From the NCBI RefSeq assembly GCF_900095305.1, contig NZ_FMDO01000062.1, positions 1 through 64,000 on the forward strand: a DNA stretch of 64,000 bases. Reading direction: 5' to 3'. Source of the stretch: Proteiniborus sp. DW1. Its GTDB lineage: Bacteria > Bacillota > Clostridia > Tissierellales > Proteiniboraceae. The position numbers and the translations under genes were made by a program. The notes under the pieces are model-generated. The model was not told where the DNA came from and made no database searches. It worked only from the letters and a program-made list of their open reading frames with translations. Below, in pieces: positions 1 to 64,000 of this stretch (positions are counted from its first letter, which is position 1; each line of letters starts with the position of its first letter).

Positions 1-477
1 GGAATCTGCTTGTCAATAGTTTTTTTAAGTTTTTTGTTTTTACTTTTCTTGTCGTTTGGTGACGACTTTATCAATATAACAGATTTTTTAATCTCTGTCA
101 ATAGCTTTTTAGAAAATTATTTGTTATTTTGTCAAAATATATTGATAGCCAATTCTTCCTTAGAAATATCAGTAATAGATAATGTATCATACTAATACAC
201 TACTAGTCAATGGTACTTTTACCCACATAAATATGTTATCTAACACATATTTATATTTATATCTTCCTCTTTTTTTATCTTTGCTTGTATCAATATCTCA
301 TGTTTGGGAAAACTCTATAAATAAGAAAGTTCTACTTCAGAGTTTCTATATAGAGAACTTAACCTCTATGACTTTTAAGCAAGTTGCCTAAATCTTTATG
401 ACTTAACCCGATTTATGATAGCTTCTGTCATAAATCAGAAGTCTTTATTATAGTGACTTATTTGGGAGGGGTAAGCA
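1..477. other. AT-rich stretch, no supported gene
   Basis: Two short plus-strand reading frames (10-195, 182-391) are hydrophobic, very AT-rich, lack ribosome-binding sites and resemble no family I know, so I do not call them genes. An inverted repeat (GATTTATGA at 411-419 with TCATAAATC at 429-437) lies just upstream of yyaC and could be a terminator for a gene left of the window or a leader structure. Nothing else is visible. Confidence 0.5.
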
Positions 478-1047
478 ATGTCTATAAATTCTAATTCTAT
501 TTTTGCGAAATCTATGCTCAGCGATATTATCTATGAGCATTTAAAAAAATACTATGATGCTACATATGATGACCTCATAGTTCTCTGTATCGGAACTGAT
601 AGATCCACAGGAGATTGTTTAGGTCCTCTAATAGGATATAAGCTTTCACATGTTTCAAGATTATATTCTAATGTTCATGTTTTAGGTACATTAGAAGCTC
701 CAGTTCATGCTAAAAATCTTATAGAAAATATTGACCGTATATATTCTTCATATAATAATCCATTTGTAATAGCTGTTGATGCATGTTTAGGTAAATTAGA
801 AAGAGTAGGTTATATTAATGTAGCTAAGGGACCTTTAAAGCCTGGGGCAGGTGTGAACAAAGATCTGCCGCATGTTGGGGATATGCATATAACTGGCATC
901 GTAAATATCGGTGGATTCATGGAATACATGATTTTACAAAATACTAGATTAGGCACAGTTATGAAGATGGCTGATATTATTTCATCCAGTTTTATCACTT
1001 CACTTTGGAAGTTCTTCAAGCAAAAAGAAAAGCTGACAACTAACTAA
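478..1047 (+). CDS. yyaC: YyaC family putative spore protease (DUF1256)
   Basis: A 189-residue protein of the DUF1256/YyaC family, which has a fold like the germination protease and hydrogenase-maturation proteases and is linked to sporulation. The diagnostic motif CIGTDRSTGDCLGPLIGY lies at about residues 37-54, and a second conserved block near 94-118 contains AVDACLG and KGPLKPGAGV. The start follows a strong Shine-Dalgarno site (GGGAGGGG, 6 bases upstream). It is the only plus-strand gene at this end, convergent with the UPF0180 gene. It supports a spore-forming Firmicute and an origin-proximal location, since yyaC is normally near parB. The family is confident; the substrate is not known. 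Confidence 0.9.
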   Translation: MSINSNSIFAKSMLSDIIYEHLKKYYDATYDDLIVLCIGTDRSTGDCLGPLIGYKLSHVSRLYSNVHVLGTLEAPVHAKNLIENIDRIYSSYNNPFVIAVDACLGKLERVGYINVAKGPLKPGAGVNKDLPHVGDMHITGIVNIGGFMEYMILQNTRLGTVMKMADIISSSFITSLWKFFKQKEKLTTN

Positions 1048-1064
1048 GTCTAATTTGTTGTCAG
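1021..1064 (-). terminator. Terminator overlapping both convergent stop codons
   Basis: Arms CTGACAAC (1033-1040) and GTTGTCAG (1057-1064) form an 8-bp stem. On the minus strand the stem is followed by CTTTTCTTTTTG, a usable U-tract for the UPF0180 gene. The hairpin includes the stop codons of both convergent genes and so may work in both directions. Confidence 0.6.
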
Positions 1065-1345
1065 TCAAATAAAGGACTATATAATTTATTTTTAATTATA
1101 TTATCTATTTCTTCTGTTGTTTTTCCTGCTGCATTAATTAAAATAGTTCCACTATTACTTGATATATCTATTCCACTGTTCATATTAGCTAAATTATTAT
1201 GATATTCAATATCATATCCATCTGCCATATAAACTATAGCTTCGATATCACTACTGTTATTAAGGTCAACTACTTCATATCCAAGACTACTTAAACTATC
1301 TCTTAAGTTATGAAGTCCATCTTGTACTATAATCTTTTTTCTCAT
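1061..1345 (-). CDS. UPF0180 (YkuS-like) small protein
   Basis: A 94-residue protein. It resembles the UPF0180/YkuS family of small Firmicute proteins of unknown function: a short basic N-terminus, a GLHNLRDSLSSLGYEVVDL segment (residues 10-28), then a Rossmann-like half with an NAAGKT(T/P)EEI-type motif near residue 72. It has no membrane segment or signal peptide. It follows the lipid kinase gene on the same strand, and its GGAGG ribosome-binding site lies in one arm of an inverted repeat (1347-1394), so translation could be structure-controlled. No function is assigned. Confidence 0.7.
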   Translation of the reverse strand: MRKKIIVQDGLHNLRDSLSSLGYEVVDLNNSSDIEAIVYMADGYDIEYHNNLANMNSGIDISSNSGTILINAAGKTTEEIDNIIKNKLYSPLFD

Positions 1346-1401
1346 AAAAAAACCTCCAATATACTATAGATATATTTTTATCATTAGAGGTTTTTTTATT
1401 C

Positions 1402-2280
1402 TTATTTATTTGTATATACTTCTATTTTTTGCTCATCTATTATAAAATTCACTTCATCCTTTACCGGAATTACATCGCCATCTATATTTAATAATAGTTC
1501 CTTATCAAACCTTAACTTCACCTTTTTAGAACTATATACTTTAACTAAGTCAGTTAAATTTACATGTGTTCCCTTAAAGACTAAAGGAAAAAATCTAAGA
1601 AGCTTAAGTTTACTTACCTTTTTAACAATAATTATATGAAAGCTTCCGTCATCTAATACAGCCATAGGGCATATTTTCATTCCACCGCCATAATATTTTC
1701 CGTTTGCAACTGCAGTCAGCATAGCATCTATTTCCATAGTCTCATTATCAAGCTCTACTATAAGCTTCTGAGATTTATATACCATCAAAGTAATGATTAA
1801 ACCTATTGTATAAGCTATTTTCCCTCTTATAACCTTCTTTACATCTTCAGTTCTTTTTACTATATCTGCATCTAAGCCTATACTAGCAACATTTAGAAAG
1901 AACTTACCGTTTATCCTGCCATAATCAATATGCTTTTTTTCACCACCTAACAAAGTATATAAAGCTTCTTCGGGATCCAAAGGAATATTCAAACTTCTAG
2001 CTAAATCATTTCCCGTTCCCCCTGGTATGATACCTAAGGTTCCATATCCTTTCTGAATGATTCCCATGGCAACTTCATTAATAGTTCCATCTCCGCCTAC
2101 AGCAATTATGCTATCATAGCCTTCCTCTAAACCTTTAACAGTTAAGCTTGTTGCTTCCTTTGGTTGGCTGGTTATAGATACTTTATATTTTATATTAGTC
2201 TTGTCCATTTTTTCTTCAATAAGTGGAATCAGTTTTATAGCTCTGTCTCTACCTGCTATAGGATTTACTATAAATAACAT
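1402..2280 (-). CDS. Diacylglycerol/lipid kinase (YegS/BmrU family)
   Basis: About 292 residues with the signatures of the DAGK catalytic domain: VNPIAGR near the N-terminus, GGDGTINEVAMG (nucleotide-binding) near residues 60-72, and GTGNDLARSL near 93-103. The C-terminal half fits the beta-sandwich domain of YegS-like kinases and ends in NIDGD. The family phosphorylates diacylglycerol or related lipids at the membrane. I prefer the internal ATG at 2280 over the GTG at 2295 because a GGTGAT Shine-Dalgarno lies before it; this choice is uncertain. It lies between DUF4446 and UPF0180, all on one strand. Confidence 0.85.
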   Translation of the reverse strand: MLFIVNPIAGRDRAIKLIPLIEEKMDKTNIKYKVSITSQPKEATSLTVKGLEEGYDSIIAVGGDGTINEVAMGIIQKGYGTLGIIPGGTGNDLARSLNIPLDPEEALYTLLGGEKKHIDYGRINGKFFLNVASIGLDADIVKRTEDVKKVIRGKIAYTIGLIITLMVYKSQKLIVELDNETMEIDAMLTAVANGKYYGGGMKICPMAVLDDGSFHIIIVKKVSKLKLLRFFPLVFKGTHVNLTDLVKVYSSKKVKLRFDKELLLNIDGDVIPVKDEVNFIIDEQKIEVYTNK

Positions 2281-2314
2281 TTTCAACAATATCACCAGCC
2301 CTATTTATAGTCTG

Positions 2315-2821
2315 TTAGGATACTATCTGTTTCTTTGCTCTATCTAAAGCTTGTATTTCCTCTACTGATAGTGGATAATTAGAATCGCCCTTTACTACTG
2401 GCTTTGCATAAGTTTTACTTTCATTTCTTCCATATATACTAGTTATGATAAATCCATTAAGCTTATCATCTAATAGTGCTACAGAAAAACTCAAATCACT
2501 TCCCATATCATTAAAAGCATTGTATCTTATAAATCCAATTCGCTGTAAACAAAACTGTAGTCTATCATCTAGATTCTCACAGCGTTTCTTAATTTCTGCA
2601 ATCTCTTCTTTTGTGCTTCTTATTTCTTCAATATGCTCAAAAAGTATGCTTTCTAAAGAATGGGTAGTAGACCCCTGTACTAAGCGATCATATTTCTTCG
2701 TAATACTAGAAATCTTGATTCTGCTTATAATGAACAATAATAGCAATATAAAATTAAGCAAAGACATTACTATGACTATTTCTGTAATATAATCAGTGAA
2801 AATACTAAATATAAGTTCCAT
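2315..2821 (-). CDS. DUF4446 family membrane-anchored protein
   Basis: A 168-residue protein with one N-terminal membrane helix (about residues 13-33), a coiled-coil-prone central stretch (about 45-92, rich in E/K/R with regular hydrophobic residues), and a conserved C-terminal block RIGFIRYNAFNDMGSDLSFS characteristic of DUF4446. Function is unknown. In Clostridia the gene typically sits next to parB near the origin; here it is separated from parB by the whole catabolic block. The start is an ATG with AAAGGAG just upstream. Confidence 0.85.
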   Translation of the reverse strand: MELIFSIFTDYITEIVIVMSLLNFILLLLFIISRIKISSITKKYDRLVQGSTTHSLESILFEHIEEIRSTKEEIAEIKKRCENLDDRLQFCLQRIGFIRYNAFNDMGSDLSFSVALLDDKLNGFIITSIYGRNESKTYAKPVVKGDSNYPLSVEEIQALDRAKKQIVS

Positions 2822-3129
2822 GTTTTCTCCTTTCCATTAATAATCTATATATGTATTCTACTTTAATTCTATTATAATATGAAAAATCCTGCTATGAAAT
2901 TAATTTTTGATTACAATGAAAGCAAAAAAATAAAAGAAAATCTCATGTCTGATGTAACTTCAAACCAAGCACATAAATGAACAATATCCATTTAGTGCTC
3001 TAAGATTTTCCTTTATAACTCGATTTTCTGAATATCTTTGTCAGAAATTAAACGAGAACCAAATTTTAACAACTGAATGGAAGTAAACAAACTTGTGCTT
3101 TTAAATTACAAATTTTATTTAACTTCACA
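2822..3129 (-). terminator. Gap with compound terminator after NifS-like gene
   Basis: This 308-base gap has no gene. Minus-strand RNA from the NifS-like gene would form an outer stem (GAAAATCT at 2936-2943 with AGATTTTC at 3003-3010) enclosing an inner hairpin (2968-2979 with 2989-2999), followed by a long U-rich tail at 2935-2923. That makes a compound rho-independent terminator for the selenium-maturation operon. The right part should also hold no promoter for DUF4446 other than weak AT-rich boxes; none is convincing. Confidence 0.6.
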
Positions 3130-4272
3130 CTACATTTCCTTTGATATAGTCTTTATTGCGAAAATAGCTGTCTCTATATCATTAAGAGTATTGAATGGTC
3201 CCACACTAAACCTGATGCACCCTTGCTCATAACAATTTATGGTCTTGTGTGCAAGAGGTGCACAATGTAGTCCTGGTCTCACTGCAATATTAAATACTTC
3301 GTCTAATATATAGCTTACTTCTGAAGAATCTTCTTCTCCAATATTAATTGAAATCACTGGAGCCTGCTTTTCTATATCACAAGGTCCATAGATTTTGATA
3401 CCATCTATTTCTCTTAATCCATCTATAAAGGTTTTTGCCAATTTTCTTTCATGTTCTCTTATATTCTCTATACCTTTATCAAGGATGTATTTTATTCCTG
3501 CTCCTAGCCCTACTATTCCAGGCATATTAGGAGTCCCACTTTCGAACTTATCAGGATAAATATCAGGCTGGATTAAAGAATCAGATCGGCTTCCTGTTCC
3601 CCCTTCTTTCATTTGGGATATTTCTAAACCCTGTCTTATATAAACTCCTCCAGTACCCTGAGGTCCAAGTAAGCTCTTGTGGCCTGGAAATGCTAATATA
3701 TCGATATTCATATCTATTACATCTATATCGTATACTCCTGCTGTTTGAGCAACATCTACCATATAGATTATGCCATGCCTTTTGGCAAGACTTCCAATCT
3801 CCTTTACTGGAAATATTGTTCCTGTAACATTAGATGCATGTGTGGTTACAATAAGCTTTGTATTGGTTTTAATATTAGCTTCAATATCCTTAACATCAAT
3901 ACTTCCAGTTTCATCGCATTGTATTATGGAAGTTTCTATACCGTTATTTTCCAATGCTTTTAAAGGTCTCAATACAGAGTTATGCTCCATTGATGTGGTT
4001 ATAACATGATCATTGGGCCTCAATAATCCTTTAATCGCAAGATTTAATCCATCAGTTGCATTTGAAGTAAAGATAATTCTCATAGGATCTTCTATATTAA
4101 AGAAATTTGCTAAAAGCTCTCTAGTTTCATAAATAGCTCTTCCTGCCTTCAAAGCTAGTTTATGACCAGACCTGCCAGGATTTGCTCCATATTCTCTCAT
4201 GGCTTCCATCATTGCATTATACACCAGTTCCGGTTTAGGAAAAGATGTTGCTGCATTATCTAAATATATCAA
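3130..4272 (-). CDS. Cysteine desulfurase-like class V aminotransferase
   Basis: A 380-residue PLP enzyme of the NifS/SufS type. Visible are the N-terminal YLDNAATSFPKP, the PLP-lysine segment FPGHKSLLGPQGTGGV (about residues 195-210), and a C-terminal RPGLHCAPLAHKT loop whose Cys is the probable catalytic residue that carries persulfide or selenide. The start is a TTG after GGGGGTGT. It is the last gene of a run with YqeB, MocA and YqeC. Members of this family next to yqeB/yqeC are thought to supply sulfur or selenium for the labile cofactor of selenium-dependent molybdenum hydroxylases. Enzyme class is firm; selenium as the transferred atom is inference from context. Confidence 0.88.
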   Translation of the reverse strand: MIYLDNAATSFPKPELVYNAMMEAMREYGANPGRSGHKLALKAGRAIYETRELLANFFNIEDPMRIIFTSNATDGLNLAIKGLLRPNDHVITTSMEHNSVLRPLKALENNGIETSIIQCDETGSIDVKDIEANIKTNTKLIVTTHASNVTGTIFPVKEIGSLAKRHGIIYMVDVAQTAGVYDIDVIDMNIDILAFPGHKSLLGPQGTGGVYIRQGLEISQMKEGGTGSRSDSLIQPDIYPDKFESGTPNMPGIVGLGAGIKYILDKGIENIREHERKLAKTFIDGLREIDGIKIYGPCDIEKQAPVISINIGEEDSSEVSYILDEVFNIAVRPGLHCAPLAHKTINCYEQGCIRFSVGPFNTLNDIETAIFAIKTISKEM

Positions 4273-4427
4273 GGTTTACACCCCCAAATGATAATTTATA
4301 CATATAGTATATTATATACCTATACTATTATAATACTTATATAGATAGAAAACTTGAATAATTAACTTTTTTGCAAGACTTAACAGCCCCTATAGTATGA
4401 TGCAGCTAAGTAGTATAGTAGCTTTTT

Positions 4428-5228
4428 CTATTTACTATTTTTCTTCTTAAAATATAGTATAGCTTCAAGCACTGAACCTCCTATTGCCCTAGCTTTTTCT
4501 GAGATGGAATAGCAGTGTTCTATAATTCCTCTAGGATCAATATCAGCAATCTTTAATCCTTTGTATACTTCCAGTCCTTCCATAATTAGTCCTCTTAGAA
4601 CACCATCAAGAGTAGCTCTTACGGGAACATCATCTACATAGGCGATAACATCTTGTTTTTTTACTAGTTCCCCTATTTTAGAAACATGTCTAATAACTCC
4701 ATCTGCTGGAGATTTAACTACTCTTTCTTTTCCATATCCACTGATCAGTCCTGGAATACCTGTATTAGGCTCTGCTGTTCCTTCAAATATTAAATAACCT
4801 AAATAATGTCCCCTATTAGTTTCAATAACCACATCCACATCAATTCCTGCTTCAAAACCTGGTCCTAATCCTATAGTAATTGGAGCTAGGTCTTTACTAG
4901 TCCCTAAATTCTCTTTAGCAAGTATTCCATCTACTAATACATCTGCCTTGATGTTATTTAAGATATCTAACTTCTCATCAATAATAATAGGTATATTTTC
5001 TTCCTCCCAGCATTTATGTATATCTTCTATTTTATTTACTTTAATAGCTTTTACATCCTCTACTACTACTTGTCCATCAAATACTGCTTGTGCAAATGAA
5101 ACAGTTCTCCTTATGACTGTAGGCTTTTCTATTTCTAGGAGTAAAACTTTAAATCCACTTCTATGAAGTCTATGTGCTACTCCTGTTGCAATGTCTCCTG
5201 CACCTCTAATTATTACTATATCATTCAT
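4428..5228 (-). CDS. yqeB: Selenium-dependent molybdenum hydroxylase system protein YqeB
   Basis: A 266-residue protein of the EF2563/YqeB family. The N-terminus IIRGAGDIATGVAHRLHRSG is a Rossmann-type nucleotide-binding loop, followed by LLLEIEKPTVIRRTVSFAQA, both hallmarks of the family. Comparative genomics has linked yqeB, yqeC and selD to molybdenum hydroxylases carrying labile, non-selenocysteine selenium. It overlaps the MocA-like gene by 8 bases and so is translationally coupled. Together with the xanthine dehydrogenase genes at 11.5-15.2 kb this argues that the dehydrogenase is the selenium-containing kind. The biochemical role is unproven. Confidence 0.88.
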   Translation of the reverse strand: MNDIVIIRGAGDIATGVAHRLHRSGFKVLLLEIEKPTVIRRTVSFAQAVFDGQVVVEDVKAIKVNKIEDIHKCWEEENIPIIIDEKLDILNNIKADVLVDGILAKENLGTSKDLAPITIGLGPGFEAGIDVDVVIETNRGHYLGYLIFEGTAEPNTGIPGLISGYGKERVVKSPADGVIRHVSKIGELVKKQDVIAYVDDVPVRATLDGVLRGLIMEGLEVYKGLKIADIDPRGIIEHCYSISEKARAIGGSVLEAILYFKKKNSK

Positions 5229-5814
5229 TATTTTTCATCTCCATTTCAACTAAGTGTTGATATTCATCCCAAGTATCTATATCTAATCCCACTTTATAAT
5301 CATCTATAGGCACATATTCTACTTCGTGAGGATTCTCCTTAATTATTATTCTTCCACCTTTATCTCCTTCTACTTCTAAAAGCTTATCCCTTAATTTTGA
5401 TGAAAATATTGTGGGACTTCCTTTTTTTCCGTTGTAGCTTGGTACTATGATTTTTTTCTCACTATTATTAAACACTTCTATAATTTTATTTATTGTTTTA
5501 AAGTCCAGCAAAGGCTGATCCCCTACAATGAACATAAAAGCCCGAGTATTTAAGTTTGATGCTCTAATCCCTAACTTCATAGACTCACTTTGTCCTTTTT
5601 CAGGGGATGAATTAAAAACTGTCTTTATATTATATCTGTGACCTAAATCTCTAATAGATTCATTTTGATAAACTAATATAACCTCATCTAGCTTAGATTC
5701 CTTTGTAGCCTTTATTACCTTTTCTATTACTAGCTCTCCTCCAAAGTTTAGAGTCAACTTATCTCTGTTCATTCTCCTAGAGAATCCTGAAGCCATTATT
5801 ATGCCTGTTATCAT
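5221..5814 (-). CDS. mocA: Molybdenum cofactor cytidylyltransferase, MocA-like
   Basis: About 197 residues of the nucleotidyltransferase family that adds CMP to molybdopterin for xanthine-oxidase-type enzymes. The N-terminal signature GIIMASGFSRRMNRDKL binds the nucleotide; GDQPLLD near residue 100 provides the metal-binding Asp. The start at 5814 (ATG, preceded by AGAGGTG) is preferred over upstream in-frame codons because it clears the YqeC stop by one base. Cytosine-dinucleotide molybdopterin is what the xanthine dehydrogenase in this window needs, while MobA at 50.3 kb serves the guanine form used by formate dehydrogenase. Confidence 0.85.
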   Translation of the reverse strand: MITGIIMASGFSRRMNRDKLTLNFGGELVIEKVIKATKESKLDEVILVYQNESIRDLGHRYNIKTVFNSSPEKGQSESMKLGIRASNLNTRAFMFIVGDQPLLDFKTINKIIEVFNNSEKKIIVPSYNGKKGSPTIFSSKLRDKLLEVEGDKGGRIIIKENPHEVEYVPIDDYKVGLDIDTWDEYQHLVEMEMKNNE

Positions 5815-5815
5815 T

Positions 5816-6574
5816 TTAACACCTCTTAATATCATTAAGTCTTTTATTAGCCATACTACCAGCTACTAAGCCATCTATTGAAAAACCTTTATTACTAATG
5901 ATATTTTCTATTTTCCTCGCTTTCTGCATCTGAAGCTCGTTGTCTGCTTTATTTAGCAATAAATACTTCTTATTGGTAGAAGGAGCACCTTTAAAAAGAC
6001 CATCCTTTGATACTATTAATTTACTTATAACCTCTTCAGTTATAATATCTCCTATACTGCTGGCAGTTACTTTAGAAAATATTTCTGGTCTATGCACATT
6101 GGCTTCATCTATTAACTTGCCCAACGAATCTATTCCTATAACACCTATGGTTTTAGATGTTAAGTCTGGGATTACAGGTTCATGAGCTGCAGGAGCTTTT
6201 ATAGGTCTTTCTTTAGAACCATCAGCCTCTACTAATATAAAGTCAAAAAAACCTTGCCTATATATAGTATCAATAAAACTACTGTCTACTCCTAAAAGTT
6301 TATTTTCAGGTGAAATACTTCTGCCTAATACAGTAATATTCCCTTTTTCTAAATTATGGTCTATATTCTGCCCACTTTCTAATATAATCAAATTATCATA
6401 TAAATCTGAACTAGGATTATAAATTGCTGTAGTAGTAGTGATAAGAACTCTTCTACTTAGTCCCTTCAGTTCTGATGCTAGCTTAAAGATAGTTGTGGTT
6501 TTGCCACCTCCACCTATTACAGATATCATTTCCCTTGAGTTAATATCTATGTCAAAATATTCAATGATACTCAT
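5816..6574 (-). CDS. yqeC: Selenium cofactor biosynthesis protein YqeC
   Basis: About 252 residues with a P-loop VIGGGGKTTTIFKLA near the N-terminus, then VLITTTTAI, LVEADGS and KAPAAHEPVIP motifs typical of the YqeC family. YqeC is a putative nucleotide-dependent factor of the selenium-dependent molybdenum hydroxylase system. I choose the ATG at 6574, just past the upstream stop codon; an in-frame ATG at 6592 overlaps the upstream gene. The C-terminal part (NKADNELQMQKARKIE) looks like a GTPase-style base-recognition segment. The family is confident, the chemistry is not established. Confidence 0.85.
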   Translation of the reverse strand: MSIIEYFDIDINSREMISVIGGGGKTTTIFKLASELKGLSRRVLITTTTAIYNPSSDLYDNLIILESGQNIDHNLEKGNITVLGRSISPENKLLGVDSSFIDTIYRQGFFDFILVEADGSKERPIKAPAAHEPVIPDLTSKTIGVIGIDSLGKLIDEANVHRPEIFSKVTASSIGDIITEEVISKLIVSKDGLFKGAPSTNKKYLLLNKADNELQMQKARKIENIISNKGFSIDGLVAGSMANKRLNDIKRC

Positions 6575-6581
6575 AGATGTT

Positions 6582-7601
6582 CTACTTCCCAAATGGACAA
6601 ACTGGATAATGGCATACTTTACAATTTAGACAAAGACCTCCATGCCCTAGCCTTGTTATTTCCTTTCTTGAAAGAACTTCTCCTGTCATTATTCTAGGCA
6701 AAATCAAATCTAGAACTGTTGTCTTATGATACATGCCACAGGCTGGTACTCCAAGTATAGGAATATTTCCTTTATAAGCTAGCATGAACATAGCCCCTGG
6801 AAGAACTGGAGAGCCATATGTGATTACTCTATCAGATATATTTCTAATTGCTGTAGGAGTTAAGTCATCTGCATCAACTGACATACCTCCTGATGTAAGA
6901 ATTATATCAGCACCTTGCCCTATTAATTCATTTATGGAAGCCTGTATCATGTCTATGTCATCTGAAGCATATTTGACTCCTAGCAAAGTCCCTCCATAAA
7001 ATCTTACCTTTTGTTCTAGTACAGGACCAAACTTGTCAGTTATTCTACCATGATAAACCTCTGAACCTGTGACTACTATACCTGCTTTTAAAGGTTTTAG
7101 TTCTTTTACAGAAACAATGCTGCCTAAGTCTTTACAAATCTTTTCAATAGTTTCTATTTTATCTTTATTAATAGAAAGAGGTATTATCCTCGTCCCTGCC
7201 ACTGATTGGTCCTTGTCTACAACAGTATTGTTATGAAGGGTTGCAATGATTATCATCTCAATATCATTAACTTCATCTAAAGCATCTAAGTTTATCTTCA
7301 ATAATCCTCTCTCTTTTGCCTTTAGGGTTACCTTGCCTTCTGAAGGCTGTGTAGTATATACTCCCTCACCAGATATAGCCATACCTATTCTAATAGCCGC
7401 ATCATCTTCATGTAAATCATTCTCTGAAAGCTCTAATACGTTTATATGGTTTTTCCCCATATCTTTTAGCATAGGAATGTCTTCTGGTCTTATAATATGC
7501 CCCTTCTTAAATGCTGCTCCCTTAAATTGACCTGGTACTATTTTAGTTAAATCATGTGCCAGCACCATTCCAATTGCATCTTCTACATTTACTATTTTCA
7601 C
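6582..7601 (-). CDS. Molybdopterin-binding MoeA-like protein with Cys-rich tail
   Basis: About 339 residues. The C-terminal half is a MoeA/MogA-type molybdopterin-binding domain: VVTGSEVYHGRI, then ILTSGGMSVDADDLTPTAIR and GVPACGMYH. The extreme C-terminus GLCLNCKVCHYPVCPFGK carries four cysteines that could bind a metal or Fe-S cluster. I set the start at the GTG at 7601 because a perfect AGGAGG lies 7 bases upstream; the longer frame from 7652 has no such site. First gene of the operon with yqeC, mocA and yqeB, so it probably prepares or inserts the molybdenum cofactor for the selenium-dependent hydroxylase. Confidence 0.82.
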   Translation of the reverse strand: MKIVNVEDAIGMVLAHDLTKIVPGQFKGAAFKKGHIIRPEDIPMLKDMGKNHINVLELSENDLHEDDAAIRIGMAISGEGVYTTQPSEGKVTLKAKERGLLKINLDALDEVNDIEMIIIATLHNNTVVDKDQSVAGTRIIPLSINKDKIETIEKICKDLGSIVSVKELKPLKAGIVVTGSEVYHGRITDKFGPVLEQKVRFYGGTLLGVKYASDDIDMIQASINELIGQGADIILTSGGMSVDADDLTPTAIRNISDRVITYGSPVLPGAMFMLAYKGNIPILGVPACGMYHKTTVLDLILPRIMTGEVLSRKEITRLGHGGLCLNCKVCHYPVCPFGK

Positions 7602-7719
7602 ATTTATTCCTCCTAGTTTTTCAAACTCTTTCTTAATTAAGTTACAGTCCAATTTCCTTTAAGACTAAAACCAAGCTGTAATAAGAAGCGATATATGTTC
7701 AAATATATAACGCTATGGC

Positions 7720-7745
7720 AAATAGGTAGAGGATTAACTCTACCT
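7720..7745 (-). terminator. Hairpin after chemoreceptor gene
   Basis: An 8-bp stem (AGGTAGAG with CTCTACCT, loop of six) lies in the 186-base gap between the chemoreceptor stop and the MoeA-like start. It lacks a strong U-tract, so it may be a leader structure of the selenium operon as well as a weak terminator. Confidence 0.35.
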
Positions 7746-7787
7746 GTATTGTTCTTATCAGTTATTAAATCTAATAAAGTTACATAA

Positions 7788-9368
7788 TTAAAACTTTAAT
7801 AGGGAATTGATTGATACTCCTACTTGATATAATATATCATTTTCATCTAACATGGCAAGGAATTTAAATAGCTGATTGTCTTCAACTCTTCTTTTTATAG
7901 GAGTTGTGACATATAATTTTTGTTTTGATCTAAGCTGCTCAAAAGATGAATCTAAATCATATAAGTTCAATCCAATAGACTGTTTATCGTTGCTATACTT
8001 TACGTTACCCTTATTATCTGTGATATACAATACATCTACTCCAGTTTCCTTTATCAATGTGTTTAATAAGTTATTATCAATTACCTTACCTTTAGTTCTG
8101 TCTATTATATACCTTACATCCTTGAGCATCTTGCCTTCCATTACTTTAGTAGTTACATACTCTTGCATTTCGTCTGCGGTGCTACTGAGCTCATCGATTA
8201 TATTATTTAAAGTTGTCAGTTTCTCATTCTGTAACACTACTTGTGCTGATGTCTCCTGCATCTCTGAGGTTATATCCTTTGAAAAATCTGTAACCTCATC
8301 TATGTTCTTTTGAATTTCAATACTCTTATTGCTTATTTCCTTTATGTTATCACTCATTAAATTTATCTTTTCTACACTGGACTTAAGATCTTCTTGTACT
8401 TTGTTAAAGCTATCCACAGTTTTTTCTATGTAGCGATACTCTTCCTCTACATGAACAGTTTCTCTCTCCATGTCCTTAGAGATATTTAATATTTCTTCTT
8501 TTAAAGTAGCTATGACTTCTTCTATTCTTGCTGATGCTTCGCTTGTTTCTTTTGAGAGTTTGCTCACCTCTGTAGCAACTACCCCAAACCCTTTGCCGTG
8601 CTCTCCTGCTCTTGCAGCCTCTATAGATGCATTTAAAGCTAGCATATTAGTTTGTTCTGCTATTGAATTAATTAAATCTATCATGCTGACTACATCTTCA
8701 TAATAATCTATTAGCTTGTCCACGTTTATTGCCGTATTCTTTACTAAGTTTTTTGTAACTTCAATCTTCTCTTTTACTGTAGTTGTGTCCTCTATTCCCA
8801 TCTGAACTCTTTTAATTGAATCTATAGTAAATGCAGCTGTGCTTTCCATTTCTTTGTTTATTTTATGTAGAGTATTTACAATATCATGGGTTTTATCAGA
8901 TACATTACTCAACATATTAAGCTGCTGCTCAGTACTTTGACATGTAACTTCTGCAGAGGTAGCCACTACCTCCATGGCTGACTGTGTCTCGCATGAAATT
9001 ACATTAATTTTCTCAGACATATTAGCTATTTGAATAGAAATATCTACTTGACGTTTAAAATTAGATTTAGTCTCTTCAAGCATTTTTCTAATTTCTTTTA
9101 TAGCTTCATTGTTTGAATTTTTGACCTTCTCATCAATCTTTATCATTAAATCATTTTTATTCATACTTTTAAGAAAGAAAAGCATCTGCTCCATAACCTT
9201 ATCATAGATTTTATTTAATACCAAAGCAGTAGCTAATGATATGAGAATAATCGCTATCAAACTTATAATCCAACTTTTAAAAAATGCAACCAAAGATACT
9301 AATATGCTAAGACTTATAAATAGTATAATAAATGTTCTTATGATGCTAAGAATACTTCTTTTGCTCAT
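7788..9368 (-). CDS. Methyl-accepting chemotaxis protein with C-terminal sensor domain
   Basis: A 526-residue chemoreceptor. Two hydrophobic helices at about residues 8-30 and 33-53 are almost adjacent, so there is no extracellular ligand domain. The methyl-accepting coiled coil follows, with the highly conserved tip [19 protein letters not shown] and [13 protein letters not shown]. After the coil (from about residue 425) comes a C-terminal PAS- or Cache-like domain with [16 protein letters not shown], which should face the cytoplasm. It lies between the selenium maturation operon and adenine deaminase, suggesting taxis toward purines or their intracellular state; that is inference from position only. 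Confidence 0.88.
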
Positions 9369-9433
9369 AATTCTTCCCCCTTGAATAAACTCAATCTTTT
9401 TTGTCTTGAATTAACCGTTGTCTAATATGAAGA

Positions 9434-9454
9434 GGGAATAAAATAATTATTCCC
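9434..9454 (-). terminator. Weak hairpin after ade
   Basis: GGGAATAA / TTATTCCC form an 8-bp stem 20 bases past the ade stop. There is no clear U-tract, so termination would be weak. Confidence 0.35.
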
Positions 9455-9472
9455 ACTTCTTGGCTAAGCTAT

Positions 9473-11203
9473 TTATTCTTTTACTGATAAATCAATAAAA
9501 TCAAACTTAGAAACGTCAAATAACCCCTTGTCAGTGACCTTGATTTCTGGAATAACTGGTAGTGCTAAGAATGATAGTGTCATAAATGGATCTATATCTC
9601 TGTTTACCCCAAGTTCCTCATAGGCTATGTTTAGCATCTCAGCAAGTTTTTCATTTACATTTTCCATTGACTCATCAGACATGATGCCTCCTATAGGAAG
9701 ATTTAGACTCTTTAAAACTTTTCCTTTAGAAGCTATGGCAATACCTCCTCCAACTCTAGCAACTTCTTTTATTGCCAATAACATATCTTCGTCACTATCA
9801 CCGATGGAAATCAGATTATGGGAGTCGTGAGCAATTGTTAGTGCTATTGCTCCGTTCTTAAGTCTAAAATCTTCAACGAGACCTAATCCAACATTTCCTG
9901 TAGCATTATGTCTTTCAATAACAGCAAGCTTTAGAATATCTAGTTTACTATTGTTCTTAAACTCTCCATTCTTCACATCTACTTTTCTAACTACTTTCTG
10001 AGTAACTAAATTATGAGGAAGTAGTCTAATAACATTTGCTATATCCTTGTCTAGTCTTATCCTTAAATCTTCCTTGCTTACTTCCTTAATTCTTACAGTA
10101 TCAGTGACATTTGAGTTATCAAAATCCTTTACATCAAATAAAGGCTTTTTGTTTTCACCTACTATTATACCATCTTTATATACCTGAAGTACATTAAAAT
10201 TCTTTAAATCATCTACTACTATTAAATCCGCATTATATCCTGGTGCTATGGCTCCAATATTTTTTAACCTATAGCATTCAGCAGCATTTATGGTTGCCAT
10301 TTGTATAGCAGAGATTGGATCAATACCATTTTTAATTGCAAGTCTAACATTATTATCTATATGACCTGTCAATAGTATATCTTCTGGATGCTTGTCATCT
10401 GTGCAAAATAAGCACCTTCTCATATTTTCTCTTTTTAATCCTCTCACTAACTCCTTAAGGTTTCTAGCTGCTGAACCTTGTCTTATTAAGATATACATTC
10501 CAAGTCTAAGTCTGTTTAACATTTCTTCTACTGTAGAACATTCATGTTCTGTCAATACTCCTGCTGCTACATAAGCATTTAATTCCTTATCCTTTATTTC
10601 AGGACCATGACCATCTATAAGCTTGTTGTGTTCTCTAGCTAGCTTAATTTTATCAATAATCTCTTCATCTCCACTAACAACAGCTGGATAACTCATAAGC
10701 TCCCCTAGACCTAAGACTCTTTCATGATCTATAAGCTCAGCTAAATCTTCTGCTAATAGCTTAGCCCCGGAGGTTTCAAAGTATGTTGCCGGTACACATG
10801 AAGGAAGCATAAAATATGCATTTAATGGTAACCCTTCACTTGAATCTAACATATACTTTATTCCTTCTATTCCTTTAACATTAGCTATCTCATGTGGATC
10901 TGCTATAATAGTTGTAGTTCCTCTTGGAACTACTGCTCTTGCAAACTGTGTAGGGGATACCATGGAAGATTCTATATGAACGTGACCATCAATAAGCCCT
11001 GGTGCTACAAACTTCCCTCCTAAATCAATCTCTTTTTGACCCACATAGTTACCTATTCCTACTATTTTTCCTTGATGTATAGCCACATCTCCTTCCACAA
11101 TCTCATGTGAAAATACATTTACTATTTTAGCATTTTTAAGAACCATCTCTGGCTTTATTCTACCATATGCTAAGTCTATTTTTTGCTTAATTTCAGATCT
11201 CAT
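9473..11203 (-). CDS. ade: Adenine deaminase
   Basis: A 576-residue protein matching bacterial Ade in length and architecture (amidohydrolase barrel plus C-terminal domain). Metal-site motifs are complete: HVHIESSM (HxH), ADPHEI, DGHGPEI (strand-5 His), EHECSTVEE (strand-6 His) and FCTDDKHPED (strand-8 Asp). It converts adenine to hypoxanthine and ammonia, feeding hypoxanthine to the xanthine dehydrogenase encoded just upstream. The intact DGH motif contrasts with the paralogue at 17.2-19.1 kb. It has its own upstream region (11204-11552), so is probably transcribed separately from the xdh genes. Confidence 0.93.
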   Translation of the reverse strand: MRSEIKQKIDLAYGRIKPEMVLKNAKIVNVFSHEIVEGDVAIHQGKIVGIGNYVGQKEIDLGGKFVAPGLIDGHVHIESSMVSPTQFARAVVPRGTTTIIADPHEIANVKGIEGIKYMLDSSEGLPLNAYFMLPSCVPATYFETSGAKLLAEDLAELIDHERVLGLGELMSYPAVVSGDEEIIDKIKLAREHNKLIDGHGPEIKDKELNAYVAAGVLTEHECSTVEEMLNRLRLGMYILIRQGSAARNLKELVRGLKRENMRRCLFCTDDKHPEDILLTGHIDNNVRLAIKNGIDPISAIQMATINAAECYRLKNIGAIAPGYNADLIVVDDLKNFNVLQVYKDGIIVGENKKPLFDVKDFDNSNVTDTVRIKEVSKEDLRIRLDKDIANVIRLLPHNLVTQKVVRKVDVKNGEFKNNSKLDILKLAVIERHNATGNVGLGLVEDFRLKNGAIALTIAHDSHNLISIGDSDEDMLLAIKEVARVGGGIAIASKGKVLKSLNLPIGGIMSDESMENVNEKLAEMLNIAYEELGVNRDIDPFMTLSFLALPVIPEIKVTDKGLFDVSKFDFIDLSVKE

Positions 11204-11552
11204 AAAATCAACCCCTTATACAATTATATTCTTTCATGGTTTCATTACATCAATAAAAATAAAAGTTTTTATCAATATATTAGAAATTAAGGAGACTTCT
11301 TTGAATTTCTCTGACGAAAAGAAAACCTTTAATAATAAAAAACATAAAAACAAGACTTTACTATTAGTTATAAGAAAAGCTTCTATCGAGCATTAAAAAT
11401 CAAGGAGGCTTTTCTTGAAGCTCAATGAAGAAAAGTTCTTGCTTATATAGATTATAAAGTAAAGTTTTCTTATTGGTTATAACAATGCATTCAGAAGAAA
11501 AAATTTTTCTCCTGAATGCTAGTTAGTTCATATGTTATTACATAATCATTGT
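11204..11552 (-). repeat. ade upstream region with two degenerate tandem repeats
   Basis: This 349-base gap separates ade from xdh. Two imperfect direct repeats of about 90-95 bases lie at 11279-11373 and 11392-11481; both begin with an ATTA(G/A)AAAT(T/C)AAGGAG(A/G)CTT-like core and end in T(A/G)GTTATAA. The ade promoter must lie here, but no convincing -35/-10 pair stands out. Next to the xdh stop an inverted repeat (GCATTCAG 11487-11494, CTGAATGC 11512-11519) with complementary A/T-rich inner arms forms a long hairpin, a likely terminator for xdh. Confidence 0.5.
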
Positions 11553-12545
11553 TTATCTATCTTTATTCTGTTCATTTAAAGCCTTTAAGAGTTTTTCTGG
11601 TGTAACTGGTATTTCAGTCATTCTGACACCTACAGCATTGTAGATTGCATTTAGTATTGCCGGTGCCACATAAACTAACACAGGCTCTCCTATACCCTTT
11701 GCTCCAAATGGACCAGTGGACTCAGGATCCTCTACTATAATCTTATCTACTTCTGGCATATCCATAGCTGTAGGTATTAAATAATTTGTAAATCTGTTAT
11801 TTTTCACTTGTCCTTTTACTACATTTAAGTTCTCTAATATAGCATATCCATAGCCCATTGCAAAGCCACCATCAATTTGTCCTTCAATTAGAATTGGGTT
11901 TATAGCTTTACCAACATCTTGAGCTACTGTAGCTTTTATTATTTCAACATATCCTGTCTCTGTATCGACTTCAACCTCTACTCCACATGCTCCAAAGGTA
12001 TATGGCCAATATGGTGAGCCTTGGCCTGTTTCGTCATCCATTTGGGTGGAATGTGCTATAAAGGTTGCTTCTTTTCTTAATAATTCATCACCTATTTTTT
12101 CAGCTATTTCTTTGAAGGATACTTTGTTACTTGGGAAAGTTTTATTATACACATATCCTCCCTTAACAACTAAACCAGTATCACTATTTACTCCTAGTAT
12201 CTCTACTGCTGTTTTTACTATATCAAGCTTTAATGACTCTGCAGCTCTTTTTATGGCATTACCTGTATTATATGTCTGTCTGCTGGCTGCTGCTGTTCCT
12301 GAATCAGGTGTAATACTAGTATCTTCATTTATAAAAACAATATCTTCTACTTTAAGTCCTAAGACCTCTGCAGGTATCTGGCTCATTATTGTCTTTGCAC
12401 CCTGTCCAACCTCTGTAGCCCCAACATAAATTGCTACCTTGCCATCTTTTCTTAACTCAGCAATGGCATTTGAAACATCTGGGAACCCATTACCATATCC
12501 TGTTCCATAAAACATTGTTGCAAAACCTATTCCTCTCTTTTTCAT
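11553..12545 (-). CDS. Xanthine dehydrogenase molybdenum subunit, C-terminal half
   Basis: A 330-residue protein equal to the C-terminal part of a xanthine-dehydrogenase molybdopterin subunit. It starts with KKRGIGFATMFYGTGYGNG and ends with the conserved PFGAKGIGEP loop (about residue 275), which contains the catalytic glutamate, followed by YVAPAILNAIYNAVG. Its ATG overlaps the upstream stop codon as ATGA, so the two halves are co-translated. Together with the 425-residue partner it totals 755 residues, the usual size of the one-piece subunit. A similar two-piece arrangement is known for nicotinate dehydrogenase of Eubacterium barkeri (NdhL/NdhM); I read this as a genuine split subunit and not a recent frameshift. 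Confidence 0.85.
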   Translation of the reverse strand: MKKRGIGFATMFYGTGYGNGFPDVSNAIAELRKDGKVAIYVGATEVGQGAKTIMSQIPAEVLGLKVEDIVFINEDTSITPDSGTAAASRQTYNTGNAIKRAAESLKLDIVKTAVEILGVNSDTGLVVKGGYVYNKTFPSNKVSFKEIAEKIGDELLRKEATFIAHSTQMDDETGQGSPYWPYTFGACGVEVEVDTETGYVEIIKATVAQDVGKAINPILIEGQIDGGFAMGYGYAILENLNVVKGQVKNNRFTNYLIPTAMDMPEVDKIIVEDPESTGPFGAKGIGEPVLVYVAPAILNAIYNAVGVRMTEIPVTPEKLLKALNEQNKDR

Positions 12546-13819
12546 TGAGCTACACCACCTTTAAATCTTTCTATAAAGTTCATCTTTTTCTCTACTTCGT
12601 CTATGCATCTCTCTAGAGGAACACTCTCACTTAATATTTGTCCCGTAGCCGTTTCAGAATCTACTCTAAATATGTTCTTTAATCTAAATGTAATTGGATC
12701 CATACCTAATTTTTCTGCTAATATATCCATCTGTTGCTCATAAGCAAGAGGTGGTTGAGTAGCTCCAAAGCCCCTCATAGCACCTGCAAAAGGATTATTT
12801 GTATATACAGCATAGCTATCTACTTTCACATTTGGTATCTCATAAGGACCAGAAGCATGAACTCCTGCTTTTCTCATAACATTTATAGCCCATGAAGCAT
12901 AAGCTCCTGTATCTCCTATTAATGTAGCTTCCATAGCTAATAGTTTGCCATCTTTTGTGGCACCTGTCTTATATTTCATTTTAACCGAGTGTCTTTTACA
13001 GTGTGCTTCAAAGGATTCTTCTCTTGATAGTATTATTTTTACAGGCCTACCTGTAAGCTTGGTAGCTATTGCCAGATGAATCTGTACAGTTATATCCTCC
13101 CTGCCTCCAAAAGCACCTCCAACAGCAGGGTTGATTATTTTAACTTTTTCTGTTGGCATACCTAAAGCTTCAGCAACTTCTATTTGATCAAAGTGAGGAT
13201 ATTGAGTTGCAACTGCAACAACTACTGTTCCATCTTCCTCCATATATGCAACTCCAGCTTCAGGCTGTAAGAAGGCATGATCAATCATTGGTACATAGTA
13301 CTCGTTTTCCGCTATTACATCACATTCTTTAAATGCTTCTTCTACATTTCCTTTTCTAATTTTATAATGATATACTACATTGCTATTACCTTCATGAATT
13401 TGTGGTGCTGTTTCCTTCATAGCTTCTTCAGGGTCAAATAATGCTTCTATTTCTTCATATTCAACTTTAATAGCTTTGAGAGCCTCATATGCTATTTTTT
13501 CAGACTCAGCAACTACTAATGCTATCGGATCTCCTATTCTTCTTACTTTTTTATTGCAGAATACTTCGTGGTCTTTAAATAAAACTCCATGACTATTGTG
13601 ACCAGGCACATCTTTTGCTGTTAATATCCTTACTACACCTTCTATTTTTAACGCTTCAGTTAAATCTAATGTAAAATATGCATGAGGTTTTGTAGATCTT
13701 AGAGTTTTAGCATATAGCATATTATCCATATAAATATCTTGGGGATATACTGCTTTTCCTGTAACCTTAGAAAGTCCATCTACTCTAATTACACTTTTAC
13801 CTACTACATCTAGTTTCAC
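12542..13819 (-). CDS. Xanthine dehydrogenase molybdenum subunit, N-terminal half
   Basis: A 425-residue protein equal to the N-terminal part of the molybdopterin subunit of xanthine-oxidase-type hydroxylases. It contains the small aldehyde-oxidase/xanthine-dehydrogenase hammerhead domain (about residues 20-130), then GGAFGGRED near 240 and AMRGFGATQPPLAYEQ near 355, both molybdopterin contacts. The chain stops before the region that carries the catalytic Glu, which is supplied by the overlapping next gene. Neighbours supply Fe-S and FAD subunits. Likely substrate is hypoxanthine or xanthine because of adenine deaminase and purine permease next door; another purine or N-heterocycle is possible. 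Confidence 0.85.
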   Translation of the reverse strand: MKLDVVGKSVIRVDGLSKVTGKAVYPQDIYMDNMLYAKTLRSTKPHAYFTLDLTEALKIEGVVRILTAKDVPGHNSHGVLFKDHEVFCNKKVRRIGDPIALVVAESEKIAYEALKAIKVEYEEIEALFDPEEAMKETAPQIHEGNSNVVYHYKIRKGNVEEAFKECDVIAENEYYVPMIDHAFLQPEAGVAYMEEDGTVVVAVATQYPHFDQIEVAEALGMPTEKVKIINPAVGGAFGGREDITVQIHLAIATKLTGRPVKIILSREESFEAHCKRHSVKMKYKTGATKDGKLLAMEATLIGDTGAYASWAINVMRKAGVHASGPYEIPNVKVDSYAVYTNNPFAGAMRGFGATQPPLAYEQQMDILAEKLGMDPITFRLKNIFRVDSETATGQILSESVPLERCIDEVEKKMNFIERFKGGVAQ

Positions 13820-13821
13820 TT

Positions 13822-14295
13822 CTACTCCCCTCCCTTTAAATCTTTAGCTGCCTTCTCTACAGCATTTACTATTTTATTATAACCAGTACAACGGCAGAGG
13901 TTTCCAGATATGGCTTCTCTTATTTCACTTCTATTTGGTGAAGAATTTTTATCTAATAATGCCTTTGCTGATAATACCATTCCAGGTATACAGAATCCAC
14001 ATTGAACTGCACCTTCATCTAAAAATGCCTGTTGAATAGGATGTATCTTTTCTCCCTTGCTTAAACCTTCTATAGTAAGTATTTCTTTTCCTTCTGCTTG
14101 AAAAGCCATTACAAGACATGAAGCCACAGTTTCACCATCCATAATTACTGTACATGCTCCACACTCGCCTTCTCCACAGCCTTCTTTTGTTCCTAGTAGC
14201 CCTAATTTATCTCTTAAGACATCTACGAGCCTCATATCTTCTTCGATTTCCACTTTATGAACTATACCATTTACATTAAGCTCTATTTTTTTCAT
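13822..14295 (-). CDS. Xanthine dehydrogenase 2[2Fe-2S] subunit
   Basis: A 157-residue iron-sulfur subunit. The N-terminal plant-type ferredoxin cluster motif GCGEGECGACTV is at about residues 40-51 with a further Cys near 60; the second cluster, in the four-helix domain, shows CGFCIPGM near 98 and NLCRCTGY near 132. It passes electrons from the molybdenum centre to the FAD subunit. It begins 36 bases after the FAD-subunit gene and ends 2 bases before the molybdenum subunit gene, so the four genes form one operon in the order FAD, Fe-S, Mo-N, Mo-C. Confidence 0.93.
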   Translation of the reverse strand: MKKIELNVNGIVHKVEIEEDMRLVDVLRDKLGLLGTKEGCGEGECGACTVIMDGETVASCLVMAFQAEGKEILTIEGLSKGEKIHPIQQAFLDEGAVQCGFCIPGMVLSAKALLDKNSSPNRSEIREAISGNLCRCTGYNKIVNAVEKAAKDLKGGE

Positions 14296-14331
14296 AGCTT
14301 TCCCCTTCCTTCGATTAAATCAACATGTAAA

Positions 14332-15195
14332 TCAAATGTTTTGCCTAATAGCATTATTTAGAGCACTTCTTAATACTCCCTTAATAGCTGAGCTTTTAAA
14401 TTCAACTGTAGACCTTCCAGCTAGTCTTTCTGCAACTTTTTGCTGCATTAGCTTAAGTCCATCTTCGATGACTTCTTCAGTTAAGTTCTTACCTTTAAAG
14501 AATGCTTCAACTTCTCTTTCTCTCATACCAAATCTTCCTAGAGAACCGTTAGCTATTCTGATATTTCTACAAGAGCCATCAATATCAAATTCAGCAAATA
14601 CACTAGTACATATTCTAGAAATAGCTAAAGCTTTTCTAAGTCCTAGTTTACTAAATGAAAGTACTTGTCCTTCACTGGGGTTATCAAACTTCACAGATAC
14701 AAGTAATTCATCATCCTTTAATGCAACCTTTCCTTTATCTAAAAATAACTCTTCTACTTTAACTTCTCTTTGTCCACTCTTGCTTTTTATAACTGCAATT
14801 GCATCTAATGCAAGAAATGGTGGAACTGTATCAGCTGCAGGAGAACCGTTGCAGATATTACCTCCAATTGTACCTTTATTTCTAATCTGAGGTGAACCTA
14901 CAGAATGTGCTGCCTCTTTTAGTCCTGCAAGTCTGCTACTCAATAATTTTGACTCAGCTATTTCCGTAAAGGTAGTAGCTGCACCTATCTCAACTTTATC
15001 TCCTTCCACCTTAATAAATGACATTTCCTTTATACTAGATACATCTATTAAAGCTTCAAAATCCACCTTATGGTTTTTAATCTCTATAACTAAGTCTGTC
15101 CCCCCAGCAATAACTTTACCTTTTTCTTTATATTGATCTAAAAGTTCAACAGCCTCTTCAACAGTATTGGGTTTATGTGCGTATTTTATAGTCAT
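14332..15195 (-). CDS. Xanthine dehydrogenase FAD-binding subunit
   Basis: A 287-residue subunit of the CO-dehydrogenase/xanthine-dehydrogenase FAD family. FAD motifs VIAGGTDLVIEI (about 29-40) and QIRNKGTIGGNICNGSPAAD (about 102-121) are intact; the C-terminal domain shows CRNIRIANGSLG. It hands electrons to NAD(P) or another acceptor. First gene of the four-gene operon. A 370-base upstream gap separates it from the purine permease and should contain the promoter. Order and sizes match those reported for clostridial selenium-dependent hydroxylases, consistent with the selenium-maturation genes at 3-7.6 kb. Confidence 0.92.
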   Translation of the reverse strand: MTIKYAHKPNTVEEAVELLDQYKEKGKVIAGGTDLVIEIKNHKVDFEALIDVSSIKEMSFIKVEGDKVEIGAATTFTEIAESKLLSSRLAGLKEAAHSVGSPQIRNKGTIGGNICNGSPAADTVPPFLALDAIAVIKSKSGQREVKVEELFLDKGKVALKDDELLVSVKFDNPSEGQVLSFSKLGLRKALAISRICTSVFAEFDIDGSCRNIRIANGSLGRFGMREREVEAFFKGKNLTEEVIEDGLKLMQQKVAERLAGRSTVEFKSSAIKGVLRSALNNAIRQNI

Positions 15196-15565
15196 ATCTA
15201 TCCTCCTTAATCTAATTGGTAAAAATATTATAACCTAACATATAATATATAACCAAAATGTTCAAATGCTATGTTTTAGAAAAAACTACATAATCCTTAA
15301 TTAAGATGGTTAAGAAGTTTATTGTAAAACCATAGTTTCGTAATTTATTATTCTAATGTCATAGTTTTACAATAAAAAGTGAACTCAGAATAGTATGCAG
15401 AATAAAACATGGGGTAAAGCTTATAGATATACATATTGATAGAAATTCTGAATTCAATTTTTATTGCAAGTAAATATTCTTTAAACTAATAACCTAACTC
15501 TTAGGTTTTGACTTAAAGGTCCGCTCCCTAAGAAGGGAGCGGAACTAAATTCATGAAATCTAATT
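15196..15565 (-). promoter_or_regulatory. xdh upstream region with inverted repeat
   Basis: This gap holds a long inverted repeat (ATTGTAAAAC 15321-15330 with GTTTTACAAT 15364-15373). Read on the minus strand its arms carry two copies of AAACTATG, a half-site resembling the shared element found upstream of the formiminotransferase and cyclodeaminase genes. At the permease end there are two terminator-type hairpins: CCGCTCCCT/AGGGAGCGG (15521-15542) and AACCTAA/TTAGGTT (15491-15507). I find no purine-riboswitch core here. Confidence 0.45.
15521..15542 (-). terminator. Terminator of NCS2 purine permease gene
   Basis: A 9-bp GC-rich perfect stem with a 4-base loop, 24 bases past the permease stop, followed on the minus strand by CCTTTAAGTC and a second hairpin (15491-15507). 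The U-tract is short, so two weak terminators in series are more likely than one strong one. Confidence 0.55.
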
Positions 15566-16885
15566 TTATAGGAAAATATATTTTAATATAAACAATACTG
15601 ATAATATATAAACAACTGGTGATACTTCTTTTCCTCTTCCAGCTATAAGCTTTAACACTGCATATGATACCATACCAAATACAATACCTTCAGCAATACT
15701 ATATGCTATTGGCATCATAATAATAGCTAAAAATGCTGGTATAGCTTCTGTATAGTCATCAAAATCAACCTTTAATACAGATGACATCATAGATAATCCA
15801 ACTAATATAAGTGCTGGTGCAGTAGCTGCTCCTGGAATTATACCAAATATTGGTGCTAGGAATAATGCAAGTAAGAATAATATAGCTGATGTTAGTGCAG
15901 TAAGTCCTGTTCTACCACCCTCAGAAACTCCTGATGCACTTTCAACAAATGTTGTAACTGTACTTGTTCCTAATAGTGCTCCTGCAGTAGTTCCTACAGC
16001 ATCTGCAAATAATGCTGGTTTAACTCTTGGTAAAGTTCCATTTTCATCAAGCATATCAGCTTTTGATGCAACTCCAACTAATGTTCCTATAGTATCAAAC
16101 ACGTCTACAAATAGGAATGTAAATATTACTATTAACATATCAAGACTAAATATATTTGAAAAGTCAAGCTTAAAAGCTACTGAAGCTAGTGAAGGAGGCA
16201 TTGAGATAAAACTACTTGGTAGCTTTGTAACTCCTAAAGGTATAGCAATAATTGTAGAAGCTAAAATACCTATTAGCATAGCCCCTTTAACTTTTTTGTG
16301 TAGAAGAATACCTGTTATTATAACTCCTAAAATAGTTACTATAGCTGCTGGTTGTGTAAGGTCTCCTAATTTTACTAATGTAGCTGGATCTCCTACGATA
16401 ATACCTGCACTTTGGAATCCTAGGAAAGCTATAAATAGACCAATACCTGCTGAAACTGCATTCTTTAAGTTCATTGGTATTGCATTTACTATTGCTTCAC
16501 GTACATTAACAAAGGACATTAATATGAAGATAATACCTTCTATAAATACTGCTGTTAATGCAAATTGCCATGAATAACCCATAATACCACAAACTGTGAA
16601 TGCAAAGAAAGCATTTAATCCCATACCAGGTGCTAATACAAATGGATAATTAGCATAGAAAGCCATTATTAGAGTAGCTATTGCTGCTGATAATGCTGTA
16701 GCAGTAAAAACTCCACCCTTATCCATACCTGCTGCTGAAAGCAAATCTGGGTTTACAGCTAAAATATAAGCCATTGTCATAAATGAAGTAATACCAGCAA
16801 TGATTTCTGTTTTAACATTTGTCTTATTCTCGCTTAGCTTAAAAGTCTTTTCTAAAAAACCTGTTTGAGCTTTACCGTTACTCAT
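15566..16885 (-). CDS. NCS2 purine permease (AzgA/PbuG type)
   Basis: A 439-residue integral membrane protein of the nucleobase-cation symporter-2 superfamily, AzgA-like branch for adenine, hypoxanthine and guanine. It begins with KTEIIAGITSFMTMAYILAVNP, a hallmark of this branch, and carries GMGLNAFFAF and DTIGTLVGVASKADML. About 13 hydrophobic segments are visible. The start follows a GGGGG-type ribosome-binding site. It lies between the xdh operon and the BMC-associated deaminase gene, fitting uptake of purine bases for fermentation. The exact base transported cannot be read from sequence. Confidence 0.92.
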   Translation of the reverse strand: MSNGKAQTGFLEKTFKLSENKTNVKTEIIAGITSFMTMAYILAVNPDLLSAAGMDKGGVFTATALSAAIATLIMAFYANYPFVLAPGMGLNAFFAFTVCGIMGYSWQFALTAVFIEGIIFILMSFVNVREAIVNAIPMNLKNAVSAGIGLFIAFLGFQSAGIIVGDPATLVKLGDLTQPAAIVTILGVIITGILLHKKVKGAMLIGILASTIIAIPLGVTKLPSSFISMPPSLASVAFKLDFSNIFSLDMLIVIFTFLFVDVFDTIGTLVGVASKADMLDENGTLPRVKPALFADAVGTTAGALLGTSTVTTFVESASGVSEGGRTGLTALTSAILFLLALFLAPIFGIIPGAATAPALILVGLSMMSSVLKVDFDDYTEAIPAFLAIIMMPIAYSIAEGIVFGMVSYAVLKLIAGRGKEVSPVVYILSVLFILKYIFL

Positions 16886-17241
16886 TATTAAACCCCCTAT
16901 TTTTTTATTTTTCCCTTTGAAACTTTCCCTTGTATAAAAAATCTCTTAAATAACTCCCTCCCTTCTACACATTTTATAGATTCTCTAAGACAATTAGTGT
17001 CTTAGAACTCATAATTAAGCAGTTAAATTATTTTTTATTCATACTTAATTATGAGCCTGTACATTAATATTTATTATCACGTCAGTTAGTATAATTAAAC
17101 AGGTATAGTGTTGTGATTATTATTACGACTAGTAAGTGCATATTTCTATTATGCACTTACTAGACATAATAATGAAAACGTTTTGCTGTTATTATCATAC
17201 CCAAGTCTCTACATTAAAATGTAAAGACTTGGGGTTAAATG
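16886..17241 (-). promoter_or_regulatory. Permease leader with several strong inverted repeats
   Basis: Between the BMC-associated deaminase and the permease lie four inverted repeats: 16984-17006 (9-bp perfect stem TCTAAGACA/TGTCTTAGA), about 17030-17053 (11-bp arms TAATTAAG-type, loop near 20), 17129-17163 (14-bp perfect stem around CTAGTAAGTGCATA), and 17200-17232 directly after the deaminase stop. None has a clear U-tract on the minus strand. I looked for a purine riboswitch core and did not see one. The permease promoter and probably an operator lie here. Confidence 0.45.
17200..17232 (-). terminator. Hairpin after deaminase paralogue
   Basis: CCAAGTCT and AGACTTGG arms with an inner ACAT/ATGT pairing form a long stem 10 bases after the stop. 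It has no U-tract, so it may stabilise or end the long BMC transcript by processing. Confidence 0.4.
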
Positions 17242-19056
17242 TTACCTAACTACTGGATCAAGTATTTCAAAGTTATCTACGTCAAGTAAGCCTTTGTCGC
17301 TTATTTTCCATTTTGGACTTGTAGATAAAGCTAAAAACGAAACGTGCATAAATGGAGCATGTAACGTTCCACCTAGCTGATTTTTTACAGTTGCCTCTAA
17401 AGCTGCTATTTTAGCACTTACTTCTGGACCAGTTAATTCATCTGTTATAAGTCCTCCAACTGGAAGTGCTAGTTCATCTAATATTCTACCATTATTAGCT
17501 ACAGCAACTCCGCCGCCCATTTCTATAACTCTATTTACAGCAACTACCATGTCTCTTAAATTAGTTCCTGTTACTGTTATATTATGCGTATCATGGGCAA
17601 TTGACTGAGCAAATGCACCTTGCTTCAATCCAATTCCTTTTACCATTGTCTTACCGATGTTTCCATTACGTCCATATCTTTCTAAGTTGGCTAAGTATAT
17701 TACGTCTTGGTTGACATCAGCTTCTACTACACCTCTATTAACTCTAACTTGAGCTTCACCAGTTCCTGTTAGGTTTTGATCAGGTATAGCCTGGATATAT
17801 CTAACTGTAGCAGTATTTCCCTCTGCCCTAATTTCTAAATCTGCTTCAGTAATAGGCGCTCTTTTCACTGAGTTTTTAACTACATCAGGATAAGTGTATT
17901 TTGGTAAATCTATTAATAGCTGTCCCTGTGAAGCTACTAATTGTCCTTTTATAAATACAGCCTCTACAGTCATTTCTTTAAGGTCACTGATAACAGCTAT
18001 GTCTGCTACTCTTCCTGGTAAAAGAGCTCCTCTATCATCTAGACCCCAATAAGTTGCAGGGTTGATTGTTGCCATTTGTATAGCTTCTATTGGGTCTACC
18101 CCTTCTCTTATTGTTCTTCTGATAATATCATTCATATGACCATATTTTTCTAAGTCCTCTGCAACCATGTCGTCTGAAACTAAGATAAGTCTTCTTGAAT
18201 CTAGTCCCTCTTCAGTCACAGCTCTTATACATTCAGCCATATTTCTTTGAGTAGAACCTTCTCTCATAAATACATATACGCCCTGTCTTAGCTTTTCAAT
18301 ACACTCTTCCTTAGTTGTTGTTTCGTGGCAGGAACAAGTTCCACCACAGCATATTATGTGAGCTGCTAAGTCAGCACCAAATAATTCCGGAGCATTCCCA
18401 TCAACTGGCTTTCCTAAACTCTTAGCATAAGTAGTTGAAGTCAATAAGTCTGTTATTATTTCTGGTGTATTTTTATATACATGCTTAGCAAGAGAAAATC
18501 CTTGTAGTTCTCCTATACCGAATATGTTTGGATAATTTAATAAGTCCTCCATATCCTTAGAATTTACATCAACACCTGCTGTCTCTAAACTTGGAGCATC
18601 AGGGGTTAAAGCTGGAACTTGTAGTCTTACATAGTTTGGTACTACATTACATTCGTCGGCCATAGCCTTCATAGCTACTGGTCCCAATGCATTACCTATT
18701 TCATGTGGGTCAGCTATTAAAGTTGTTGTACCAGAAGGTATAGATAATCTAGAAAACTCAGTAATAGTCAACATACTACTTTCAAAGTGCATATGTGAAT
18801 CCATAAATCCTGGTGATAGATATAAGCCTGTTACATCTACTACCTTTGTATCTGGTCCTATTAGTGATTTACAATCACCAACAAGTAGTATATAGTCTCC
18901 CTTTATAGCTATATCTGCTGTGTACACTTCTCTAGTTATTACATTTATCACATTACCGTTGTGAAGTACTATATCAGCAAAGTGTTTATCTGACATAAGT
19001 ACATCTATTAACTCTCTATATTCTATTGCTCTTTTTACATCTTGTGGCTTTAGCAA
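17242..19056 (-). CDS. BMC-associated adenine-deaminase paralogue (candidate 4-aminoimidazole deaminase)
   Basis: A 604-residue amidohydrolase of the Ade family, last gene of the shell operon (21 bases after the BMC-P gene). Metal motif HMH is at residues 88-90, ADPHEI near 115-120, SCHETTTKEE on strand 6 and VSDDMVAED for the strand-8 Asp. The strand-5 motif that is DGHGPE in the true Ade of this window is DGNAPEL here: the metal-ligand His is Asn221. This loss of a core ligand, the longer N-terminus and the position inside a BMC operon argue that it is not an ordinary adenine deaminase. The pathway needs a deaminase for 4-aminoimidazole, chemically analogous to adenine deamination. That assignment is inference; adenine deaminase remains the default alternative. 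Confidence 0.8.
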   Translation of the reverse strand: MLKPQDVKRAIEYRELIDVLMSDKHFADIVLHNGNVINVITREVYTADIAIKGDYILLVGDCKSLIGPDTKVVDVTGLYLSPGFMDSHMHFESSMLTITEFSRLSIPSGTTTLIADPHEIGNALGPVAMKAMADECNVVPNYVRLQVPALTPDAPSLETAGVDVNSKDMEDLLNYPNIFGIGELQGFSLAKHVYKNTPEIITDLLTSTTYAKSLGKPVDGNAPELFGADLAAHIICCGGTCSCHETTTKEECIEKLRQGVYVFMREGSTQRNMAECIRAVTEEGLDSRRLILVSDDMVAEDLEKYGHMNDIIRRTIREGVDPIEAIQMATINPATYWGLDDRGALLPGRVADIAVISDLKEMTVEAVFIKGQLVASQGQLLIDLPKYTYPDVVKNSVKRAPITEADLEIRAEGNTATVRYIQAIPDQNLTGTGEAQVRVNRGVVEADVNQDVIYLANLERYGRNGNIGKTMVKGIGLKQGAFAQSIAHDTHNITVTGTNLRDMVVAVNRVIEMGGGVAVANNGRILDELALPVGGLITDELTGPEVSAKIAALEATVKNQLGGTLHAPFMHVSFLALSTSPKWKISDKGLLDVDNFEILDPVVR

Positions 19057-19077
19057 ACTTTTGCCTCCTTTCCTTTG

Positions 19078-19362
19078 TTACTCACTAATAAATTCCTTAT
19101 ATACATCCATATTATCTACTATGCCTACAATAGCAGCGTCTATTGCAGAGTTTTTCTTATCTGCCGCATTTCTTGATGCAGTGCCTGTTGCGAAAATCAC
19201 TACTTCACCTATACCTGCACCTACTGTATCTACTGCTATTAGTGGCTTTCCTGAAGGCTTAGAATCTATGTCAATAGGTTGTGTTATTAAAAGTTTACTC
19301 CCTACTAGACTTTCGCTTTTTCTTGTTGCAACTACCGTACCTACAACTCTGCCTAATTGCAT
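19078..19362 (-). CDS. BMC-P pentameric shell protein (EutN/CcmL family)
   Basis: A 94-residue protein of the EutN/CcmL family that forms pentamers capping the vertices of bacterial microcompartments. The start MQLGRVVGTVVATRKSESL and the LLITQPID, AVDTVGAGIGEVVIFATG and SAIDAAIVGIVD blocks are diagnostic. It sits between the flavoprotein and the deaminase paralogue. It is the only pentamer gene in the window, enough to close an icosahedral shell together with the BMC-H proteins. No alternative identity is likely. Confidence 0.95.
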   Translation of the reverse strand: MQLGRVVGTVVATRKSESLVGSKLLITQPIDIDSKPSGKPLIAVDTVGAGIGEVVIFATGTASRNAADKKNSAIDAAIVGIVDNMDVYKEFISE

Positions 19363-19379
19363 TTTATCACTCCCTTACT

Positions 19380-20219
19380 CTAATGTCCCTTGACTATTTT
19401 AATTCCTAGCTCTTTTGCCCTGTCATATGCTAGAGGAGTTATAATTGATCCTATAGGTACAGTCACTTCATTGTTGATGGTTTTCATGTTAATTAAGTCT
19501 TTTTCAGTTATAACCTGACGCGTACTATGGCTTTCTCCAGCAACTGTATTTTGTGAGCTTTGCCCAGTAACAGTAGTGGTTTCGTCCATTGGACTGTCTC
19601 TGAAGACATTTAACATCTCTAACACATAATCTTTCTTATCAACGCTTTTTATTCCCATCATCTGAAGTTTTTCTACGTAATCATTCATTATTTGCTGGAG
19701 CATTGGTACTTTAGATCTGTTCCCCCTATAAGCAAGTACATTGCTAAAGTCCATAAGTATCTTCTTGCCATGCCATAGCCCCTGCCATAATAAAGTTGAT
19801 ATAAAACAATCCTGTATACCTAAGGCTAGTTTAGTAGCAGTGTCTTGGGTCAGCATAGGTACTATAATACCGTCTACACTTTCTAAAATTTCGCCAAAGA
19901 TTAATTTGTCCTTTTGTGTATAAACCTTATCTGTTTGTAGGGTAGATTTTATAGAAGCTATTCCTTGCTCACCAATAATTTCTTCCCCATTTTCAGTTAA
20001 GGCAATATCAAAAGTAAAACCATAGCGCCTTGCTTTTGAAAGTTCCCTAAGTGACTCATTTAGTCCAAAGTTAGTTCCTGTAAATACGGCTAAAATATGC
20101 TGATTTACATAGTCTTGTGGCTTACATCTGAAATCGGCTCTTTCCTTTGGACTATGACCACCATTTAATTTTTGCACCAGTTGACTAATTATGTCACTGG
20201 TTTGGTTGTATTTTTCCAT
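19380..20219 (-). CDS. BMC-operon flavoprotein with encapsulation-type N-terminus
   Basis: A 279-residue protein. The core (about residues 30-200) looks like the flavoprotein superfamily of UbiX, phosphopantothenoylcysteine decarboxylase and dipicolinate synthase subunit B: AVFTGTNFGLNESLRE near the N-terminus and LLWQGLWHGKKILMDFSN later. Residues 5-19 (NQTSDIISQLVQKLN) form a short amphipathic helix before a Gly-Gly linker, the layout of BMC encapsulation peptides. A Ser/Thr-rich linker (about 210-235) leads to a C-terminal domain with VPIGSIITPLAYDRAKELGI. Flavoproteins of this kind occur in several BMC loci with unknown roles. It might bind FMN or deliver prenyl-FMN to UbiD. Function not assigned. 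Confidence 0.7.
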   Translation of the reverse strand: MEKYNQTSDIISQLVQKLNGGHSPKERADFRCKPQDYVNQHILAVFTGTNFGLNESLRELSKARRYGFTFDIALTENGEEIIGEQGIASIKSTLQTDKVYTQKDKLIFGEILESVDGIIVPMLTQDTATKLALGIQDCFISTLLWQGLWHGKKILMDFSNVLAYRGNRSKVPMLQQIMNDYVEKLQMMGIKSVDKKDYVLEMLNVFRDSPMDETTTVTGQSSQNTVAGESHSTRQVITEKDLINMKTINNEVTVPIGSIITPLAYDRAKELGIKIVKGH

Positions 20220-20283
20220 ACTCTAACACCTCATATGGTTTAGGCTACCATCATAGTTCTGTAGCAGCTTTTTAAGAAAAATT

Positions 20284-20562
20284 CTATTCGTAGTTTTTAA
20301 GAATCACTCTTTCAACTTCTGAGTGTGGTCTTGGAATTACATGTACTGAATGTAACTCTCCTACTGCTCTTGCAGCTTCTGCACCAGCATCTGTTGCAGC
20401 CTTAACAGCACCTACATCTCCTCTCACCATAACTGTTACAAGACCAAAACCAATTTTATCATATCCCACTAAAGTAACATTTGCTGCTTTAACCATAGCA
20501 TCTGCTGCTTCAACAGCACCTACTAAACCTTTAGTTTCTACCATACCTAACGCTTGACTCAT
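20284..20562 (-). CDS. BMC-H hexameric shell protein (canonical)
   Basis: A 92-residue single BMC-domain protein nearly colinear with PduA/EutM/Ccm[43 protein letters not shown] and [11 protein letters not shown]. The loop lining the hexamer pore reads KIGFG, where propanediol shells often have KIGSG, so the pore is lined by a bulkier residue. It follows the extended BMC-H gene by 19 bases. Likely the main facet tile. No paralogue-specific extension is present. Confidence 0.95.
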
Positions 20563-20581
20563 TATTATTCCTCCTTATTAA

Positions 20582-20977
20582 TTACTTTGTAGTTGTCTTT
20601 TTTTTACTTTCTTCAGTATTAGCTTTTTTATCTTCATTTTCCTCTTTTTTTGATTCAACTTTTTGGTTATCTTTCTTAGATTTTAAGTTCTTTTCAAATA
20701 TTGAAATTAATCTATCTACTTCTTCATGTGGTCTAGGTATCACATGACCAGATACAACTTTACCAACTCTATTGCCAGCAGACACTCCAGCTTCAACAGC
20801 TGCCTTAACTGCGGCTACTTCACCTGCAATGTTAATAGTAACACTTACAAGCTTATCTACACCAATTACCTTCTCAACTCCTACAAGCTTCACATCTGCT
20901 GCCTTACTTGCAGCATCTAATGCTGTAATGGCTGCAGTTAATCCAACTACCTCGATTAATCCAAGAGCTGATTTCAC
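20582..20977 (-). CDS. BMC-H shell protein with charged C-terminal tail
   Basis: A 131-residue protein. Residues 1-90 are a BMC-H domain (LGLIEVVGLTAAITALDAAS, AVKAAVEAGVSAGNRVG, HVIPRPHEEVDRLI). The pore-loop region reads EKVIGVDKLVSV and lacks the usual glycine pair, so the pore is probably distinct or occluded. Residues about 95-131 form a Lys/Glu-rich disordered tail that could project from the shell or bind cargo or nucleic acid. Codons of the tail are AAA/GAA-rich. Domain identification is secure; the role of the tail is unknown. Confidence 0.93.
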   Translation of the reverse strand: MKSALGLIEVVGLTAAITALDAASKAADVKLVGVEKVIGVDKLVSVTINIAGEVAAVKAAVEAGVSAGNRVGKVVSGHVIPRPHEEVDRLISIFEKNLKSKKDNQKVESKKEENEDKKANTEESKKKTTTK

Positions 20978-21002
20978 AACTACACCTCCTTATTTCCTAT
21001 CA

Positions 21003-21542
21003 CTATAGTAAGGAGCCCTTTTTTCCTATTGAGTTCAAAGAAACCTTAGGAATATAAGCTTCTAAATTGTTTATTACTCCTGTTTTTACATATACATCTT
21101 TCGTATTTTGTTGTTGCGCTACTTGATTATCTACAGTACTTACTTGATTGTTTGATTTTTTCACCTTGCTAGCTAAGTCATTTAGAGTCATCATAGTGTT
21201 TGATTTGTTGTCAATAGAATTACTGTTTTTCGGCTTTACATTTCCTTTAACTAAATCTTCAAGCCTAACTTTCTCGAATGTATTTACTCCACTGTTATAC
21301 TCTGCTGGCTTAGATACTGATTTAGATGCTCTCTCAGATAATGAATTAAGAGTATCTAAAGTTCTAGAAGGTCCAGTAGCTTTTCCTAAATTCTTATTCA
21401 TAACATTCAGTAGTAGTTGTTCGTCTTTTTGTCCTAATCCTGATATAGAATAAGTGTTTTTTGCAGAATTACTTCTTGTCTCGTTTATTTTACTACCTTG
21501 AGTAATGTTATTCATAATCACCCTTGCCAACGGGTTAGCCAT
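21003..21542 (-). CDS. Disordered protein between shell genes, candidate BMC scaffold
   Basis: About 179 residues, no family recognised. I start at the ATG at 21542 because GGGTGGTGA just upstream is a good ribosome-binding site; the upstream GTG codons lie inside that site. The chain is rich in Asn, Ser, Lys and Thr, and has no predicted fold. Short amphipathic helices are spaced along it: residues 3-16 (NPLARVIMNNITQG), 40-53 (DEQLLLNVMNKNLG), 92-99 and 118-129, plus a final NNLEAYIPKVSL block. Its place between BMC-H genes and the pattern of short helices joined by flexible linkers recall carboxysome scaffold proteins such as CsoS2 and CcmN. It may link cargo to shell. Inference only. Confidence 0.6.
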   Translation of the reverse strand: MANPLARVIMNNITQGSKINETRSNSAKNTYSISGLGQKDEQLLLNVMNKNLGKATGPSRTLDTLNSLSERASKSVSKPAEYNSGVNTFEKVRLEDLVKGNVKPKNSNSIDNKSNTMMTLNDLASKVKKSNNQVSTVDNQVAQQQNTKDVYVKTGVINNLEAYIPKVSLNSIGKKGSLL

Positions 21543-21561
21543 TTTATTCACCACCCTTTAG

Positions 21562-21828
21562 CTAATCTAACATTTTATCTACTTCGTCATGAGGTCTAGC
21601 AATGACATTTGTAGATATAATTTCAGCTAAGCCCTTTACTACTTCTGTTGCGTTATCAACGGCTGCTTTTACTGCTGCTACTTCACCTGATACTATTACA
21701 GCAACGACTCCAGAGCCGACAAAGTTCACATCAACTATGTGTACATCAGCTGACTTAACCATAGTATCAGCTGCCTGGATAGCAGCCACTAAACTTCTGG
21801 TTTCTACCATACCTATGGCCTGTCTCAT
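21562..21828 (-). CDS. BMC-H hexameric shell protein
   Basis: An 88-residue single BMC-domain protein: AIGMVETRSLVAAIQAADTM, FVGSGVVAVIVSGEVAAVKAAVDNA and NVIARPHDEVDKML. The pore segment reads NFVGSG, different from the other two BMC-H proteins in the operon, suggesting that the three tiles pass different small molecules. It lies 19 bases after the UbiD gene and directly before the disordered protein. The tight coupling to UbiD supports the view that the decarboxylase is cargo. Confidence 0.95.
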   Translation of the reverse strand: MRQAIGMVETRSLVAAIQAADTMVKSADVHIVDVNFVGSGVVAVIVSGEVAAVKAAVDNATEVVKGLAEIISTNVIARPHDEVDKMLD

Positions 21829-21847
21829 ACTCTATTACCACCTTTAT

Positions 21848-23212
21848 TTATTTTTTCATTCCTGGGAAATATTTTTGAATATCTATTTTCCCCTCAAATC
21901 CAGGAATCACTGCCATTTCATAAAAATGTGCTTTCTCACCTAAAGGCTTTGTAGCATCGATTCCCATTTTATCTGTAACTCCACGAGCCACATGGGATGC
22001 TTCTAATCCTGAACCTAAAGCTCCTGGAACTATTACCACATCCTGTGAAGCTTGAACTCTAGAAGCTAGTGCATGCTCTACACTTTTTACATTATATATA
22101 TCAACATCTTCATCTACTATTACCACATGCTTAATATCATAAAATGCACCAAGTGCGCCTAATATTGCAGACTTGCCATCTCCTTCTTTCTTCTTGCTTA
22201 TAGAAATAATAGCATGTAATCTGCATCCTCCGCCAACAGTTATGTTTACATCCTTTACATCTACCATGTTCTTAAGAGCCGCATATAGTTCTGCTTCTCT
22301 AATAAGCCCATTAGCAAGATGTTCCTCTCTACAAGGGAAGGCATGTTGGAATATAGGGTTATTTCTATGCATAATAGTCCTTACTTCCATAACTGGATTT
22401 GGGGCAACATCTCCATAGTAGTTCATTAATTCACCAAATGGTCCTTCAACTTCTCGCCTATTTGGAACTAATACTCCTTCGAGAACCATCTCTGCATATG
22501 CTGGAACTTCTAAATCAACAGAGTGGCATTTTACAAGCTCAAGAGGTTCACCCCTTAAAGCACTATCAACCTCATACTTGTTAAGACCATACTTTCTAGA
22601 GCCTATTTGAGATGCTAGAAGGAAAGTTGCATCATAACCAAGTACTACTGCACACTCTAACGGTTTATTCATTTTTTCAAACTCTGCAAATTGCTCCCTT
22701 AGTGCAGGAGAATGACCAGATATAAGTGCATTTATAATATTTCCTTTATGGACTTGAAATCTTCTAACTGCCATATGTGTATAACCTGTTTCAGGCTCTC
22801 TTACTATGAGCATACCTGCTGTTATGAAACTAGATGCATCTTTTTCATGAGAAGTAGGTACTGGTAACATTCTTTGTATATCAATATTTCTAGTAATGAT
22901 ATTTTCTTTTATTGGCCCATTACTTACTAACTTTGCAGGTTGAGGATTTGCTATTGCATTCATGTATTTAAATATTCTTTCTTCTGGTGTAGTATCGGTC
23001 ATCATGTAATAGAGTTCTCTATTTCCATAAAGCCCTCCTACTACAGGCATATCGTATCCTTTTACTCTGTTAAACAGTATAGGCTTTTCATTTTCAAAAT
23101 ATCTTAATACTGCTCCTAGTTCATATTTAGGATCTACTTCTACATTACATACTTCTAGCTCGCCAAGCTGCTCTAGCTTACTTAGAGTAGCCCTTAGCAT
23201 TTGTTTTTCCAT
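21848..23212 (-). CDS. UbiD-family decarboxylase (candidate 4-amino-5-imidazolecarboxylate decarboxylase)
   Basis: About 454 residues of the UbiD superfamily, whose members use prenylated FMN for reversible (de)carboxylation of aromatic or unsaturated acids. Conserved features are REPETGYTHMAVRRFQVH (cofactor-binding region) and VEGPFGELMNYYG, which carries the active-site Glu residues. I start at the ATG at 23212 because GGAAGGAGGGAG lies immediately upstream; the longer frame overlaps UbiX. Encoded between ubiX and the BMC genes. In the clostridial imidazole pathway 4-amino-5-imidazolecarboxylate must lose CO2, and this is the only decarboxylase in the cluster. The substrate is inferred from the pathway. 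Confidence 0.87.
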   Translation of the reverse strand: MEKQMLRATLSKLEQLGELEVCNVEVDPKYELGAVLRYFENEKPILFNRVKGYDMPVVGGLYGNRELYYMMTDTTPEERIFKYMNAIANPQPAKLVSNGPIKENIITRNIDIQRMLPVPTSHEKDASSFITAGMLIVREPETGYTHMAVRRFQVHKGNIINALISGHSPALREQFAEFEKMNKPLECAVVLGYDATFLLASQIGSRKYGLNKYEVDSALRGEPLELVKCHSVDLEVPAYAEMVLEGVLVPNRREVEGPFGELMNYYGDVAPNPVMEVRTIMHRNNPIFQHAFPCREEHLANGLIREAELYAALKNMVDVKDVNITVGGGCRLHAIISISKKKEGDGKSAILGALGAFYDIKHVVIVDEDVDIYNVKSVEHALASRVQASQDVVIVPGALGSGLEASHVARGVTDKMGIDATKPLGEKAHFYEMAVIPGFEGKIDIQKYFPGMKK

Positions 23213-23232
23213 ACTCTCCCTCCTTCCAAATC

Positions 23233-23787
23233 TTATTCTCCCCATCTTTTTGATATATTATGTTCTATGCCAAGCTGGTCTAACACTCTACCAATAATTG
23301 AACCCACAATATCTCCTATGCTTTCAGGATGATTATAAAAGCCTGGCGTTGGAGGTAATATTGTTGCACCTGCTTGTGCTAGCTTCAACATGTTCTCTAA
23401 ATGTATGGTGCTAAGTGGGGTTTCTCTAGGAACTATAACTAGCTTCCTTTTCTCTTTTATTATAACATCCGCAGCTCTTGTCAACAAATTATCTGACATA
23501 CCATGTGCAATGGATGCTACAGTTTTCATTGAGGAAGGAATAATCACCATTGCATCTGTTTTAAATGAACCACTTGCTATGGGTGCTGCAAAGTTTCTAT
23601 TATCATGATAATAAGTTGCTAACCCCTTTAACTCTTCAAGGGTTACACCACATTCATGTTCAACTACATATTCTCCCATGGTTGTCACTACAAGGTGAGT
23701 CTCTATGTTTAGCTCCTGAAGCACCTTTAAAAGAGCTAATCCATATATGCCACCACTTCCACCAGAGATCCCAACGATTACTCTCAT
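23233..23787 (-). CDS. ubiX: UbiX flavin prenyltransferase
   Basis: About 184 residues of the UbiX/Pad1 family, which attaches a dimethylallyl group to FMN to make the prenyl-FMN cofactor of UbiD enzymes. The N-terminal GISGGSGGIYGLALL is the flavin phosphate loop; VIIPSSMKTVASIAHG and IVPRETPLSTIHLENMLKL are family blocks. I choose the ATG at 23787 with GAGG upstream over the frame start at 23802. It precedes ubiD by 20 bases, so cofactor maker and user are co-expressed. A hairpin-rich 190-base leader separates it from the amidase gene. Confidence 0.92.
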   Translation of the reverse strand: MRVIVGISGGSGGIYGLALLKVLQELNIETHLVVTTMGEYVVEHECGVTLEELKGLATYYHDNRNFAAPIASGSFKTDAMVIIPSSMKTVASIAHGMSDNLLTRAADVIIKEKRKLVIVPRETPLSTIHLENMLKLAQAGATILPPTPGFYNHPESIGDIVGSIIGRVLDQLGIEHNISKRWGE

Positions 23788-23856
23788 ATGACATTTCCTC
23801 ACTTTCTGCTATTGGCCACAAATAAGTATAAGTCATAAATACTTTTATTATTTAGG

Positions 23857-23900
23857 CACAAAAAGTCGTCTCTATATTTTTTAGCTGGCGACTTTTTGTG
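23857..23900 (-). terminator. Long hairpin in ubiX leader
   Basis: CACAAAAAGTCG (23857-23868) pairs perfectly with CGACTTTTTGTG (23889-23900). It is not followed by a U-tract on the minus strand, so it may be a processing or stabilising element in a long mRNA. Confidence 0.4.
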
Positions 23901-23932
23901 TAAATAATATCTTTCATTTGCTAATATGTTAG

Positions 23933-23956
23933 GACTGTCCTCCTCAGAGGACAGTC
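23933..23956 (-). terminator. Hairpin after isochorismatase-family gene
   Basis: A 10-bp perfect stem, GACTGTCCTC with GAGGACAGTC and a 4-base loop, 20 bases past the stop. There is no U-tract, so intrinsic termination is doubtful despite the strong stem. Confidence 0.45.
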
Positions 23957-23976
23957 ATTACCATTTAATTCAAAAG

Positions 23977-24588
23977 TTATTTAACTTTGTTTTCTGGATC
24001 TCCTGCTCCTGCCCATGGATCTAAGCCTTTTTCAAATGCATCGATGTATTCATCTATAGTCATAACCTTTGTGAATATACTTAGGTCAACTAATCCATGT
24101 TGATGTTGTTCTTCTGTTTTTGAGTGAACTCCATCACTTAAAGTAATTACTTTATAAGCATTAGCTAGAGCATCAGCAGCTGTAGATCTAACACATACGT
24201 TTGTCCAAACTCCAGTTACTACCACTGTATCTATGCTTTCCTCTCTTAGGAATAGGTCTAAGTCTGTATGCCAGAATGCACTGTGTCTTCTCTTTTGAAT
24301 TATATATTCACCTTTTTCAGGATATAGTTCTTTTATGAAGTCAGAACCCCAAGTTCCCTTAACAGCGTGAACCGGTCTTACTCTGAAGTCTGCATCATTT
24401 TCTCTATGAGCTTCTTGAACATGAACTAGTTGAACATCGTCTTTTCCTTGAGCATTTCTTTCTCTTACCCATTTAAATAGCTTTTGAAGATTTGGAACTA
24501 TTTCTTCTCCACCTGGGCATCTTAAAGGTGCCTTTTCTCCTATGAAGTCATTTAACATGTCTATAACTACAATTGCGTGTTTTGCCAT
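23977..24588 (-). CDS. Isochorismatase-family cysteine amidohydrolase (candidate ureidoimidazole amidohydrolase)
   Basis: A 203-residue protein of the isochorismatase/nicotinamidase superfamily. The catalytic triad is visible: D10 in VVIDMLNDF, K99 in IIQKRRHSAF and C132 in VTGVWTNVCVRSTAADA. Relatives hydrolyse N-carbamoyl groups (N-carbamoylsarcosine amidase, ureidoacrylate amidohydrolase). It is encoded directly after the hydantoinase-type ring-opening enzyme. In the xanthine pathway the second step removes the carbamoyl group from 4-ureido-5-imidazolecarboxylate, giving CO2 and ammonia, so this protein is the natural candidate. Family certain; substrate inferred. Confidence 0.87.
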   Translation of the reverse strand: MAKHAIVVIDMLNDFIGEKAPLRCPGGEEIVPNLQKLFKWVRERNAQGKDDVQLVHVQEAHRENDADFRVRPVHAVKGTWGSDFIKELYPEKGEYIIQKRRHSAFWHTDLDLFLREESIDTVVVTGVWTNVCVRSTAADALANAYKVITLSDGVHSKTEEQHQHGLVDLSIFTKVMTIDEYIDAFEKGLDPWAGAGDPENKVK

Positions 24589-24637
24589 TTATATCTCTCC
24601 CTTTATCTTAATCTTATTTTAATTTATTATATTTTAT

Positions 24638-24673
24638 CAGTTATGGCCTATGGCTCAGCATAAGCCATAACTG
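24638..24673 (-). terminator. Hairpin after hydantoinase-type gene
   Basis: CAGTTATGGC and GCCATAACTG arms with further inner pairing give a 15-bp-class stem 20 bases past the stop. The following minus-strand sequence is A-rich, not U-rich. Confidence 0.45.
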
Positions 24674-24692
24674 GTTAAAGCTTAAATAATTA

Positions 24693-26291
24693 TTAGTATG
24701 TTATTGTTCTAGGTAATACTTGTATACTTTGTCTCTTAACAAATTTACCAAATCCAGGTTTAACCTTGATTCCTCTAATACTTCTAATATGTTGATCTAT
24801 AACCTCTGGATGATTCTTTCTATAGCTATTTTCGTATTCTGCACTGTATAGCTGAGGATATAGATCAAAGTGCTCTTTATATTTTTCTGCTACACCTTCT
24901 GGATAGTCATGAACTAACTTCTTAAGGTCTTCATCAGTCATTTCTGATAGTACGCTAGCATCCTCATCTACATATACTAGATGACCACGAACTATAGTCT
25001 TAACTACTTTTCCCTTTAGCTCCATACCTTCTAGTGGTGTATATCCACACATTGAAGCTTGTTTCTTAGGATCTATAGTCCAAGTCTTATCAAGATCTAT
25101 AATTGTAAAGTCTGCATCTGAACCTATGTTTAAAGCACCTTTCTTTGGATATAGTCCATAGTGCTTAGCAGCATTAGTAGATAGTATATCAACAAGTTTG
25201 CTTAATGAAATTCTTCCTTTATTGTATCCTTCACTTACTATAACAGGAACCATTGTCTCAACACCTGGGATTCCTGGGAATGCTGTCCAGATAGTTGTTC
25301 CTTCTTTTATCTTTTCACTTTCTAGTTCGTATGGAGCATGGTCTGTAGCTATGAAATCTATGCTACCATTTCTAATTCCTTCCCATTGCTCTTCGTTATC
25401 TCTCTTAGTTCTTAGAGGTGGAGCAATCTTAGCGTTTGCACCATGAATTGTCATAGATTCTTGATAATTTAATGTTAGATAGTGAGGACATGATTCTGAA
25501 GTTACATTTAAGCCTCTCTTCTTAGCTTCCCCTACTAATTTAGCACCTATTCCAGTACTCATGTGTACTATGTGTAGTCTAGCTCCTGAAGCTTCTGCAA
25601 AGCTGATTCCTAATTCTATAGCAACCTTTTCAGCTAATTCCATTCTTGCTTCTGCCCATGCTGGACCATCCATTCTTCCTTCTTCTCTGAATTTTTTAAC
25701 ATAAAAGTCACACATAGCGAAGTTTTCAGCATGAATTCCTATTGGAAGGCCTGTCTTAGCAACTGCCTTAAAGCACTCATACATTTCTGGATCAGTAACT
25801 CTTGGATAAGTTGGAACTGAAGGAGTCATGTATACTTTGAAAGCTACTACTCCTGCATCAGCTTGTTCTTGAACATTGTGTAGTCTGTTTTCTCTTACAT
25901 CTTCTCCAGTTACTCCACCCCAAAGTGCAAAGTCAACTAATGCTTGAGGTGCACATAAATCTTTCTTTAAATTTAATTGATCAACGCTTCTTACAGATGG
26001 AACTGAACAGCATGGCATATCTATAACTGTTGTTATTCCACCTGCTGCAGCTGCGGCTGTACCAGTTAAAAAGTTCTCTCTATGTGGGAAACCTTGATAC
26101 ATAAAGTGAGTGTGTGAATCAATACATCCTGGTAAAGTTAAATGTCCGTGAGCATCTATTGTATTCTTTGCTTCTATTCCATCAATACAATCTGTGAAAC
26201 CTGCTATTTTTTCATCTTTAACCAAGATGTTAGTTAATACTGTATAGTCCCCTTGAGGGATTCTAGCATTTTTAAGAATTAAATCATACAT
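24693..26291 (-). CDS. Hydantoinase/allantoinase-type amidohydrolase (candidate xanthine amidohydrolase)
   Basis: About 532 residues of the cyclic amidohydrolase family (dihydropyrimidinase, allantoinase). The binuclear metal site is complete: H60 and H62 in DSHTHF, K152 in VVAFKVYMT (the carbamylated lysine), GIHAENF, LHIVHMST, and the catalytic Asp in FIATDHAPYE. The start at 26291 is set by AGGAGG 9 bases upstream; the longer frame begins in that site. Relatives open cyclic ureides by amide hydrolysis. Xanthine ring opening to 4-ureido-5-imidazolecarboxylate is the first step of the clostridial pathway and the same chemistry. Allantoinase is the main alternative, but no other ureide gene (allantoicase, ureidoglycolate enzymes) is present. 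Confidence 0.87.
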   Translation of the reverse strand: MYDLILKNARIPQGDYTVLTNILVKDEKIAGFTDCIDGIEAKNTIDAHGHLTLPGCIDSHTHFMYQGFPHRENFLTGTAAAAAGGITTVIDMPCCSVPSVRSVDQLNLKKDLCAPQALVDFALWGGVTGEDVRENRLHNVQEQADAGVVAFKVYMTPSVPTYPRVTDPEMYECFKAVAKTGLPIGIHAENFAMCDFYVKKFREEGRMDGPAWAEARMELAEKVAIELGISFAEASGARLHIVHMSTGIGAKLVGEAKKRGLNVTSESCPHYLTLNYQESMTIHGANAKIAPPLRTKRDNEEQWEGIRNGSIDFIATDHAPYELESEKIKEGTTIWTAFPGIPGVETMVPVIVSEGYNKGRISLSKLVDILSTNAAKHYGLYPKKGALNIGSDADFTIIDLDKTWTIDPKKQASMCGYTPLEGMELKGKVVKTIVRGHLVYVDEDASVLSEMTDEDLKKLVHDYPEGVAEKYKEHFDLYPQLYSAEYENSYRKNHPEVIDQHIRSIRGIKVKPGFGKFVKRQSIQVLPRTITY

Positions 26292-26351
26292 TTTTTTACT
26301 TCCTCCTCTTCTTCTATATTTTACCAAGTGTTAGCGTTTTCATGCCTTTTC

Positions 26352-26388
26352 TTAATAAGTTGGAGAGGGAGTCCCTCCAACTTATTAA
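26352..26388 (-). terminator. Hairpin after fhs
   Basis: A perfect 14-bp stem (TTAATAAGTTGGAG with its complement, loop of nine) 12 bases past the fhs stop, without a U-tract on the minus strand. Confidence 0.4.
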
Positions 26389-26399
26389 TTTATATCAAT

Positions 26400-28070
26400 T
26401 TAGAACAGTCCAACTATAGTGCCATCTGGAAGTATATCCATCTTGTTTGCTGCCGGCACCTTTGGTAACCCTGGCATTGTCATTACTTCTCCCGTTAGCG
26501 CTACTATAAATCCAGCACCTGCTGATAATCTTAACTCTCTTACTGTTATTGTGAATCCTTTTGGTCTTCCTAAAAGTGATGCGTCATCTGATAGAGAGTA
26601 TTGTGTTTTAGCCATACAAATTGGCATTTTATCTAGTCCTAAATCAGCTAATGTTTTAGCCATTTTTTCTGCACCTTTTGTGAATACTACTCCATCTGCT
26701 CCGTAAACTTCTTTTGCAATCTTTGTAATCTTATCTTTTATTGAAAGCTCTACATCATATAGCGGTTTGAAGTTAGATTCTTTACCTTCTACTACTTCTA
26801 TTACCTTCTTAGCTAATTCAATTCCACCTTCTCCACCATTAGCCCATACATCTGATATAGCTACTTCTGCTCCTGATGCCTTTACTTTTTCAAATACTAG
26901 ATTTAACTCTGCTTCTGTATCTGTCGGGAATTTGTTAATTGCTACTATTGATGGTACTCCAAATTTAGCTACATTTTCTATATGTTTCTCTAGGTTTTCT
27001 AATCCCTTTTCTAGAGCTTCTAGGTTTTCTGCTCCTAAGTCTGCTTTTGCTACTCCACCATGCATCTTAAGCGCTCTTACAGTAGCTACTATAACTGCTG
27101 CCGCTGGCTTTAATCCTGCAAATCTACACTTTATATCAAAGAACTTTTCTGCTCCTAGGTCTGCTCCGAATCCTGCTTCTGTTACTGCGTAGTCTCCTAG
27201 TTTTAGCGCCATTTTTGTTGCTAGTACACTGTTACAGCCATGCGCTATGTTCGCAAACGGTCCTCCGTGAATTAAAGCTGGAGTATTTTCTAGTGTTTGT
27301 ACTAGGTTAGGCTTTATAGCATCTTTTAGTATTAGAGCTAGTGCTCCTGTAGCTTCTAAGTCTTTAGCTCTTACTGGATTTCCTTCCATGTTATATGCTA
27401 CTACCATGTTTCCTAGTCTTTCTTTTAGATCTTCTAGGCTTGTTGCTAAACATAATATAGCCATTATTTCTGATGCTACTGTTATATCAAATCCATCTTG
27501 TCTAGGTACTCCGTCAGCTTTTGCTCCTAGTCCTATTACAATATTTCTAAGAGCACGATCATTCATATCTACTACTCTTTTCCAAACTATTCTTCTTGTG
27601 TCTATATTTAATGCATTTCCTTGATGTATATGGTTATCTAGTAACGCTGCTAGTAGACTATGTGCTGAAGTAATTGCGTGGAAGTCTCCTGTAAAGTGTA
27701 GATTTATGTCTTCCATTGGTACTACTTGTGCGTATCCTCCACCTGCTGCTCCACCTTTTACCCCAAATGATGGTCCTAATGATGGTTCTCTTAATGCTGT
27801 TATAGTCTTTTTGCCTAATTTGTTTAGCCCCATGCTTAGACCAATGTTTGTTGTTGTCTTTCCTTCTCCTGCTGGTGTTGGATTTATTGCTGTAACTAAT
27901 ATTAGTTTTCCATCTGGCTTATCCTTTAGTCTGTCAAATACGTCTAATGACACTTTCGCCTTGTATTTTCCGTATAATTCTAATTCATCATCTAGTATTC
28001 CTATTTGCTCAGCTATTTCTGATATAGGTTTCATTTTAGCTTCTTGTGCTATTTGAACGTCTGTTTTCAC
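26400..28070 (-). CDS. fhs: Formate-tetrahydrofolate ligase
   Basis: A 556-residue protein colinear with clostridial formyl-THF synthetase. The ATP loop [15 protein letters not shown] is at about residues 65-79, followed by [23 protein letters not shown]-type segment near 95-117 and the C-terminal [22 protein letters not shown] signature in shorter form. The start is GTG with AGGAGGAG upstream. In purine fermenters the enzyme runs in the ATP-forming direction from 10-formyl-THF to formate, the main substrate-level phosphorylation. It lies 77 bases after the formiminotransferase gene, which supplies the one-carbon unit. Confidence 0.97.
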
Positions 28071-28147
28071 TAACTTTTCTCCTCCTCAGGCTTTAAATTT
28101 ATATCTCTTTGTTCCTATTTTTCCCTACGACACCTATATACAATAAC

Positions 28148-29092
28148 TTATTCCATTAAGTGTGTTTCTAATATTTGGCTTCTTCTAAAACCTTCTAATC
28201 CTAAGTAGTACTCTAGAGAGTTAACTATATATTCTAATTTAACTGGTCCTACTATTTCTGAACCTGTTACTGGAATACCATATCTTTTAGCTTCTTGTTT
28301 TACTAATTCAAATACTCTATATATTGGAGTGTTTGCACAGTCAAACATGTTTACTGATACTACTACTCCTTCTCTCTCTGGGAATTTGATTCCTACTGCT
28401 CTTGTTGTTGAGAATCCACCGCTTGGTCCTCTTACTGCTTTTGCTATTTTTTTAGCAATTTCTACATCTTCTGTTGCTAAGAATACGTTATATGCTGTCA
28501 ATCCTTCTGCTTCTGCGCTTACTATAGTTGCTCCTGCAGTGCTTGAAAGTAGGCCGTCTTTGCTTAGATCAGGTTTTCTTGATTCATATTCTGCTTTTCT
28601 TGATTCGTCATCTTTGATTTCTTCTAGTAAAGCTTTCAATCCTTCATATTGCCCTTTTCTTATGAAAGCTAGCGCTCTTCTTTCTTCTGTTCTTGCATTT
28701 TCTGCTGCAAAGAATATTGGCACACCAGTTCTTTCATGTAATTCTTTACCTATTTCTTCTGCTAATTTAACACATTCTTCTACTGTAATATTTTTGAATG
28801 GGAATAGAGGGATAGTATCTTGAGCACCAATTCTTGGATGTGTGCCCTTTTGCTCTTCCATGTTGATTAATTCTATGGATTTTGCTGCCATATTAAGTAA
28901 TGCTGTCTTAAGAGGTGCTGGCTCTCCTATAACTGTAACTACTGTTCTGTTAAAGTCATGCTCTGGCTCATAACTTACAAGCTTAACTCCTTCTACCTTT
29001 CTAACTTCATCTACTACTGCTTCAATAACTTCTTTTCTTCTACCATCACTAAAATTAGGTACTGCTAAAATGTACTGTTTGTCTAAAGACAT
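28148..29092 (-). CDS. Formiminotransferase (glutamate/glycine type)
   Basis: A 314-residue protein matching the N-terminal transferase half of animal formiminotransferase-cyclodeaminase: AVPNFSDGRRKEVIEAV at the start, then GTHPRIGAQDTIPLFPF, FFAAENARTEERRALAFIRKGQ and GIKFPEREGVVVSVNM. The cyclodeaminase half is a separate gene at 32.3 kb. The usual annotation is glutamate formimidoyltransferase, for histidine breakdown. Here no histidine-degradation gene is nearby and the neighbours are purine enzymes, so formiminoglycine is the likelier donor, as described for C. cylindrosporum and C. acidurici extracts. First gene of the long minus-strand cluster; the start follows AAGGAGG. Confidence 0.92.
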   Translation of the reverse strand: MSLDKQYILAVPNFSDGRRKEVIEAVVDEVRKVEGVKLVSYEPEHDFNRTVVTVIGEPAPLKTALLNMAAKSIELINMEEQKGTHPRIGAQDTIPLFPFKNITVEECVKLAEEIGKELHERTGVPIFFAAENARTEERRALAFIRKGQYEGLKALLEEIKDDESRKAEYESRKPDLSKDGLLSSTAGATIVSAEAEGLTAYNVFLATEDVEIAKKIAKAVRGPSGGFSTTRAVGIKFPEREGVVVSVNMFDCANTPIYRVFELVKQEAKRYGIPVTGSEIVGPVKLEYIVNSLEYYLGLEGFRRSQILETHLME

Positions 29093-29669
29093 TTTATAAC
29101 CTCCTTTTCTATTTTAAAGATTTTTATAAGCATTTTATGTTGCTTTCTCTCTAAAACATTGCATCTGATTTGCTTCATGTTTATAATACCATAAATAACG
29201 GTCTTTTACCTTTGTCATTTTTATATAAATCATCAGCGTTTTAAAGTAATTTTTTGTGCAGTTTTTTGTATAAATTCTATATGTTTTCTTCAAGATTGTT
29301 GTTATTCATAGCTTTTCCTATAGATTAAACTTTTCCTCATTCATGTTGTTCTCCGTATCACATCCTTTTTTGATTTAGATATGGGTTTTATAATTTGTAT
29401 AAATTTTATGAATGATTTTTTTTAAATAAATAGTATAATGATATTCAATAACATAATTAAATAGAAAGTCCAACATTGTGTTATAATATTGGCAAGGATT
29501 TAAGACTTCCAAAATATTATGCGCTATTTTTAAGTTTTAAATGCAAGTATTTCATTTGTTTTTCTACCCATTATTTAGATAAATAACTCAATGTATATTT
29601 TTATTTTTTTATGGGTAGCTAATAATTAAGTACGAATGTATTAAATTTAAATATGAAAGGAGCTTTTAA
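29093..29669. promoter_or_regulatory. Divergent promoter region with candidate PucR element
   Basis: A 577-base gap between the minus-strand purine cluster and the plus-strand cyclase gene; it is very AT-rich with no coding signal. At 29297-29325 lies an element that, on the minus strand, contains AAAGCTATGAATAA, closely repeated in the other divergent gap (33133-33160) and at nearly the same distance from the downstream start (205 and 225 bases). TATAAT sequences occur on the plus strand at 29434-29439 and 29482-29487, but without good -35 boxes, as expected if an activator is needed. Confidence 0.5.
29297..29325 (-). promoter_or_regulatory. Candidate PucR operator, copy 1
   Basis: Minus-strand reading: ATCTATA, two bases, AAAAGCTATGAATAA then CAACA. 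The same pattern occurs at 33133-33160 with one- and two-base spacing changes. PucR is encoded between the two sites. Function is inferred from conservation and position. Confidence 0.45.
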
Positions 29670-30365
29670 ATGGGGTTAAAATTAATTGATTTGACTCAAG
29701 ATATTTACGAAGGAATGCCTTTATACGGAATTCATCAGAAAACATTTATTATGACAAATCAAACTCACGAGCAAAGTCAAAAAGCTACTGGAAGCCCAAC
29801 TCTAGGTTTTTATGCAAGAAATCTTCTAATAAGTGAGCACTGCGGAACTCATAGCGATGCTGTCCTAGAATTTAAGCCAGGGGGAGCGGATATTATTGAA
29901 ATGCCTTTAGATTATTTCTGGGGTAGTGCTATCTGCGTAGACCTAAGTCATATAAGATATCCTAACTACATAGAAGTAAAGGATTTAGAAATGGCTGTAG
30001 CGAAATCTGGGCAAACAATTCAAAAAGGTGATATCTTTCTTATGTATACTGGTCTATACAATAGAAGTTATGGTACTCCAGAATATGAAAATTATTATAC
30101 AGGTTTAAGCTATGATGCTGCTAAATGGCTTGCAGAAAAAGGAGTAGTTAATATAGGTGTAGATGCCCCTGCTATAGATCAGACTCCAGACGACTTAACT
30201 TTTGCTGGACATTTAGTATGCGGAGAATATAACATAACTAACACTGAAAACCTATGCAATTTAGATAAAGTAGTTAATAAACGTTTCTTATATTTTGGTC
30301 TACCACTAAGAATCCGTGGAGGTACAGGTTCCCCTATAAGAGCAGTTGCATTAATAGAAGAATAG
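29670..30365 (+). CDS. Cyclase-family metal hydrolase (candidate 4-imidazolonase)
   Basis: A 231-residue protein of the cyclase/kynurenine-formamidase-like family (Zn- or Mn-dependent amide hydrolases). The signature is H57-C-G-T-H61-S-D63-A-V-L-E67-F; the family norm is HxGTHxDxPxHF, so the usual last histidine is Glu67 and the proline is missing. Downstream GHLVCGE and ENLCNLDKV match the second metal/acid region. It is divergent from the purine cluster and shares its regulatory gap. After assigning other genes, the pathway lacks an enzyme opening 4-imidazolone to formiminoglycine; this hydrolase fits that amide-cleaving step. Substrate is inference. Confidence 0.82.
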   Translation: MGLKLIDLTQDIYEGMPLYGIHQKTFIMTNQTHEQSQKATGSPTLGFYARNLLISEHCGTHSDAVLEFKPGGADIIEMPLDYFWGSAICVDLSHIRYPNYIEVKDLEMAVAKSGQTIQKGDIFLMYTGLYNRSYGTPEYENYYTGLSYDAAKWLAEKGVVNIGVDAPAIDQTPDDLTFAGHLVCGEYNITNTENLCNLDKVVNKRFLYFGLPLRIRGGTGSPIRAVALIEE

Positions 30366-30368
30366 TGA

Positions 30369-30399
30369 AAAGCGGCTAAGTTAGCCGCTTTGTTTTTTG
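30369..30399 (+). terminator. Bidirectional terminator between cyclase gene and pucR
   Basis: AGCGGCTAA and TTAGCCGCT form a 9-bp stem with a single-base loop gap, extended by flanking A/T pairs and followed by TTGTTTTTT on the plus strand. It serves the cyclase gene and, by symmetry, the convergent pucR gene. Confidence 0.75.
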
Positions 30400-30417
30400 A
30401 TATCACAATGAGTGATT

Positions 30418-32091
30418 CTACTTGTTTAATAACTGTTTAATTTTAAGTGCTATTTCTAAGTTAAGTCGGTCGTTGGGATTTTCAAGGTCCATATTAGTTA
30501 TATCTTTTATTCTTTGGATTCTGTATAGAACCGTATTATAATGAGTAAATAGGGAATCGGACATTTTCTTTAAGTTTCCATTGTTGTCAAAATAAGCGCT
30601 AAGAGTCTTAACAAGTTCAGTTGATTTTTTTTCATCATATTCAACTAAAGGTTTTAAAGTAGAGTCATAGAATTTGATTAATTCATTCTCTATGTTATCT
30701 TGACATAATATCTTAAATATACCTAGATTTTCAAAGCTGGTGATTATGTTGTCATTCAATATTCTTCCTGTTTTTATAGCTTTAATTGAATCTAAATAAC
30801 TGTAATTAAAGTTCTCTAGTCCTTCATAGGCTCTTCCAATTCCTATTCGAAAATCTAAATCCTTAAATTTATTAATAATGTCTAAGAAATTTTTATTGAT
30901 TTCTTCTAATAACGCCTCTAATTGTGTATCTTTTTTTAGACATAGAAGTATTTGAATTCTTTCAGTTTTACTTACAACTATTGCATTGAGCCCCATTTGT
31001 TTAATGATGTTTCTTTCAATCAGGTCATGGATTTTTGTAATATGCTGCTGTGTTTGTCCAGATGCCATATCTACCCTTTTAGAGGCTTCATCATTGTTTT
31101 TTATTTTCAAAGTTATGCTTACAAATTTATCCTTCTTACCAAAGTTAAAAAATGATGCTCTCTCTAGTGCCTTCTCTACTCTTCTTTCTTCCAGTGAAAT
31201 CAGGTCATCGAAAAACTCTGATTTATATCTATTTTCAACCTCTTTAACTGAAAGCGCCTTTAATATTTCGAGGGCCATAGTTGTAGATGCAATTTCAAGT
31301 ACAGATAAGTCATATCCTCCTAGGGGAGTATTTGTAGACCAAGCAACTATATGTCCATATATACTGTCCTTAGCAACTATAGGAAATACCATTCTTTTTA
31401 TATATTTTCCTCCTATTAGCTCGTTGCTTTCTTCTAGTTTCTTTTCCTTATATCTCTCTGAAATTGGCGAAAAGCACTTGTCAGCATTCTCAAGTAGAAG
31501 CTCCTTCACTGAATCATCCACAGAGTCAAACTCAATAATTATTTCTTCTGGATATTCAAATCGAACATAGATAGGATTCTTTATACTATCGCTTATTAGT
31601 TTAACTATTTGGCTTGTATTGGCTCCCCTCAACATGGCATCCATAAATTGTTCATATATTTTTTCTATCTTCTTTAGTAGATAAGCTTGCCTATTGAATA
31701 TATCATTAAATAAGGGAGTCATTATATCAGAAAGTGGCGTAGCATAATATAGGTCTATTATAGGAAAGTTTAAATCATCTGCTAAACTTATTACTTCCTC
31801 TGAAAGAGACTCTAAATATGGATATATTTTAATGCCTATACCTGCTAATTTCTTCTTAGCACACTCTTTAATAAGCTTTTTCTGTTCTTCTATATTATCT
31901 TTTTTAAAAGAATAGGCTGTGGTTAATAAAAGCTCGCCTTCATCTACCCAGCTTAAAATATCAGGGTCTGCCATAACATTTACTTTAGATATTGTATTTC
32001 TAATTCCTTTAAACCCTGCTATAAGCTTGCAGTTTTTCATATATTCCATATTTAAAGCATCTTCTATAGTAATACCATTTTGTCTACCCAT
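30418..32091 (-). CDS. pucR: PucR-family purine catabolism regulator
   Basis: About 557 residues. The N-terminal PucR domain (about 10-130; ITIEDALNMEYMKNCKLIAG, DILSWVDEGELLLTTAY) is followed by a GGDEF-like/CdaR-type middle region and a C-terminal helix-turn-helix (LSAYFDNNGNLKKMSDSLF then HYNTVLYRIQRIKDITNMDL) of the PucR HTH_30 type. I place the start at the ATG at 32091, seven bases after GGGGGGG. It lies between two divergent intergenic regions sharing a sequence element and so is the probable regulator of both sides. In Bacillus, PucR responds to allantoin-type intermediates; the effector here is unknown. Confidence 0.93.
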   Translation of the reverse strand: MGRQNGITIEDALNMEYMKNCKLIAGFKGIRNTISKVNVMADPDILSWVDEGELLLTTAYSFKKDNIEEQKKLIKECAKKKLAGIGIKIYPYLESLSEEVISLADDLNFPIIDLYYATPLSDIMTPLFNDIFNRQAYLLKKIEKIYEQFMDAMLRGANTSQIVKLISDSIKNPIYVRFEYPEEIIIEFDSVDDSVKELLLENADKCFSPISERYKEKKLEESNELIGGKYIKRMVFPIVAKDSIYGHIVAWSTNTPLGGYDLSVLEIASTTMALEILKALSVKEVENRYKSEFFDDLISLEERRVEKALERASFFNFGKKDKFVSITLKIKNNDEASKRVDMASGQTQQHITKIHDLIERNIIKQMGLNAIVVSKTERIQILLCLKKDTQLEALLEEINKNFLDIINKFKDLDFRIGIGRAYEGLENFNYSYLDSIKAIKTGRILNDNIITSFENLGIFKILCQDNIENELIKFYDSTLKPLVEYDEKKSTELVKTLSAYFDNNGNLKKMSDSLFTHYNTVLYRIQRIKDITNMDLENPNDRLNLEIALKIKQLLNK

Positions 32092-32133
32092 TTGCATTCC
32101 CCCCCTTAAATTTTTTATATAGCAATCCCTCTA

Positions 32134-32230
32134 CACAAATTTATTTGCCGACTGCTTTCCATAAATTTGGTGTTCACCCAGTTTAACCTACCAGCAACTC
32201 ATTCAAGAAATTGCTGTTAGGTCATAAAAA
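32134..32230. repeat. Dispersed ~100-bp structured repeat, single copy
   Basis: Sequence from CAAATTTATTTG to GTTAGGTCATAAAAA. Two internal inverted repeats are visible: CAAATTTAT with ATAAATTTG, and ACCTACCAGCAA with TTGCTGTTAGGT. Related units occur in tandem at 48961-49325, sharing TTTGACCTACCAGCAATTT and GGTCATAAAAA blocks. It lies between the cyclodeaminase terminator and pucR. Confidence 0.55.
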
Positions 32231-32257
32231 GTAAGGAGGTTTGTATTACCTCCTTAC
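32224..32257 (-). terminator. Terminator of cyclodeaminase gene
   Basis: GTAAGGAGGT pairs perfectly with ACCTCCTTAC (loop of seven), 15 bases past the stop, and is followed on the minus strand by TTTTTATG. A good intrinsic terminator. Confidence 0.75.
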
Positions 32258-32272
32258 AATCGTAGCCCACTA

Positions 32273-32908
32273 TTATAGTTTTGAATAAACTACTTTTAAT
32301 GTTTCTTCTTTAAGGTCTTTACCTTCTTTTAGTAATGCATCACATTGCTTTCTGATTTCCGCTACATAATTCTGGTCGCTTATTCCACCTAAGTTAATTA
32401 AAACGTTAAATAGTGCTCCCTCTAAGCCTGCACACGCTAATAATGCTCCAACTCCCACATCAGTGATTGCATTTGGATTCCCATAGTCTGCAAATACTTT
32501 TTGTAGTTTTAATACTTCTAATGACTCTCTAGCTGCATCAAGAGGAACTTCCATAGCCTTTTTTAAAGCTTCTTCCATTGCAGCTTTTCTTGCAGCTTTT
32601 TCTTCGTCTGTTTCTTTTGGTAACTTCAATGCTGCCATATAGTCATTAAATGCTGTTGTATCTTCATCAATCAATTCGTTTAGTCTCTCAACATGTTTAA
32701 CAACTTTTTCAAAGTTTGTATCTAATTGAGCTCTTTGGTTTTCTTCTAATGCATTATAAGCTTTCTTTCCAAAAGTCAAGTTTCCTACCATTGAAGTTAA
32801 AGCTGCACCTAAACTACTTGCTAGCGCTGATACACTTCCACCACCTGGAGCAGGCTCATTGCTTGCTACAGCTGCAACAAAATCCTTAACTGTTTTTTCT
32901 ACTAACAT
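32273..32908 (-). CDS. fchA: Formimino-THF cyclodeaminase / methenyl-THF cyclohydrolase
   Basis: A 211-residue all-helical protein of the cyclodeaminase/FchA family, equal to the C-terminal half of bifunctional formiminotransferase-cyclodeaminase. The start VKDFVAAVASNEPAPGGGSVSALASSLGAALTSMVGNLT carries the folate-binding glycine-rich turn (APGGGSVSAL). It releases ammonia from 5-formimino-THF to give 5,10-methenyl-THF, and relatives also hydrolyse this to 10-formyl-THF, the substrate of Fhs. Single-gene unit with own terminator; its promoter region shares an element with that of the formiminotransferase gene. Confidence 0.92.
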   Translation of the reverse strand: MLVEKTVKDFVAAVASNEPAPGGGSVSALASSLGAALTSMVGNLTFGKKAYNALEENQRAQLDTNFEKVVKHVERLNELIDEDTTAFNDYMAALKLPKETDEEKAARKAAMEEALKKAMEVPLDAARESLEVLKLQKVFADYGNPNAITDVGVGALLACAGLEGALFNVLINLGGISDQNYVAEIRKQCDALLKEGKDLKEETLKVVYSKL

Positions 32909-33416
32909 ATTATTCCTCCTTATGTAGTAATACTCTTACATTATTATTTATTAATTTACTACAATATATTCATTATAATAACATAAATATTGGATAATGT
33001 CTATGTGTATTTTTTACAATTAACTTCAATGAAAAATTACTTTAACTACAATCTATAACTCTTGTAAGCCTCTAATTATCTTATGTTTATTATATAATAG
33101 ATTTGATTTTTTCTTTAATTGATTAATGTTCATGTTGTTTATCCATAGCCTTTTATAGATATTTGATTTTATTGTGTATTTCTTACAAATTTTTTAAATG
33201 CTACTTTTATGACGTTTTCAAACTTCCTGTAAATTTACACATTTCCAAGGGTAGTCCACATTTATATAATTTTGAATTTTGTAATTTCCCAATTTTTAGG
33301 TCTTGCTTAAATCTAATTTATACTTTAAAATCACAACTATAATAAAAATTGTTGTTAACTTTGCTAGCATAAAGCAATCGTTTTCATCCTAAACTTTAAT
33401 GAGAGGAGCAATTATA
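32909..33416. promoter_or_regulatory. Divergent region between cyclodeaminase and xanthine permease
   Basis: About 500 AT-rich bases without coding signal. The second copy of the candidate PucR element is at 33133-33160, 225 bases from the cyclodeaminase start. A minus-strand TATAAT is present at 33089-33094 with a poor -35 box. The plus-strand promoter for the permease is not evident. No purine riboswitch core is visible. Confidence 0.45.
33133..33160 (-). promoter_or_regulatory. Candidate PucR operator, copy 2
   Basis: Minus-strand reading: ATCTATA, AAAGGCTATGGATAAA, CAACA; matches the element at 29297-29325 in order and nearly in spacing. Confidence 0.45.
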
Positions 33417-34790
33417 ATGAGTACAACAATGACAAACAAAAAAATAATTAGCGGTACTAAAGAAAAAATTGATTCCGCTGCTGGTAGCTCTAACTTACTT
33501 TACAAAATTGAGGATAGACCACCTCTTTCTGTAGCTATTCTTCTTGCATTTCAAAATATTATAGCTGCCTTTGGTGGTATCGTAGCCGTTCCTTTAGTTG
33601 TTGCAGGAGCACTAGGGCTTTCTGTTCAGGACACCGCTTTCATGGTAAGTGCAGCAATATTTGTAGCAGGTATTGCAACATTTATTCAAACAAAAGGTAT
33701 TTGGAAAATTGGTGCTAGGGTTCCTTGTATAATGGGAACAGACTTTACTTTCGTTGCGCCTTCTATCGCAGTTGGTTCTACTGCAGGACTAGCTGGAATG
33801 TTTGGTGCTACAATACTAGGTTCCTTTGTAGAAATGATTTTAAGCCGTTTCTTAAAGCCACTTATGAGATTTTTCCCGCCTGTAGTTACAGGAACAGTTG
33901 TTACACTAATAGGTTTAACATTACTTCCTGTTTCAATGGATTGGGCAGCAGGTGGAGTTGGATCAGCTGACTACGGTAGTCTTACAAACATAGTTATATC
34001 AATGGTAGTTATGATTATAATAATTTTATTGAATAGATATGCAAAAGGTATATTAAGCAGTGCTTCTATATTAGTAGGAATAGTGATAGGTTATATAATC
34101 TGTTATCCTTTAGGTATGCTGGATTTCACTGCTGTAAAAGAAGCAAGTTGGATAGCTTTCCCAAGTATATTTAAGTATGGAATAGATTTTAATCCTGTTC
34201 ATGTAATTCCATTTATAGCTGCATATTTAGTTACATCTATAGAAACAGTAGGTTGTCTAATGGCTATAGGAGAAGCTTGTGAAACAGAATTATCAGGAGA
34301 ACAATTAAGTGCAGGTTTATTAGCTGATGGTATAGGAAGTTTTATAGCAGGTTTCTTTGGAGCTGGTGCTAATACTTCATTCAGCCAAAATGTAGGACTT
34401 ATTCCTCTTACAAGAGTTGCAAGTAGATATGTGGTAATAGTAGCAGGGGTTATTCTAGGGTTACTAGGTTTATTCCCTAAATTTAGTACACTAATTGCAA
34501 TCATGCCTAATCCAGTTTTAGGAGGAGCAGGTATTGTAATGTTTGGTGTTGTTGCAGCATCTGGTATTAAGACTCTAAGTAAAGTTAAAGGAAATAACCG
34601 TAATCTGTTAATAATAGCAGTTTCTATTGGACTAGGATTAGGTACAACAATGAGACCTGATTTCTTAGCAAATCTACCAGGTGTTCTACAAAGTATTTTC
34701 TCATCAGGAATTAGTACTGGTACAGTAGTTGCACTTTTATTAAACATAATATTAAAAGAAGAAAAAGATACTGAAGAAGTTAGTGCATAG
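33417..34790 (+). CDS. Uracil-xanthine permease (NCS2 family)
   Basis: About 457 residues of the nucleobase-ascorbate transporter branch of NCS2, with LLAFQNIIAAFGGIVAVPLVV near the start and the signature GLLADGIGSFIAGFFGAGANTSFSQN-type block near residue 300, where Q/N residues bind substrate in characterised xanthine and uracil carriers. About 12-14 membrane segments. The ATG at 33417 with GAGAGGAG upstream is preferred to the frame start at 33399. Divergent from the cyclodeaminase gene and next to pucR, so xanthine or urate uptake is likely; uracil is possible. Confidence 0.92.
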   Translation: MSTTMTNKKIISGTKEKIDSAAGSSNLLYKIEDRPPLSVAILLAFQNIIAAFGGIVAVPLVVAGALGLSVQDTAFMVSAAIFVAGIATFIQTKGIWKIGARVPCIMGTDFTFVAPSIAVGSTAGLAGMFGATILGSFVEMILSRFLKPLMRFFPPVVTGTVVTLIGLTLLPVSMDWAAGGVGSADYGSLTNIVISMVVMIIIILLNRYAKGILSSASILVGIVIGYIICYPLGMLDFTAVKEASWIAFPSIFKYGIDFNPVHVIPFIAAYLVTSIETVGCLMAIGEACETELSGEQLSAGLLADGIGSFIAGFFGAGANTSFSQNVGLIPLTRVASRYVVIVAGVILGLLGLFPKFSTLIAIMPNPVLGGAGIVMFGVVAASGIKTLSKVKGNNRNLLIIAVSIGLGLGTTMRPDFLANLPGVLQSIFSSGISTGTVVALLLNIILKEEKDTEEVSA

Positions 34791-35153
34791 TTTTAAGTAA
34801 GATATGCAATTATAAAATAATTATAAGATTTGATTAACTCAGTTCAAATAAAATTTAAAATTTGTTTGAACTGGGTTTTTTGTTTCTCCAAATCACATTG
34901 TTAAGAATTTGTTAAAATTGATAACAAAAATGAAAATATTTTACCAGCATGCAAAAAAGTAATATTACTACTTTTATGGTTCTTCAACTCAGTTAAATCC
35001 TATACTACCAGTTAAATCTTATACTACTTTTTGTTTTTCTATTAACTCTCTTTTATATTTTATAATGTGCATACTTGTAAGCAGTTGAGTAGTGTGCTAT
35101 ATTGTTAACGTAAAAAAAGTTATAGTTTATGCACTAATAAAGGAGGTATTTTC
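34791..35153 (+). promoter_or_regulatory. Terminator, tandem 19-bp repeat and focA promoter
   Basis: This 363-base gap contains the permease terminator (34836-34881), two adjacent copies of a 19-bp sequence, CAGTTAAATCCTATACTAC, at 34990-35008 and 35009-35027 (one mismatch), and a sigma-A-like promoter with TTGTAA at 35075-35080, a 17-base spacer and TATATT at 35098-35103. The repeats lie about 50 bases upstream of the -35 box, where an activator could bind. Confidence 0.55.
34836..34881 (+). terminator. Terminator of xanthine permease gene
   Basis: AACTCAGTTCAAA pairs with TTTGAACTGGGTT (one G-U pair) and is followed by TTTTTG, 45 bases past the stop. Confidence 0.75.
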
Positions 35154-35966
35154 ATGTCAAAATCATTTTTAGCACCAAACGAAATTGCTGAATCTACCAT
35201 CAACGTAGGAATTAAAAAAGCAAATAATTCTACAATTAACATGCTTATTCTAGGAATACTTGCTGGGCTCTATGTTGCCTTTGGAGGTCATGCTGATATA
35301 ACTATCATGCAGACATTTTCTAAAATCGACCTAGGTCTTGCTAAATTTCTTGGTGCTGCAGTCTTTCCTGTAGGGTTATTGCTAGTACTTGTTGCTGGAG
35401 CTGAGCTTTTTACAGGTAACTGTCTCATGACAATGGCTTTATCTGATAAGAAAATTACATTAAAACAAATGTTAAAAAATTGGAGTCTTGTTTATTTCGG
35501 AAACTTCATTGGCTCTATTATATTTGCAGCAGCTTTAGTTTATGTAGGCGCGTATAAAGCTGGTACTCCAATGACAGAAACTGCCTTTTCCATTGCCACT
35601 GGTAAAATGACTGCTTCAGTTGGTCAAATAATTGTAAAGGGTATATTCTGTAATATTTTAGTTTGTCTTGCAGTGTGGATGTCATTTGGAGCACAAGATA
35701 TTTCTTCAAAAGCAGTAGCTATATGGTTCCCAGTAATGACATTTGTAATGGTTGGGTTCGAGCATAGTGTTGCAAATATGTTTTTCTTACCACTTGCTAA
35801 ATTTGCTGGTTATGATATAACTTGGGGACAAATGCTGTTTCATAGTATAATACCTGCTACAATAGGCAATATTATAGGTGGTGCAGTGATTGTTGCTTTA
35901 TTATATTATGTAGTATATATAGTACCTCAACGCAAGGCTGATGCAAAAGTTAAATCGAGAGCTTAG
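35154..35966 (+). CDS. focA: Formate/nitrite transporter (FocA family)
   Basis: A 270-residue FNT-family channel with six hydrophobic helices. Recognisable blocks are ILGILAGLYVAFGG, GAELFTGNCLMTMAL (the conserved AELFTGN motif of FNT channels) and FEHSVANMFFLPL. The start follows AAAGGAGG. Purine fermentation yields formate through Fhs, so export of formate, or its return for oxidation by formate dehydrogenase, is the likely role. Nitrite is an alternative substrate of the family but nothing nearby supports it. Monocistronic, flanked by a promoter and a strong hairpin. Confidence 0.93.
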   Translation: MSKSFLAPNEIAESTINVGIKKANNSTINMLILGILAGLYVAFGGHADITIMQTFSKIDLGLAKFLGAAVFPVGLLLVLVAGAELFTGNCLMTMALSDKKITLKQMLKNWSLVYFGNFIGSIIFAAALVYVGAYKAGTPMTETAFSIATGKMTASVGQIIVKGIFCNILVCLAVWMSFGAQDISSKAVAIWFPVMTFVMVGFEHSVANMFFLPLAKFAGYDITWGQMLFHSIIPATIGNIIGGAVIVALLYYVVYIVPQRKADAKVKSRA

Positions 35967-36018
35967 AGTTTTTAATAAGGCTCTATAATAAATGTTGGGA
36001 TGCATGAAAAATGATATG

Positions 36019-36079
36019 ATACTCCCAAGTAGGTAGTCTAATTAATTGAAATTAGACTACCTACTTGGGAGTATTTTTT
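36019..36079 (+). terminator. Very strong terminator hairpin
   Basis: A perfect 24-bp stem (arm begins ATACTCCCAAGTAGG) with an 8-base loop followed by TTTTTT. It can terminate focA, but it may belong to the adjoining insertion-sequence remnant, since insertion sequences often protect their transposase start with such a hairpin. Confidence 0.75.
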
Positions 36080-36172
36080 ATGGAAAGTAAATCAAAGTTT
36101 AGTTAAGAATTAAAGGTTAAAGCTTGTCTAGATTATGAAAGAGGTAATATTAATATATTAAAAAAGTATTAA
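36080..36172 (+). pseudogene. Remnant of IS3-type transposase OrfA N-terminus
   Basis: An ATG opens MESKSKFS, then an in-frame TAA, then ELKVKACLDYERGNINILKKY and another TAA. This phrase, with a KFS-x-ELK-x-KACLDY pattern, resembles the start of the helix-turn-helix domain of IS3-family OrfA proteins (I know it as S-K-[FY]-S-x-E-x-K). The rest of the element is absent. It seems to be a truncated and stopped remnant. Short length limits confidence. Confidence 0.4.
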
Positions 36173-36202
36173 TAGGGCATATTTTTAAAAATACGCCCTA
36201 TT
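36160..36202 (-). terminator. Terminator after moaD-like/AOR operon
   Basis: AATAGGGC (36171-36178) pairs with GCCCTATT (36195-36202), with A/T-rich inner pairing; on the minus strand it is followed by ACTTTTTTAAT. It lies about 95 bases past the moaD-like stop. Confidence 0.55.
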
Positions 36203-36296
36203 AGTAAATTTAACTGTACCTATAAACCTTTAGACATATAAAAGGATTACAAGACTTTTGATATATGAAATTTACTTTTTTGTTTTTTAGATATTT

Positions 36297-36524
36297 CTAT
36301 CCTCCTCCTACCGGAGGAAATATTGCAATAACATCACCATCATTTAATCTTCTATCTACAGGACCATCAATACCATTAAGCAAAAGAATACTTACTTCTT
36401 CTACATTTATGTTTAGTCGATTTAATACTTCAGAGATTTCTGTACCTTCTGCTAGTGTTAAGACCTGTTTTTTCTCTCTTCCTTCTCTAAAAGTTGCAAA
36501 TAATCTTACTTCCACATTAATCAT
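36297..36524 (-). CDS. MoaD/ThiS-family sulfur carrier
   Basis: A 75-residue beta-grasp protein. It begins MINVEVRLFATFREGREK, has the typical EILLNG-like block (VSILLNGIDG) and ends in IFPPVGGG, whose Gly-Gly terminus is thiocarboxylated to donate sulfur to molybdopterin. The ATG at 36524 with AGGTGA just upstream is preferred over the in-frame ATG at 36551. It follows the aldehyde ferredoxin oxidoreductase gene by 49 bases; such pairings are common for tungsten oxidoreductases. Partner MoaE is not in this window. Confidence 0.85.
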   Translation of the reverse strand: MINVEVRLFATFREGREKKQVLTLAEGTEISEVLNRLNINVEEVSILLLNGIDGPVDRRLNDGDVIAIFPPVGGG

Positions 36525-36573
36525 ATGCTCACCTGCCATTCCTGTGGCCAAATATAAACCCTTTTAATGCTGG

Positions 36574-38406
36574 CTAAGCTTCTACAAGGCCTAAGTATTT
36601 TATATAATCCTCTAATCCAAGCCTCTTAAGTGTTTCTTCTGTTGGTATACCATTTTCATCCCAACCTCTAGCTGCATAATATTGAGGTAATAACTCACCT
36701 AAATGATGAACATGCCCCTTAGATGGTCCTTCTGGGATTGGATCCTCTGTCAATCTCTTTGGAAGCTTGTCTTCTGAGCTAGATATACCAGCCCTTAGAT
36801 TAAATAACTTCTCTAGGTTCCATATTCTTTCTCCTGCTTCAAGTAAGGTCTCTCCATTATATATGTCTCCACAAACTGCATTATACATTTCTACATAATC
36901 ATTAAGCCCTAACCCAAAGGTAGTAAATAGACATAAACCTATAGAGTCAATAACAGCTGTTAAGTCATGGAATACTTTAGTATATGCAGGTTTCCCTTCT
37001 TTAGCTAATCTGTCAAGCTTCTCTGGATACCCAAGGATTTCTGGATTAATCATATATCCTTTAATATGACATCCTCCTCTATTATTTACTGCATAATTTA
37101 TACCATGTCCCTGAATTCCTCTAGGGTCATATGCAGGAAGCTCTTGTTTTTTTACTGTCATAGATAACTCTGGCACTCCATAAGATTTAGCTAATCTATA
37201 GGAACCTTGTGCTAGCTTTTCTCCAAATCCTTCTTTTAATCCCATTTTCTTGACCCATCCTGTAATCGCCTTTGGATCTCCCCATTTTAAGCTTAGTCCA
37301 TCAGCCTCTATTTCCTCATCCTTAATATATCCTCTTTGATATAGTTCCATAGCTGCAGCTATAGTCGCTCCAGTAGATATAGTATCTAATCCATATTCAT
37401 TGCAAAGCATATTAGCTTCATTTATGGCATTATAGTCAAATACTCCACAGTCTGCGCCAAAAGACCAAATAGTTTCATACTCTGGTCCACCTACTACAGT
37501 GCCATCAGCTAGTTTTACAACTCTACCGCAAGCTATAGGGCATCTAAAGCAAGCGTTTTTCTTTACTAGATATTTTTCTGTCATTGTCTCCCCACTTATT
37601 AAATCTGCATCAGCAGTATAAGACTCCTGGAAGTTCTTTACTGGTAGTACACCATTCTCGTTTATAATATTTACTAGTACAGCTGTACCATAAGTTGGCA
37701 ATCCTTGACCTGCTACAGGGTCTTCTCTTAATATCTTAATCTTTTGAGATGATACATTCTTCACTCTTTCTTCATCATACAAGTTAATCTTATTAGTTCC
37801 CTTTACTACTACAGCCTTAAGATTTTTAGAGCCCATAACTGCTCCTACTCCTCCACGACCTGCTGCTCTATCCACATCATTCATTACAGAAGCAATAAGT
37901 GAAAGTTTTTCTCCAGCAGGACCTATACAAAGTACTTTTGAGTCCTTTACCTCATCTTGTAAAATCTTAGTGACTTCCTCTGTAGTCTTTCCCCATACGT
38001 GAGCTGCGTCTCGAATTTCAACCTTATCATCTTCAATACATAAATAAACTGGTTTATCTGCTTTACCTTCAAAAATTATCATGTCATGGCCAGTTGCCTT
38101 AAAGTCCGCTCCCCATTTTCCTCCAGAGTTAGCTATTGCTATTCCACCTGTTAATGGAGATTTAGTAATTACCATGTATCTTCCACTTGTAGGAACTGGT
38201 GCTCCTGTTAAAGCCCCTGCAGCTATTATAAATTTATTATCTGGGCTAAAAGGATCTATCTTTGGGTCTATTTCATCTATTAGAGTCTTTACTCCTAGAC
38301 CTCTAGAACCTAAATACTTTTGTGCTACTTTTAAGTCTAACTCTTCTGTCTGAACTTTTCTTTCGCTTAAATTTACTCTTAGAACTTTTCCCATGTAGCC
38401 GTACAT
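36574..38406 (-). CDS. aor: Tungsten aldehyde ferredoxin oxidoreductase
   Basis: About 610 residues of the AOR family, whose members hold a tungsten bis-pterin and a [4Fe-4S] cluster. N-terminal GYMGKVLRVNLSERKV, the double-loop GGWG-like TGGIAIANSGGKWG, RGGVGAVMGSKNLKAVVV, and cluster ligands in ACFRCPIACGR (C-x2-C-x3-C) with a fourth Cys in DSIGLCLF. It oxidises aldehydes to acids with ferredoxin, or the reverse. Start chosen at 38406 (GGAGG, 6-base spacing). Upstream is a sigma-54-type promoter (38493-38508) and next to it the sigma-54 activator gene, so expression is probably signal-dependent. The tungstate transporter downstream fits. Confidence 0.94.
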   Translation of the reverse strand: MYGYMGKVLRVNLSERKVQTEELDLKVAQKYLGSRGLGVKTLIDEIDPKIDPFSPDNKFIIAAGALTGAPVPTSGRYMVITKSPLTGGIAIANSGGKWGADFKATGHDMIIFEGKADKPVYLCIEDDKVEIRDAAHVWGKTTEEVTKILQDEVKDSKVLCIGPAGEKLSLIASVMNDVDRAAGRGGVGAVMGSKNLKAVVVKGTNKINLYDEERVKNVSSQKIKILREDPVAGQGLPTYGTAVLVNIINENGVLPVKNFQESYTADADLISGETMTEKYLVKKNACFRCPIACGRVVKLADGTVVGGPEYETIWSFGADCGVFDYNAINEANMLCNEYGLDTISTGATIAAAMELYQRGYIKDEEIEADGLSLKWGDPKAITGWVKKMGLKEGFGEKLAQGSYRLAKSYGVPELSMTVKKQELPAYDPRGIQGHGINYAVNNRGGCHIKGYMINPEILGYPEKLDRLAKEGKPAYTKVFHDLTAVIDSIGLCLFTTFGLGLNDYVEMYNAVCGDIYNGETLLEAGERIWNLEKLFNLRAGISSSEDKLPKRLTEDPIPEGPSKGHVHHLGELLPQYYAARGWDENGIPTEETLKRLGLEDYIKYLGLVEA

Positions 38407-38492
38407 ATGCATCCTCCTTTTATTTTTTATTTAACTGTTTTCAGTGCTAAAGCATATTAGCACCTAAAAGTTTCTATCTATATAGGATTTAT

Positions 38493-38508
38493 TGCATAAA
38501 TCATGCCA
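38493..38508 (-). promoter_or_regulatory. Sigma-54 (-24/-12) promoter of the AOR gene
   Basis: Minus-strand TGGCATGATTTATGCA contains GG and GC separated by exactly ten bases, the invariant spacing of sigma-54 promoters. It is 87 bases upstream of the chosen start and directly follows the terminator of the sigma-54 activator gene. Confidence 0.7.
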
Positions 38509-38509
38509 A

Positions 38510-38557
38510 TAAAAAAAGACTTTGTGATTATGTAATTTACCACAAAGTCTTTTTTTT
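38510..38557 (-). terminator. Terminator of the sigma-54 activator gene
   Basis: AAAAAAAGACTTTGTG and CACAAAGTCTTTTTTT: a 16-bp symmetrical stem with T-runs on both strands, 41 bases past the activator stop. It separates activator and AOR transcription. Confidence 0.85.
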
Positions 38558-38597
38558 CGTATCATTTTGAAACAATTTGAGGAGCTTTAGATTGTTC

Positions 38598-40559
38598 CTA
38601 ATCGGTACAGCGTTCCAAATCAGCACAGTTAATTCTATATTTTTTTATCTTTCTATATAGTGTATTTCTACCTATACCAAGCATTTTAGCAGCTAAAGTA
38701 ATATTACCAGAGCACATACTTAAAACTCTTGTTATATGTTTCATTTCAACACATTCAAGTGTTATTTCTTCTTGACTAACATAATCATATTTGTCATCAT
38801 TACCACTACTTTTCATGGATTCTTGCTCTTTAAAATTATAACTTCCCGATTCAAATGGGATAAAAGCACTTTCTGTATTAATTATTAATTCCACGAAATT
38901 TTCAAGTTCTCTGACATTACCAAGCCAGTCATAGTTTTTCAGAGCTGTCATCTGCTCATCTGTTATATACACTGCCTTTTTATTTAACTTCTTAGATAGT
39001 CTTTTCATAAAGTAGTCTATAAGAAGTGGAATATCTTCTCTTCTTTCCCTTAGAGGAGGTAGTTTTATAGGTAAAACATTTAGTCTATAAAATAAATCTT
39101 TTCTGAAATTGCCCTTTAAGACTTCATTTTGTAAATCCTTATTGCTAGCCGCAATTATTCTAACATCTACTACTATCTCATTCATTCCTCCTATCCTAGA
39201 AACTGTACCCTCCTCTATTACCCTAAGTAGCCTTGTTTGCATATCTAAAGGCATCTCGGCTATTTCGTCTAAAAATATTGTTCCTCCATCTGCAATTTCA
39301 AATTTCCCAGGGTGTCCATTTCTTTTGGCACCAGTAAAAGCTCCTTCCTCATATCCAAAAAGCTCTGATTCTATTAGATTCCTAGGTATGGCTCCACAGT
39401 TAATAGCTACAAAAGCTTCCTCTCTTCTATTTCCATAATTGTGTATAGATTGAGCCAATACCTCTTTACCAGTACCACTTTCACCTGTTATCAATATAGT
39501 AGATTTACTATCAGCTACTTTTTTAGCAAACTCTATTACGCTTAGTAGCTTTTCGCTGTTTCCAATTATCTTATCAAAAGTATATATGGCTTGTCTGCCC
39601 ATTATTTTATTAGCTAGCCTTCTAGGCTTCTTCACTTCATTAAATACATAGATAATATCTGTTACTTCTTCATTATTATCTAATACTGAATGTGCACTTA
39701 GATTAAACTGAAGTTTATTAGTTTTTGCATTAATAAAAACTTCTTCATCAATAAATGGCTTCTTAGAGTTAATACTATCTCTCAAAGCTTGCCACCCCTT
39801 AAACAACTCTGATACCATCATTTTTTTCATTTCATCATAGCTATACCCAAACATTTTTAAAGCATGTCTATTTATGCCTTTTATATTGCCATCTAAGTCA
39901 GAGGTTATTATCCCCATGGGAATGGAGTCTATAATTGTTTCAATGTATTTTTTGGATATCATTAACTGGCTACTAAATTCTTCTATTTCAAATATTTTTT
40001 CTATTGCTTTAGTAGCTGCTACTACCATTCCAAGAGTATGTGGGTGAACAGATTCCGTATATCCTGTAAGGTCAAGACTACCTATTATTTCGCCCTTATT
40101 GTTCAAAATTGGGCTGGCAGAACAAGTCCATCTGTGATAGGCCGTTATATAATGCTCTTCTCCTGTAACCTGTACTGGCCTCTTTTCATATAATGCTAAG
40201 CTCATGGCATTTGTGCCTATATTAGCTTCATCCATAAAAGCACCAGGAATCATCTTTAAATCGAAAGCTTCCGATAGTATCTCCTCATGACCTATAACAC
40301 TTAATATGCAGCCTTCTGAATCTGTAAGTATAGCAAAAAAACTCTCTCCCTTTAAAATACTATAGAGTTGATTTATTAGTGGCTCAGAAATAATTATTAG
40401 GTCTTTATTCTTTAATAATCTCTCTTGCAATTCCCCGTCACATATGATTCTATTGCTAACTCTTTGACTTCTTTTGATGCCATTTTTTTTGCTTCTTTCA
40501 TGTGATGAAATTATATACTCTTTTTTAACATCTCCTGTTATAGCATTCATATCTTTCAT
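38598..40559 (-). CDS. Sigma-54-dependent transcriptional activator (AcoR-like)
   Basis: A 653-residue enhancer-binding protein. A GAF-like sensor domain at about 60-210 (with DEANIGTNAMSLAL and HRWTCSASPI, typical of AcoR-type regulators) is followed by a PAS domain (about 215-320), the AAA+ domain with Walker A GESGTGKE, the sigma-54 contact loop GAFTGAKR and Walker B GGTIFLDEIAEM, and a Fis-type helix-turn-helix NITLAAKMLGIGRNTLYRKI at the C-terminus. It is encoded just upstream of the AOR gene, whose promoter has the -24/-12 form. The ligand is unknown; a purine- or aldehyde-derived signal is possible. Confidence 0.95.
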   Translation of the reverse strand: MKDMNAITGDVKKEYIISSHERSKKNGIKRSQRVSNRIICDGELQERLLKNKDLIIISEPLINQLYSILKGESFFAILTDSEGCILSVIGHEEILSEAFDLKMIPGAFMDEANIGTNAMSLALYEKRPVQVTGEEHYITAYHRWTCSASPILNNKGEIIGSLDLTGYTESVHPHTLGMVVAATKAIEKIFEIEEFSSQLMISKKYIETIIDSIPMGIITSDLDGNIKGINRHALKMFGYSYDEMKKMMVSELFKGWQALRDSINSKKPFIDEEVFINAKTNKLQFNLSAHSVLDNNEEVTDIIYVFNEVKKPRRLANKIMGRQAIYTFDKIIGNSEKLLSVIEFAKKVADSKSTILITGESGTGKEVLAQSIHNYGNRREEAFVAINCGAIPRNLIESELFGYEEGAFTGAKRNGHPGKFEIADGGTIFLDEIAEMPLDMQTRLLRVIEEGTVSRIGGMNEIVVDVRIIAASNKDLQNEVLKGNFRKDLFYRLNVLPIKLPPLRERREDIPLLIDYFMKRLSKKLNKKAVYITDEQMTALKNYDWLGNVRELENFVELIINTESAFIPFESGSYNFKEQESMKSSGNDDKYDYVSQEEITLECVEMKHITRVLSMCSGNITLAAKMLGIGRNTLYRKIKKYRINCADLERCTD

Positions 40560-40577
40560 CCTCTACCCTAAATTGCT

Positions 40578-41042
40578 TTATTCTCTAAGAAGCACTTCAT
40601 CTCCAACTCTAACTCTTCCTCCAAGTATTACCTTTGCAAATACAACTCCATATCTAAGGGAACATGCCTCTGTCCTTTTTACAATATTGCAATCTAAAAA
40701 GCATCTTTTTCCTATAGCTGTAATTTGAAAAATACTTTCGCCTATGACGAGCTCTCGACCACAAACAAGTTTACTTGCATCTAAACCCTGTACAGTCAAA
40801 TTTTCATAAAATTTTCTAACACATAATCCATCAGCCTCTATAGTCTCTATCCTGTTTCTCCCCTCAGCAGAAAACAAGGTTACTTGTCTATCTCCTGAAA
40901 ATGAATGCTTATCTCCTATGAGTCCATGATTTTCTTTAAACACCCCTTCTTCAACTGACCTGAGAGTCATTTCTTTTGGGTCACATAGATATATGGCTGT
41001 TACTTTCCCAATTATAGTAGCTTGCTTAAAATCCAATTCCAT
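40578..41042 (-). CDS. MOSC domain protein 1
   Basis: About 154 residues of the MOSC superfamily (molybdenum cofactor sulfurase C-terminal). Blocks: VTAIYLCDPKEMTLRS, GDKHSFSGDRQVTLFS, LCVRKFYENLTVQG and ITAIGKRCFLDCNIVKR, the last with the conserved Cys. The ATG at 41042 with GAGGTG upstream is preferred over the start in the preceding gene. It diverges from its neighbour in lacking the GDAHAG form. In clostridial Mo/W clusters, MOSC proteins are thought to add or carry terminal sulfur or selenium on the cofactor; the exact role here is not known. Confidence 0.85.
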   Translation of the reverse strand: MELDFKQATIIGKVTAIYLCDPKEMTLRSVEEGVFKENHGLIGDKHSFSGDRQVTLFSAEGRNRIETIEADGLCVRKFYENLTVQGLDASKLVCGRELVIGESIFQITAIGKRCFLDCNIVKRTEACSLRYGVVFAKVILGGRVRVGDEVLLRE

Positions 41043-41046
41043 AGAT

Positions 41047-41487
41047 TTATAACACCTCAATAATGTCCCCAGGTCTAACTACTCCGCCTTTTATAACTTT
41101 AGTAAATATTCCTTCCTTTGGCATTACACACTTACCTACTTGCTGTGCAATAGCACATCCAGTATGACACTCTTTTCCTATTTGGGTTACTTCCTGAATA
41201 GTTTCCCCTATCTTCATTCTAGTTCCTACAGGTAGCTCATATAATATGATACCTTCTGTAGTTATATTTTCTGCAAAACTGCCATGGTCTAGCCCATCTA
41301 TTCCAAGAGCCTTCATTTTATTAAAGCTTTCTATACCTAATAGGCTTACTTGTCTATGCCATTTTCCAGCATGTGCATCTCCCTCTAGTCCGAAGTCTTC
41401 TATGAATACTCCTTCTTTTATAGGTTTTTTTACAACTCCCTTTTTCTCACTAATATTTATATCAAGTACCTTGCCTATTTTACTCAT
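41047..41487 (-). CDS. MOSC domain protein 2
   Basis: A 146-residue MOSC domain protein. KVLDINISEKKGVVKKPI at the start, then GLEGDAHAGKWHRQVSLLG, FAENITTEGI and VTQIGKECHTGCAIAQQVGKCVMP, which contains the conserved catalytic-type Cys region. Four bases separate its stop from the next MOSC gene start, so the pair is translationally linked and may act as a heteromeric unit. Related stand-alone MOSC proteins are often encoded with moaC/mogA in anaerobes. Function in tungsten or molybdenum cofactor maturation is inferred. Confidence 0.9.
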   Translation of the reverse strand: MSKIGKVLDINISEKKGVVKKPIKEGVFIEDFGLEGDAHAGKWHRQVSLLGIESFNKMKALGIDGLDHGSFAENITTEGIILYELPVGTRMKIGETIQEVTQIGKECHTGCAIAQQVGKCVMPKEGIFTKVIKGGVVRPGDIIEVL

Positions 41488-41618
41488 TATGGTGCCTCCT
41501 TAGTTATTTTAAAATATCAATTAAATATCAGTTTTAAAGCTAGAGATATTTATAAACATAAAGAAATAGCTATTATCCAAATTCTTAGAAAATTTTATTA
41601 GTTAATTGCAATAATAAA

Positions 41619-42092
41619 CTAATCCTCTTTTCTAATATATTCTCCTGACTTACCACCAGATTTTCTTATAAGCTTTATATCTCCTATTACCATGTCCTTG
41701 TCTACAGCCTTACACATGTCATATATAGTTAATGCAGCAAGAGAAACAGCAGTTAATGCCTCCATCTCTACTCCTGTTTTGCCGACAGTCTTAACTTCTG
41801 ATTGAATCTCTATACTATCTTCTAGAATGTTGAAGCTTATATCTGCACCAGTTAGGAAAATATTATGACACATGGGAATAAGGTCACTTGTCTTTTTTGC
41901 TCCCATTATTCCACCAATCTGAGCTACTGAAAGAACATCACCTTTTTTTATTAGCCCATCCTTTATCATATTGATAGTTTCTTTTTTCATTTTAATATTG
42001 CCTACAGCCACTGCAACTCTCTTTGTATCATTCTTTTCGCTGACTTCCACCATATGGGCTCTACCACTTTCATTAAAATGTGTAAACTTCAT
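41619..42092 (-). CDS. moaC: Cyclic pyranopterin monophosphate synthase MoaC
   Basis: A 157-residue Moa[19 protein letters not shown] at the N-terminus, [19 protein letters not shown] with the catalytic region, and [30 protein letters not shown] near residue 105-134 are all conserved in shorter overlapping blocks. It makes cyclic pyranopterin phosphate together with MoaA, whose gene ends one base before its start codon; the MoaA C-terminal Gly-Gly codons supply the GGAGG ribosome-binding site. Confidence 0.97.
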
Positions 42093-42093
42093 C

Positions 42094-43050
42094 TTAGCCT
42101 CCTATTTGATACATACTATCAGTTATATACTGACCGTCCTCTAAATGATGTGCTTCTGGTTTTTGTTTAATAGCGTTTAATATGATTTTCTCTATATCTT
42201 CTCCTTGTCTTAGCTTGTCCTTTAAGTCAATTTCTTCATTTGAATGTAAACAAAGCTTTAACTTACCTTGAGATGTTAGTCTAACCCTATTACAATAGTC
42301 ACAGAACTTACATGATATAGGATTTATAATACCTACTCTTCCTTTTGCACCTGGCAGCTTATAATAAACAGCAGGTGATGATGGGTCTAGTCTTTCTACA
42401 CTCTTTAATGTATTTACTTTATCTAATATTACTTCGTTGGAAACAAAGTTTTCCTCAGCCCATTTTGAAGCTTCCCCTACAGGCATGAGCTCTATGAATC
42501 TTACGTCTATTTCATCTGCTCTTGTTAGATTAACAAAATCCTCTATTTCATTTACATTGAATCCACCAATTAAAACAGTATTTATTTTTATAGGAGTAAG
42601 ACCTACTGATTTAGCTACATCGATACCATCTAAAACATCCTTTAGCCTTCCACCTCTAGTGATTTGAGAATATTTCTCTTCATCTAATGTATCCAAGCTT
42701 ATGTTTACTCGATTAAGTCCTGCAGACTTTAAGTCTCGTGCATATTTTTTTAAGAGAATACCATTTGTAGTCATGGCTAAATCCTTTATTCCATCTAGGT
42801 TTCCTAGTTTTTCTACCAGATTAACAAACCCTTTTCTTGTAAGTGGCTCTCCACCAGTTAACCTGATTTTATTAATTCCTAATGAAACAAATACTTTAGC
42901 TATCTCATATATCTCTTCTAGTGATAGAATGTCTTTGTGTTCAACCTTACATATGCCTTTTTCAGGCATACAATATTTACATCTTAAGTTACACAAGTCT
43001 GTTACAGATATACGAAGGTAATTAATACTTCTTCCAAATGAATCCTTCAT
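42094..43050 (-). CDS. moaA: GTP 3',8-cyclase MoaA
   Basis: A 318-residue radical-SAM enzyme. The N-terminal cluster motif [15 protein letters not shown] (C-x3-C-x2-C) and the C-terminal cluster ligands [19 protein letters not shown] are present, as is the C-terminal Gly-Gly tail needed for activity. [13 protein letters not shown]-type block ([14 protein letters not shown]) near residue 66. It performs the first step of molybdopterin synthesis from GTP. Operon with moaC and, after a 131-base gap, the MOSC genes. Confidence 0.97.
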
Positions 43051-43179
43051 CTATTCACCTACTTTTCTTAGTCTTATGCTAATAATCATAGTGTAGCGGT
43101 ATTTTAACATTAGTATAACGATAGTGTAGCAAGCATAGCAGTAGTTAAACGGTTATGTCTACAGCTTAGCTACTGTCAC

Positions 43180-45078
43180 CTACTGGTTTATTAAAATTAT
43201 CTGTCCAGTTTGCTCAAGCTCATAGCCTCCAAGTACCATAACTCTTTCTTTGAATTCATCTGATTTTATTGTTTCAATGAATTCTTTAATTCTTTCATCA
43301 TTTAAGGATTCTTGTGTGACTAAAAAGTCATAATCCTCATAACCTACACTTACAAATTCTAGATCTAATGCTTTTGCAGCAGAATAAATCCCTAGGCCTG
43401 TTGTAGCAGAGCCTGTCTTCACCGCTGTAGCCACTGCCATATGTGTAGTCATTTCTCTATCATAACCTTTTATGTCAGCAGAGTCTATATTATGTTTATT
43501 GAGAAAGTAATCTAGTAGTATTCTAGTCCCTGCTCCTCTTTGTCTGTTTACAAAAACTATATCTTTTCTTAGCAAGTCTGTAAAGTCTTTTATTCTATTT
43601 TTGTTTCCTTTCTCTACAATAAAACCTTGAAGTCTTTTAACACCTTTTATGATAGCCATTTTATTTCCCGGGAAATATTTTTTTACATAGCTTATATTAT
43701 ACTCTCCAGTATTCACATCAAGTAGATGAATTGGTGCTATATGACATTCCCCTCTTCTCATGGCCAATATTCCACCCATGCTTCCTACATGTCCTGAAAC
43801 AAGCCTGATCATATCTGCAATTATATCCATAATCAAATCATGACTTCCTATAGAAACTAAAGTTTCTTTAATATTACTTAAAGGCTTTAGTAGTTTAACA
43901 TCAACTTCATCTCCAGCTTCTATGCCTTCAAGATTACGAGGGATTACAGCGATGCCATCAGCCTTAACTAAGCTCATAGTGACACCTGCTCCTCCTGGTA
44001 GTGGAGTGGCCACTAGCTTATTATTTACATACCCTAAGTTTACCCTAATTAATTCTCTATTTTTTAATGAGGAAACTATTCTCTTTGATACAGTTGCTTT
44101 GACTATTTCTTCTTTTTCTTCTTCAAGCCCTATATGTTTTAATATTAAAGGCTTAACAAATGTATCAAAGACTAAATAAGCAGAAACTGGATATCCTGGG
44201 ATTCCTATGACAGGTTTGCCTTTAACTACTCCAAGAATTGTAGGCTTACCTGGTTTAAGGGCGATTCCATGAACTATTACTTCTCCAATTTCCTCTATTA
44301 TCTTTACAGTATAGTCCTTCGTTCCTGCAGATGAGCCTGCATTTACTAATAATATATCATTCTCCTCTATTCCTTTAAGTATTGAATTCTTAAGAAGCTC
44401 ATATTCATCTTCTACTGGTCCATATCTATTTGGAGTTCCACCATACTCTAATATTAATCCTTCAAAAACTCTAGAGTTAGAATCTAGTATTTTACCTATG
44501 GTCAAACTATTAATATCGTCTATTATCTCTGTTCCTGTTGGTATAATTCCAACCCTCGGTCTTTTATACACCTTTAAGGTTTGAATTCCACCTGATATAA
44601 GAGCTCCTATGTCTATAGGTCTTATTTTATGTCTTGATGGTATTATCATTTCTGTAGCTACTATATCTTCTCCTATAGGTCTTATATGCTGCCAAGGGTG
44701 AGCCGCTTTAAGAATCTGAACCTTACTGTCACCTAATTCTATTACATCCTCTATCATAATAACTGCATCAAATGGTTCAGTTACTGGATTGCCTGTATTT
44801 ATATAAATAAAGTCTTTATTTAGCTCTAACACTTTAGGATTTACATCACTAGCTCCCTCTGTGTCTTTAGATTTTACTAATATTCCGTCCATTGCTGCTG
44901 CATTATAATGTGGAGATGAGGTTTTTGCATAAATTGCTTCATAAGTTATTCTTCCTAAAGCTTCTAGAACTTGAATTTCTTCGTGTTCAAATTCTTTAGC
45001 TAGCCTTTCATAATATAGTCTTCTGGCTTCATCAACATCTGTATTACCTATATAAATACTTCTATCTTCCTTTTTCAA
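43180..45078 (-). CDS. MoeA fused to periplasmic-binding-like domain
   Basis: A 632-residue protein. Residues about 1-405 are MoeA (PHYNAAAMDGILV, IPTGTEIID, VNAGSSAGTKDYTV, GIPGYPVSAYLVFD). Residues about 420-632 form a TupA/ModA-like ligand-binding domain without signal peptide (GGILAMRRGECHIAPIH, FVNRQRGAGTRILLDYFL, ATAVKTGSATTGLGI). MoeA inserts the metal into molybdopterin; the fused domain may hold molybdate or tungstate, a combination known in archaea and anaerobes. The start is TTG after GAGGGAG. A perfect Noc-binding palindrome lies inside the gene at 43663-43676. Confidence 0.92.
   Translation of the reverse strand: MKKEDRSIYIGNTDVDEARRLYYERLAKEFEHEEIQVLEALGRITYEAIYAKTSSPHYNAAAMDGILVKSKDTEGASDVNPKVLELNKDFIYINTGNPVTEPFDAVIMIEDVIELGDSKVQILKAAHPWQHIRPIGEDIVATEMIIPSRHKIRPIDIGALISGGIQTLKVYKRPRVGIIPTGTEIIDDINSLTIGKILDSNSRVFEGLILEYGGTPNRYGPVEDEYELLKNSILKGIEENDILLVNAGSSAGTKDYTVKIIEEIGEVIVHGIALKPGKPTILGVVKGKPVIGIPGYPVSAYLVFDTFVKPLILKHIGLEEEKEEIVKATVSKRIVSSLKNRELIRVNLGYVNNKLVATPLPGGAGVTMSLVKADGIAVIPRNLEGIEAGDEVDVKLLKPLSNIKETLVSIGSHDLIMDIIADMIRLVSGHVGSMGGILAMRRGECHIAPIHLLDVNTGEYNISYVKKYFPGNKMAIIKGVKRLQGFIVEKGNKNRIKDFTDLLRKDIVFVNRQRGAGTRILLDYFLNKHNIDSADIKGYDREMTTHMAVATAVKTGSATTGLGIYSAAKALDLEFVSVGYEDYDFLVTQESLNDERIKEFIETIKSDEFKERVMVLGGYELEQTGQIILINQ
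43663..43676. promoter_or_regulatory. Exact Noc-binding sequence inside a moeA gene
   Basis: ATTTCCCGGGAAAT, identical to the Bacillus subtilis Noc-binding consensus as I recall it, within codons for YFPGN. The noc gene is in this window at 62.3 kb. Confidence 0.65.
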
Positions 45079-45233
45079 TAGTCTCCCTCGCTTTCTATCA
45101 TTCTACCTTAACTCGAAACATAATAGAAATATTAAGCGAACTTCAGATTAAATCTACAACTCTTAGCGAGTGTAGATTTATAATCCATTAAGTATCTACG
45201 CTTATGTTTCTTAGCATTTCTTTATCTAGCAAA
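45079..45233. other. Nested inverted-repeat structure between moeA genes
   Basis: On the minus strand an outer pairing GAAACATAA/TTATGTTTC (about 45115-45214) and AAGCG/CGCTT enclose a strong hairpin, AAATCTACA with TGTAGATTT and CTC/GAG inside (45153-45182). It could be a folded leader RNA of the fused moeA gene or a small palindromic element. I do not recognise a known riboswitch in it. Confidence 0.4.
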
Positions 45234-46460
45234 CTATAAGAAATATACCTCTCTTATCTCTCCTTTTAATATCCCTTCTTCATGTGGCTTTAGTACAATA
45301 TATCCATCTGATTTAGAAAGTAATGTAATCATTCCCGACTTCCCAAAAGTTGGTATTGCATATGTTTTTCCTTCTCTTTCTACCACATTGACCAATTGAT
45401 ATGTTTCTTTTCCTGGTGATGAGGGAAAATTGAAATCAAGTATTGCAGTAGTTTTGCTAACTTTATCTTTTATATTCAATAAATTTCTTATGAAATACTC
45501 TATAAATACCTTGAAAACAATTATTGAAGAAACAGGATGTCCCGGCAGTCCAAATATTGCTTTCCCTTTTCCTTCTCCTATAATTGTAGGCTTTCCTGGT
45601 TTTATAGATACTCCGTGCACAAAAACACCTTTACCGTCAAATGAATTTATTACCTTGCTAGTATAATCTCTAGTTCCTACTGAGCTTCCCCCAGAAATTA
45701 TTACTATGTCTGAGACATCAAGTGCCTTTTCCACACTTCCTCTTAACAGTTCAAAGTCATCTCTCACAATGGACCTACCAGCAACCTTACCACCTAACTT
45801 CGTAATCAAAGAATGAAGTGCATAGCTATTTATATCTCTCACTTTTCCCATAGTGAGTTCTTCCTCTAAGTCTACTATTTCGTCACCAGTTGAAATTATA
45901 AAAAATCTAGGCTTTTTATATACCTTTATATTTGATACACCAAGGGCTGCTAAAACTCCTATATCTTGAGAAGATAATCTTTTTCCCTTTTCAATTATTC
46001 TCTCTCCTATTTTTATGTCATCACCTTTTAATATAACATTCTCACCAACTGATAGAGGTCTATATACCATTAAGGTTGAGTCATCAAGTTTTTCTGCATA
46101 TTCAATCATTATTACTGCATCTGAGCCTTCTGGTACCATACCGCCTGTAGGCACATAAATAGCCTCACCGTTGGATAACTTTATATTTGTTTCTTCACCC
46201 ATTCTAATTTCTCCTAAAAGAGTTAAGAAGCTTGGAATAGATTCACTTGCTCCATGGGTGTCAGAGCTCTTAACTGCATATCCATCTACTGTTGAACGGT
46301 TGAACTCAGGTACATTTTCTTTAGCTACTATATCCTCAGCAAGTATTCTATCTGTTGCTTCTAGTATATTAATCTCTTCTATTTCAATACTATACTCGTT
46401 AAAAGCCTCTAGCATCATTTTCCTTCCAGCTTCAACTGAAACTACATTGAAAAAGTCCAT
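45234..46460 (-). CDS. moeA: Molybdopterin molybdenumtransferase MoeA
   Basis: A 408-residue MoeA with the standard four-domain order: VPEFNRSTVDGYAVKSSDTHG, GMVPEGSDAVIMIE, ISTGDEIVD and ISGGSSVGTRDYTSKV, then GLPGHPVSSIIVFK. It catalyses metal insertion into adenylated molybdopterin. Its start codon lies one base past the tupC stop, so it is in the tungstate transporter operon, suggesting specialisation for tungsten. Two further MoeA-like proteins in the window (6.6 and 43.2 kb) suggest metal- or enzyme-specific forms. Confidence 0.95.
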   Translation of the reverse strand: MDFFNVVSVEAGRKMMLEAFNEYSIEIEEINILEATDRILAEDIVAKENVPEFNRSTVDGYAVKSSDTHGASESIPSFLTLLGEIRMGEETNIKLSNGEAIYVPTGGMVPEGSDAVIMIEYAEKLDDSTLMVYRPLSVGENVILKGDDIKIGERIIEKGKRLSSQDIGVLAALGVSNIKVYKKPRFFIISTGDEIVDLEEELTMGKVRDINSYALHSLITKLGGKVAGRSIVRDDFELLRGSVEKALDVSDIVIISGGSSVGTRDYTSKVINSFDGKGVFVHGVSIKPGKPTIIGEGKGKAIFGLPGHPVSSIIVFKVFIEYFIRNLLNIKDKVSKTTAILDFNFPSSPGKETYQLVNVVEREGKTYAIPTFGKSGMITLLSKSDGYIVLKPHEEGILKGEIREVYFL

Positions 46461-46461
46461 T

Positions 46462-47094
46462 CTAATAGGTCACCCTTCCCTTTTCAAGATAAATAATATT
46501 GTCACATATTCTATTTGACTGCTCTAGATTATGTGTAACAATTATAACCGTTGCTCCTGTTTCCCGATTAAAGTTTAATATTTCTCTTTCTAAAACCTTA
46601 ATGGATTCTGGATCTATATTTGATGTAGGCTCATCTAGTAATAAAAGCTCAGGTTCAAACACTAGTGCCCTTGCCAAAGATACTTTTTGTGATTCTCCTC
46701 CAGAAAGTAAATGTGCCTTTTTATCTCTAAGTCCTTCAATCCCTAACCTACTGATTACTTTATTGACTCTGTTTTTTATATCTTCTTTATTAAATTTTCT
46801 AATTTTTAAAGGATATTCAATGTTTAGATAAACTTTTCTTTTAAAAAGATAGGGTTTTTGTGAAACTAATGTCATCCTGTCATATGGTTTCGAATTAATG
46901 ACTGATTGGTCATACGATACTGTACCCGTATATTCATCATCCAGTCCTGCGATTATGTTAAGCAATGTACTTTTACCAGAGCCATTAGGACCAATTATCC
47001 CTGTTATTTTTCCTTTTTCTATTTCTAGCTTTTCTATATCTAGTACTAGTTTATCATTGTAATATTTTTTTATATTATTTATAGATACTTTCAA
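46462..47094 (-). CDS. tupC: Tungstate ABC transporter ATP-binding protein
   Basis: A 210-residue ABC ATPase. Walker A GPNGSGKSTLLNIIAG (about 35-50), ABC signature LLSGGESQKVSLARAL, Walker B LLLLDEPTSNID and the switch His in VTHNLEQ are intact. The start is TTG after GAGAGGA. It follows the permease gene by one base. Substrate is taken from the partner TupA. Confidence 0.93.
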   Translation of the reverse strand: MKVSINNIKKYYNDKLVLDIEKLEIEKGKITGIIGPNGSGKSTLLNIIAGLDDEYTGTVSYDQSVINSKPYDRMTLVSQKPYLFKRKVYLNIEYPLKIRKFNKEDIKNRVNKVISRLGIEGLRDKKAHLLSGGESQKVSLARALVFEPELLLLDEPTSNIDPESIKVLEREILNFNRETGATVIIVTHNLEQSNRICDNIIYLEKGRVTY

Positions 47095-47095
47095 A

Positions 47096-47785
47096 TTAAT
47101 CCTCTCCTTGATAGGAGTATATTATGCTATTTACCCCAAAAGAAATTATTAAAAGCACAATTCCTAAAGCTATTGCCATAGGATAATCTCCCATAGAATT
47201 CATCATTGAAATAGTTGTTGTAATAACTCTTGTATGGTTTTTTATATTTCCTCCAACTATCATAACTGCTCCAACCTCAGATATGGCTCTTGAAAAAGCT
47301 GTTGCAATATTAACTAAGATATCTACTTTTAGTTCTTTTATTATAAGTATTATTATATCAAGCTTCCCTGCACCTAAAGTTTTTCCTACCTTTTCAATAG
47401 TCTTTCCACGGTTTTTTGAAAGACTGTATGTTAGCCCAATTATTAGAGGAGTTACTAATAATGTTTGAGCAATTATCATAGCTGTAGGAGTATATAGTAA
47501 GTCAAGAAATCCTAATGGCCCCTTTCTTGAAAGTAATATAGCAACTACCAATCCCACTATTACTGAAGGAACACTCATCATTGTGTATACTAATCTTGAA
47601 AATAGGCGTTTACCTTTAAACTCCTTTATTCCTAAATAAATACCTAAGGGTATAGATATTATTGAAGAAAGAATAGTAGATAAAGAGGATACAAATAATG
47701 ATAATAATATTATCTTATATACTTCTTTATCTAAACTTATTAGTAAGTATCCTGCTTCTTTAAAACCATTTAAAATATAGTCCAT
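47096..47785 (-). CDS. tupB: Tungstate ABC transporter permease
   Basis: A 229-residue permease with five hydrophobic segments and the EAA-type cytoplasmic loop GKTIEKVGKTLGAGKLDI. SVPSVIVGLVVAILLSRKGPLG and SRAISEVGAVMIVGGNIKNHTR are typical of TupB/WtpB-like proteins. A terminator-like hairpin (47918-47950) in the 250-base gap after tupA could lower tupBC expression relative to the binding protein. Confidence 0.92.
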   Translation of the reverse strand: MDYILNGFKEAGYLLISLDKEVYKIILLSLFVSSLSTILSSIISIPLGIYLGIKEFKGKRLFSRLVYTMMSVPSVIVGLVVAILLSRKGPLGFLDLLYTPTAMIIAQTLLVTPLIIGLTYSLSKNRGKTIEKVGKTLGAGKLDIIILIIKELKVDILVNIATAFSRAISEVGAVMIVGGNIKNHTRVITTTISMMNSMGDYPMAIALGIVLLIISFGVNSIIYSYQGED

Positions 47786-47917
47786 TTAATTCTCCCCTTT
47801 GTAAAAATCCTAGCATAGCATTGTTTGCTACATACCATTGCACTTTCCTTGAGCTATGCAGTTCCGACTCTAAGCTAGGCAAGCATGAATCCCTAAAATA
47901 ATTATTATAGAAAAATA

Positions 47918-47956
47918 GCCGCATGCTGCCAGTGAGGCTAAGCATGCAGCTAGTAT
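47918..47956 (-). terminator. Partial terminator between tupA and tupB
   Basis: GCATGCT and AGCATGC arms with inner GCC/GGC pairing (47918-47950), followed within a few bases on the minus strand by CTATTTTTC. Read-through would make tupBC less abundant than tupA. Confidence 0.5.
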
Positions 47957-48036
47957 AACTTCTTATAGCTCTTAATTATACTACTTGAGTAAATAACTTT
48001 TATATTATTTTAGCTTATAATATATGATTTCAATTT

Positions 48037-48927
48037 TTACTTTCCATTAGGTACGAATAATGGCATTCCATACTTATCTACACCAAATTCACCTATTAGT
48101 TTTTGTCCTTTTTCAGACAACATCCAATCCATAAATGCTTTTGCTCCCTCAGCATTTATTTTATCACTTTTTTCTGGGTTTACTGGTATTATACCATATT
48201 GATTAAATAAATTCTCGTCTTTTTCTATTATTATATCAAGATCTAATGTATCTCTTAAGCTAAGATAAGTTGCTCTATCTGTTAATGTATAACCTTGTTT
48301 TTCTGAAGCTATTTTCAATACATCGCCCATTCCACTACCTGCTGATAAGTACCAATCTCCTTGTGGTTCTATGCCAGCTGTTTTCCATATTTCTAATTCT
48401 TTCTTATGAGTACCTGAATCGTCACCTCTTGAAACAAATTTAGCTTGGTTTTCAGAGATAGTAGTTAAACCTGTAAGAATATCATTTGGTGAATTTTCCT
48501 TTAACTTTAGAGGATCGTCTTTTGGTCCAACTAGTATAAAATCATTATACATTACATCATGTCTTTCAGTACCATGACCTTCTTTAACAAACTCTTCTTC
48601 TGATGCTTTAGCATGTACAAGTAGTATATCTGCATCTCCATCTTTCCCCATTTGAAGAGCTTTACCAGTTCCTACTGCTATAACCTTAACTTCTATACCT
48701 GTATCTTCAGTAAATTTAGGAAGCAAATAATCTAAAAGTTTACTATCTTGTGTACTAGTAGTTGTAGAAAGTATAATACTTCCACCTAATTTTTCTTCGT
48801 TATCATTTCTATTGCCATTAGATTGATCTACGGAATTTTCAGGTTGATCTGTAGATTTAGGTGTACATCCAACTAATAAAGAAAATACAAGTAAGATACT
48901 TAAAGAAATTAACAAAAACTTTTTCAT
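48037..48927 (-). CDS. tupA: Tungstate-binding lipoprotein TupA
   Basis: A 296-residue substrate-binding protein with a lipoprotein signal (positive start KKF, hydrophobic stretch, lipobox LLVGC with Cys21). The motif ILSTTTSTQDSKLLDYLLP is characteristic of TupA, which is selective for tungstate over molybdate. VSRGDDSGTHKKELEIWK and GMGDVLKIASEKQGYTLTDR follow as in the family. It is anchored outside the membrane. Preceded by a tandem array of structured repeats (48961-49325). Supplies tungsten for AOR and formate dehydrogenase. Confidence 0.95.
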   Translation of the reverse strand: MKKFLLISLSILLVFSLLVGCTPKSTDQPENSVDQSNGNRNDNEEKLGGSIILSTTTSTQDSKLLDYLLPKFTEDTGIEVKVIAVGTGKALQMGKDGDADILLVHAKASEEEFVKEGHGTERHDVMYNDFILVGPKDDPLKLKENSPNDILTGLTTISENQAKFVSRGDDSGTHKKELEIWKTAGIEPQGDWYLSAGSGMGDVLKIASEKQGYTLTDRATYLSLRDTLDLDIIIEKDENLFNQYGIIPVNPEKSDKINAEGAKAFMDWMLSEKGQKLIGEFGVDKYGMPLFVPNGK

Positions 48928-48960
48928 GAGTATTTTTTCCTCCTTTTATTATGTAGTTTT

Positions 48961-49325
48961 TTTAACCGCAATTTCCGAATGCAAATTTATTTGTGACTAC
49001 CCTCCATAAATTCGGTGATTGGGATATTTGACCTGCTAATCACTTCCTGATAAAAGAATTCAACAAGTAGGGATAAGTCGTTTACCGCAATCTCATAATT
49101 TAAATTTATTGGCTCGCTATCACTCGCATAAATTTGATTCTCCTTGCGTTTGACCTACCTACGATTCTTTTAAAAAGGCATTCAAATCAATCGAGTTAGG
49201 TCATTAGCAGTCAAATAACTAAATCTGCTAACTCCCTTCGGTCGTTCAAACTTGGTGCTTGATACATTTGACCTACCAGCAATTTCTCGATTAAAGCATT
49301 CGAAAAGTTAGGTTAGATCATAAAA
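48961..49325. repeat. Three tandem ~120-bp structured repeat units
   Basis: Units at about 48961-49080, 49081-49205 and 49206-49325. Shared blocks include TTTA(A)CCGCAAT at unit starts, AAATTTATT, CATAAATT(T/C)G, TTTGACCTAC and GTTAGGTCAT. Each has internal inverted repeats. A fourth related copy lies at 32134-32230. Spacers are not constant and units are too diverged for CRISPR. Confidence 0.6.
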
Positions 49326-49353
49326 AAAGACAGTCCCAAAAAGGACTGTTTTA
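49321..49353 (-). terminator. Terminator after fdhD
   Basis: ACAGTCC (49330-49336) with GGACTGT (49343-49349), flanked by A/T pairs and followed on the minus strand by CTTTTTTTA. About 117 bases past the fdhD stop. Confidence 0.75.
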
Positions 49354-49469
49354 AACTAGTGGCAAAACATTAAATTTTACCAACAGGTTAAAACTTTCCT
49401 TTCCAAATACGGGAGGCACAAGAATTTCTCCTTATACCCATCGGCTAGACTTCATGGTCAACATTGACT

Positions 49470-50252
49470 TTAGAAGTTTAAGCTCGGAAAATTTGAGTAG
49501 ATATTCATTTTTTCTCCTCTGGCAAAGCCTATGAGGGTTATATTTAATTCTCTTGCTAATTCTACTGCAAGACTAGTAGGAGCTGCTCTAGATACTAGTA
49601 TAGGAATTTCTCTTTTTGCAGTCTTTATAAGCATTTCAGACGATATCCTTCCACTAACTAGAAGTATCTTGTCTGTTAAGGGGATATCCTCCACTAATGC
49701 TCTTCCTAGTACCTTATCTAATGCATTATGTCTTCCTATGTCTTCTTCAAAGATAAGTATATCATTAAAGCTACATAGGGCACAACTATGAACCCCTCCT
49801 GTATTTAAAAAAAGCTCTGAGTTTTTACTAAAGGCTTTTACAAGGTTCTTTATTTCATCTAAGGTTATAGTTAAGTAATTATTTATCTTCTTAGACTTAA
49901 AGGAATCTAATACATTATAAAACAGTGTACCCTTACCACAGCCTGATGTAATAGTTCTTTTCCCATACAGTTTTTCTATTAATGAGCTTTTATTTTTTAA
50001 CTCAACATAAGAAAGACCTTTTTCTTCGTCTATTTTTAGATTAACAATGTCTGAAGTAGAACTTATAAAACCTTCTGAATAAAGAAAACCTACAGTCAAA
50101 TATTTAAGAGATTTTGGACTACATAGTAGTGTTATAAATTCTTCATCATTTATAAATATAGTAAAAGGATATTCTGAAACTACTATGTCTTCTTCTTTTA
50201 ATATATTGTCACCCTTCACTCTTATTATATCTACTTTTTTTGTATCATTCAT
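49470..50252 (-). CDS. fdhD: Formate dehydrogenase sulfurtransferase FdhD
   Basis: About 260 residues of the FdhD family, which transfers sulfur from a cysteine desulfurase to the Mo/W cofactor of formate dehydrogenase. Conserved blocks are LKYLTVGFLYSEGFI, LNTGGVHSCALC, EDIGRHNALDKVLG and VSRAAPTSLAVELARE. The active-site loop reads TSGCGKGTLF, with one Cys where E. coli has C-x-x-C. The ATG at 50252 with GAGGT upstream is preferred over the longer frame. Located in the same run as fdhA, so its target is evident. Confidence 0.93.
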   Translation of the reverse strand: MNDTKKVDIIRVKGDNILKEEDIVVSEYPFTIFINDEEFITLLCSPKSLKYLTVGFLYSEGFISSTSDIVNLKIDEEKGLSYVELKNKSSLIEKLYGKRTITSGCGKGTLFYNVLDSFKSKKINNYLTITLDEIKNLVKAFSKNSELFLNTGGVHSCALCSFNDILIFEEDIGRHNALDKVLGRALVEDIPLTDKILLVSGRISSEMLIKTAKREIPILVSRAAPTSLAVELARELNITLIGFARGEKMNIYSNFPSLNF

Positions 50253-50265
50253 AGGATTTACCTCT

Positions 50266-50868
50266 TTATTCATTAGCAATTTTAATCAAATAGTTATTTA
50301 AGTCTTCCTTTGTATTGAGATTCAAAAACATATCCCAATTAGGACTAAACCTTCTAGCCTCTTCTTCACTTATATAGTATACATCCACCTTCTCTAATAG
50401 TGAATTAATAGATCTATTACCACTAAAAAGATGCTTCTCTATTTCAATTTTGAGTTTTTTAGAATAAAAAGCATTAAAAGGCTCTATCCAACTACCAAAT
50501 CTAGTAATACAAGCAGAAGTATCTATGCATCTAATACTATTCTTCATATATCTTATATAATCAAAATTTATATTAGGCATGTCACATGCTAGAAAGTAGG
50601 AAAATTCATTTGAAGCCATGGTTAATCCTGCATGTATGCCGCTTAACGGGCCTCTTCCGACTATTATGTCACTAATTATCTTATCCCCAAGCCCCTTATA
50701 GCACTCAGGTCTATTAGTTACTATAATAATCTCATCAAACTCCTGGTTGAGTTTCATTATGAGACTATCCATAAGTCTTCTTTCATTAATTTTCAGTAGT
50801 TGCTTATCAAAGCCCATTCTAGAACTTTTACCACCTGCTAGTATGACAGCAGTACCAAACTTCTTCAT
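50266..50868 (-). CDS. mobA: Molybdenum cofactor guanylyltransferase MobA
   Basis: About 200 residues with the nucleotidyltransferase signature AVILAGGKSSRMGFDKQLL, GRGPLSGIHAGL and ACDMPNINFD. It adds GMP to molybdopterin to form the bis-guanine-dinucleotide cofactor used by formate dehydrogenase. The ATG at 50868 with AGGTG upstream is chosen. Placed between mog-like and fdhD genes. Contrast with the cytidylyltransferase at 5.2 kb. Confidence 0.94.
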   Translation of the reverse strand: MKKFGTAVILAGGKSSRMGFDKQLLKINERRLMDSLIMKLNQEFDEIIIVTNRPECYKGLGDKIISDIIVGRGPLSGIHAGLTMASNEFSYFLACDMPNINFDYIRYMKNSIRCIDTSACITRFGSWIEPFNAFYSKKLKIEIEKHLFSGNRSINSLLEKVDVYYISEEEARRFSPNWDMFLNLNTKEDLNNYLIKIANE

Positions 50869-50877
50869 ATATATCAC

Positions 50878-51366
50878 CTATCTAGCACATTCACCTGTTT
50901 TACCTGTTAATATCTCAAGACCATGATGTATACTATCAATAATATATTCTAAAGATTCTCTTACAGCCTTTGGACTTCCAGGCAAATTAACTATAAGTGT
51001 CTCTTTTCGTATTCCTGATGCTGCCCTTGATAGCATAGCTCTTGGTGTAATACTCAAACTATAGTATCTAATGGCTTCTGATATTCCTGGAGCCATTCTA
51101 TCACATACCTTAATAGTTGCTTCTGGAGTTACATCTCTTTTACTAAATCCAGTACCACCTGTAGTTAATATTAAATCTAGCTTCAGTTCATCTGACATAT
51201 GAACCATTTCTCTTGATATACTGTCCTCATCGTCTGGAAGAATAACATACCTCTCAACAGTATACCCCTTTTTCTCCAAAATATCAGAAATAACCTTACC
51301 ACTTAAATCTTCTCTTTCACCTTTTGAGCCTTTATCACTGGCTGTAATTATTCCAACTCTAAACAT
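50878..51366 (-). CDS. Molybdopterin adenylyltransferase (MogA/MoaB family)
   Basis: About 162 residues: RVGIITASDKGSKGEREDLSG, LILTTGGTGFSKRDVTPEAT and NLPGSPKAVRESLEYI. The GGTG loop binds molybdopterin. It adenylates the cofactor before metal insertion by MoeA. The start at 51366 follows GGGGAGG located in the last codons of the ferritin-like gene. Name uncertain between MogA and MoaB, which act on the same step. Confidence 0.93.
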   Translation of the reverse strand: MFRVGIITASDKGSKGEREDLSGKVISDILEKKGYTVERYVILPDDEDSISREMVHMSDELKLDLILTTGGTGFSKRDVTPEATIKVCDRMAPGISEAIRYYSLSITPRAMLSRAASGIRKETLIVNLPGSPKAVRESLEYIIDSIHHGLEILTGKTGECAR

Positions 51367-51368
51367 TT

Positions 51369-51875
51369 TTATCCTCCCCAAGGAAGATTCATATATTCCT
51401 TCATTCTTCTGTCATATTCAGATTTGAATAATCTTTCATGACCATCTTCCCACTCAGCTAATTTATTGAATAAAGTTTTTGCTACTTCATCGTCAGCACT
51501 TTCTGCTGCTTTTCTATAGAATTCCGCATAATCTCTTTCAATTAAATAAGCCATCCTTAGCACAGTTAAATCTGGAATATCAGATTCCATTAAAGTCTCA
51601 GCTATATGTTCAGACTTTTCTCTAGACTCAAAAATATTTTTTTCATCTCTATTAAAGCCCTCTGACTTAATATTAAATGAGTCTGTTTCAAGATATTCCT
51701 CTAATTGTTCTTTTATGAAGTTGTAGTGCTCCATTTCTACATCTGCTAAATCTAAAAATAGCTTTCTTGTAGTTGGATTATTAAACTTTTCTGCTTTTTC
51801 TTTGAAAAAATTATATCCATCAAGCTCCATTTGCATAGCATATTTCATTATTTGCTCATACTTTTTCATAGACAT
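51369..51875 (-). CDS. Ferritin-like diiron protein
   Basis: A 168-residue four-helix protein of the rubrerythrin/ferritin superfamily without a rubredoxin domain. The probable diiron ligands are in MQMELDGYNFFKEKA, DVEMEHYNFIKEQL, LIERDYAEFYRKAA and AEWEDGHERLF, each holding the E or ExxH of the family. It begins immediately after the fdhA stop (GGGAG ribosome site within the fdhA end), so it is co-translated. It may protect the oxygen-sensitive formate dehydrogenase or remove peroxide. That role is inferred from position only. Confidence 0.82.
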   Translation of the reverse strand: MSMKKYEQIMKYAMQMELDGYNFFKEKAEKFNNPTTRKLFLDLADVEMEHYNFIKEQLEEYLETDSFNIKSEGFNRDEKNIFESREKSEHIAETLMESDIPDLTVLRMAYLIERDYAEFYRKAAESADDEVAKTLFNKLAEWEDGHERLFKSEYDRRMKEYMNLPWGG

Positions 51876-51876
51876 C

Positions 51877-54555
51877 TCAGCTCCCTATCTTTTGAATTTT
51901 AACAGCAGCCACTTTAAGCTCTGGTATTTTTGCTATTGAATCTAGTTTACTATTAGTTAGGTAGTTAGCAGCACCTTCAGCAAAGTGGAATGGCATAAAT
52001 AGTACATTTTCTTCTATTATATCAGTTACCTTTGCTGTTGTAGTTATTTCTCCACGTCTTGAAGCTAACTTTACCTTTTCTCCGTGAGATATTCCAAGCT
52101 TAATAGCTGTCGCTTCATTTATTTCAACATAGGATTCAGGAGCTATTCTATTTAGTCCTTCTACTTTACCTGTCATAGTTCTAGTATGATAGTGATACAA
52201 TATTCTTCCTGTCGTAAAGATAAATGGATACTCTGAGTCAGGAGTTTCAGCACTTACTGTATAATCTATTGGCATAAATAAGCCTTTACCTCTTGCAATA
52301 GAAGCCTTATGAAGATATTTTGTACCAGGATGCTCTTTGTCTGGACACGGCCACTGAATGCCAACTTTCTCTAATCTATCATAGCTAATACCCGCATATG
52401 ATGGAGTTACACTAGCTATTTCATCCATTATTTCTGACGGATGGCCATATTTCTTATTATATCCTAGTTTATTCATTATCTCCATAATTATTTGCCAATC
52501 TGGTTTAGATTCTCCAACAGGATTTATTGCTTTTCTAATTCTTTGAACTCTTCTCTCAGTATTAGAAAACGTTCCGTCCTTCTCTGCAAATGATGCGGCA
52601 GGAAGTACTACGTCAGCAAGCTCTGCAGTTTCAGTTAGGAATATGTCCTGAACTACTAGAAAATCAACATTATTTAGAGCTTTTCTTACATGGTTTATAT
52701 CTGGATCAGAAACCATTGGATTTTCTCCCATTATATATAGAAATTTAATGTTTCCATGCTCTGCCCCATCTAAAATTTCAGGTATAGTTAAACCAATTTT
52801 ATTTGAAAGTTTAGCATCCCATGCTTTTTCGAACTTTTCTATTACTTCTGGCTTGAATACCTTTTGGTATCCTGGTAAATCTGATGGTAATCCACCCATA
52901 TCACAAGCACCTTGAACATTGTTTTGTCCTCTAAGTGGATTTACTCCCGCTGATTCTTTTCCTATATTCCCACATAGCAGTGCAAGGTTTGATATAGACA
53001 TAACAGAATGTGTCCCAGTAGTATGCTGTGTAATACCCATTGCATAATATATGCCTGCTTTTTCTGCTTCTGCATATATTAAAGCAGCCTTAATTATGTC
53101 TTCTGCTCTTACTCCACAAATTTTTGCAACTGCTTCTGGTGTATAATCTTTTACAGCTTTAACTAGTTCTTCATAATTTTCTGTTCTTTCTTCTATATAG
53201 GCCTTATCCTGTAAACCTCTTTCTATGATTACATTCATCATAGCATTTAGTAGTGCAATGTTTGTTCCTGGTTTAATTTGAAGATATACATCTGCATAAT
53301 CAGCTAGTTCTATTCTTCTTGGATCTGCTACAATTAGTTTTGCACCTTTTCTTTTAGCTCTCTTAATCATAGTACCTATTACGGGGTGGTTCTCAGTGGT
53401 GTTAGAGCCAATTACAAACATGGCATCAGTATTTAGTATTTCCTGAATGCTATTTGTCATAGCACCACTTCCTAATGTAGTTGCAAGACCTGCAACTGTT
53501 GAGGAGTGTCAGAGGCGCGCACAGTGGTCTACGTTATTAGTTCCTATCACCGCTCTAAATAGCTTCTGGAATAAATAGTTCTCTTCATTAGTACATCTTG
53601 CAGATGTAAGACCAGCTAGTGAGTCTGAACCATGTACTTTTTTAGTTTCTTTTATTTTATCAACAATAAGCTCATATACTTCTTCCCAAGTAGCTTCTTC
53701 AAACTTTCCATTTCTTTTTATAAGAGGTGTCTTAAGTCTATCAGGATGATTAACAAATGGATAAGCAAATTTCCCTTTTACACATAATAAACCATTATTT
53801 GACGGTCCTTTAGCAGGCTCCACTCCTACTACTTTTTCACCTTTTACTATTAAATCCATTTGACAACCTACTCCACAGTAGGAGCATGTAGTTCTAACTT
53901 TTCTTGTTTCCCATAATCTGAATCTTTCCTTTGATTTAGGCTCTAAAGAACCAACTGGACAAACTGAAACACAGTTTCCACAAGATACACATTTTGAATT
54001 CACTAAGCCTTGGTCAAAAGGAGTAGTTACCTTAGTAATAAACCCTCTATCACTTAACCCAATGGCATTTGTGCCCTGTAATTCTGAACATACCCTTACA
54101 CATTTGCCACAAAGTATACACTTGTTAGGGTCACTAATGTAAAAATGATTTGAATCGTCTATTGGGTAGTTTTTCTTTTCACCTTTAAAGCTTCCTTCTG
54201 TAATGTCATATTCATAACAATATTTTTGTAGACTACAAGCTCCAGATTTACTGCAAGTTAGACAATCAAGTGGATGATTTGAAATCATTAGGTTTAGAAT
54301 CTCTCTTCTTGATTTCATTACCTTTTCACTATGAGTTTCTATGACCATGCCTTGCTCTACAAAAGTAGAGCAAGCAGTCATAAGGTTTCTTCTTCCTTCA
54401 ATCTCCACTACACATAATCTACATGCAGCATGGGGTTCTAGTCTATCATCATGACATAAGGTAGGTATTTCTAAGCCAATTTCTTTACATACCTCAAGTA
54501 TTGTTTTGCCTTCTGAAACTTCATACTGTTTCTTATTTATGGTGATAGCAACCAT
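51877..54555 (-). CDS. fdhA: Selenocysteine formate dehydrogenase, catalytic subunit
   Basis: A single 892-codon gene read through an in-frame TGA at 53511-53509, which encodes selenocysteine 349 (context CARL-U-HSSTVAGL, as in FdhF). The N-terminus has a 2Fe-2S domain (Cys34, 45, 48, 62), a His-Cys cluster (NHPLDCLTC, about 95), two [4Fe-4S] motifs (CILCGKC, CVSCGNC) and the [4Fe-4S]/pterin domain (TTCSYCGVGCQM, about 222). The rest is the bis-pterin catalytic domain and C-terminal dinucleotide-binding domain. It oxidises formate or reduces CO2. Probably uses tungsten, given tupABC. Conventional calling would split it in two. Confidence 0.95.
53480..53511 (-). promoter_or_regulatory. UGA codon and SECIS element of fdhA
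   Basis: The TGA (53511-53509) is followed after 12 bases by GTTGCAGGTCTTGCAAC (53496-53480), a 6-bp stem with a GGUCU loop. Both loop and spacing closely match the E. coli fdhF SECIS hairpin that binds SelB. Confidence 0.9.
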
Positions 54556-54560
54556 GACTT

Positions 54561-55508
54561 TTATTCCCCCTTACCATCTTTGCCTTCAACTACAGCAATC
54601 TTTTCCATGATATCCGTTAAGTTTAATATGTTGATCCAGTTGTCTTCGATGAACTTTCCATCTTGCTTTGTAAAAGGCTGTTGAGGGCTATCAACATGTA
54701 ATAATTCAGTGGTCAACCTTCCCTTTAAGCATAAAGGTCTACCCCCACTAGGTTTCTTAGCCTTTAGTGCAACATTTTGCCCATTCTTTTTCATGACCTC
54801 AAAGTCACAGCCATAATCACATCTGTTACATGTCACTTTTTCTGTTTCGAATTCCCATATCCTTCCTATGGATGTAGCCCTTCTATCTATAAGGGCTCCT
54901 GTTGGGCATACAGATACACATCTATTGCATGAAACACATTTAGACTCTTCTAAGCTAAAACCTGCATCTGCTACAACCCTAGTTGCAAATCCTCTCTCTG
55001 CAAATGATAGTACTTGTCTATCAGAAACTTCTGCACAGGTTCTTATGCATTTACTACATAGTATACACTTGCTGCCATCCCTTAAAATATAAGGACTAGA
55101 CGTATCAGTAAATTCTTTCCTTCTTGCACCTTGGTGCTCTCTAAACTTGACATCATATCTATAAGAATATCTTTGCAGTAGACATTCACCAGCCTTTTCA
55201 CAAGTTAAGCAATCATTAGGATGATTATCCAGTAATAGTTGGAGAATAGTTCTTCTCATTTTAACTACCTTTTCACTTTCAGTGTAGACAACCATCCCTT
55301 CTGATACTAAGGTAGAGCATGATGTTTGAAGCTTTGGACTTCCCTTTATCTCAACTATACATAGTCTACATGAGGATACTATTTCCAAATCTTTATCATA
55401 ACAAAGGGCTGGAATTTCGATGCCAAGCTTTTCAGCAGCCTGTAGTATGGTAAAGTTATTAGGTACTGTGACTTTTTGTTCATCTATAGTCAATGTAACA
55501 TAGTTCAT
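54561..55508 (-). CDS. NuoG-like ferredoxin subunit (HylA-type)
   Basis: A 315-residue iron-sulfur protein. Order: 2Fe-2S domain (about 1-80; CYDKDLEIVSSCRLCIVE), His-Cys cluster region (NHPNDCLTCEKAGECLLQ), two [4Fe-4S] motifs (CILCSKCIRTC and CVSCNRCVSVCP), then a short [4Fe-4S] pterin-type domain (CNRCDYGCDFEV and GRPLCLKGR). It lacks any pterin catalytic domain, so it works as an electron wire, as a truncated NuoG. It lies five bases upstream of fdhA. The subunit pattern agrees with the bifurcating formate dehydrogenase described from Clostridium acidurici. Confidence 0.88.
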   Translation of the reverse strand: MNYVTLTIDEQKVTVPNNFTILQAAEKLGIEIPALCYDKDLEIVSSCRLCIVEIKGSPKLQTSCSTLVSEGMVVYTESEKVVKMRRTILQLLLDNHPNDCLTCEKAGECLLQRYSYRYDVKFREHQGARRKEFTDTSSPYILRDGSKCILCSKCIRTCAEVSDRQVLSFAERGFATRVVADAGFSLEESKCVSCNRCVSVCPTGALIDRRATSIGRIWEFETEKVTCNRCDYGCDFEVMKKNGQNVALKAKKPSGGRPLCLKGRLTTELLHVDSPQQPFTKQDGKFIEDNWINILNLTDIMEKIAVVEGKDGKGE

Positions 55509-55525
55509 TTCCTATCCTCCTATTT

Positions 55526-57316
55526 TTATCTTTTGATTATTGCATTTATTGGACAAGCTGCTTGACATGCTCCACATTTAATACATTTTTCAGAATCAAT
55601 TATGTGTAGTTCTTTCACCTTTCCTGAAATACATGAAACTGGGCAATTTCTAGCACATTTTGTACAACCAATACACTTATCTGTAATATAGTATTGTAAT
55701 AGTGATTGACATGCACCAGCAGGACATTTTTTATCATGTACGTGAGCTTCATACTCATGTCTGAAATATTGAAGCGTCGATAATACAGGATTCGGAGCTG
55801 TCTGACCTAGTCCACAAAGTGAAGCTGACTTTATAGTTTCAGCTAAGTTTTCAAGCTTATCTATATCTTCTGGTTCTCCTTCTCCGCTTGTTATTTTTTC
55901 TAATAACTCAAGCATTCTCTTTGTACCTTCTCTACATGGAGTACACTTACCACATGACTCTTCTACTGTAAAGTCAAGGAAAAATCTTGCTATATCAACC
56001 ATACATGTATCTTCATCCATAACTATCATTCCACCAGAACCCATCATAGAGCCTAGTGCAACAAGCGTTTCATATTCTATAGGGGTATCTAAATGTTCTG
56101 CTGTAAGACATCCACCTGATGGTCCACCAGTTTGAACTGCCTTAAATGCTTTACCATTTGGTATTCCACCACCTATATCATAAATAACTTCTCTCAAGGT
56201 TGTCCCCATAGGTATCTCAACTAATCCTGTGTTGTTTATTTTTCCTCCTAATGCAAATACTTTAGTTCCTGGAGACTTTTCTGTACCTACTGCTTTAAAC
56301 CATTCTGGTCCATTTAATATGATTTTAGGAATGTTCGCAAAGGTTTCAACGTTATTTATTAGTGTAGGCTTTTGCCATAATCCTTTATTGGCTGGGAATG
56401 GTGGTTTATTTCTAGGCATTCCTCTTTCACCTTCAATAGATGCAATAAGAGCTGTCTCCTCACCACATACGAAGGCACCAGCACCAAGTCTGATTTCCAT
56501 GTCAAAGCTAAAATCTGTGCCAAAAATATTTTTTCCAAGTAATCCATGCTCCCTAGCTTGGTCTATTGCAATCTGTAATCTCTTAACAGCTATTGGATAT
56601 TCTGCTCTTATATACACATATCCTTGGTTTGAGCCAATAGCATAACCAGCAATAGTCATAGCTTCTACAAGAGCATGAGGGTCTCCCTCTAGAATACTTC
56701 TATCCATAAATGCACCTGGATCTCCCTCGTCAGCATTACATACAACATATTTTTGATCTCCTTTCGCATCAGCAGCAAACTGCCACTTTAATCCTGTAGG
56801 AAATCCTGCTCCTCCCCTACCGCGTAAACCTGAAGCCTTAATAGTATCTATAACTTGCCCAGGTGTCATTTCAGTTATTGCTTTTCCTAAAGCCTCGTAT
56901 CCATTATAGGCAATATATTCTGTAATATCTTCAGGATTAATAACACCACAGTGACTTAATGCAATTCTCTTTTGCTTACTATAAAAGTCTACTTGATTAA
57001 TAGATTTGATTACGTTTTCCTCTACTGCATCTTTATATAATAACCTTTTAACTATTCTTCCTTTATATAGGTGTTCTTCCACTATTTCATCTACATCTTC
57101 AATTTTTATATGGCTATAAAAAGCCCCTTCTGGATAAACTATTACTATAGGTCCTGCTTCACAAAGTCCAAAGCATCCAGTTCTAACAACTTTTATTTCA
57201 TTATCAAGTCCTCTTGCCTTTAACACTTCATTGAATTTCTCTTCTATTTTATCTGACCTTGAAGAAGTACAACCTGTACCTCCACATATCAAGACATGCG
57301 ATCTGAACATTTCCAT
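55526..57316 (-). CDS. NuoF-like NAD(P)H/FMN subunit (HylB-type)
   Basis: About 596 residues. N-terminal thioredoxin-like 2Fe-2S domain (LICGGTGCTSSRS, RTGCFGLCEAGP), then the NuoF core: GRGGAGFPTGLKW (NADH/FMN), CNADEGDPGAFMDRSILE, GAGAFVCGEETALIASIEG, and the [4Fe-4S] motif SCGKCTPCREG; the C-terminus carries two ferredoxin-type clusters, CIGCTKCARNCP and CIKCGACQAACP. This domain set is shared by electron-bifurcating hydrogenases and formate dehydrogenases. The start at 57316 follows GGGGGG by six bases. It would reduce NAD and ferredoxin together from formate, or run backwards. Confidence 0.93.
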   Translation of the reverse strand: MEMFRSHVLICGGTGCTSSRSDKIEEKFNEVLKARGLDNEIKVVRTGCFGLCEAGPIVIVYPEGAFYSHIKIEDVDEIVEEHLYKGRIVKRLLYKDAVEENVIKSINQVDFYSKQKRIALSHCGVINPEDITEYIAYNGYEALGKAITEMTPGQVIDTIKASGLRGRGGAGFPTGLKWQFAADAKGDQKYVVCNADEGDPGAFMDRSILEGDPHALVEAMTIAGYAIGSNQGYVYIRAEYPIAVKRLQIAIDQAREHGLLGKNIFGTDFSFDMEIRLGAGAFVCGEETALIASIEGERGMPRNKPPFPANKGLWQKPTLINNVETFANIPKIILNGPEWFKAVGTEKSPGTKVFALGGKINNTGLVEIPMGTTLREVIYDIGGGIPNGKAFKAVQTGGPSGGCLTAEHLDTPIEYETLVALGSMMGSGGMIVMDEDTCMVDIARFFLDFTVEESCGKCTPCREGTKRMLELLEKITSGEGEPEDIDKLENLAETIKSASLCGLGQTAPNPVLSTLQYFRHEYEAHVHDKKCPAGACQSLLQYYITDKCIGCTKCARNCPVSCISGKVKELHIIDSEKCIKCGACQAACPINAIIKR

Positions 57317-57527
57317 TATTTTCCCCCCTGCTTTGTTTGATTCAAATATTTTAAAGTTCATAACATATTGCCTAACAAAAGATGCTAACTATTTTAATGA
57401 ATAAAATTCATTTTGCTTGTTTTTTAGATTATCATAGTCTATGTATATAGAATAGATAGTCTAAAATACTATACTAGTTCTAATTTGGATTTTGTTATTT
57501 ATGATTATTAATTATTGCTTATACTTC

Positions 57528-57899
57528 TTAAATATTTTCTTGTGCTCCAATAGTATATTCTTTTACAATTCTATTATTTACAATATGCTCTGCAATAACT
57601 TTTCTTGCTTTCTCAGGATCCATATTTACGTAGGTAACCTTTTCCTCACCATTTCTATATACTTCAACTATGGGTTCAAGTCTACAAACGCCTATACAAC
57701 CTGTTTGTGTAATAGTTACATCTTTTAGCTTTCTCTTGTTAACCTCTTCAACAAGTGCCATAAGTACAGGTCTTGCTCCTGCTGAAATACCACATGTTGC
57801 CATTCCTACTACTATTCTAGTACTTGATTCTTCATTTCTTAAGTCAATCTTTTCTAAAGCTTCTTCTCTGATTTTTTTCAATTCTTCTAAAGATTTCAT
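57528..57899 (-). CDS. Thioredoxin-like 2Fe-2S ferredoxin (HndB-like)
   Basis: A 123-residue protein: an N-terminal helix (MKSLEELKKIREEALEKI), then a NuoE-type 2Fe-2S fold with ligands in VVGMATCGISAGA and TQTGCIGVCRLEP. It resembles the HndB subunit of NADP-reducing hydrogenases. It stands between the NuoE-like and NuoF-like genes with gaps of about 150-165 bases. Probably an extra electron-transfer subunit of the formate dehydrogenase complex. Confidence 0.87.
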   Translation of the reverse strand: MKSLEELKKIREEALEKIDLRNEESSTRIVVGMATCGISAGARPVLMALVEEVNKRKLKDVTITQTGCIGVCRLEPIVEVYRNGEEKVTYVNMDPEKARKVIAEHIVNNRIVKEYTIGAQENI

Positions 57900-58050
57900 A
57901 AATACACCCCCAAAGCTTTTATCAAAATTATAACTTAACTAATTTAACTATTGAATTAATTTTGTGATACTATATTTTACTCTACTATTTTTTATAATTT
58001 TCTAGTCATAAATACACATAGTAAGATGATTTAGTTTGAGTACTAGATAC

Positions 58051-58539
58051 TTATTTTAAGTATTTCTCAAGAATCCCCTCTACCTCTTCTGCCTTCAATC
58101 TTCCATATACATCCTCATTTATTGTAATTACTGGCGCTAATCCACATGCTCCTATACATCTAGTTGCTTGTAGTGAGAATTTTCTATCTGGTGTTGTTCC
58201 TCCTACCTGAACATTAAGCTTTTCTTTTATCTTGTCAAGTATTGCTTGTGAGCCTTTTACATAACAAGCTGTACCTAAACATACTCCAATTTGATATTGA
58301 CCTTTTGGTATTAATGTGAATTGTGAATAGAATGTTACTACACCGTATATCTCTGCAAGCGGTACATTTAGACCTTCAGAAATTATGGTTTGAACTTCAA
58401 TTGGCAAATACCCAAATAAATCCTGTGCCTCATGAAGTACAGGCATTACTGCTCCCTTGGTATCCTTATGCTTTTCAATTATTTTTTGCAGTTCTTTTAT
58501 TTTTTCTTCGTTTTGTTTCCAATCAAACTTAAAATCCAT
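58051..58539 (-). CDS. NuoE-like 2Fe-2S subunit (HylC-type)
   Basis: A 162-residue NuoE-family subunit. Helical N-terminal part with GAVMPVLHEAQDLFGYLP and VTFYSQFTLIPKGQYQIGVC, then ligands in CLGTACYVKGSQ and ATRCIGACGLAP for one 2Fe-2S cluster. First gene of the formate dehydrogenase run, so transcription likely begins in the 470-base gap upstream. Genes for subunits E, B-type ferredoxin, F, G-like and FdhA follow in order on the same strand. Confidence 0.93.
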   Translation of the reverse strand: MDFKFDWKQNEEKIKELQKIIEKHKDTKGAVMPVLHEAQDLFGYLPIEVQTIISEGLNVPLAEIYGVVTFYSQFTLIPKGQYQIGVCLGTACYVKGSQAILDKIKEKLNVQVGGTTPDRKFSLQATRCIGACGLAPVITINEDVYGRLKAEEVEGILEKYLK

Positions 58540-59010
58540 TTAATAAAACCCCCTTTTAAATTTTTTAAAAACAAAATCCCACTTTAATTTTTGTGTAAGT
58601 TTAAGTTAGCAAAAATATACAGTTGTATTCAAAATGTCCATGAAAGCAGCTAAGATTAGACAGGTTTAGGTAGGTTAAAATGATTTTTACTTCAGCTGAA
58701 AGCTTAACTTTTTATGACTAGCACATTGCAGTAGTTATTTATCATGAGTTTATTTAAATCTTTTGTTTTGATACCATTAGATATTAGTTTCACTTGTATT
58801 TTTTAGAAGGAAACCGCAGTACAAACCTTAATTTATAGACCTTGGTAACCTTCAAAAATACAAAGATATTATACATTAGTATCTAGTAGCTGTCAATCTC
58901 TCAGCCCTTCTATGCAAGTAATTTTAATCATTTTAGTATTTGTTAAGAAATATCAATAAAATGGAGGTTCTTAGAGGAAGCAATATTATCCTAATGCCTC
59001 TCTTTTAAAT
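58540..59010. other. Gap upstream of formate dehydrogenase genes
   Basis: 471 bases without a gene. A hairpin at 58806-58853 (GAAGG-AA-ACC with GGT-AA-CCTTC) sits about 270-315 bases upstream of the NuoE-like start and could be part of a structured leader. The formate dehydrogenase promoter should be here but no strong -35/-10 pair is visible. I cannot match the hairpin to the Moco riboswitch. Confidence 0.4.
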
Positions 59011-59907
59011 TTAATATTTAATAACACCTTCCATTACTATTACAGCCTGACCACCTACTTTAACAATGTCATGATTTTCTGATTCATAAATTTCACATTG
59101 TATCTTACTTGGTCTGTTCATATATTGCCCTTGATTTACAGTTAATGAGTTTGTCCTTAGCATGTTGTTTCGTTTCATATAGTATATTAATGCTCCATTG
59201 GCTGTTCCTGTAGCAGCCTCCTCATATATACCAAGTGAAGGTGCAAAGTTCCTACAATGAACCTCATTCTCTTTTGAGTTATCTAAAGTGAAAACATGCA
59301 TTCCTATTGATTTTTTACTAATACAGTAATTGTCCATCTTTTCAAAATCTATTTTTAATGATTCTAATGCCTCCATATCCTTAACAGGAACAATGATATC
59401 CTTTAATCCTGTACTTATTATTTCTGGTTTCAAATCATAGCCTCTTATTCCAATTTGCTCTTTATAGATACCTAGTATATTTGATATTTTTTCTATTTCA
59501 TCGACCTGACCAAAAACTTCAGGACTACCTTGATGCATTAAAACCTTAATAATTTCATCATTTTCAAAATATAACTCTACTGGAAGTAGACCGGATTTTG
59601 TTTTCTGTGTAATAAGAGCTTTGCTTCTATCTTCATTTCTAATGTATCCTTTTGTACCTAGAACATAAAAAGTAGCTATAGTAGCATGTCCACATAGAGC
59701 CACCTCACATTTAGGCGTAAAGAATCTAACCTCAAACAAGTTATTATCTAACTTTTTTACAAATGCTGTTTCTGAAAGATTCATTTCACTTGCAATTTTT
59801 TGCATATCTTGCTCAGATAGATTTTTCGCATCTGGAACTACACCAGCAGGATTACCTCCAAAAGGCCTATCTGTAAAGGCATCTACTTGATAAATTATAA
59901 CCTCCAT
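59011..59907 (-). CDS. PhzF-family isomerase/epimerase-like protein
   Basis: A 298-residue protein of the PhzF superfamily (diaminopimelate-epimerase fold). IYQVDAFTDRPFGGNPAGVV at the start, then MNLSETAFVKK with the catalytic-type Glu, RFFTPKCEVALCGHATIAT and a C-terminal EEAATGTANGALIYYM. The superfamily includes PhzF and many uncharacterised members; substrates are rarely predictable. It is the boundary gene between the formate dehydrogenase run and the partition genes, with own flanks. No functional link to the purine genes is evident. Confidence 0.92.
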   Translation of the reverse strand: MEVIIYQVDAFTDRPFGGNPAGVVPDAKNLSEQDMQKIASEMNLSETAFVKKLDNNLFEVRFFTPKCEVALCGHATIATFYVLGTKGYIRNEDRSKALITQKTKSGLLPVELYFENDEIIKVLMHQGSPEVFGQVDEIEKISNILGIYKEQIGIRGYDLKPEIISTGLKDIIVPVKDMEALESLKIDFEKMDNYCISKKSIGMHVFTLDNSKENEVHCRNFAPSLGIYEEAATGTANGALIYYMKRNNMLRTNSLTVNQGQYMNRPSKIQCEIYESENHDIVKVGGQAVIVMEGVIKY

Positions 59908-60068
59908 CTATGTTTTCCTCCTAAAATGAAGTTTCACTTCGTACTATTTAATAATTATATCAGAAATATGTTAGTTTACATATGGAATTAATTGTCGATG
60001 GTTTTACAAAAAGAAAAGGATTTAGATAAACTAATCCCTATGAATATATTCATTTAGTGGGATATTTA

Positions 60069-60084
60069 TGTTTCACGTGAAACA
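60069..60084. promoter_or_regulatory. parS: parS site 1
   Basis: TGTTTCACGTGAAACA, the exact palindromic ParB/Spo0J binding consensus of Firmicutes, 175 bases downstream of the parB stop. Confidence 0.95.
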
Positions 60085-60186
60085 ATTTTACGAAAGCAAA
60101 TAAGACCGCATGCTAAACACATGCTATATTTTTAATGATTTAACTAATTGATATCTTTTTTTGCAAGCCACATATTTTATGATGCC

Positions 60187-60232
60187 TAATATTTAATAAA
60201 ATGTTTCACGTGAAACATTTTATTAAATATTA
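60187..60232. promoter_or_regulatory. parS: parS site 2 within a 46-bp perfect palindrome
   Basis: The core at 60202-60217 is again TGTTTCACGTGAAACA; flanking A/T sequence extends the symmetry to 46 bases. Its right edge is 26 bases from the parB stop, so in RNA it would be a strong hairpin at the 3' end of the parAB message and may double as a terminator. Confidence 0.93.
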
Positions 60233-60258
60233 AGATAGATTTAAAGCAGAATGAAATT

Positions 60259-61140
60259 TTAAGAAAGCAACTCTAATATTCTTTCTAAATCATCATCACT
60301 ATAGTATTCGATTTCTATTTTCCCCTTTTTGCTTCCCTTTGAAACCACAACCTTAGTTCCAAAAAATTTTCTTAATGATTCTTCTATTCCTAATATAATA
60401 GGGTCCTTTTCAGAAGATTTTTTGCTTTTTTTACTAGGCTTGCTTTTGTCCTTATCTTCTAAGTAATTCTTTACTAGTCTTTCTGTTTCTCTAACACTTA
60501 AGTTGTTGTCTACAATAGTCTTGCATAATTTTTTTCTAGACTCTCCATCCTCTATTGTTAATAATGCTCTACCATGTCCACTTGTAATAGTCCCTTTAGA
60601 AATCAGTTCAAGTATTTCTTTCTCTAAATTTAAAAGCCTCATCACATTAGATATATACGGTCTGCTCTTCCCTACAGCTTGTGATATTTCCTCTTGCGTT
60701 AGCTTGTATTTTCCCGAAAGGTTTTTATAGGCTAAGGCTTCTTCTATTGGATTCAAATCTTCTCTTTGAAGGTTCTCAATTAATGCAATCTGTGAAACTT
60801 CTATTTGACTTAATTCTTTAACTATGGCTGGAATTTCCTTCAACCCTGCTTTTTGAGCAGCTCTCCACCTTCTTTCGCCAGCTACTATTTCATAACCCTT
60901 ATCTTGCTTTCTAACAATAATAGGTTGAATAATGCCGTGTTTGCTAATTGATGCAACTAGCTCGTCCAAGGTTTCATTATTAAAATCTCTTCTTGGTTGC
61001 TCAATATTTGGTGCAATTTGAGAAATATCAATAAATATTATTTTTTCATCATTGCTTTCAGCATCTGTAATTTCTTTTAAAGGTTCATCTGGTATCAATG
61101 CAGAGAGACCTTTACCCAGTCCCCTCTTCTTAACAGACAT
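60259..61140 (-). CDS. parB: ParB/Spo0J chromosome-partition protein
   Basis: About 293 residues. Start MSVKKRGLGKGLSALIPDE is the usual ParB N-terminus that stimulates ParA. The CTP-binding/N-terminal domain shows QPRRDFNNETLDELVASI and the motif GERRWRAAQKAG; the helix-turn-helix SQAVGKSRPYISNVMRLL recognises parS; the C-terminal dimer domain is lysine-rich then ends KIEIEYYSDDDLERILELL. The ATG at 61140 with AGGAGTG upstream is chosen, four bases after the parA stop. It spreads from parS and loads condensin near the origin. Confidence 0.97.
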   Translation of the reverse strand: MSVKKRGLGKGLSALIPDEPLKEITDAESNDEKIIFIDISQIAPNIEQPRRDFNNETLDELVASISKHGIIQPIIVRKQDKGYEIVAGERRWRAAQKAGLKEIPAIVKELSQIEVSQIALIENLQREDLNPIEEALAYKNLSGKYKLTQEEISQAVGKSRPYISNVMRLLNLEKEILELISKGTITSGHGRALLTIEDGESRKKLCKTIVDNNLSVRETERLVKNYLEDKDKSKPSKKSKKSSEKDPIILGIEESLRKFFGTKVVVSKGSKKGKIEIEYYSDDDLERILELLS

Positions 61141-61144
61141 TTTA

Positions 61145-61912
61145 TCACTCCTCAATATAATCTAAAAACTCATTTGCTAATTCTACATAGGCTTCTGCTC
61201 CTTTTGATTTAGGATCATACTCTATAATTGATAGACCATGGCTAGGTGCTTCAGCAAGTCTTACGTTTCTAGGAATAATAGAAGTGTAAACCTTCCCCTT
61301 AAAATACTTCTTCACTTCATCAACAACTTGTATGGATAGATTTGTCCTACCATCAAACATACTCAATACAACGCCTTCAATTTCTAAGCTAGGATTCAAA
61401 CTAGATTTAACTAGCTTAATTGTGTTCATAAGCTGGCTAACACCTTCAAGTGCATAATACTCACATTGTATTGGTATAATGACACTATCAGAGGCTACAA
61501 GGGCATTAATTGTTAATAATCCTAAGGATGGAGGACAATCAATAAAAATAAAGTCATAGTTATCTTTTATAAACTCAATAGCACTTCTAAGAGTAAGCTC
61601 TCTATTTTTATTCTCAGTAAGCTCTATTTCAGCTCCAGCTAAATCAGTATTTGAAGGAACTATATTAAGGTTATCTATATTCGTAGGAATAATAGCATCC
61701 TTGATATCTGCATCATTAATTAGTACATCATAAATAGATAAGTTAATACTCCCTTTATCTACACCAAAACCACTTGTTGTATTGCCTTGAGGATCAATAT
61801 CTATTACTAAAATTTTTTTTCCTAAGTTTGCTAGGCACGCACTAAGATTTACATTTGTAGTAGTTTTCCCAACGCCTCCTTTTTGATTGAAAATTGCAAT
61901 AGTCTTTCCCAT
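61145..61912 (-). CDS. parA: ParA/Soj partition ATPase
   Basis: A 255-residue deviant Walker A ATPase: FNQKGGVGKTTTNVNLSA (residues about 7-24), VIDIDPQGNTTSG and FIDCPPSLGLLT. It binds DNA and works with ParB in origin segregation and replication control. It lies in an operon with parB. A TTGACG -35-like box at 62064-62069 (minus strand) is a possible promoter component, without a perfectly spaced -10. Confidence 0.97.
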   Translation of the reverse strand: MGKTIAIFNQKGGVGKTTTNVNLSACLANLGKKILVIDIDPQGNTTSGFGVDKGSINLSIYDVLINDADIKDAIIPTNIDNLNIVPSNTDLAGAEIELTENKNRELTLRSAIEFIKDNYDFIFIDCPPSLGLLTINALVASDSVIIPIQCEYYALEGVSQLMNTIKLVKSSLNPSLEIEGVVLSMFDGRTNLSIQVVDEVKKYFKGKVYTSIIPRNVRLAEAPSHGLSIIEYDPKSKGAEAYVELANEFLDYIEE

Positions 61913-62292
61913 ATCCTACACCTCGCTCTAAAGAAAACTAGTATGTTTAAAAGAAATAAATCCTATATTAACTAAACTAACATCTTACTTCTAGATATAA
62001 TCCTCAAAATATATTATTTATTACATTTAAATATAATATTTTATCTTATATTAACTTATATTTCGTCAACTAAAAAAATAATCCTTCTATTATAATAGTA
62101 TTATATCTAAAAACTAAATTATATTAAACACAAAAGCAAGTAAAAGATGTTTCTATTAGAGCATTAGATACTAAGATAGCTTCTACTGGAATTAACTTAG
62201 GAAGCTCTTCATATTAAAATACAAAAGTATAATCCTATAGATAAAAAAACTTAGTATATCAAATTAATATACTAAGCTAAAGTAAGAATACA
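61913..62292 (-). promoter_or_regulatory. Gap between noc and parA: terminator and promoter region
   Basis: 380 bases. The noc terminator is at 62243-62276: CTTAGTATAT/ATATACTAAG stem followed on the minus strand by seven T. About 150-155 bases upstream of parA lies TTGACG (62064-62069). A segment near 62150-62205 is weakly similar to the repeats upstream of ade (shared GAGCATTA and AAGCTC-like blocks), too weak to call. Confidence 0.6.
62243..62276 (-). terminator. Terminator of noc
   Basis: 10-bp perfect stem, 7-base loop, then TTTTTTT on the minus strand; 16 bases past the noc stop. Confidence 0.85.
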
Positions 62293-63099
62293 TCATGCAT
62301 TTTTTGTCTTTGGTATTTTTACAGTAACCTCTATAAAATCCCCCAAATCCTTTTGCTCATATTTTGCATCTACTCCACTTTCTTTAATAGCAGTAAAAGC
62401 ATTCCTTAATGTATTTAAATAAATCTTAAAGTTAATCATTCCTTTAATATTCTGCTTATGTTCTGGTTCCTTTTCCTTTGCTAAATCCTCAAGTACACTT
62501 TTAATTAAACTTTCCGTTTTCTTAACTGTTAAGTCTCTTTTAATAACCTTATCTAAGACACTTAGTTGCATTTCCTCATCAGGAAGCTTTAATAAGGCTC
62601 TAGCATGTCTTTCAGTTAGTCCATTCTCGATTATTGCCTTTTTTATTTCATCAGATAACCTTAATATTCTAAGTTTATTAGCTATTGTGGACTGATTCTT
62701 TCCAACCTTTTCAGCTAATTCCTGCTGAGTAAATCCATGATCATTTATTAGGCTATTGTAGCCCTCAGCTTCTTCAAGAAAATTCAAATCCTCTCTTTGT
62801 AGATTCTCAATTAGAGCAATAACAGCTGAATCCTTGTCCACAAATTTTACAACAATGGCTGGTATAGTATCAAGTTCAGCCATTTCAGCAGCTCTAAGTC
62901 TCCTCTCTCCTGCAACTAGCTCATAACTTTCTTCACCTATTTTCCTAACGCTAATAGGTTGAATAACTCCATAAGCTTTAATTGACTGGCTCAATTCCTC
63001 TAGAGCTCTTTTGCTAAAATTTTTTCTCGGTTGGTAGGGGTTAGGTTTAATAGCTTTTATCGGAATGTAGTTAATTTCATTTTCTAAGTTATTCATCAT
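62293..63099 (-). CDS. noc: Nucleoid occlusion protein Noc
   Basis: A 268-residue ParB-family protein encoded beside rsmG, the usual place of noc in Firmicutes. YIPIKAIKPNPYQPRKNFSKRALEELSQSI in the N-terminal part, then GERRLRAAEMAELDTIPAIVV and helix-turn-helix ELAEKVGKNQSTIANKLRILRL. It differs from ParB in this region, consistent with recognition of Noc-binding sites and not parS. Noc prevents division over the chromosome. An exact Noc-binding sequence lies in this window at 43663-43676. Confidence 0.93.
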   Translation of the reverse strand: MMNNLENEINYIPIKAIKPNPYQPRKNFSKRALEELSQSIKAYGVIQPISVRKIGEESYELVAGERRLRAAEMAELDTIPAIVVKFVDKDSAVIALIENLQREDLNFLEEAEGYNSLINDHGFTQQELAEKVGKNQSTIANKLRILRLSDEIKKAIIENGLTERHARALLKLPDEEMQLSVLDKVIKRDLTVKKTESLIKSVLEDLAKEKEPEHKQNIKGMINFKIYLNTLRNAFTAIKESGVDAKYEQKDLGDFIEVTVKIPKTKNA

Positions 63100-63225
63100 A
63101 TCATCCCTCTCATGTAAGGTAAATCTACATTATGTATTCTATTTCTATATAAAAAGGTTCTTTCCTTCTATAAAAAATGGAATTTACAGATTTTCGTTTT
63201 ACATAATCACCTATTTTTTTATGAA

Positions 63226-63942
63226 TTATAACGGATTCTTCTTAATTTTACCAGACTGTCTGGGATATTTTGTCGGAGTATGACCTATTTTCTTAATGAT
63301 TAACAAGCTATGAACTATATCACTCTGAGGAATTCTTATATCTATTTTATTTTCAAGTTCCCCTCCAAGTATCTTAATAGCATTTTCTGCTTCTTTTATT
63401 TCTTCACTAGAGTCTGAGCCTTTCATGGCAATAAAATATCCATTTGGTTTCACAAAGGGCAGACAATACTCTGCTAATATATTTAAAGAAGCTACTGCCC
63501 TAGATACTGCAATATCAAACTTTTCTCTATAGTCCTTATTATTTCCTAAGTCTTCTGCTCTTTCATGCATAGTTCTAATATTCTCAAGTCCTAACTCCTT
63601 TATGACTTCATCTAAGAACTTTAACCTTTTATTTAAGCTATCTAATAGAACCACTTCTAGACTATCTTCAACTATTTTAATAGGTACTCCAGGAAAACCT
63701 CCTCCTGTCCCTATATCAATAACTCTTTTTCCTTTAGTAAGCTTATCGGTTTTGAATATAGTTAGACTATCTAAAAAATGTTTTACATCTATCTCTTCAT
63801 CATCTTTAATAGCTGTAATATTTATTTTTTCGTTCCATTCCTTTAAAAGAGCCTTATAAGTCCTGAATTTTTCTAGCTTATCATTTCCTATATCCAATTG
63901 AAGCTCAGATATCCCACGTACTAAGGTGTCTATGTTACTCAT
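63226..63942 (-). CDS. rsmG: 16S rRNA (guanine527-N7)-methyltransferase RsmG
   Basis: About 238 residues. SAM-binding motif VIDIGTGGGFPGVPIKI near residue 75, VVLLDSLNKRLKFLDEVIKEL, and AVSRAVASLNILAEYCLPF are typical of RsmG/GidB. The ATG at 63942 is chosen; it overlaps the mnmG stop by eight bases and follows AGGGGTG. Gene order mnmG-rsmG-noc-parA-parB is that of the origin region in Firmicutes. Confidence 0.96.
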   Translation of the reverse strand: MSNIDTLVRGISELQLDIGNDKLEKFRTYKALLKEWNEKINITAIKDDEEIDVKHFLDSLTIFKTDKLTKGKRVIDIGTGGGFPGVPIKIVEDSLEVVLLDSLNKRLKFLDEVIKELGLENIRTMHERAEDLGNNKDYREKFDIAVSRAVASLNILAEYCLPFVKPNGYFIAMKGSDSSEEIKEAENAIKILGGELENKIDIRIPQSDIVHSLLIIKKIGHTPTKYPRQSGKIKKNPL

Positions 63943-64000
63943 TATCTTCACCCCTACTTGTCTTATTAAGTCTTCTCTGTTGCTCTAAATATATCAAAAG
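63935..64000 (-). CDS. mnmG: MnmG (GidA) C-terminus, partial
   Basis: The last 21 codons of a gene running in from the right edge: LLIYLEQQRRLNKTSRG then EDNE and TAA. LLIYLEQ is the typical end of MnmG, the tRNA uridine-34 carboxymethylaminomethyl modification enzyme, normally encoded directly upstream of rsmG. It overlaps the rsmG start by eight bases. Confidence 0.8.
   Translation of the reverse strand, partial: LLIYLEQQRRLNKTSRGEDNE

Follow-up and report, generated by a model that had tools for sequence, protein, structure and literature searches.

Asparagine at a metal-ligand position marks a clade of adenine deaminase homologues predicted to act on 4-aminoimidazole

RESULTS

Gene content of the locus

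The window analysed here comprises 64,000 nucleotides of Proteiniborus sp. DW1. Read from 30.4 kb down to 9.5 kb, it carries genes for CYC (on the forward strand), FtcD, formate-tetrahydrofolate ligase, a hydantoinase-like protein, an isochorismatase-family amidase, UbiX, UbiD, a BMC-H shell protein, a 183-aa protein, two further BMC-H proteins, a 279-aa protein, the vertex protein BMC-P, the XauE-type adenine deaminase (Ade) homologue, a permease, xanthine dehydrogenase-type subunits and a true Ade (Table 1). The run from XauE to UbiX is tightly packed, with gaps of -13 to 64 nt, and a formate transporter lies further up, as does the PbuX permease. The XauE reading frame begins with TTG, and a GGAGG site is located ahead of this start codon. 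For the isochorismatase-family amidase the closest curated models are those of biuret amidohydrolase and RutB, both of which score far below their cut-offs. About 90 residues of the hydantoinase-like protein lie outside the part that matches known hydantoinases. The molybdenum-binding subunit (11553-13819) is present as two ORFs that overlap by 4 nt and match the two halves of pucD; two separate matches to this subunit were also observed in many related loci. An Rfam scan of the window at the gathering threshold revealed no purine or xanthine riboswitch and only a Moco riboswitch (49380-49501, reverse strand, 74.2 bits), which is located a few kb above genes for a MoaA-type radical SAM protein and two MoeA-type proteins.

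Table 1. Features of the locus, with coordinates in the window
Feature	Position	Strand	Remarks
True adenine deaminase (contrast gene), proposed hypoxanthine feeder	9473..11203	-	TIGR01178 655.4 bits (cut-off 472.5); His199
Xanthine dehydrogenase-type subunits	11553..15195	-	molybdenum subunit as two ORFs
XauE-type Ade homologue, proposed 4-aminoimidazole deaminase	17242..19056	-	604 aa; PF13382 and PF01979; AF2 model; best PDB match 3NQB
Codon AAT, Asn221 at the strand-5 metal-ligand His position	18394..18396	-	residue numbering with TTG as 1
BMC-P vertex protein (CcmL/EutN family)	19078..19362	-	homologue in 54/54 fully flanked loci
279-aa protein, family unclear	19380..20219	-	C-terminal part TIGR02536-like (ethanolamine-utilization protein)
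BMC-H shell protein	20284..20562	-	PF00936
BMC-H shell protein with Lys/Glu-rich tail	20582..20977	-	PF00936
183-aa protein, poorly conserved	21003..21554	-	no family match
BMC-H shell protein	21562..21828	-	PF00936
UbiD-family decarboxylase, proposed 4-amino-5-imidazolecarboxylate decarboxylase	21848..23245	-	PF01977, TIGR00148; 54/54 loci
UbiX-family flavin prenyltransferase	23233..23802	-	TIGR00421; 13-nt overlap with ubiD; 53/54 loci
Isochorismatase-family amidase, proposed ureido-imidazolecarboxylate hydrolase	23977..24588	-	PF00857
Hydantoinase/allantoinase-like amidohydrolase, proposed xanthine amidohydrolase	24693..26327	-	curated-model and family matches
Formate-tetrahydrofolate ligase	26400..28070	-	NF010030, 958 bits
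FtcD-type formimidoyltransferase, proposed to convert formiminoglycine to glycine	28148..29092	-	TIGR02024, 312 bits over cut-off
CYC, PF04199 cyclase-fold hydrolase, proposed 4-imidazolone hydrolase	29670..30365	+	PDB relatives; co-occurrence with XauE
PbuX-type xanthine permease	33399..34790	+	TIGR03173, 491.8 bits over cut-off

The shell genes stand together with genes for a UbiD-type decarboxylase, hydrolases, FtcD and xanthine dehydrogenase, and the locus is thus a BUF1/Xau microcompartment. Comparative genomics predicted this microcompartment to degrade xanthine and gave XauE (Amet_4572) the fifth step, a deamination (Ravcheev et al. 2019, PMC6620236). Judged by the gene order in the text of that paper, Amet_4572 is the counterpart of our gene, with a matching place between shell and xanthine dehydrogenase genes and a matching proposed step. 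Maledivibacter halophilus, which is named as a BUF1 carrier in PMC8217296, carries the Xau locus as in the window.

Fifty-four loci of this type are flanked by 9.8 kb or more in both directions. All 54 contain BMC-P, BMC-H and UbiD; UbiX was found in 53, CYC and the isochorismatase-family amidase in 49 each, the hydantoinase-like protein in 46, FtcD in 34 and Ade in 29. The five loci without a nearby CYC gene have CYC elsewhere in the genome, in one case as two adjacent pieces. FtcD is missing within 10 kb in 20 of the 54 loci, which counts against the pathway reading of XauE presented below.

Asparagine replaces the strand-5 histidine in XauE

According to the preliminary description, the strand-5 motif DGHGPE of an intact Ade reads DGNAPE in the XauE-type gene, with codon AAT at 18396-18394, while the other ligands stay. 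Re-reading of the sequence matched this exactly, and in the alignment H88, H90, E183, H244 and D295 are all kept. The second Ade of the window, named as the intact copy, indeed carries His at this position, as do Atu4426 (3NQB) and E. coli AdeD. In YerA of B. subtilis the ligands are His87, His89, Glu179, His210, His231 and Asp283 (PMC12133300).

XauE belongs to the Ade fold family, since PF01979 and PF13382 score 86.4 and 194 bits, respectively, both above the curated cut-offs. With the adenine deaminase equivalog model TIGR01178, XauE of the window reaches 460.6 bits, below the cut-off of 472.5. Ten XauE proteins were scored in this way: four lie above the cut-off and six below, compared to about 650 bits for two true Ade proteins. 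The TIGR01178 cut-off thus sits within the score range of XauE, and XauE proteins may be named adenine deaminase. Judged by sequence scores only, adenine would still be compatible as a substrate of XauE.

The asparagine is a signature of one clade

Ligand patterns were compiled for 232 distinct Ade-family proteins (ORFs of at least 450 aa) from 41 related genomes, 391 genomes of the class, 80 named loci, 398 genomes of the phylum, 148 genomes of the phylum of G815 and one E. coli region. The pattern HHENHD was found in 107 proteins and HHEHHD in 125, and no third pattern occurred. The complete metal set of adenine deaminases (HxH, Glu, His, His, Asp) is therefore absent throughout the XauE clade, in which 107 of 107 proteins carry Asn. 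Since the proteins were gathered with XauE as query, best matches first, together with fetched regions, the ratio of Asn to His should not be read as a frequency, and the His proteins represent those members of the Ade family that are closest to XauE. At most three candidates per genome were scored in the searches of the 391 and 398 genomes, and the named loci are the best 80 of 180 relatives in genome contigs. Shorter ORFs such as the fragments L074 and L168 are outside the count; L168 also has Asn. Viral contigs were searched as well and contained no relative of XauE.

Bit scores against the query separate the two groups completely, with 722-1350 bits for the Asn proteins and 254-440 bits for the His proteins. 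Within the clade the Asn codon is AAT in 84 cases and AAC in 23, and both His codons are also in use. The use of both Asn codons indicates that the residue itself is conserved. A tree of 97 rows was calculated with FastTree only, from 41 of the 107 Asn and 56 of the 125 His proteins and with the strand-5 column removed. The Asn proteins form one side of a single branch with a support of 100 and a stem length of 0.53, which indicates that Asn arose once on this tree. The long branches of E. coli AdeD and L028 meet in it. Besides Asn221, 22 other positions are at least 95% uniform in the Asn clade with a residue that is carried by at most 5% of the His group. Seven of these 23 positions are conserved differently in each group, and F91, Q185-G186, T246 and M297 adjoin ligands; His233 is also specific to the clade. 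Asn221 therefore appears to be one part of a coherent change of the active-site region. Asn at strand 5 is a signature of the clade and not a quirk of one gene.

These data bear on the possibility that XauE is simply a second adenine deaminase in which Asn serves as a neutral ligand variant. Membership of the Ade family, the shared fold and the four XauE proteins that pass the TIGR01178 cut-off are in line with it. However, a true Ade is already present in 29 of the 54 fully flanked loci, and all 39 Ade genes found in the 80 named loci, the best 80 of 180 relatives, have His at strand 5. The clade-specific positions, several of them by ligands, and the strict co-occurrence of XauE with CYC (see below) also argue against a second adenine deaminase, which we judge to be improbable.

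The asparagine does not follow the microcompartment

The preliminary description proposed an alignment of Ade homologues to see whether Asn follows microcompartment linkage. This alignment was carried out and the linkage did not hold, since a sub-clade without microcompartment (BMC-free) also keeps Asn; the idea that Asn is tied to the shell was rejected once this group was found. Asn proteins outside shell loci, 55-60% identical to the query, are encoded at L058, L059, L187, L190, L191, L193 and L194. In most of these loci XauE lies beside or near CYC, and in four of them (L190, L191, L193 and L194) FtcD as well; L194 carries a UbiD-family gene in addition. L187 ends inside CYC, and no pathway neighbour was found in the 20 kb of L059. 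Whole-genome searches of G632, G608 and G585 (97-99% complete) returned no PF00936 protein and hence no BMC-H gene. In G631 and G470, BMC-H genes are present on contigs other than that of XauE, and G017 and G030 carry a second, shell-linked XauE. In the tree the BMC-free clade and a Bacillales microcompartment clade are sisters with a support of only 56. Because the BMC-free sub-clade retains Asn, the residue tracks the pathway: it follows the steps from aminoimidazole via imidazolone to formiminoglycine and not the microcompartment.

Two of these loci have further features. In L191 (G631) two Asn-type XauE copies (9254-11071 and 14081-15904) flank an NCS1 permease and CYC and do not lie in a microcompartment locus. 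L058 (G030) carries a second Asn-type XauE, 56% identical, beside CYC, a ribokinase and a RihC-type nucleoside hydrolase, neighbours that might feed aminoimidazole from a riboside.

With one metal ligand missing and a gene that adjoins shell genes, XauE could be thought of as a catalytically dead or structural protein associated with the shell. However, all 107 proteins of the clade keep the other five ligands unchanged, and the gene is kept in the BMC-free clade, even in duplicate in G631. We consider a dead or structural XauE to be extremely improbable.

XauE co-occurs with the PF04199 hydrolase CYC

Among the 391 class genomes, 13 encode an Asn-type XauE, 12 a CYC homologue of at least 60% identity and 12 both (Fisher 5.8e-22). 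In the 398 phylum genomes the corresponding numbers are 13, 12 and 11 (Fisher 1.1e-18); the two samples share genomes (at least G000 and G006) and are therefore not independent. Both tables were compiled by hand from listings. Exceptions to the co-occurrence are G398 (77% complete), G585 (CYC cut at the contig end), G592 (XauE truncated) and G657 (CYC near the contig end). Distant CYC homologues (38%) were found in G336, G545 and G796, none of which has an Asn-type XauE as judged by score. A hydantoinase-like homologue of more than 36% identity is absent in 8 of 18 XauE-bearing genomes searched, and all eight have CYC at 57-71%. In one of the eight, G808, whose locus is titled Neofamilia massiliensis, no hydantoinase-like homologue was observed at E 1e-40.

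By sequence match and Foldseek, the relatives of CYC in the PDB are kynurenine formamidase and isatin hydrolase; the CYC model is of fair quality (pLDDT 74.6), and the Foldseek list adds little to the sequence match. Isatin hydrolase opens a five-membered lactam. Taken together, the near-perfect co-occurrence with XauE, the frequent lack of the hydantoinase-like gene and the PDB relatives favour CYC, rather than the hydantoinase-like protein, as the candidate for opening imidazolone; hydrolysis of xanthine would then fall to the hydantoinase-like protein. Ravcheev et al. (2019, PMC6620236) assigned opening of the six-membered ring to Amet_4587 and of the five-membered ring to Amet_4584, which by gene order are CYC and the hydantoinase-like gene, respectively. 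If this mapping is right, the assignment favoured here is the reverse of theirs. The question may already have been settled by Tong et al. (2023).

XauE is predicted to deaminate 4-aminoimidazole

The middle intermediates of the clostridial xanthine pathway are ureido-imidazolecarboxylate, amino-imidazolecarboxylate, 4-aminoimidazole and 4-imidazolone. The locus supplies one gene family per step from xanthine to formiminoglycine and on to glycine. PMC3519856 describes how the ring is first opened and how the pathway ends via formiminoglycine. In the proposed route, UbiD and UbiX would decarboxylate 4-amino-5-imidazolecarboxylate to 4-aminoimidazole, and XauE would hydrolyse this amine to 4-imidazolone and ammonia. 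CYC would then open the imidazolone lactam to give formiminoglycine, and transfer of the formimino group to tetrahydrofolate by FtcD would finally yield glycine. The shell genes lie between the genes for UbiD and XauE, which probably form the core cargo, so that, going by gene order, the amine would be made and used inside the shell.

The preliminary description had suggested a substrate other than adenine and named 4-aminoimidazole. Both suggestions gain support from gene content: each pathway step has its own enzyme, and besides the separate true Ade, XauE is the sole deaminase-type gene in the cluster. XauE is also placed, in genomic association, between decarboxylation genes before it and an imidazolone-opening gene after it. 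We therefore predict with good confidence that XauE, the product of the gene at 17242-19056, serves as 4-aminoimidazole deaminase in the anaerobic degradation of xanthine.

The amidohydrolase superfamily contains cyclic-amide hydrolases and the order of steps cannot be fixed by context alone, so that XauE might instead act on another amine or amide of the pathway, such as a carboxylated aminoimidazole, or open a ring. On the other hand, for each of the remaining hydrolytic steps the locus contains a gene family that fits better than XauE. Moreover, XauE stays together with CYC and FtcD in BMC-free loci, whereas 8 of the 18 genomes searched lack a close hydantoinase-like homologue. We judge such an alternative substrate to be improbable.

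Carriers of XauE include Andreesenia angusta (L078), a known purine fermenter (PMC5256209). Although C. acidurici carries three genes for putative adenine deaminases, adenine is not used by this species (PMC3519856); this would be explained if one of the three is XauE.

Predicted structure and metal centre

The AF2 model of XauE, calculated from 33 sequences, has a pLDDT of 92.0 and a pTM of 0.90. The match to 3NQB spans 579 residues at 2.7 A, with a Z of 43.9 and 31% identity, and over its whole length the model has the adenine deaminase fold. All ligands of the alpha metal (H88, H90, the bridging E183 and D295) are kept, and this metal is expected to bind. At the beta site, Glu183 and His244 would be retained and Asn221 would take the place of His, with the loss of one imidazole. 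Going by the roles of the ligands, the second metal may be ligated by the Asn oxygen or be weakly held or absent, and the metal site may be tuned to a small, electron-rich five-membered ring.

E. coli NagA is a natural amidohydrolase in which half of the binuclear site is lost; its strand-1 pair is changed and its beta site is kept. With regard to which half of the site is altered, XauE would be the mirror image of NagA. It is possible, although we hold it with less than even confidence, that the change of the strand-5 imidazole to Asn gave the clade a natural asymmetric or alpha-only site, and that this one-base change was a gateway from adenine to 4-aminoimidazole. It would have arisen once, together with the aminoimidazole-imidazolone-formiminoglycine module, with the microcompartment gained or lost separately.

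DISCUSSION

4-Aminoimidazole as the substrate of XauE is not new, as it has already been predicted; it is very likely correct and has probably been assayed in earlier work. Compared to our data, the accessible text of Ravcheev et al. (2019, PMC6620236) mentions neither the Asn ligand nor BMC-free relatives. A 2025 paper (PMC12507026) credits Tong et al. (2023, Cell Chem Biol) with the identification of the xanthinase gene cluster in Clostridia and Bacilli and describes xanthinase as slow, with a kcat of 0.1 per second. The pathway described there corresponds to the one proposed for the window locus. No description of the Asn ligand was found in the literature that we searched, which leaves out most subscription papers. 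Tong et al. (2023) reportedly name four hydrolases drawn from different families, along with a prenylated-flavin decarboxylase, and this set would fit the genes of the window. Within the reach of our searches, what is new is the strictness of the Asn signature, the existence of a branch without microcompartment, and the co-occurrence by which CYC is implicated.

Atu4426 (PDB 3NQB, 3T81) has the fold and five of the six ligands in common with XauE, but carries His at strand 5. A precedent for a change of substrate in the Ade family is provided by YerA of B. subtilis and Bh0637, N6-methyladenine/adenosine deaminase (PMC12133300). In contrast to XauE, YerA retains all six ligands including His210 (PMC12133300).

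With Asn at strand 5, a single residue can serve to tell aminoimidazole deaminases apart from adenine deaminases, as which they are annotated. We suggest that the two published step assignments (Amet_4587 and Amet_4584) be re-checked. The XauE clade is a clean natural experiment in which a binuclear hydrolase centre tolerates the loss of an imidazole. Additionally, an Asn-type XauE marks purine-fermenting potential in genomes without a microcompartment, which searches for shell genes would miss.

Follow-up and report, generated by a model that had tools for sequence, protein, structure and literature searches.

What does a prFMN-dependent decarboxylase do when its gene lies directly against those of a microcompartment shell? 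The question is raised by a 64,000-nucleotide stretch of DNA from Proteiniborus sp. DW1 (hereafter the window), in which a UbiD/UbiX pair occupies positions 21848-23787. An earlier note on this DNA had proposed that the pair decarboxylates 4-amino-5-imidazolecarboxylate. The pair is real, with Pfam and NCBIfam matches above cut-off, and the proposed substrate is supported by gene content, phylogeny, catalytic residues and the presence of the system in Clostridium acidurici 9a. From this sequence evidence we predict, with high confidence, that the window UbiD, with its UbiX-supplied cofactor, is the 4-amino-5-imidazolecarboxylate decarboxylase of a xanthine-utilisation microcompartment. The accompanying remark that the cluster holds no other decarboxylase agrees with the list of open reading frames (ORFs).

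The UbiD ORF (21848-23245, minus strand, 465 aa) is full length and exceeds the cut-offs of all three Pfam domains of the family, the N-terminal PF20695, the Rift-related PF01977 (E = 4.6e-55) and the C-terminal PF20696, as well as that of NCBIfam model TIGR00148. It carries the single PF01977 match in the genome and is thus its sole UbiD. Conservation among orthologues starts at MEKQMLRATL, and residues 1-11 of the predicted structure have a pLDDT below 50; the true start may lie at 23212 instead of 23245. In-frame stops reported in some orthologues are attributed to matches that extend beyond the ORFs and are not read as signs of broken genes. The UbiX ORF (23233-23802, minus strand) is also full length, and the ATG at 23787 is its probable start, which fits the end of the pair as first described. 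It matches PF02441 (E = 2.8e-45), exceeds the cut-off of 108.9 for the UbiX flavin prenyltransferase model TIGR00421 with a score of 246 bits, and aligns over its full length with the flavin prenyltransferases PDB 1sbz (199.6 bits) and 6m8v (195.6 bits); no notable difference from these solved relatives was seen. The second of the two PF02441 matches in the genome is a 397-aa frame, judged by its length to be CoaBC.

Around the pair, the minus strand is transcribed in the order FTCD_C cyclodeaminase/FchA-like protein (32273-32908, from family matches), PucR-type regulator (30418-32097), formiminotransferase (28148-29092, TIGR02024), formate-tetrahydrofolate ligase (26400-28070, with orthologues in some loci), allantoinase/hydantoinase-like amidohydrolase (24693-26327), isochorismatase-fold hydrolase (23977-24588), UbiX and UbiD. 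The shell genes, an adenine-deaminase-like amidohydrolase (17242-19056), a purine permease (15566-16885) and xanthine dehydrogenase subunits (11553-15195) follow, and a cyclase-family metal hydrolase (29670-30365, PF04199), with kynurenine formamidase and isatin hydrolase as its relatives in the PDB, lies on the opposite, plus strand. The regulator, ligase, permease and dehydrogenase were identified by reading of their sequences, and all of these except the ligase are conserved neighbours; the amidohydrolases and the isochorismatase-fold hydrolase were identified by family matches. The dehydrogenase comprises an FAD subunit (14332-15195), a 2Fe-2S subunit (13822-14295) and a molybdenum subunit that is split into two ORFs with a 4-base overlap (12542-13819 and 11553-12545, all on the minus strand), a split also present in many relatives. 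A solved relative, PDB 3hb7 (360 bits), matches the isochorismatase-fold hydrolase over its full length; it is presumably an Alkaliphilus metalliredigens protein and was deposited merely as ‘isochorismatase hydrolase’. Near the purine cluster, the minus strand at 40578-57361 encodes molybdenum-cofactor proteins (MOSC and two of MoeA type), NuoF/NuoG-like proteins and a molybdopterin oxidoreductase, a set as for formate dehydrogenase.

The shell set adjoining the pair consists of three BMC-H proteins and one BMC-P protein, all encoded on the minus strand. The first BMC-H gene (21562-21828) begins about 20 bp past the UbiD stop; the second (20582-20977) encodes a C-terminal tail, and the third (20284-20562) is the most conserved, with 77-99% identity in relatives. 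These three account for all PF00936 matches in the genome. The BMC-P gene, for a vertex protein of EutN/CcmL type (19078-19362), was recognized by reading of the sequence, and the intervening ORF (19380-20219, minus strand) has a weak match, below cut-off, to the ethanolamine-utilisation protein model TIGR02536. No aldehyde dehydrogenase appears among the ORFs of the cluster. Between the first two BMC-H genes lies a low-complexity protein of 183 aa (21003-21554, minus strand) that has no Pfam or NCBIfam match, is probably disordered and is a candidate shell or cargo scaffold on the strength of homologues in the same position. It has a conserved start, M[AV]NPLARVVMNN, and short TLDELA-like motifs, and its counterparts of 70-260 aa sit between BMC-H genes in most loci. 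Proteins of 313-332 aa hold this position in Bacilli, and in Carboxydothermus islandicus (locus L136, 11675-12649) it is held by a 324-aa protein that resembles a PduB-type tandem shell protein.

Together, these genes span the steps of the Barker pathway, by which xanthine is broken down to formiminoglycine and glycine. Only one step of the pathway, from 4-amino-5-imidazolecarboxylate to 4-aminoimidazole, requires an aromatic-acid decarboxylase. In our proposed scheme, xanthine dehydrogenase would convert purines to xanthine, the hydantoinase-like enzyme would act as a xanthinase, opening the ring to give 4-ureido-5-imidazolecarboxylate, and the isochorismatase-fold enzyme would act as the ureidohydrolase that takes off the ureido group in the step before UbiD. 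UbiX would prenylate FMN, and UbiD (XauD) would bind the resulting prFMN and convert 4-amino-5-imidazolecarboxylate to 4-aminoimidazole and CO2. The adenine-deaminase-like enzyme, as a 4-aminoimidazole deaminase, would then produce 4-imidazolone, which the cyclase-family enzyme, as a 4-imidazolonase, would open to formiminoglycine, and the formiminotransferase would finally yield glycine and formimino-tetrahydrofolate. Isatin hydrolase, itself of the cyclase family, opens a five-membered lactam. The substrate of UbiD is assigned on pathway logic, phylogeny and literature, and its step partly by elimination. As 5-aminoimidazole-4-carboxylate can lose CO2 spontaneously, an enzyme-free background exists.

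The closest solved relative of the window UbiD is HmfF (PDB 6h6v), with approximately 44% identity over the whole length and 367 bits. The next PDB enzymes are the indole-3-carboxylate (152 bits) and vanillate/phenolic (150 bits) decarboxylases and Escherichia coli UbiD (136 bits); profile comparison gives 451 for HmfF against 210 for the next enzyme, and the predicted fold is likewise nearest to HmfF (E = 9e-53). In our tree, the UbiDs of this locus type (hereafter Xau UbiDs) form one clade (support 100/99) that joins HmfF (86/74), separate from the phenolic-acid decarboxylase ShdC and the polyprenyl-type E. coli UbiD, and when more HmfF-like sequences are included the Xau clade and the HmfF group are adjacent, not nested, and their join is tentative. 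The HmfF-like gene at L065, a relative without nearby shell genes, groups with HmfF, and no shell genes were found in the stretches read around it or around three further HmfF-like genes (L160-L162). The grouping with phenolic-acid or polyprenyl-benzoate decarboxylases for which the earlier note had suggested looking was therefore not seen, in the tree or in the scores. Kinship with HmfF could still mean that the window UbiD is an HmfF-type furan decarboxylase or a phenolic-acid decarboxylase that neighbours the shell by chance and stands outside purine breakdown. We give this almost no credence: the Xau UbiDs are a clade of their own and lack a Mn2+-binding Asn that HmfF and eight other UbiDs possess, the same purine gene order recurs in 94 distinct loci, reading of the cluster showed no furan genes, and the equivalog models score far below cut-off (261 of 650 for VdcC and 158 of 788 for UbiD). 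Phenolic-acid, polyprenyl-benzoate and furan-decarboxylase roles were each ruled out by tree, scores and neighbourhood.

The preferred imidazole-acid substrate is compatible with family chemistry. The substrate of HmfF, furan-2,5-dicarboxylate, is a heteroaromatic acid, and the UbiD enzyme PA0254, whose prFMN forms an adduct with imidazole, has a slow decarboxylase activity on imidazole-4-carboxylate (1.3% conversion), which makes imidazole-acid chemistry accessible to the UbiD family. The catalytic machinery of the window enzyme is intact: R162, E267, E272 and L414 correspond to Fdc1 R173, E277, E282 and L439, conserving the E-R-E network and the Leu. The first three residues are invariant in 120 of 120 aligned orthologue rows, which include duplicates of 94 distinct sequences, and L414 is present in 119, the remaining row being gapped. 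A second pair of residues, R316 and R342, is kept in all 120 rows and corresponds to HmfF R304 and R331, which we take to hold the far carboxylate of furandicarboxylate. Such a pair would suit a substrate that bears a polar group on the side away from the departing CO2, as expected if UbiD acted one step earlier, on 4-ureido-5-imidazolecarboxylate, and left a decarboxylated ureidoimidazole to the isochorismatase-fold enzyme. This order of steps is very improbable. The HmfF group keeps the same Arg pair, which is thus no substrate marker, and two loci (L129 and L135) keep UbiD without a close ureidohydrolase orthologue in place; the classical enzymology of C. cylindrosporum, by Rabinowitz and Pricer in 1956, is also said to have decarboxylation following ureido removal. 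The equivalents of HmfF R304, R331 and H296 were accordingly rejected as a substrate marker as a set, with the HmfF group keeping them and Bacilli having Arg or Lys at the His.

Although the Xau UbiDs share whole-length similarity, fold, E-R-E network and the R304/R331 pair with HmfF, they depart from it and its relatives at the cofactor site. In Fdc1, Mn2+ is bound by N168, H191, E233 and K391 (PMC4947166). The Asn at the N168 position, matched both by alignment and by its offset from the catalytic Arg, is replaced (by Y, F, H, L and others) in 120 of 120 Xau orthologues, whereas each of the nine UbiDs compared from outside this group has it. The His of the H191 column is absent in 113 of the 120, and the Glu equivalent to E233 is retained; HmfF and its relatives keep both the Asn and this His, which lies in a PRH motif. 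In the window UbiD the two sites of loss are H157 and A181, and an Arg (R161) and a Lys (K223) that are invariant in all 120 rows take positions at which six other UbiDs have H, Q or Y and Glu, respectively. We do not treat the Mn2+ ligands as defining membership of the UbiD family, since its domains and catalytic residues are present. With the Asn missing clade-wide and the His nearly so, the Xau cofactor site differs from that of studied UbiDs; the pattern suggests a changed cofactor-phosphate site in which side chains may replace the metal.

Is the link to the shell general? A single-sequence UbiD query of the genomes returned no relative, whereas a query with a 14-sequence alignment returned 159. 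Relatives came from two sources: 199 genomes near that of the window, 50 of them with a match at an E-value no higher than 1e-40, and public genomes, whose scan contributed 80 of its 159 loci. After removal of duplicates, these sources give 94 distinct UbiDs. These loci extend across Clostridia and Bacilli to Carboxydothermus and one Synergistales genome. BMC-H genes lie within 4 kb downstream of UbiD in every one of the 94. UbiX is the immediate upstream neighbour in 93, among them all loci whose sequence extends 700 bases or more beyond UbiD on that side. Among distinct loci, the other neighbours are nearly as constant: BMC-P in 80/80, the adenine-deaminase-like gene in 77/77, the hydantoinase-like (xanthinase-like) gene in 77/81, the isochorismatase-fold (ureidohydrolase-like) gene in 85/88 and the cyclase-family gene in 51/54. 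The earlier description of a decarboxylase coupled to shell genes therefore stands, with a BMC-H gene adjoining UbiD, but not its view of the coupling as unusual; in loci of this type the two regularly occur together.

We infer that UbiD and the deaminase reside in the shell lumen, where 4-aminoimidazole would be kept in. For UbiD this placement rests on gene order, because no encapsulation peptide was seen on it by eye. Its termini, moreover, coincide in the alignment with those of HmfF, an enzyme without a shell, as might be expected if UbiD and UbiX decarboxylated the imidazole acid in the cytosol, with only the later enzymes inside and the gene order reflecting shared regulation. We regard a cytosolic site as rather unlikely, given that a shell gene directly follows UbiD in all 94 distinct loci, including reduced variants that lack the xanthine-opening enzyme.

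There are three such reduced loci: L129 (Synergistales), L135 (Neofamilia, also seen as L064) and L159 (genome G230). All retain UbiX, UbiD, the shell, the deaminase and the cyclase-family enzyme. None has the hydantoinase-like gene, and xanthine dehydrogenase is missing from the stretch read in each. Additional genes in L129 and L135 encode a transporter of the AbgT family and an M20 amidohydrolase; those in L159 encode a solute-binding protein of TRAP type, a carbon-nitrogen hydrolase and an isochorismatase-fold enzyme that is 70% like its window counterpart. Both hydrolases are also missing from a fourth locus, L106, but it lies on a MAG contig that ends shortly past the shell genes. The losses affect early steps and so support the assignment of xanthine opening to the hydantoinase-like enzyme and of imidazolone opening to the cyclase-family enzyme; with three loci having UbiD and no xanthinase-like gene, UbiD need not always serve xanthine. 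Tentatively, then, the Xau UbiDs may be a subfamily in which the cofactor-phosphate site has been rebuilt with Arg161 and Lys223 in place of metal, and which forms with the deaminase and shell a core module that retains 4-aminoimidazole and accepts exchangeable entry enzymes. These would be the xanthinase in most loci, the AbgT-type transporter with the M20 hydrolase in L129 and L135, and the TRAP-type importer with the carbon-nitrogen hydrolase in L159, some compartments thus starting from a compound other than xanthine. This composite proposal is possible, but we hold it with less than even confidence.

The decarboxylation step of uric-acid fermentation has been known since the 1950s. A 2023 abstract by Tong et al. 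in Cell Chem Biol reportedly names four hydrolases and a prFMN-dependent decarboxylase, and the imidazole-acid decarboxylase role is said to have been shown in that year. The UbiD/UbiX assignment is thus right but already known, and with the gene assignment in the literature, the remaining value of this locus lies in a prFMN enzyme without the usual Mn2+ ligands and in what feeds compartments that lack a xanthine-opening enzyme. Neither the loss of Mn2+ ligands nor the reduced Xau loci were found in the available literature, and a search joining microcompartment, prFMN/UbiD and xanthine found no publication. C. acidurici 9a, the classic uric-acid fermenter, whose genome paper of 2012 failed to locate the genes of this pathway, has the same cluster (L033), with a UbiD 81% identical to that of the window; our analysis places a gene on its decarboxylation step, for which that paper had no candidates.

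The window cluster matches the predicted xanthine-utilisation (Xau) microcompartment (Ravcheev 2019, PMC6620236), in which the decarboxylase is XauD at step 4, and BUF1, which is the same locus type (Axen 2014; Sutter 2021). Common to all are the aromatic-acid decarboxylase, two ring-opening hydrolases, amidohydrolases, formimidoyltransferase, xanthine dehydrogenase and shell genes; in the window, the shell occurs with UbiD, the deaminase, both ring-opening hydrolases and the formiminotransferase, and BMC-P is recognized by reading of the sequence. Judged by gene order only, the ring-opening roles of XauA and XauF seem the reverse of those that we assign. A passage of a 2025 paper credits Tong et al. 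2023 (PMID 37164019) with identifying the xanthinase pathway cluster in Clostridia and Bacilli; as described there, the pathway is the same as ours, and those two classes match the spread of window-type loci. The gene order of the window cluster is that of its Alkaliphilus relatives.

Follow-up and report, generated by a model that had tools for sequence, protein, structure and literature searches.

A probable xanthine amidohydrolase and its conserved hydrolase partner in a microcompartment locus of Proteiniborus sp. DW1

The gene read from 26291 to 24693 of the 64,000-nucleotide stretch of Proteiniborus sp. DW1 DNA analysed here (the window) very probably encodes a xanthine amidohydrolase (xanthinase). 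This function had been proposed earlier from the letters of the DNA alone (the sequence-only reading) and comparative analysis supports it well: the protein falls in a separate clade, its gene forms a conserved tandem with a gene for an isochorismatase-family hydrolase, and the locus carries candidates for the other clostridial xanthine steps. In the known clostridial reaction, bond 1-6 of xanthine is hydrolysed to yield 4-ureido-5-imidazolecarboxylate (PMC3519856). PMC12507026 and PMC3519856 trace the pathway to Rabinowitz and Pricer (1956), and PMC12507026 (2025) credits Tong et al. (2023) with identifying the xanthinase gene cluster in Clostridia and Bacilli and gives a xanthinase kcat of 0.1 per second. 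The assignment is thus not new, as a cluster of this kind had been predicted in 2019 (PMC6620236) and the xanthinase cluster was reported in 2023. Our additions are modest: the boundary of the clade, the near-universal tandem, a likely exchange of two steps in the 2019 prediction, the risk of mis-naming the enzyme as an allantoinase, and two genomes that have the enzyme pair without a shell.

The coordinates given in the sequence-only reading match the open reading frame exactly, and the strand, which it did not state, is the minus strand. The protein more likely starts at the ATG at 26291 than at a TTG further upstream (26327), because a perfect ribosome-binding site, AGGAGG, lies about 9 bases 5' of that ATG; the stop is at 24693. 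The metal ligands of a cyclic amidohydrolase, which had been described as intact, are all six present (H60, H62, the carbamylated lysine K152, H187, H243 and D317), in the HxH, Lys, His, His, Asp arrangement of the binuclear enzymes; in alignments they coincide with the ligands of E. coli AllB, the B. halodurans allantoinase 3hm7, the L-hydantoinase 1gkr and the D-hydantoinase 1yny and are invariant in 34 of 34 members of the xanthinase group compared. With a match to Amidohydro_1 and an E-value of 6.5e-83 against 1gkr, which together with 3hm7 is the nearest solved structure, membership of the cyclic amidohydrolase family is, as judged by sequence comparison, far beyond chance. Among the 25 curated models that match the protein best, the only one whose cutoff is exceeded is the broad dihydroorotase subfamily model pyrC_multi. 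Allantoinases, hydantoinases and dihydropyrimidinases share one general reaction, in which a cyclic amide is hydrolysed to a ureido acid.

Orthologues were sought in samples of the order, class and phylum, and 57 genomes with an orthologue were found, the source genome included; 30 loci came from named genomes of the GTDB collection (Tissierella, Romboutsia, Paraclostridium, Andreesenia and others). The orthologous group is sharply bounded: identity is 62-89% inside it and drops to 43% at the nearest homologues beyond. A tree was built from 98 proteins by a quick search, with SH-aLRT as the only support measure; E. coli AllB, 3hm7, 1gkr, 1yny and E. coli HyuA were among them. The group makes up one side of a branch with a support of 100, the D-hydantoinases form another clade (support of 99), and a third group holds the allantoinases of E. 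coli and B. halodurans. Tree placement, which had been suggested as a check on the xanthinase proposal, does not refute it: the candidate stands apart from AllB, from 3hm7 and from the D-hydantoinase/HyuA clade. Sister to the xanthinase clade (42-43% identity) are purine-linked amidohydrolases (12875-14203 in locus L166 and 9629-10951 in L167). Their genes adjoin those for an adenine deaminase and for a purine permease, and the genomes concerned have neither BMC-H genes nor the isochorismatase-family partner.

The name that automated models would give the protein, allantoinase, is almost certainly wrong. Allantoinases (AllB; TIGR03178; 3e74, 3hm7) share its fold family, metal ligands and ureide ring opening, and allantoinase models are its top NCBIfam matches; several orthologues even pass TIGR03178 and would be so called. 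The present assignment supports a function for a family prone to this mis-naming. The candidate itself, however, scores under the cutoffs (346.7 against 357.85 and 366.9 against 631), its clade is separate from the allantoinases, with about 30-35% identity and other pocket residues, and the locus is centred on xanthine. The remark in the sequence-only reading that allantoin genes are missing nearby holds for the neighbours examined, which are genes for xanthine dehydrogenase, the adenine-deaminase-like enzyme, a permease, UbiX and UbiD, the isochorismatase-family protein, the formiminotransferase and the microcompartment proteins. It is also very improbable that the candidate serves another pathway as a hydantoinase or dihydropyrimidinase and lies in this locus by chance. 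These enzymes (TIGR02033; E. coli HyuA of the reductive urate pathway) belong to the same superfamily and share its fold, metal site and reaction type, and the solved structure closest to the candidate is an L-hydantoinase, but the protein lies outside the D-hydantoinase/dihydropyrimidinase clade and below the model cutoff, and the linkage to the purine module is constant over the 57 genomes, which belong to several classes. Where 1yny has its substrate residues Y155, S288 and N336, 34 of 34 group members have P157, A290 and P339, so the pocket is not that of a dihydropyrimidinase. Residues specific to the clade, some of which may hold the imidazole ring, are F68, R71, C94, S99, R101, P157-P160, Y321, W335, F338 and P339. 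Both the allantoinase and the D-hydantoinase readings were rejected on the tree, the model cutoffs and the pocket residues. The only other long match of allantoinase/D-hydantoinase type in the genome is a 403-residue protein on another contig, probably a dihydroorotase.

The candidate is encoded together with candidate genes for later steps of the clostridial pathway, and by sequence family the window holds candidates for the whole route from xanthine to formiminoglycine; a PucR regulator, permeases and the subunits of xanthine dehydrogenase are encoded there too (Table 1). Three BMC-H genes and one EutN gene mark it as a microcompartment locus. The isochorismatase-family protein has the triad D10/K98/C134, is a homologue of PDB 3hb7 and is related to N-carbamoylsarcosine amidase, biuret hydrolase and RutB. 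The cyclase-family hydrolase is related to kynurenine formamidase and to isatin hydrolase, which opens a five-ring lactam. The split of the xanthine dehydrogenase Mo subunit looks natural, since locus L064 shows the same split, in two frames. The low-complexity protein is possibly a scaffold or encapsulation protein. The BMC-linked protein keeps its position among the loci at only 23-50% identity. A strong inverted repeat (AATAAGTTGGAGGGA ... CTCCCTCTCCAACTTATT) is found at about 26352-26389, between the FTHFS gene and the xanthinase candidate gene.

Table 1. Genes of the xanthine locus and their predicted products (positions in the window)
Feature	Coordinates	Strand	Remarks
Xanthine dehydrogenase Mo subunit	11553..13819	-	two overlapping genes, 12542-13819 and 11553-12545
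Xanthine dehydrogenase 2Fe-2S subunit	13822..14295	-	from sequence and position
Xanthine dehydrogenase FAD subunit	14332..15195	-	
Purine permease (Xan_ur_permease family)	15566..16885	-	
Adenine-deaminase-like enzyme	17242..19056	-	TIGR01178 460.6, below cutoff 472.5; candidate 4-aminoimidazole deaminase
EutN/CcmL BMC vertex protein	19078..19362	-	
BMC-linked protein	19380..20219	-	weak flavoprotein-like match, sub-threshold, E 0.0012
BMC-H shell protein	20284..20562	-	
BMC-H shell protein, charged tail	20582..20977	-	
Low-complexity protein between BMC-H genes	21003..21554	-	without Pfam match
BMC-H shell protein	21562..21828	-	
UbiD-family decarboxylase	21848..23245	-	candidate 4-amino-5-imidazolecarboxylate decarboxylase
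UbiX flavin prenyltransferase	23233..23802	-	makes prFMN for UbiD
Isochorismatase-family cysteine hydrolase	23977..24588	-	candidate 4-ureido-5-imidazolecarboxylate (N-carbamoyl) hydrolase
Xanthine amidohydrolase (xanthinase) candidate	24693..26291	-	532 aa cyclic amidohydrolase, intact binuclear metal site
Formate-tetrahydrofolate ligase (FTHFS)	26400..28070	-	
FTCD-type formiminotransferase	28148..29092	-	candidate glycine formiminotransferase
Cyclase-family (PF04199) hydrolase	29670..30365	+	HxGTHxD motif; candidate imidazolone hydrolase
PucR-family purine catabolism regulator	30418..32097	-	
FchA-type cyclodeaminase/methenyl-THF cyclohydrolase	32273..32908	-	
Xanthine permease, PbuX-type	33399..34790	+	TIGR03173 above cutoff

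In the route that we propose, a binuclear metal centre bridged by carbamylated K152 would activate water for attack on C6 of xanthine, and the N1-C6 amide would be broken to give 4-ureido-5-imidazolecarboxylate. The isochorismatase-family cysteine hydrolase, the constant partner, would next take off the carbamoyl group; UbiD, with prFMN supplied by UbiX, would decarboxylate the product; the adenine-deaminase-like enzyme would deaminate 4-aminoimidazole; the cyclase-family enzyme would convert the imidazolone to formiminoglycine by opening its ring; and folate, with the FTCD, FchA and FTHFS enzymes, would carry the one-carbon unit onward. Some of these steps probably take place inside a microcompartment, for which the locus itself would supply the shell proteins. 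We infer the substrate of the xanthinase candidate, the order of steps and the encapsulation; the later steps are predicted to follow in this order from the families of the proteins. The 2023 report reportedly describes a prenyl-FMN decarboxylase together with four hydrolases from different families, a set that fits the DW1 locus. The reaction predicted here, the pathway logic, the presence in Clostridia and Bacilli and the enzyme complement are all those of the clostridial xanthinase pathway.

The best evidence for action at the xanthine step comes from the gene next door, since xanthinase leaves an N-carbamoyl group on its product and the partner found so constantly is of the carbamoyl-hydrolase type. 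The xanthinase gene is followed by the isochorismatase-family gene, adjacent and on the same strand with a gap of 19-394 bases, in 56 of the 57 genomes, which are related, so that such counts are not independent events; in the remaining genome, G206, the two genes lie on two contigs, one of which ends within the xanthinase gene. The cyclase gene adjoins the xanthinase gene in 25 of the 57 genomes, nearly always on the opposite strand, and is adjacent to the isochorismatase-family gene in none. The relatives are a sample of genomes and many of the neighbourhoods end at contig ends or have short flanks; the wider set of pathway genes is conserved in the longer related loci. A full cyclase orthologue is missing from G788, G781 and G596, which incomplete drafts or contig ends could explain; for the same reason the presence of the cyclase without the xanthinase, or the reverse, was not used as a discriminator. 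Creatinine breakdown likewise pairs a ring-opening amidohydrolase, N-methylhydantoinase, with an isochorismatase-fold carbamoyl hydrolase, N-carbamoylsarcosine amidase (1nba), although N-methylhydantoinase belongs to a protein family different from that of the xanthinase candidate.

The tandem bears directly on the 2019 prediction, in which such a cluster of Alkaliphilus metalliredigens was assigned to a xanthine-utilisation microcompartment (Xau, formerly BUF1; PMC6620236). The DW1 locus has the components of that system, namely the BMC-H and EutN shell genes, permease, xanthine dehydrogenase, two ring-opening hydrolases, amidohydrolases, decarboxylase and formimidoyltransferase, as well as its gene order: Amet_4587 (cyclase), 4586 (formimidoyltransferase), 4584, 4583 and 4581 (decarboxylase) run parallel to the cyclase, formiminotransferase, xanthinase, isochorismatase and UbiD genes here (PMC6620236). 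By this match of gene order, Amet_4584 should be the xanthinase orthologue. PMC6620236 gives Amet_4584, whose homologues open five-atom rings, the sixth step (XauF) and Amet_4587 the opening of xanthine, so that the enzyme which we place at step 2 seemingly stands there at step 6. If this were correct, the DW1 candidate would be an imidazolone hydrolase and the cyclase-family protein would open xanthine. We consider this decidedly unlikely, because the tandem partner of the carbamoyl-hydrolase-like gene is the xanthinase gene and never the cyclase gene, and because one locus (L169) of the shell-less genome G853 contains, within the stretch examined, a tandem of just these two genes. Moreover, the reason given in PMC6620236, that Amet_4584 alone has homologues acting on five-atom rings, overlooks isatin hydrolase among the relatives of the cyclase. 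The tandem with a carbamoyl hydrolase therefore favours the xanthine step for the candidate over the sixth step, and the two ring-opening enzymes seem to have been swapped in the 2019 prediction (PMC6620236); exchanging these two steps of the published scheme is what our analysis favours.

The association with shell genes is strong. BMC-H genes are present in 41 of 41 genomes of the order that have a xanthinase orthologue, against 89 of 248 across the whole order, and in 55 of all 57 orthologue-bearing genomes. The two exceptions, G853 and G781, are of one genus; BMC-H is entirely absent from both, in which they differ from the Xau system, and each has two copies of the xanthinase and isochorismatase-family genes, one copy with UbiD too. 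Such genomes could help to show what purpose the compartment serves. In G018, a second copy of the cyclase and xanthinase genes (L176, 8696-11057) is separate from the shell locus of that genome. Residues of about 446-505 of the DW1 protein form a lineage-specific insertion of about 60 residues that precedes a tail of about 25 residues (GxxVKPGFGxFVKRQSIQxL) kept across the family. It is rather improbable that this insertion is a shell-targeting or assembly element that makes xanthinase a docked cargo enzyme. It occurs in one branch of the family and is missing from other shell-bearing lineages (L076, L077, L084/L173 and L085/L172), and thus it cannot be a general requirement. A C-terminal extension as a general mark of shell association was rejected on the same grounds, the last residues being family-wide. 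Xanthinase is also of practical interest, as engineered gut bacteria with such enzymes have been explored against high uric acid.

A few other features of the window may be recorded. No tRNA gene was found in it, and a search with Rfam found no riboswitch at the xanthinase operon; the only match in the window over the gathering score is a molybdenum/tungsten cofactor riboswitch (RF01055) at 49380-49501 on the minus strand, amid genes for Mo/W transport, cofactor and formate dehydrogenase. The formate dehydrogenase alpha gene (51877-54555, minus strand) appears as two open reading frames separated by a TGA (53509-53511); its surroundings, ...HCARL-TGA-HS..., are those of the usual selenocysteine site. 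At 3130-6592, also on the minus strand, are the genes for maturation of selenium-dependent molybdenum hydroxylases, YqeB, YqeC and MocA, with a cysteine desulfurase family protein, and these genes suggest that the xanthine dehydrogenase is of the labile-selenium type.

Follow-up and report, generated by a model that had tools for sequence, protein, structure and literature searches.

A cyclase-family hydrolase gene of Proteiniborus sp. DW1 very probably encodes a 4-imidazolonase, which would convert 4-imidazolone to formiminoglycine in the xanthinase route of purine fermentation. This ring-opening assignment was put forward in a first-pass annotation of the window (the whole analyzed stretch of 64,000 nucleotides), and the comparative evidence described below strongly favors it. 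The protein carries Glu67 at a position where the family has a catalytic histidine, and this residue marks one orthologous group, so that its occurrence is not due to chance. An enzyme activity of the 1950s would thus gain a gene with a simple mark, Glu in HxxTHxDxxxE, by which purine ring opening would become readable from genomes, gut ones included.

The cyclase gene and the purine-fermentation operon

The cyclase ORF starts with ATG and encodes 231 amino acids. Residue 67 within HCGTHSDAVLEF was read from a GAA codon and, as the first-pass annotation had stated, replaces the family histidine by Glu. The same annotation described the gene as divergent from the purine operon with a common gap, which was confirmed: 577 bp separate its start from that of the FTCD gene, which lies on the opposite strand. 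No Rfam match was present in this gap, and the promoter-like sites near the cyclase gene were uninformative, six being observed compared with 6.7 expected from shuffles. Riboswitch control of the gap was rejected, the window's only Rfam match at the gathering score being a molybdenum cofactor riboswitch at 49380-49501 on the minus strand (74.2 bits), where the surrounding molybdopterin and formate dehydrogenase genes were named by eye.

In the classical pathway, xanthine is converted through ureido-imidazolecarboxylate, amino-imidazolecarboxylate, aminoimidazole, and imidazolone to formiminoglycine. Setting the operon against this pathway gave a candidate for each step except the ring opening of 4-imidazolone; the reactions assigned to the other operon enzymes are likewise proposals (Table 1). 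The classical pathway is described in part in PMC3519856. A PucR-family regulator gene, which is convergent with the cyclase gene here, also adjoins the cyclase in many relatives. The ORF between the shell protein genes (21003-21554, minus strand) may encode a microcompartment protein with a cargo or linker function.

Table 1. Features of the cyclase gene, the purine-fermentation operon and other window genes, and of the DUF1989 modules at other loci
Feature	Coordinates	Strand	Basis or context
PF04199 cyclase-family hydrolase, predicted 4-imidazolonase	29670-30365	+	ORF, Pfam, fold, co-occurrence
Motif HCGTHSDAVLEF, residues 57-68, with metal ligands His57, His61, Asp63	29838-29873	+	Sequence; alignment
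Glu67 codon GAA, position of the family's catalytic histidine	29868-29870	+	Sequence comparison
Ribosome-binding-like AAAGGAG, 5' of cyclase ATG	29656-29662	+	Sequence
Terminator-like hairpin, 3' of cyclase stop	30369-30391	+	Sequence
Divergent intergenic region, 577 bp, 23% G+C	29093-29669		Cyclase start to formiminotransferase start
Formiminotransferase (FTCD N-terminal type), proposed formiminoglycine formiminotransferase	28148-29092	-	TIGR02024 312 bits, cut-off 221; PF07837
Formate-tetrahydrofolate ligase	26400-28070	-	PF01268
Allantoinase/dihydropyrimidinase-like amidohydrolase, proposed xanthine amidohydrolase	24693-26327	-	PF01979; 346.6 bits vs allantoinase cut-off 357.85
Isochorismatase-family hydrolase, proposed 4-ureido-5-imidazolecarboxylate amidohydrolase	23977-24588	-	PF00857
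UbiD and UbiX, proposed 4-amino-5-imidazolecarboxylate decarboxylase and its flavin prenyltransferase	21848-23802	-	TIGR00148, TIGR00421 over cut-off
Microcompartment (BMC) shell proteins (three)	20284-20562, 20582-20977, 21562-21828	-	PF00936
ORF, 183 aa, between shell protein genes	21003-21554	-	No Pfam match at 1e-5
Adenine-deaminase-like amidohydrolase, proposed 4-aminoimidazole deaminase	17242-19056	-	TIGR01178 460.6 bits, below cut-off 472.5; PF13382; co-occurrence with cyclase, 23/23 genomes
True adenine deaminase, separate from the 17242-19056 gene	9473-11203	-	TIGR01178 655.4 bits, over cut-off
PucR-family regulator, convergent with cyclase gene	30418-32097	-	PF07905, PF13556
FTCD C-terminal/FchA-like cyclodeaminase	32273-32908	-	PF04961; NF045657 200.8 bits, below cut-off 275
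Xanthine/uracil-type permease	33399-34790	+	PF00860
Formate/nitrite transporter	35154-35966	+	PF01226
DUF1989 gene	L073:7527-8141		Before deaminase; M20 hydrolase adjacent
DUF1989 gene	L092:10737-11360		Directly after cyclase; M20 hydrolase adjacent
DUF1989 gene	L093:10714-11334		Directly after cyclase; M20 hydrolase adjacent
DUF1989 gene	L095:10698-11321		Directly after cyclase
DUF1989 gene	L096:10709-11320		Directly after cyclase
DUF1989 gene	L098:10684-11295		Directly after cyclase
DUF1989 gene	L100:10845-11456		Directly after cyclase

Tong and coworkers reportedly characterized a prenyl-FMN decarboxylase together with four hydrolases that belong to different families. Their cluster belongs to the same pathway, and the set fits the window operon if the cyclase is counted among these hydrolases; therefore, the cyclase was probably assayed by them, and the 4-imidazolonase assignment is probably in print. 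According to PMC12507026 and PMC12990295, this xanthinase-pathway gene cluster was published in 2023 (Tong et al., Cell Chem Biol); the former places it in Clostridia and Bacilli. The word "imidazolonase" did not occur in the papers retrieved by one literature search, another returned no match that joined the cyclase family, purine, and microcompartment, and the main text of a microcompartment catalogue (PMC8217296) contained none of "xanthine", "purine", and "XAU". What may still be unpublished are the residue signature, the modules lacking xanthinase, and the exchange of formiminotransferase for DUF1989; of these, the modules and the exchange are the most novel.

Distribution and neighborhoods of the Glu67 cyclases

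The orthologous group consisted of 82 proteins, namely the window protein and 81 ORFs in 80 GTDB loci, and residue 67 was Glu in 79 of them and His in three. Among 38 distant PF04199 members in relatives (38 of the 41 listed matches), 31 had His, five had Lys, two had no readable motif, and none had Glu. The His67 proteins, L099 and L101 (both from Bathyarchaeota) and L102 (deltaproteobacterium), showed 42-51% identity. They formed one clade (99/99) in an unresolved fork with Bacilli-type rows, in a tree that used nine of the 38 distant sequences, whose bootstrap had not settled, and in which the L060 row is a second, short copy.

The first-pass annotation had proposed checking whether Glu at this position tracks with purine clusters. 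It does: pathway genes were present in the fetched flanks of 69 of the 77 Glu67 loci and near none of the three His67 loci. Xanthine amidohydrolase, isochorismatase-type, UbiD, and deaminase genes occurred together at 37 Glu67 loci; at 13 more, xanthine amidohydrolase was found with or without some of the other three, and 19 had deaminase or formiminotransferase without xanthine amidohydrolase. Five of the remaining eight, which showed no pathway genes, belong to genomes with a xanthine amidohydrolase elsewhere (G061, G065, G067, G068, and G073). Some loci were shortened by contig ends. Glu67 in unrelated contexts, which would speak against the assignment, was thus confined to three of the 77 loci (L054, L087, and L097), where both upstream enzymes were absent at the thresholds used. 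L054 comes from Fretibacterium fastidiosum, which has a formiminotransferase, and L087 from a 1.0-Mb assembly. At L097:9998-10684 (Bacillus suaedae), a lone Glu67 cyclase lies beside enolase and phosphoglycerate mutase genes, and no deaminase, window-type xanthinase, or formiminotransferase was detected in this genome at the thresholds used. Across all 80 loci, the upstream neighbor was a divergent purine gene in 50 (26 formiminotransferase, 21 xanthine amidohydrolase, and one each of isochorismatase-type, permease, and formate-tetrahydrofolate ligase), and the deaminase was located upstream of the cyclase on the same strand in 16.

Formiminotransferase was encoded at 37 of the 80 loci, none of which had DUF1989. 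Seven modules carried a DUF1989 gene (Table 1), and formiminotransferase was found at 1e-30 in none of these seven loci or their seven genomes. In one check, all 22 genomes that have no DUF1989 locus contained a homologue of it, some at only 45-46%. Among 36 genomes checked, DUF1989 was detected in the seven, in G084 (L097), and in G070, where it lies outside the module. Against a strict rule, formiminotransferase was also not found in G060 (L027), G078 (L087), G084 (L097), and the three His67 genomes. Carboxyguanidine deiminase is assigned to the DUF1989 family in PMC11271267. We infer that the DUF1989 protein is a candidate formiminoglycine deiminase, which would be followed by the M20 enzyme as N-formylglycine hydrolase. 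Formiminotransferase and DUF1989 as alternative formimino consumers point to a formimino product. If true, their exchange would provide a function for a DUF1989 subgroup and a pathway exit independent of tetrahydrofolate.

These exits bear on whether the cyclase cuts a later or side product, such as N-formylglycine, formamide, or another formyl or formimino amide, instead of the ring. Kynurenine formamidase, an N-formyl amide hydrolase, is among its nearest characterized relatives, which would suit such a role. However, where a formiminotransferase coexists with the cyclase, no formyl amide would remain as its substrate, the cyclase is common to formiminotransferase-type and DUF1989-type modules, and ring opening would be left without an enzyme; we therefore consider a side-product role improbable.

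The distribution of the predicted 4-imidazolonase was compared in 60 genomes, including its own, with orthologues defined by 66% identity or more. Orthologues were found in 23 genomes, and the next-best matches showed at most 36% identity, save one 46-residue piece at 53%. The adenine-deaminase-like gene occurred in the same 23 genomes and in none of the other 37. Xanthine amidohydrolase was present in 22 of the 23 (the exception being G010) and likewise in none of the 37. Families f7, f8, f10, and f13 contain both states and were concordant throughout. Fisher's test for cyclase against deaminase gave 4e-17, which is not a clean probability because the genomes are related. Linkage to the pathway was therefore observed with the deaminase in 23 of 23 genomes, and with formiminotransferase or DUF1989 as formimino consumer.

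HutI, as proposed for the cyclase, cleaves an imidazolone ring and yields a formimino amino acid, but it belongs to the amidohydrolase superfamily, with a fold unrelated to that of the cyclase. The cyclase had been called the only unassigned C-N hydrolase left for ring opening, which is true within the window, where nothing matched HutI over the cut-off, but not in the genome, which encodes a true HutI elsewhere (G000:C30, 477 bits). This HutI, whose normal substrate is an imidazolone, might open 4-imidazolone and leave the cyclase another job in the cluster. However, HutI (1e-60 or better) did not track the pathway, being present in 17 of 23 cyclase-positive and 33 of 37 cyclase-negative genomes. 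It was missing from the cyclase-positive G010, G017, G026, G030, G042, and G051, four of which are at least 97% complete. HutI was rejected as the ring-opening enzyme because of this distribution, and we regard its involvement as very unlikely. The literature search returned nothing on a glutamate mechanism of HutI.

Modules without xanthine amidohydrolase

At seven loci (L071, L079, L082, L083, L088, L090, and L091), the cyclase was accompanied by the deaminase and formiminotransferase, and in most also by the FTCD C-terminal gene. The window-type xanthine amidohydrolase was absent from these loci, the best match in their genomes being 2.9e-77 at 35% or less. Gene-cluster context alone cannot order the steps; that deaminase, cyclase, and formiminotransferase stay together without the first steps is the best argument for the step order. 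An NCS1 permease was found at L071 and, by clustering, at L079, and a urea/branched-chain-type ABC transporter at L083 and, by clustering, at L073, L088, and L090. At L082:12395-18242 (Moorella stamsii), genes for an ECF transporter, a creatininase-family hydrolase, an isochorismatase-family protein, and UbiD follow deaminase-cyclase-FTCD-FchA; these extra genes could provide another way to open xanthine, as a non-orthologous replacement of xanthine amidohydrolase.

Such transporters, together with deaminases only 56-60% identical to the window deaminase, would be compatible with a different cyclic amidine, and not 4-imidazolone, being the true substrate of the deaminase-cyclase pair in organisms that lack xanthinase, and possibly also in the window. 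Nevertheless, the full purine set is present in the window, and many of the small modules retain formiminotransferase, which calls for a formimino product; another substrate is thus highly improbable. We consider it an evenly balanced proposal that the adenine-deaminase-like enzyme and the Glu67 cyclase constitute a portable unit for the conversion of 4-aminoimidazole to formiminoglycine, which would also occur in Thermodesulfobacteriota, Moorella, and other Clostridia where xanthinase is missing. Its exits would be exchangeable, either formiminotransferase or DUF1989 as formiminoglycine deiminase, in some cases with an adjacent M20 enzyme cutting N-formylglycine, and Glu for His would be the mark of imidazolone specificity.

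Family, fold and metal site

The cyclase protein matched Pfam PF04199 with 121.9 bits (cut-off 23.1) and contains the HxxxHxD metal motif. His57, His61, Asp63, His181, and Glu193 did not vary among the 39 aligned proteins and correspond to His50, His54, Asp56, His161, and Glu173 of KynB. Glu67 aligned with KynB His60 and was the sole changed position of the KynB six. The first-pass annotation had described an altered metal motif, which has to be corrected: all five ligands are kept and the change is restricted to the sixth residue, indicating that the metal motif is unaltered and the acid-base residue is changed.

In the proposed mechanism, the metal site of these five ligands would activate water, which would attack the C4 carbonyl of 4-imidazolone and open the ring to formiminoglycine. 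Formiminotransferase would then move the formimino group to tetrahydrofolate, leaving glycine. Glu67 occupies the position of the histidine that handles protons, as general base, in kynurenine formamidase and isatin hydrolase; it may take over this role or hold the amidine end of the substrate. 4-Imidazolone also decays spontaneously.

The AlphaFold2 model, predicted with 39 aligned proteins (window and loci), had a mean pLDDT of 91.0 and a pTM of 0.87. Among solved structures, isatin hydrolase 4m8d scored highest (Z 27.1), and the other best matches were Ruegeria cyclase 8f9x and kynurenine formamidase (4cob, Z 24.9); in the VIA comparison, the best 13 rows had Z 19.9-27.1 and the first unrelated row had 8.2. 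Foldseek gave 34 matches with E <= 0.001, every one an entry for an isatin hydrolase, a kynurenine formamidase, a "cyclase", or a metal-dependent hydrolase, and entries without such a title were presumed to be of the PF04199 kind.

TIGR03035 arylformamidase was the only NCBIfam match at E <= 0.01, with 70.5 bits against a curated cut-off of 223.05, and TIGR01224 (HutI) was not matched in this search. KynB (4cz1, 4co9, 4cog, and 4cob) resembles the cyclase in fold, in HxxxHxD, and in the His and Glu that bind the second metal, as described in PMC4243253. According to the same paper, His60 is strictly conserved in 336 KynB-like sequences, whereas the cyclase has Glu67, and its context is purine, not tryptophan. 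Identity with KynB, to which the TIGR03035 match might point, is hardly credible and was rejected because the score is far below the cut-off and His60 is missing; the gene also lies in a purine operon.

Isatin hydrolase (4m8d, 4j0n, 5nna, and 5nmp) opens a cyclic amide and gave the top structural score. The cyclase differs from it by Glu in place of His79, the corresponding residue according to passages of PMC4243253 and PMC6117287, and by the absence of both GLQC and GLAS, the signature given for isatin hydrolase in a passage of the latter, at about 23% identity. By analogy, isatin hydrolase is a precedent for the opening of a cyclic amide with the cyclase fold.
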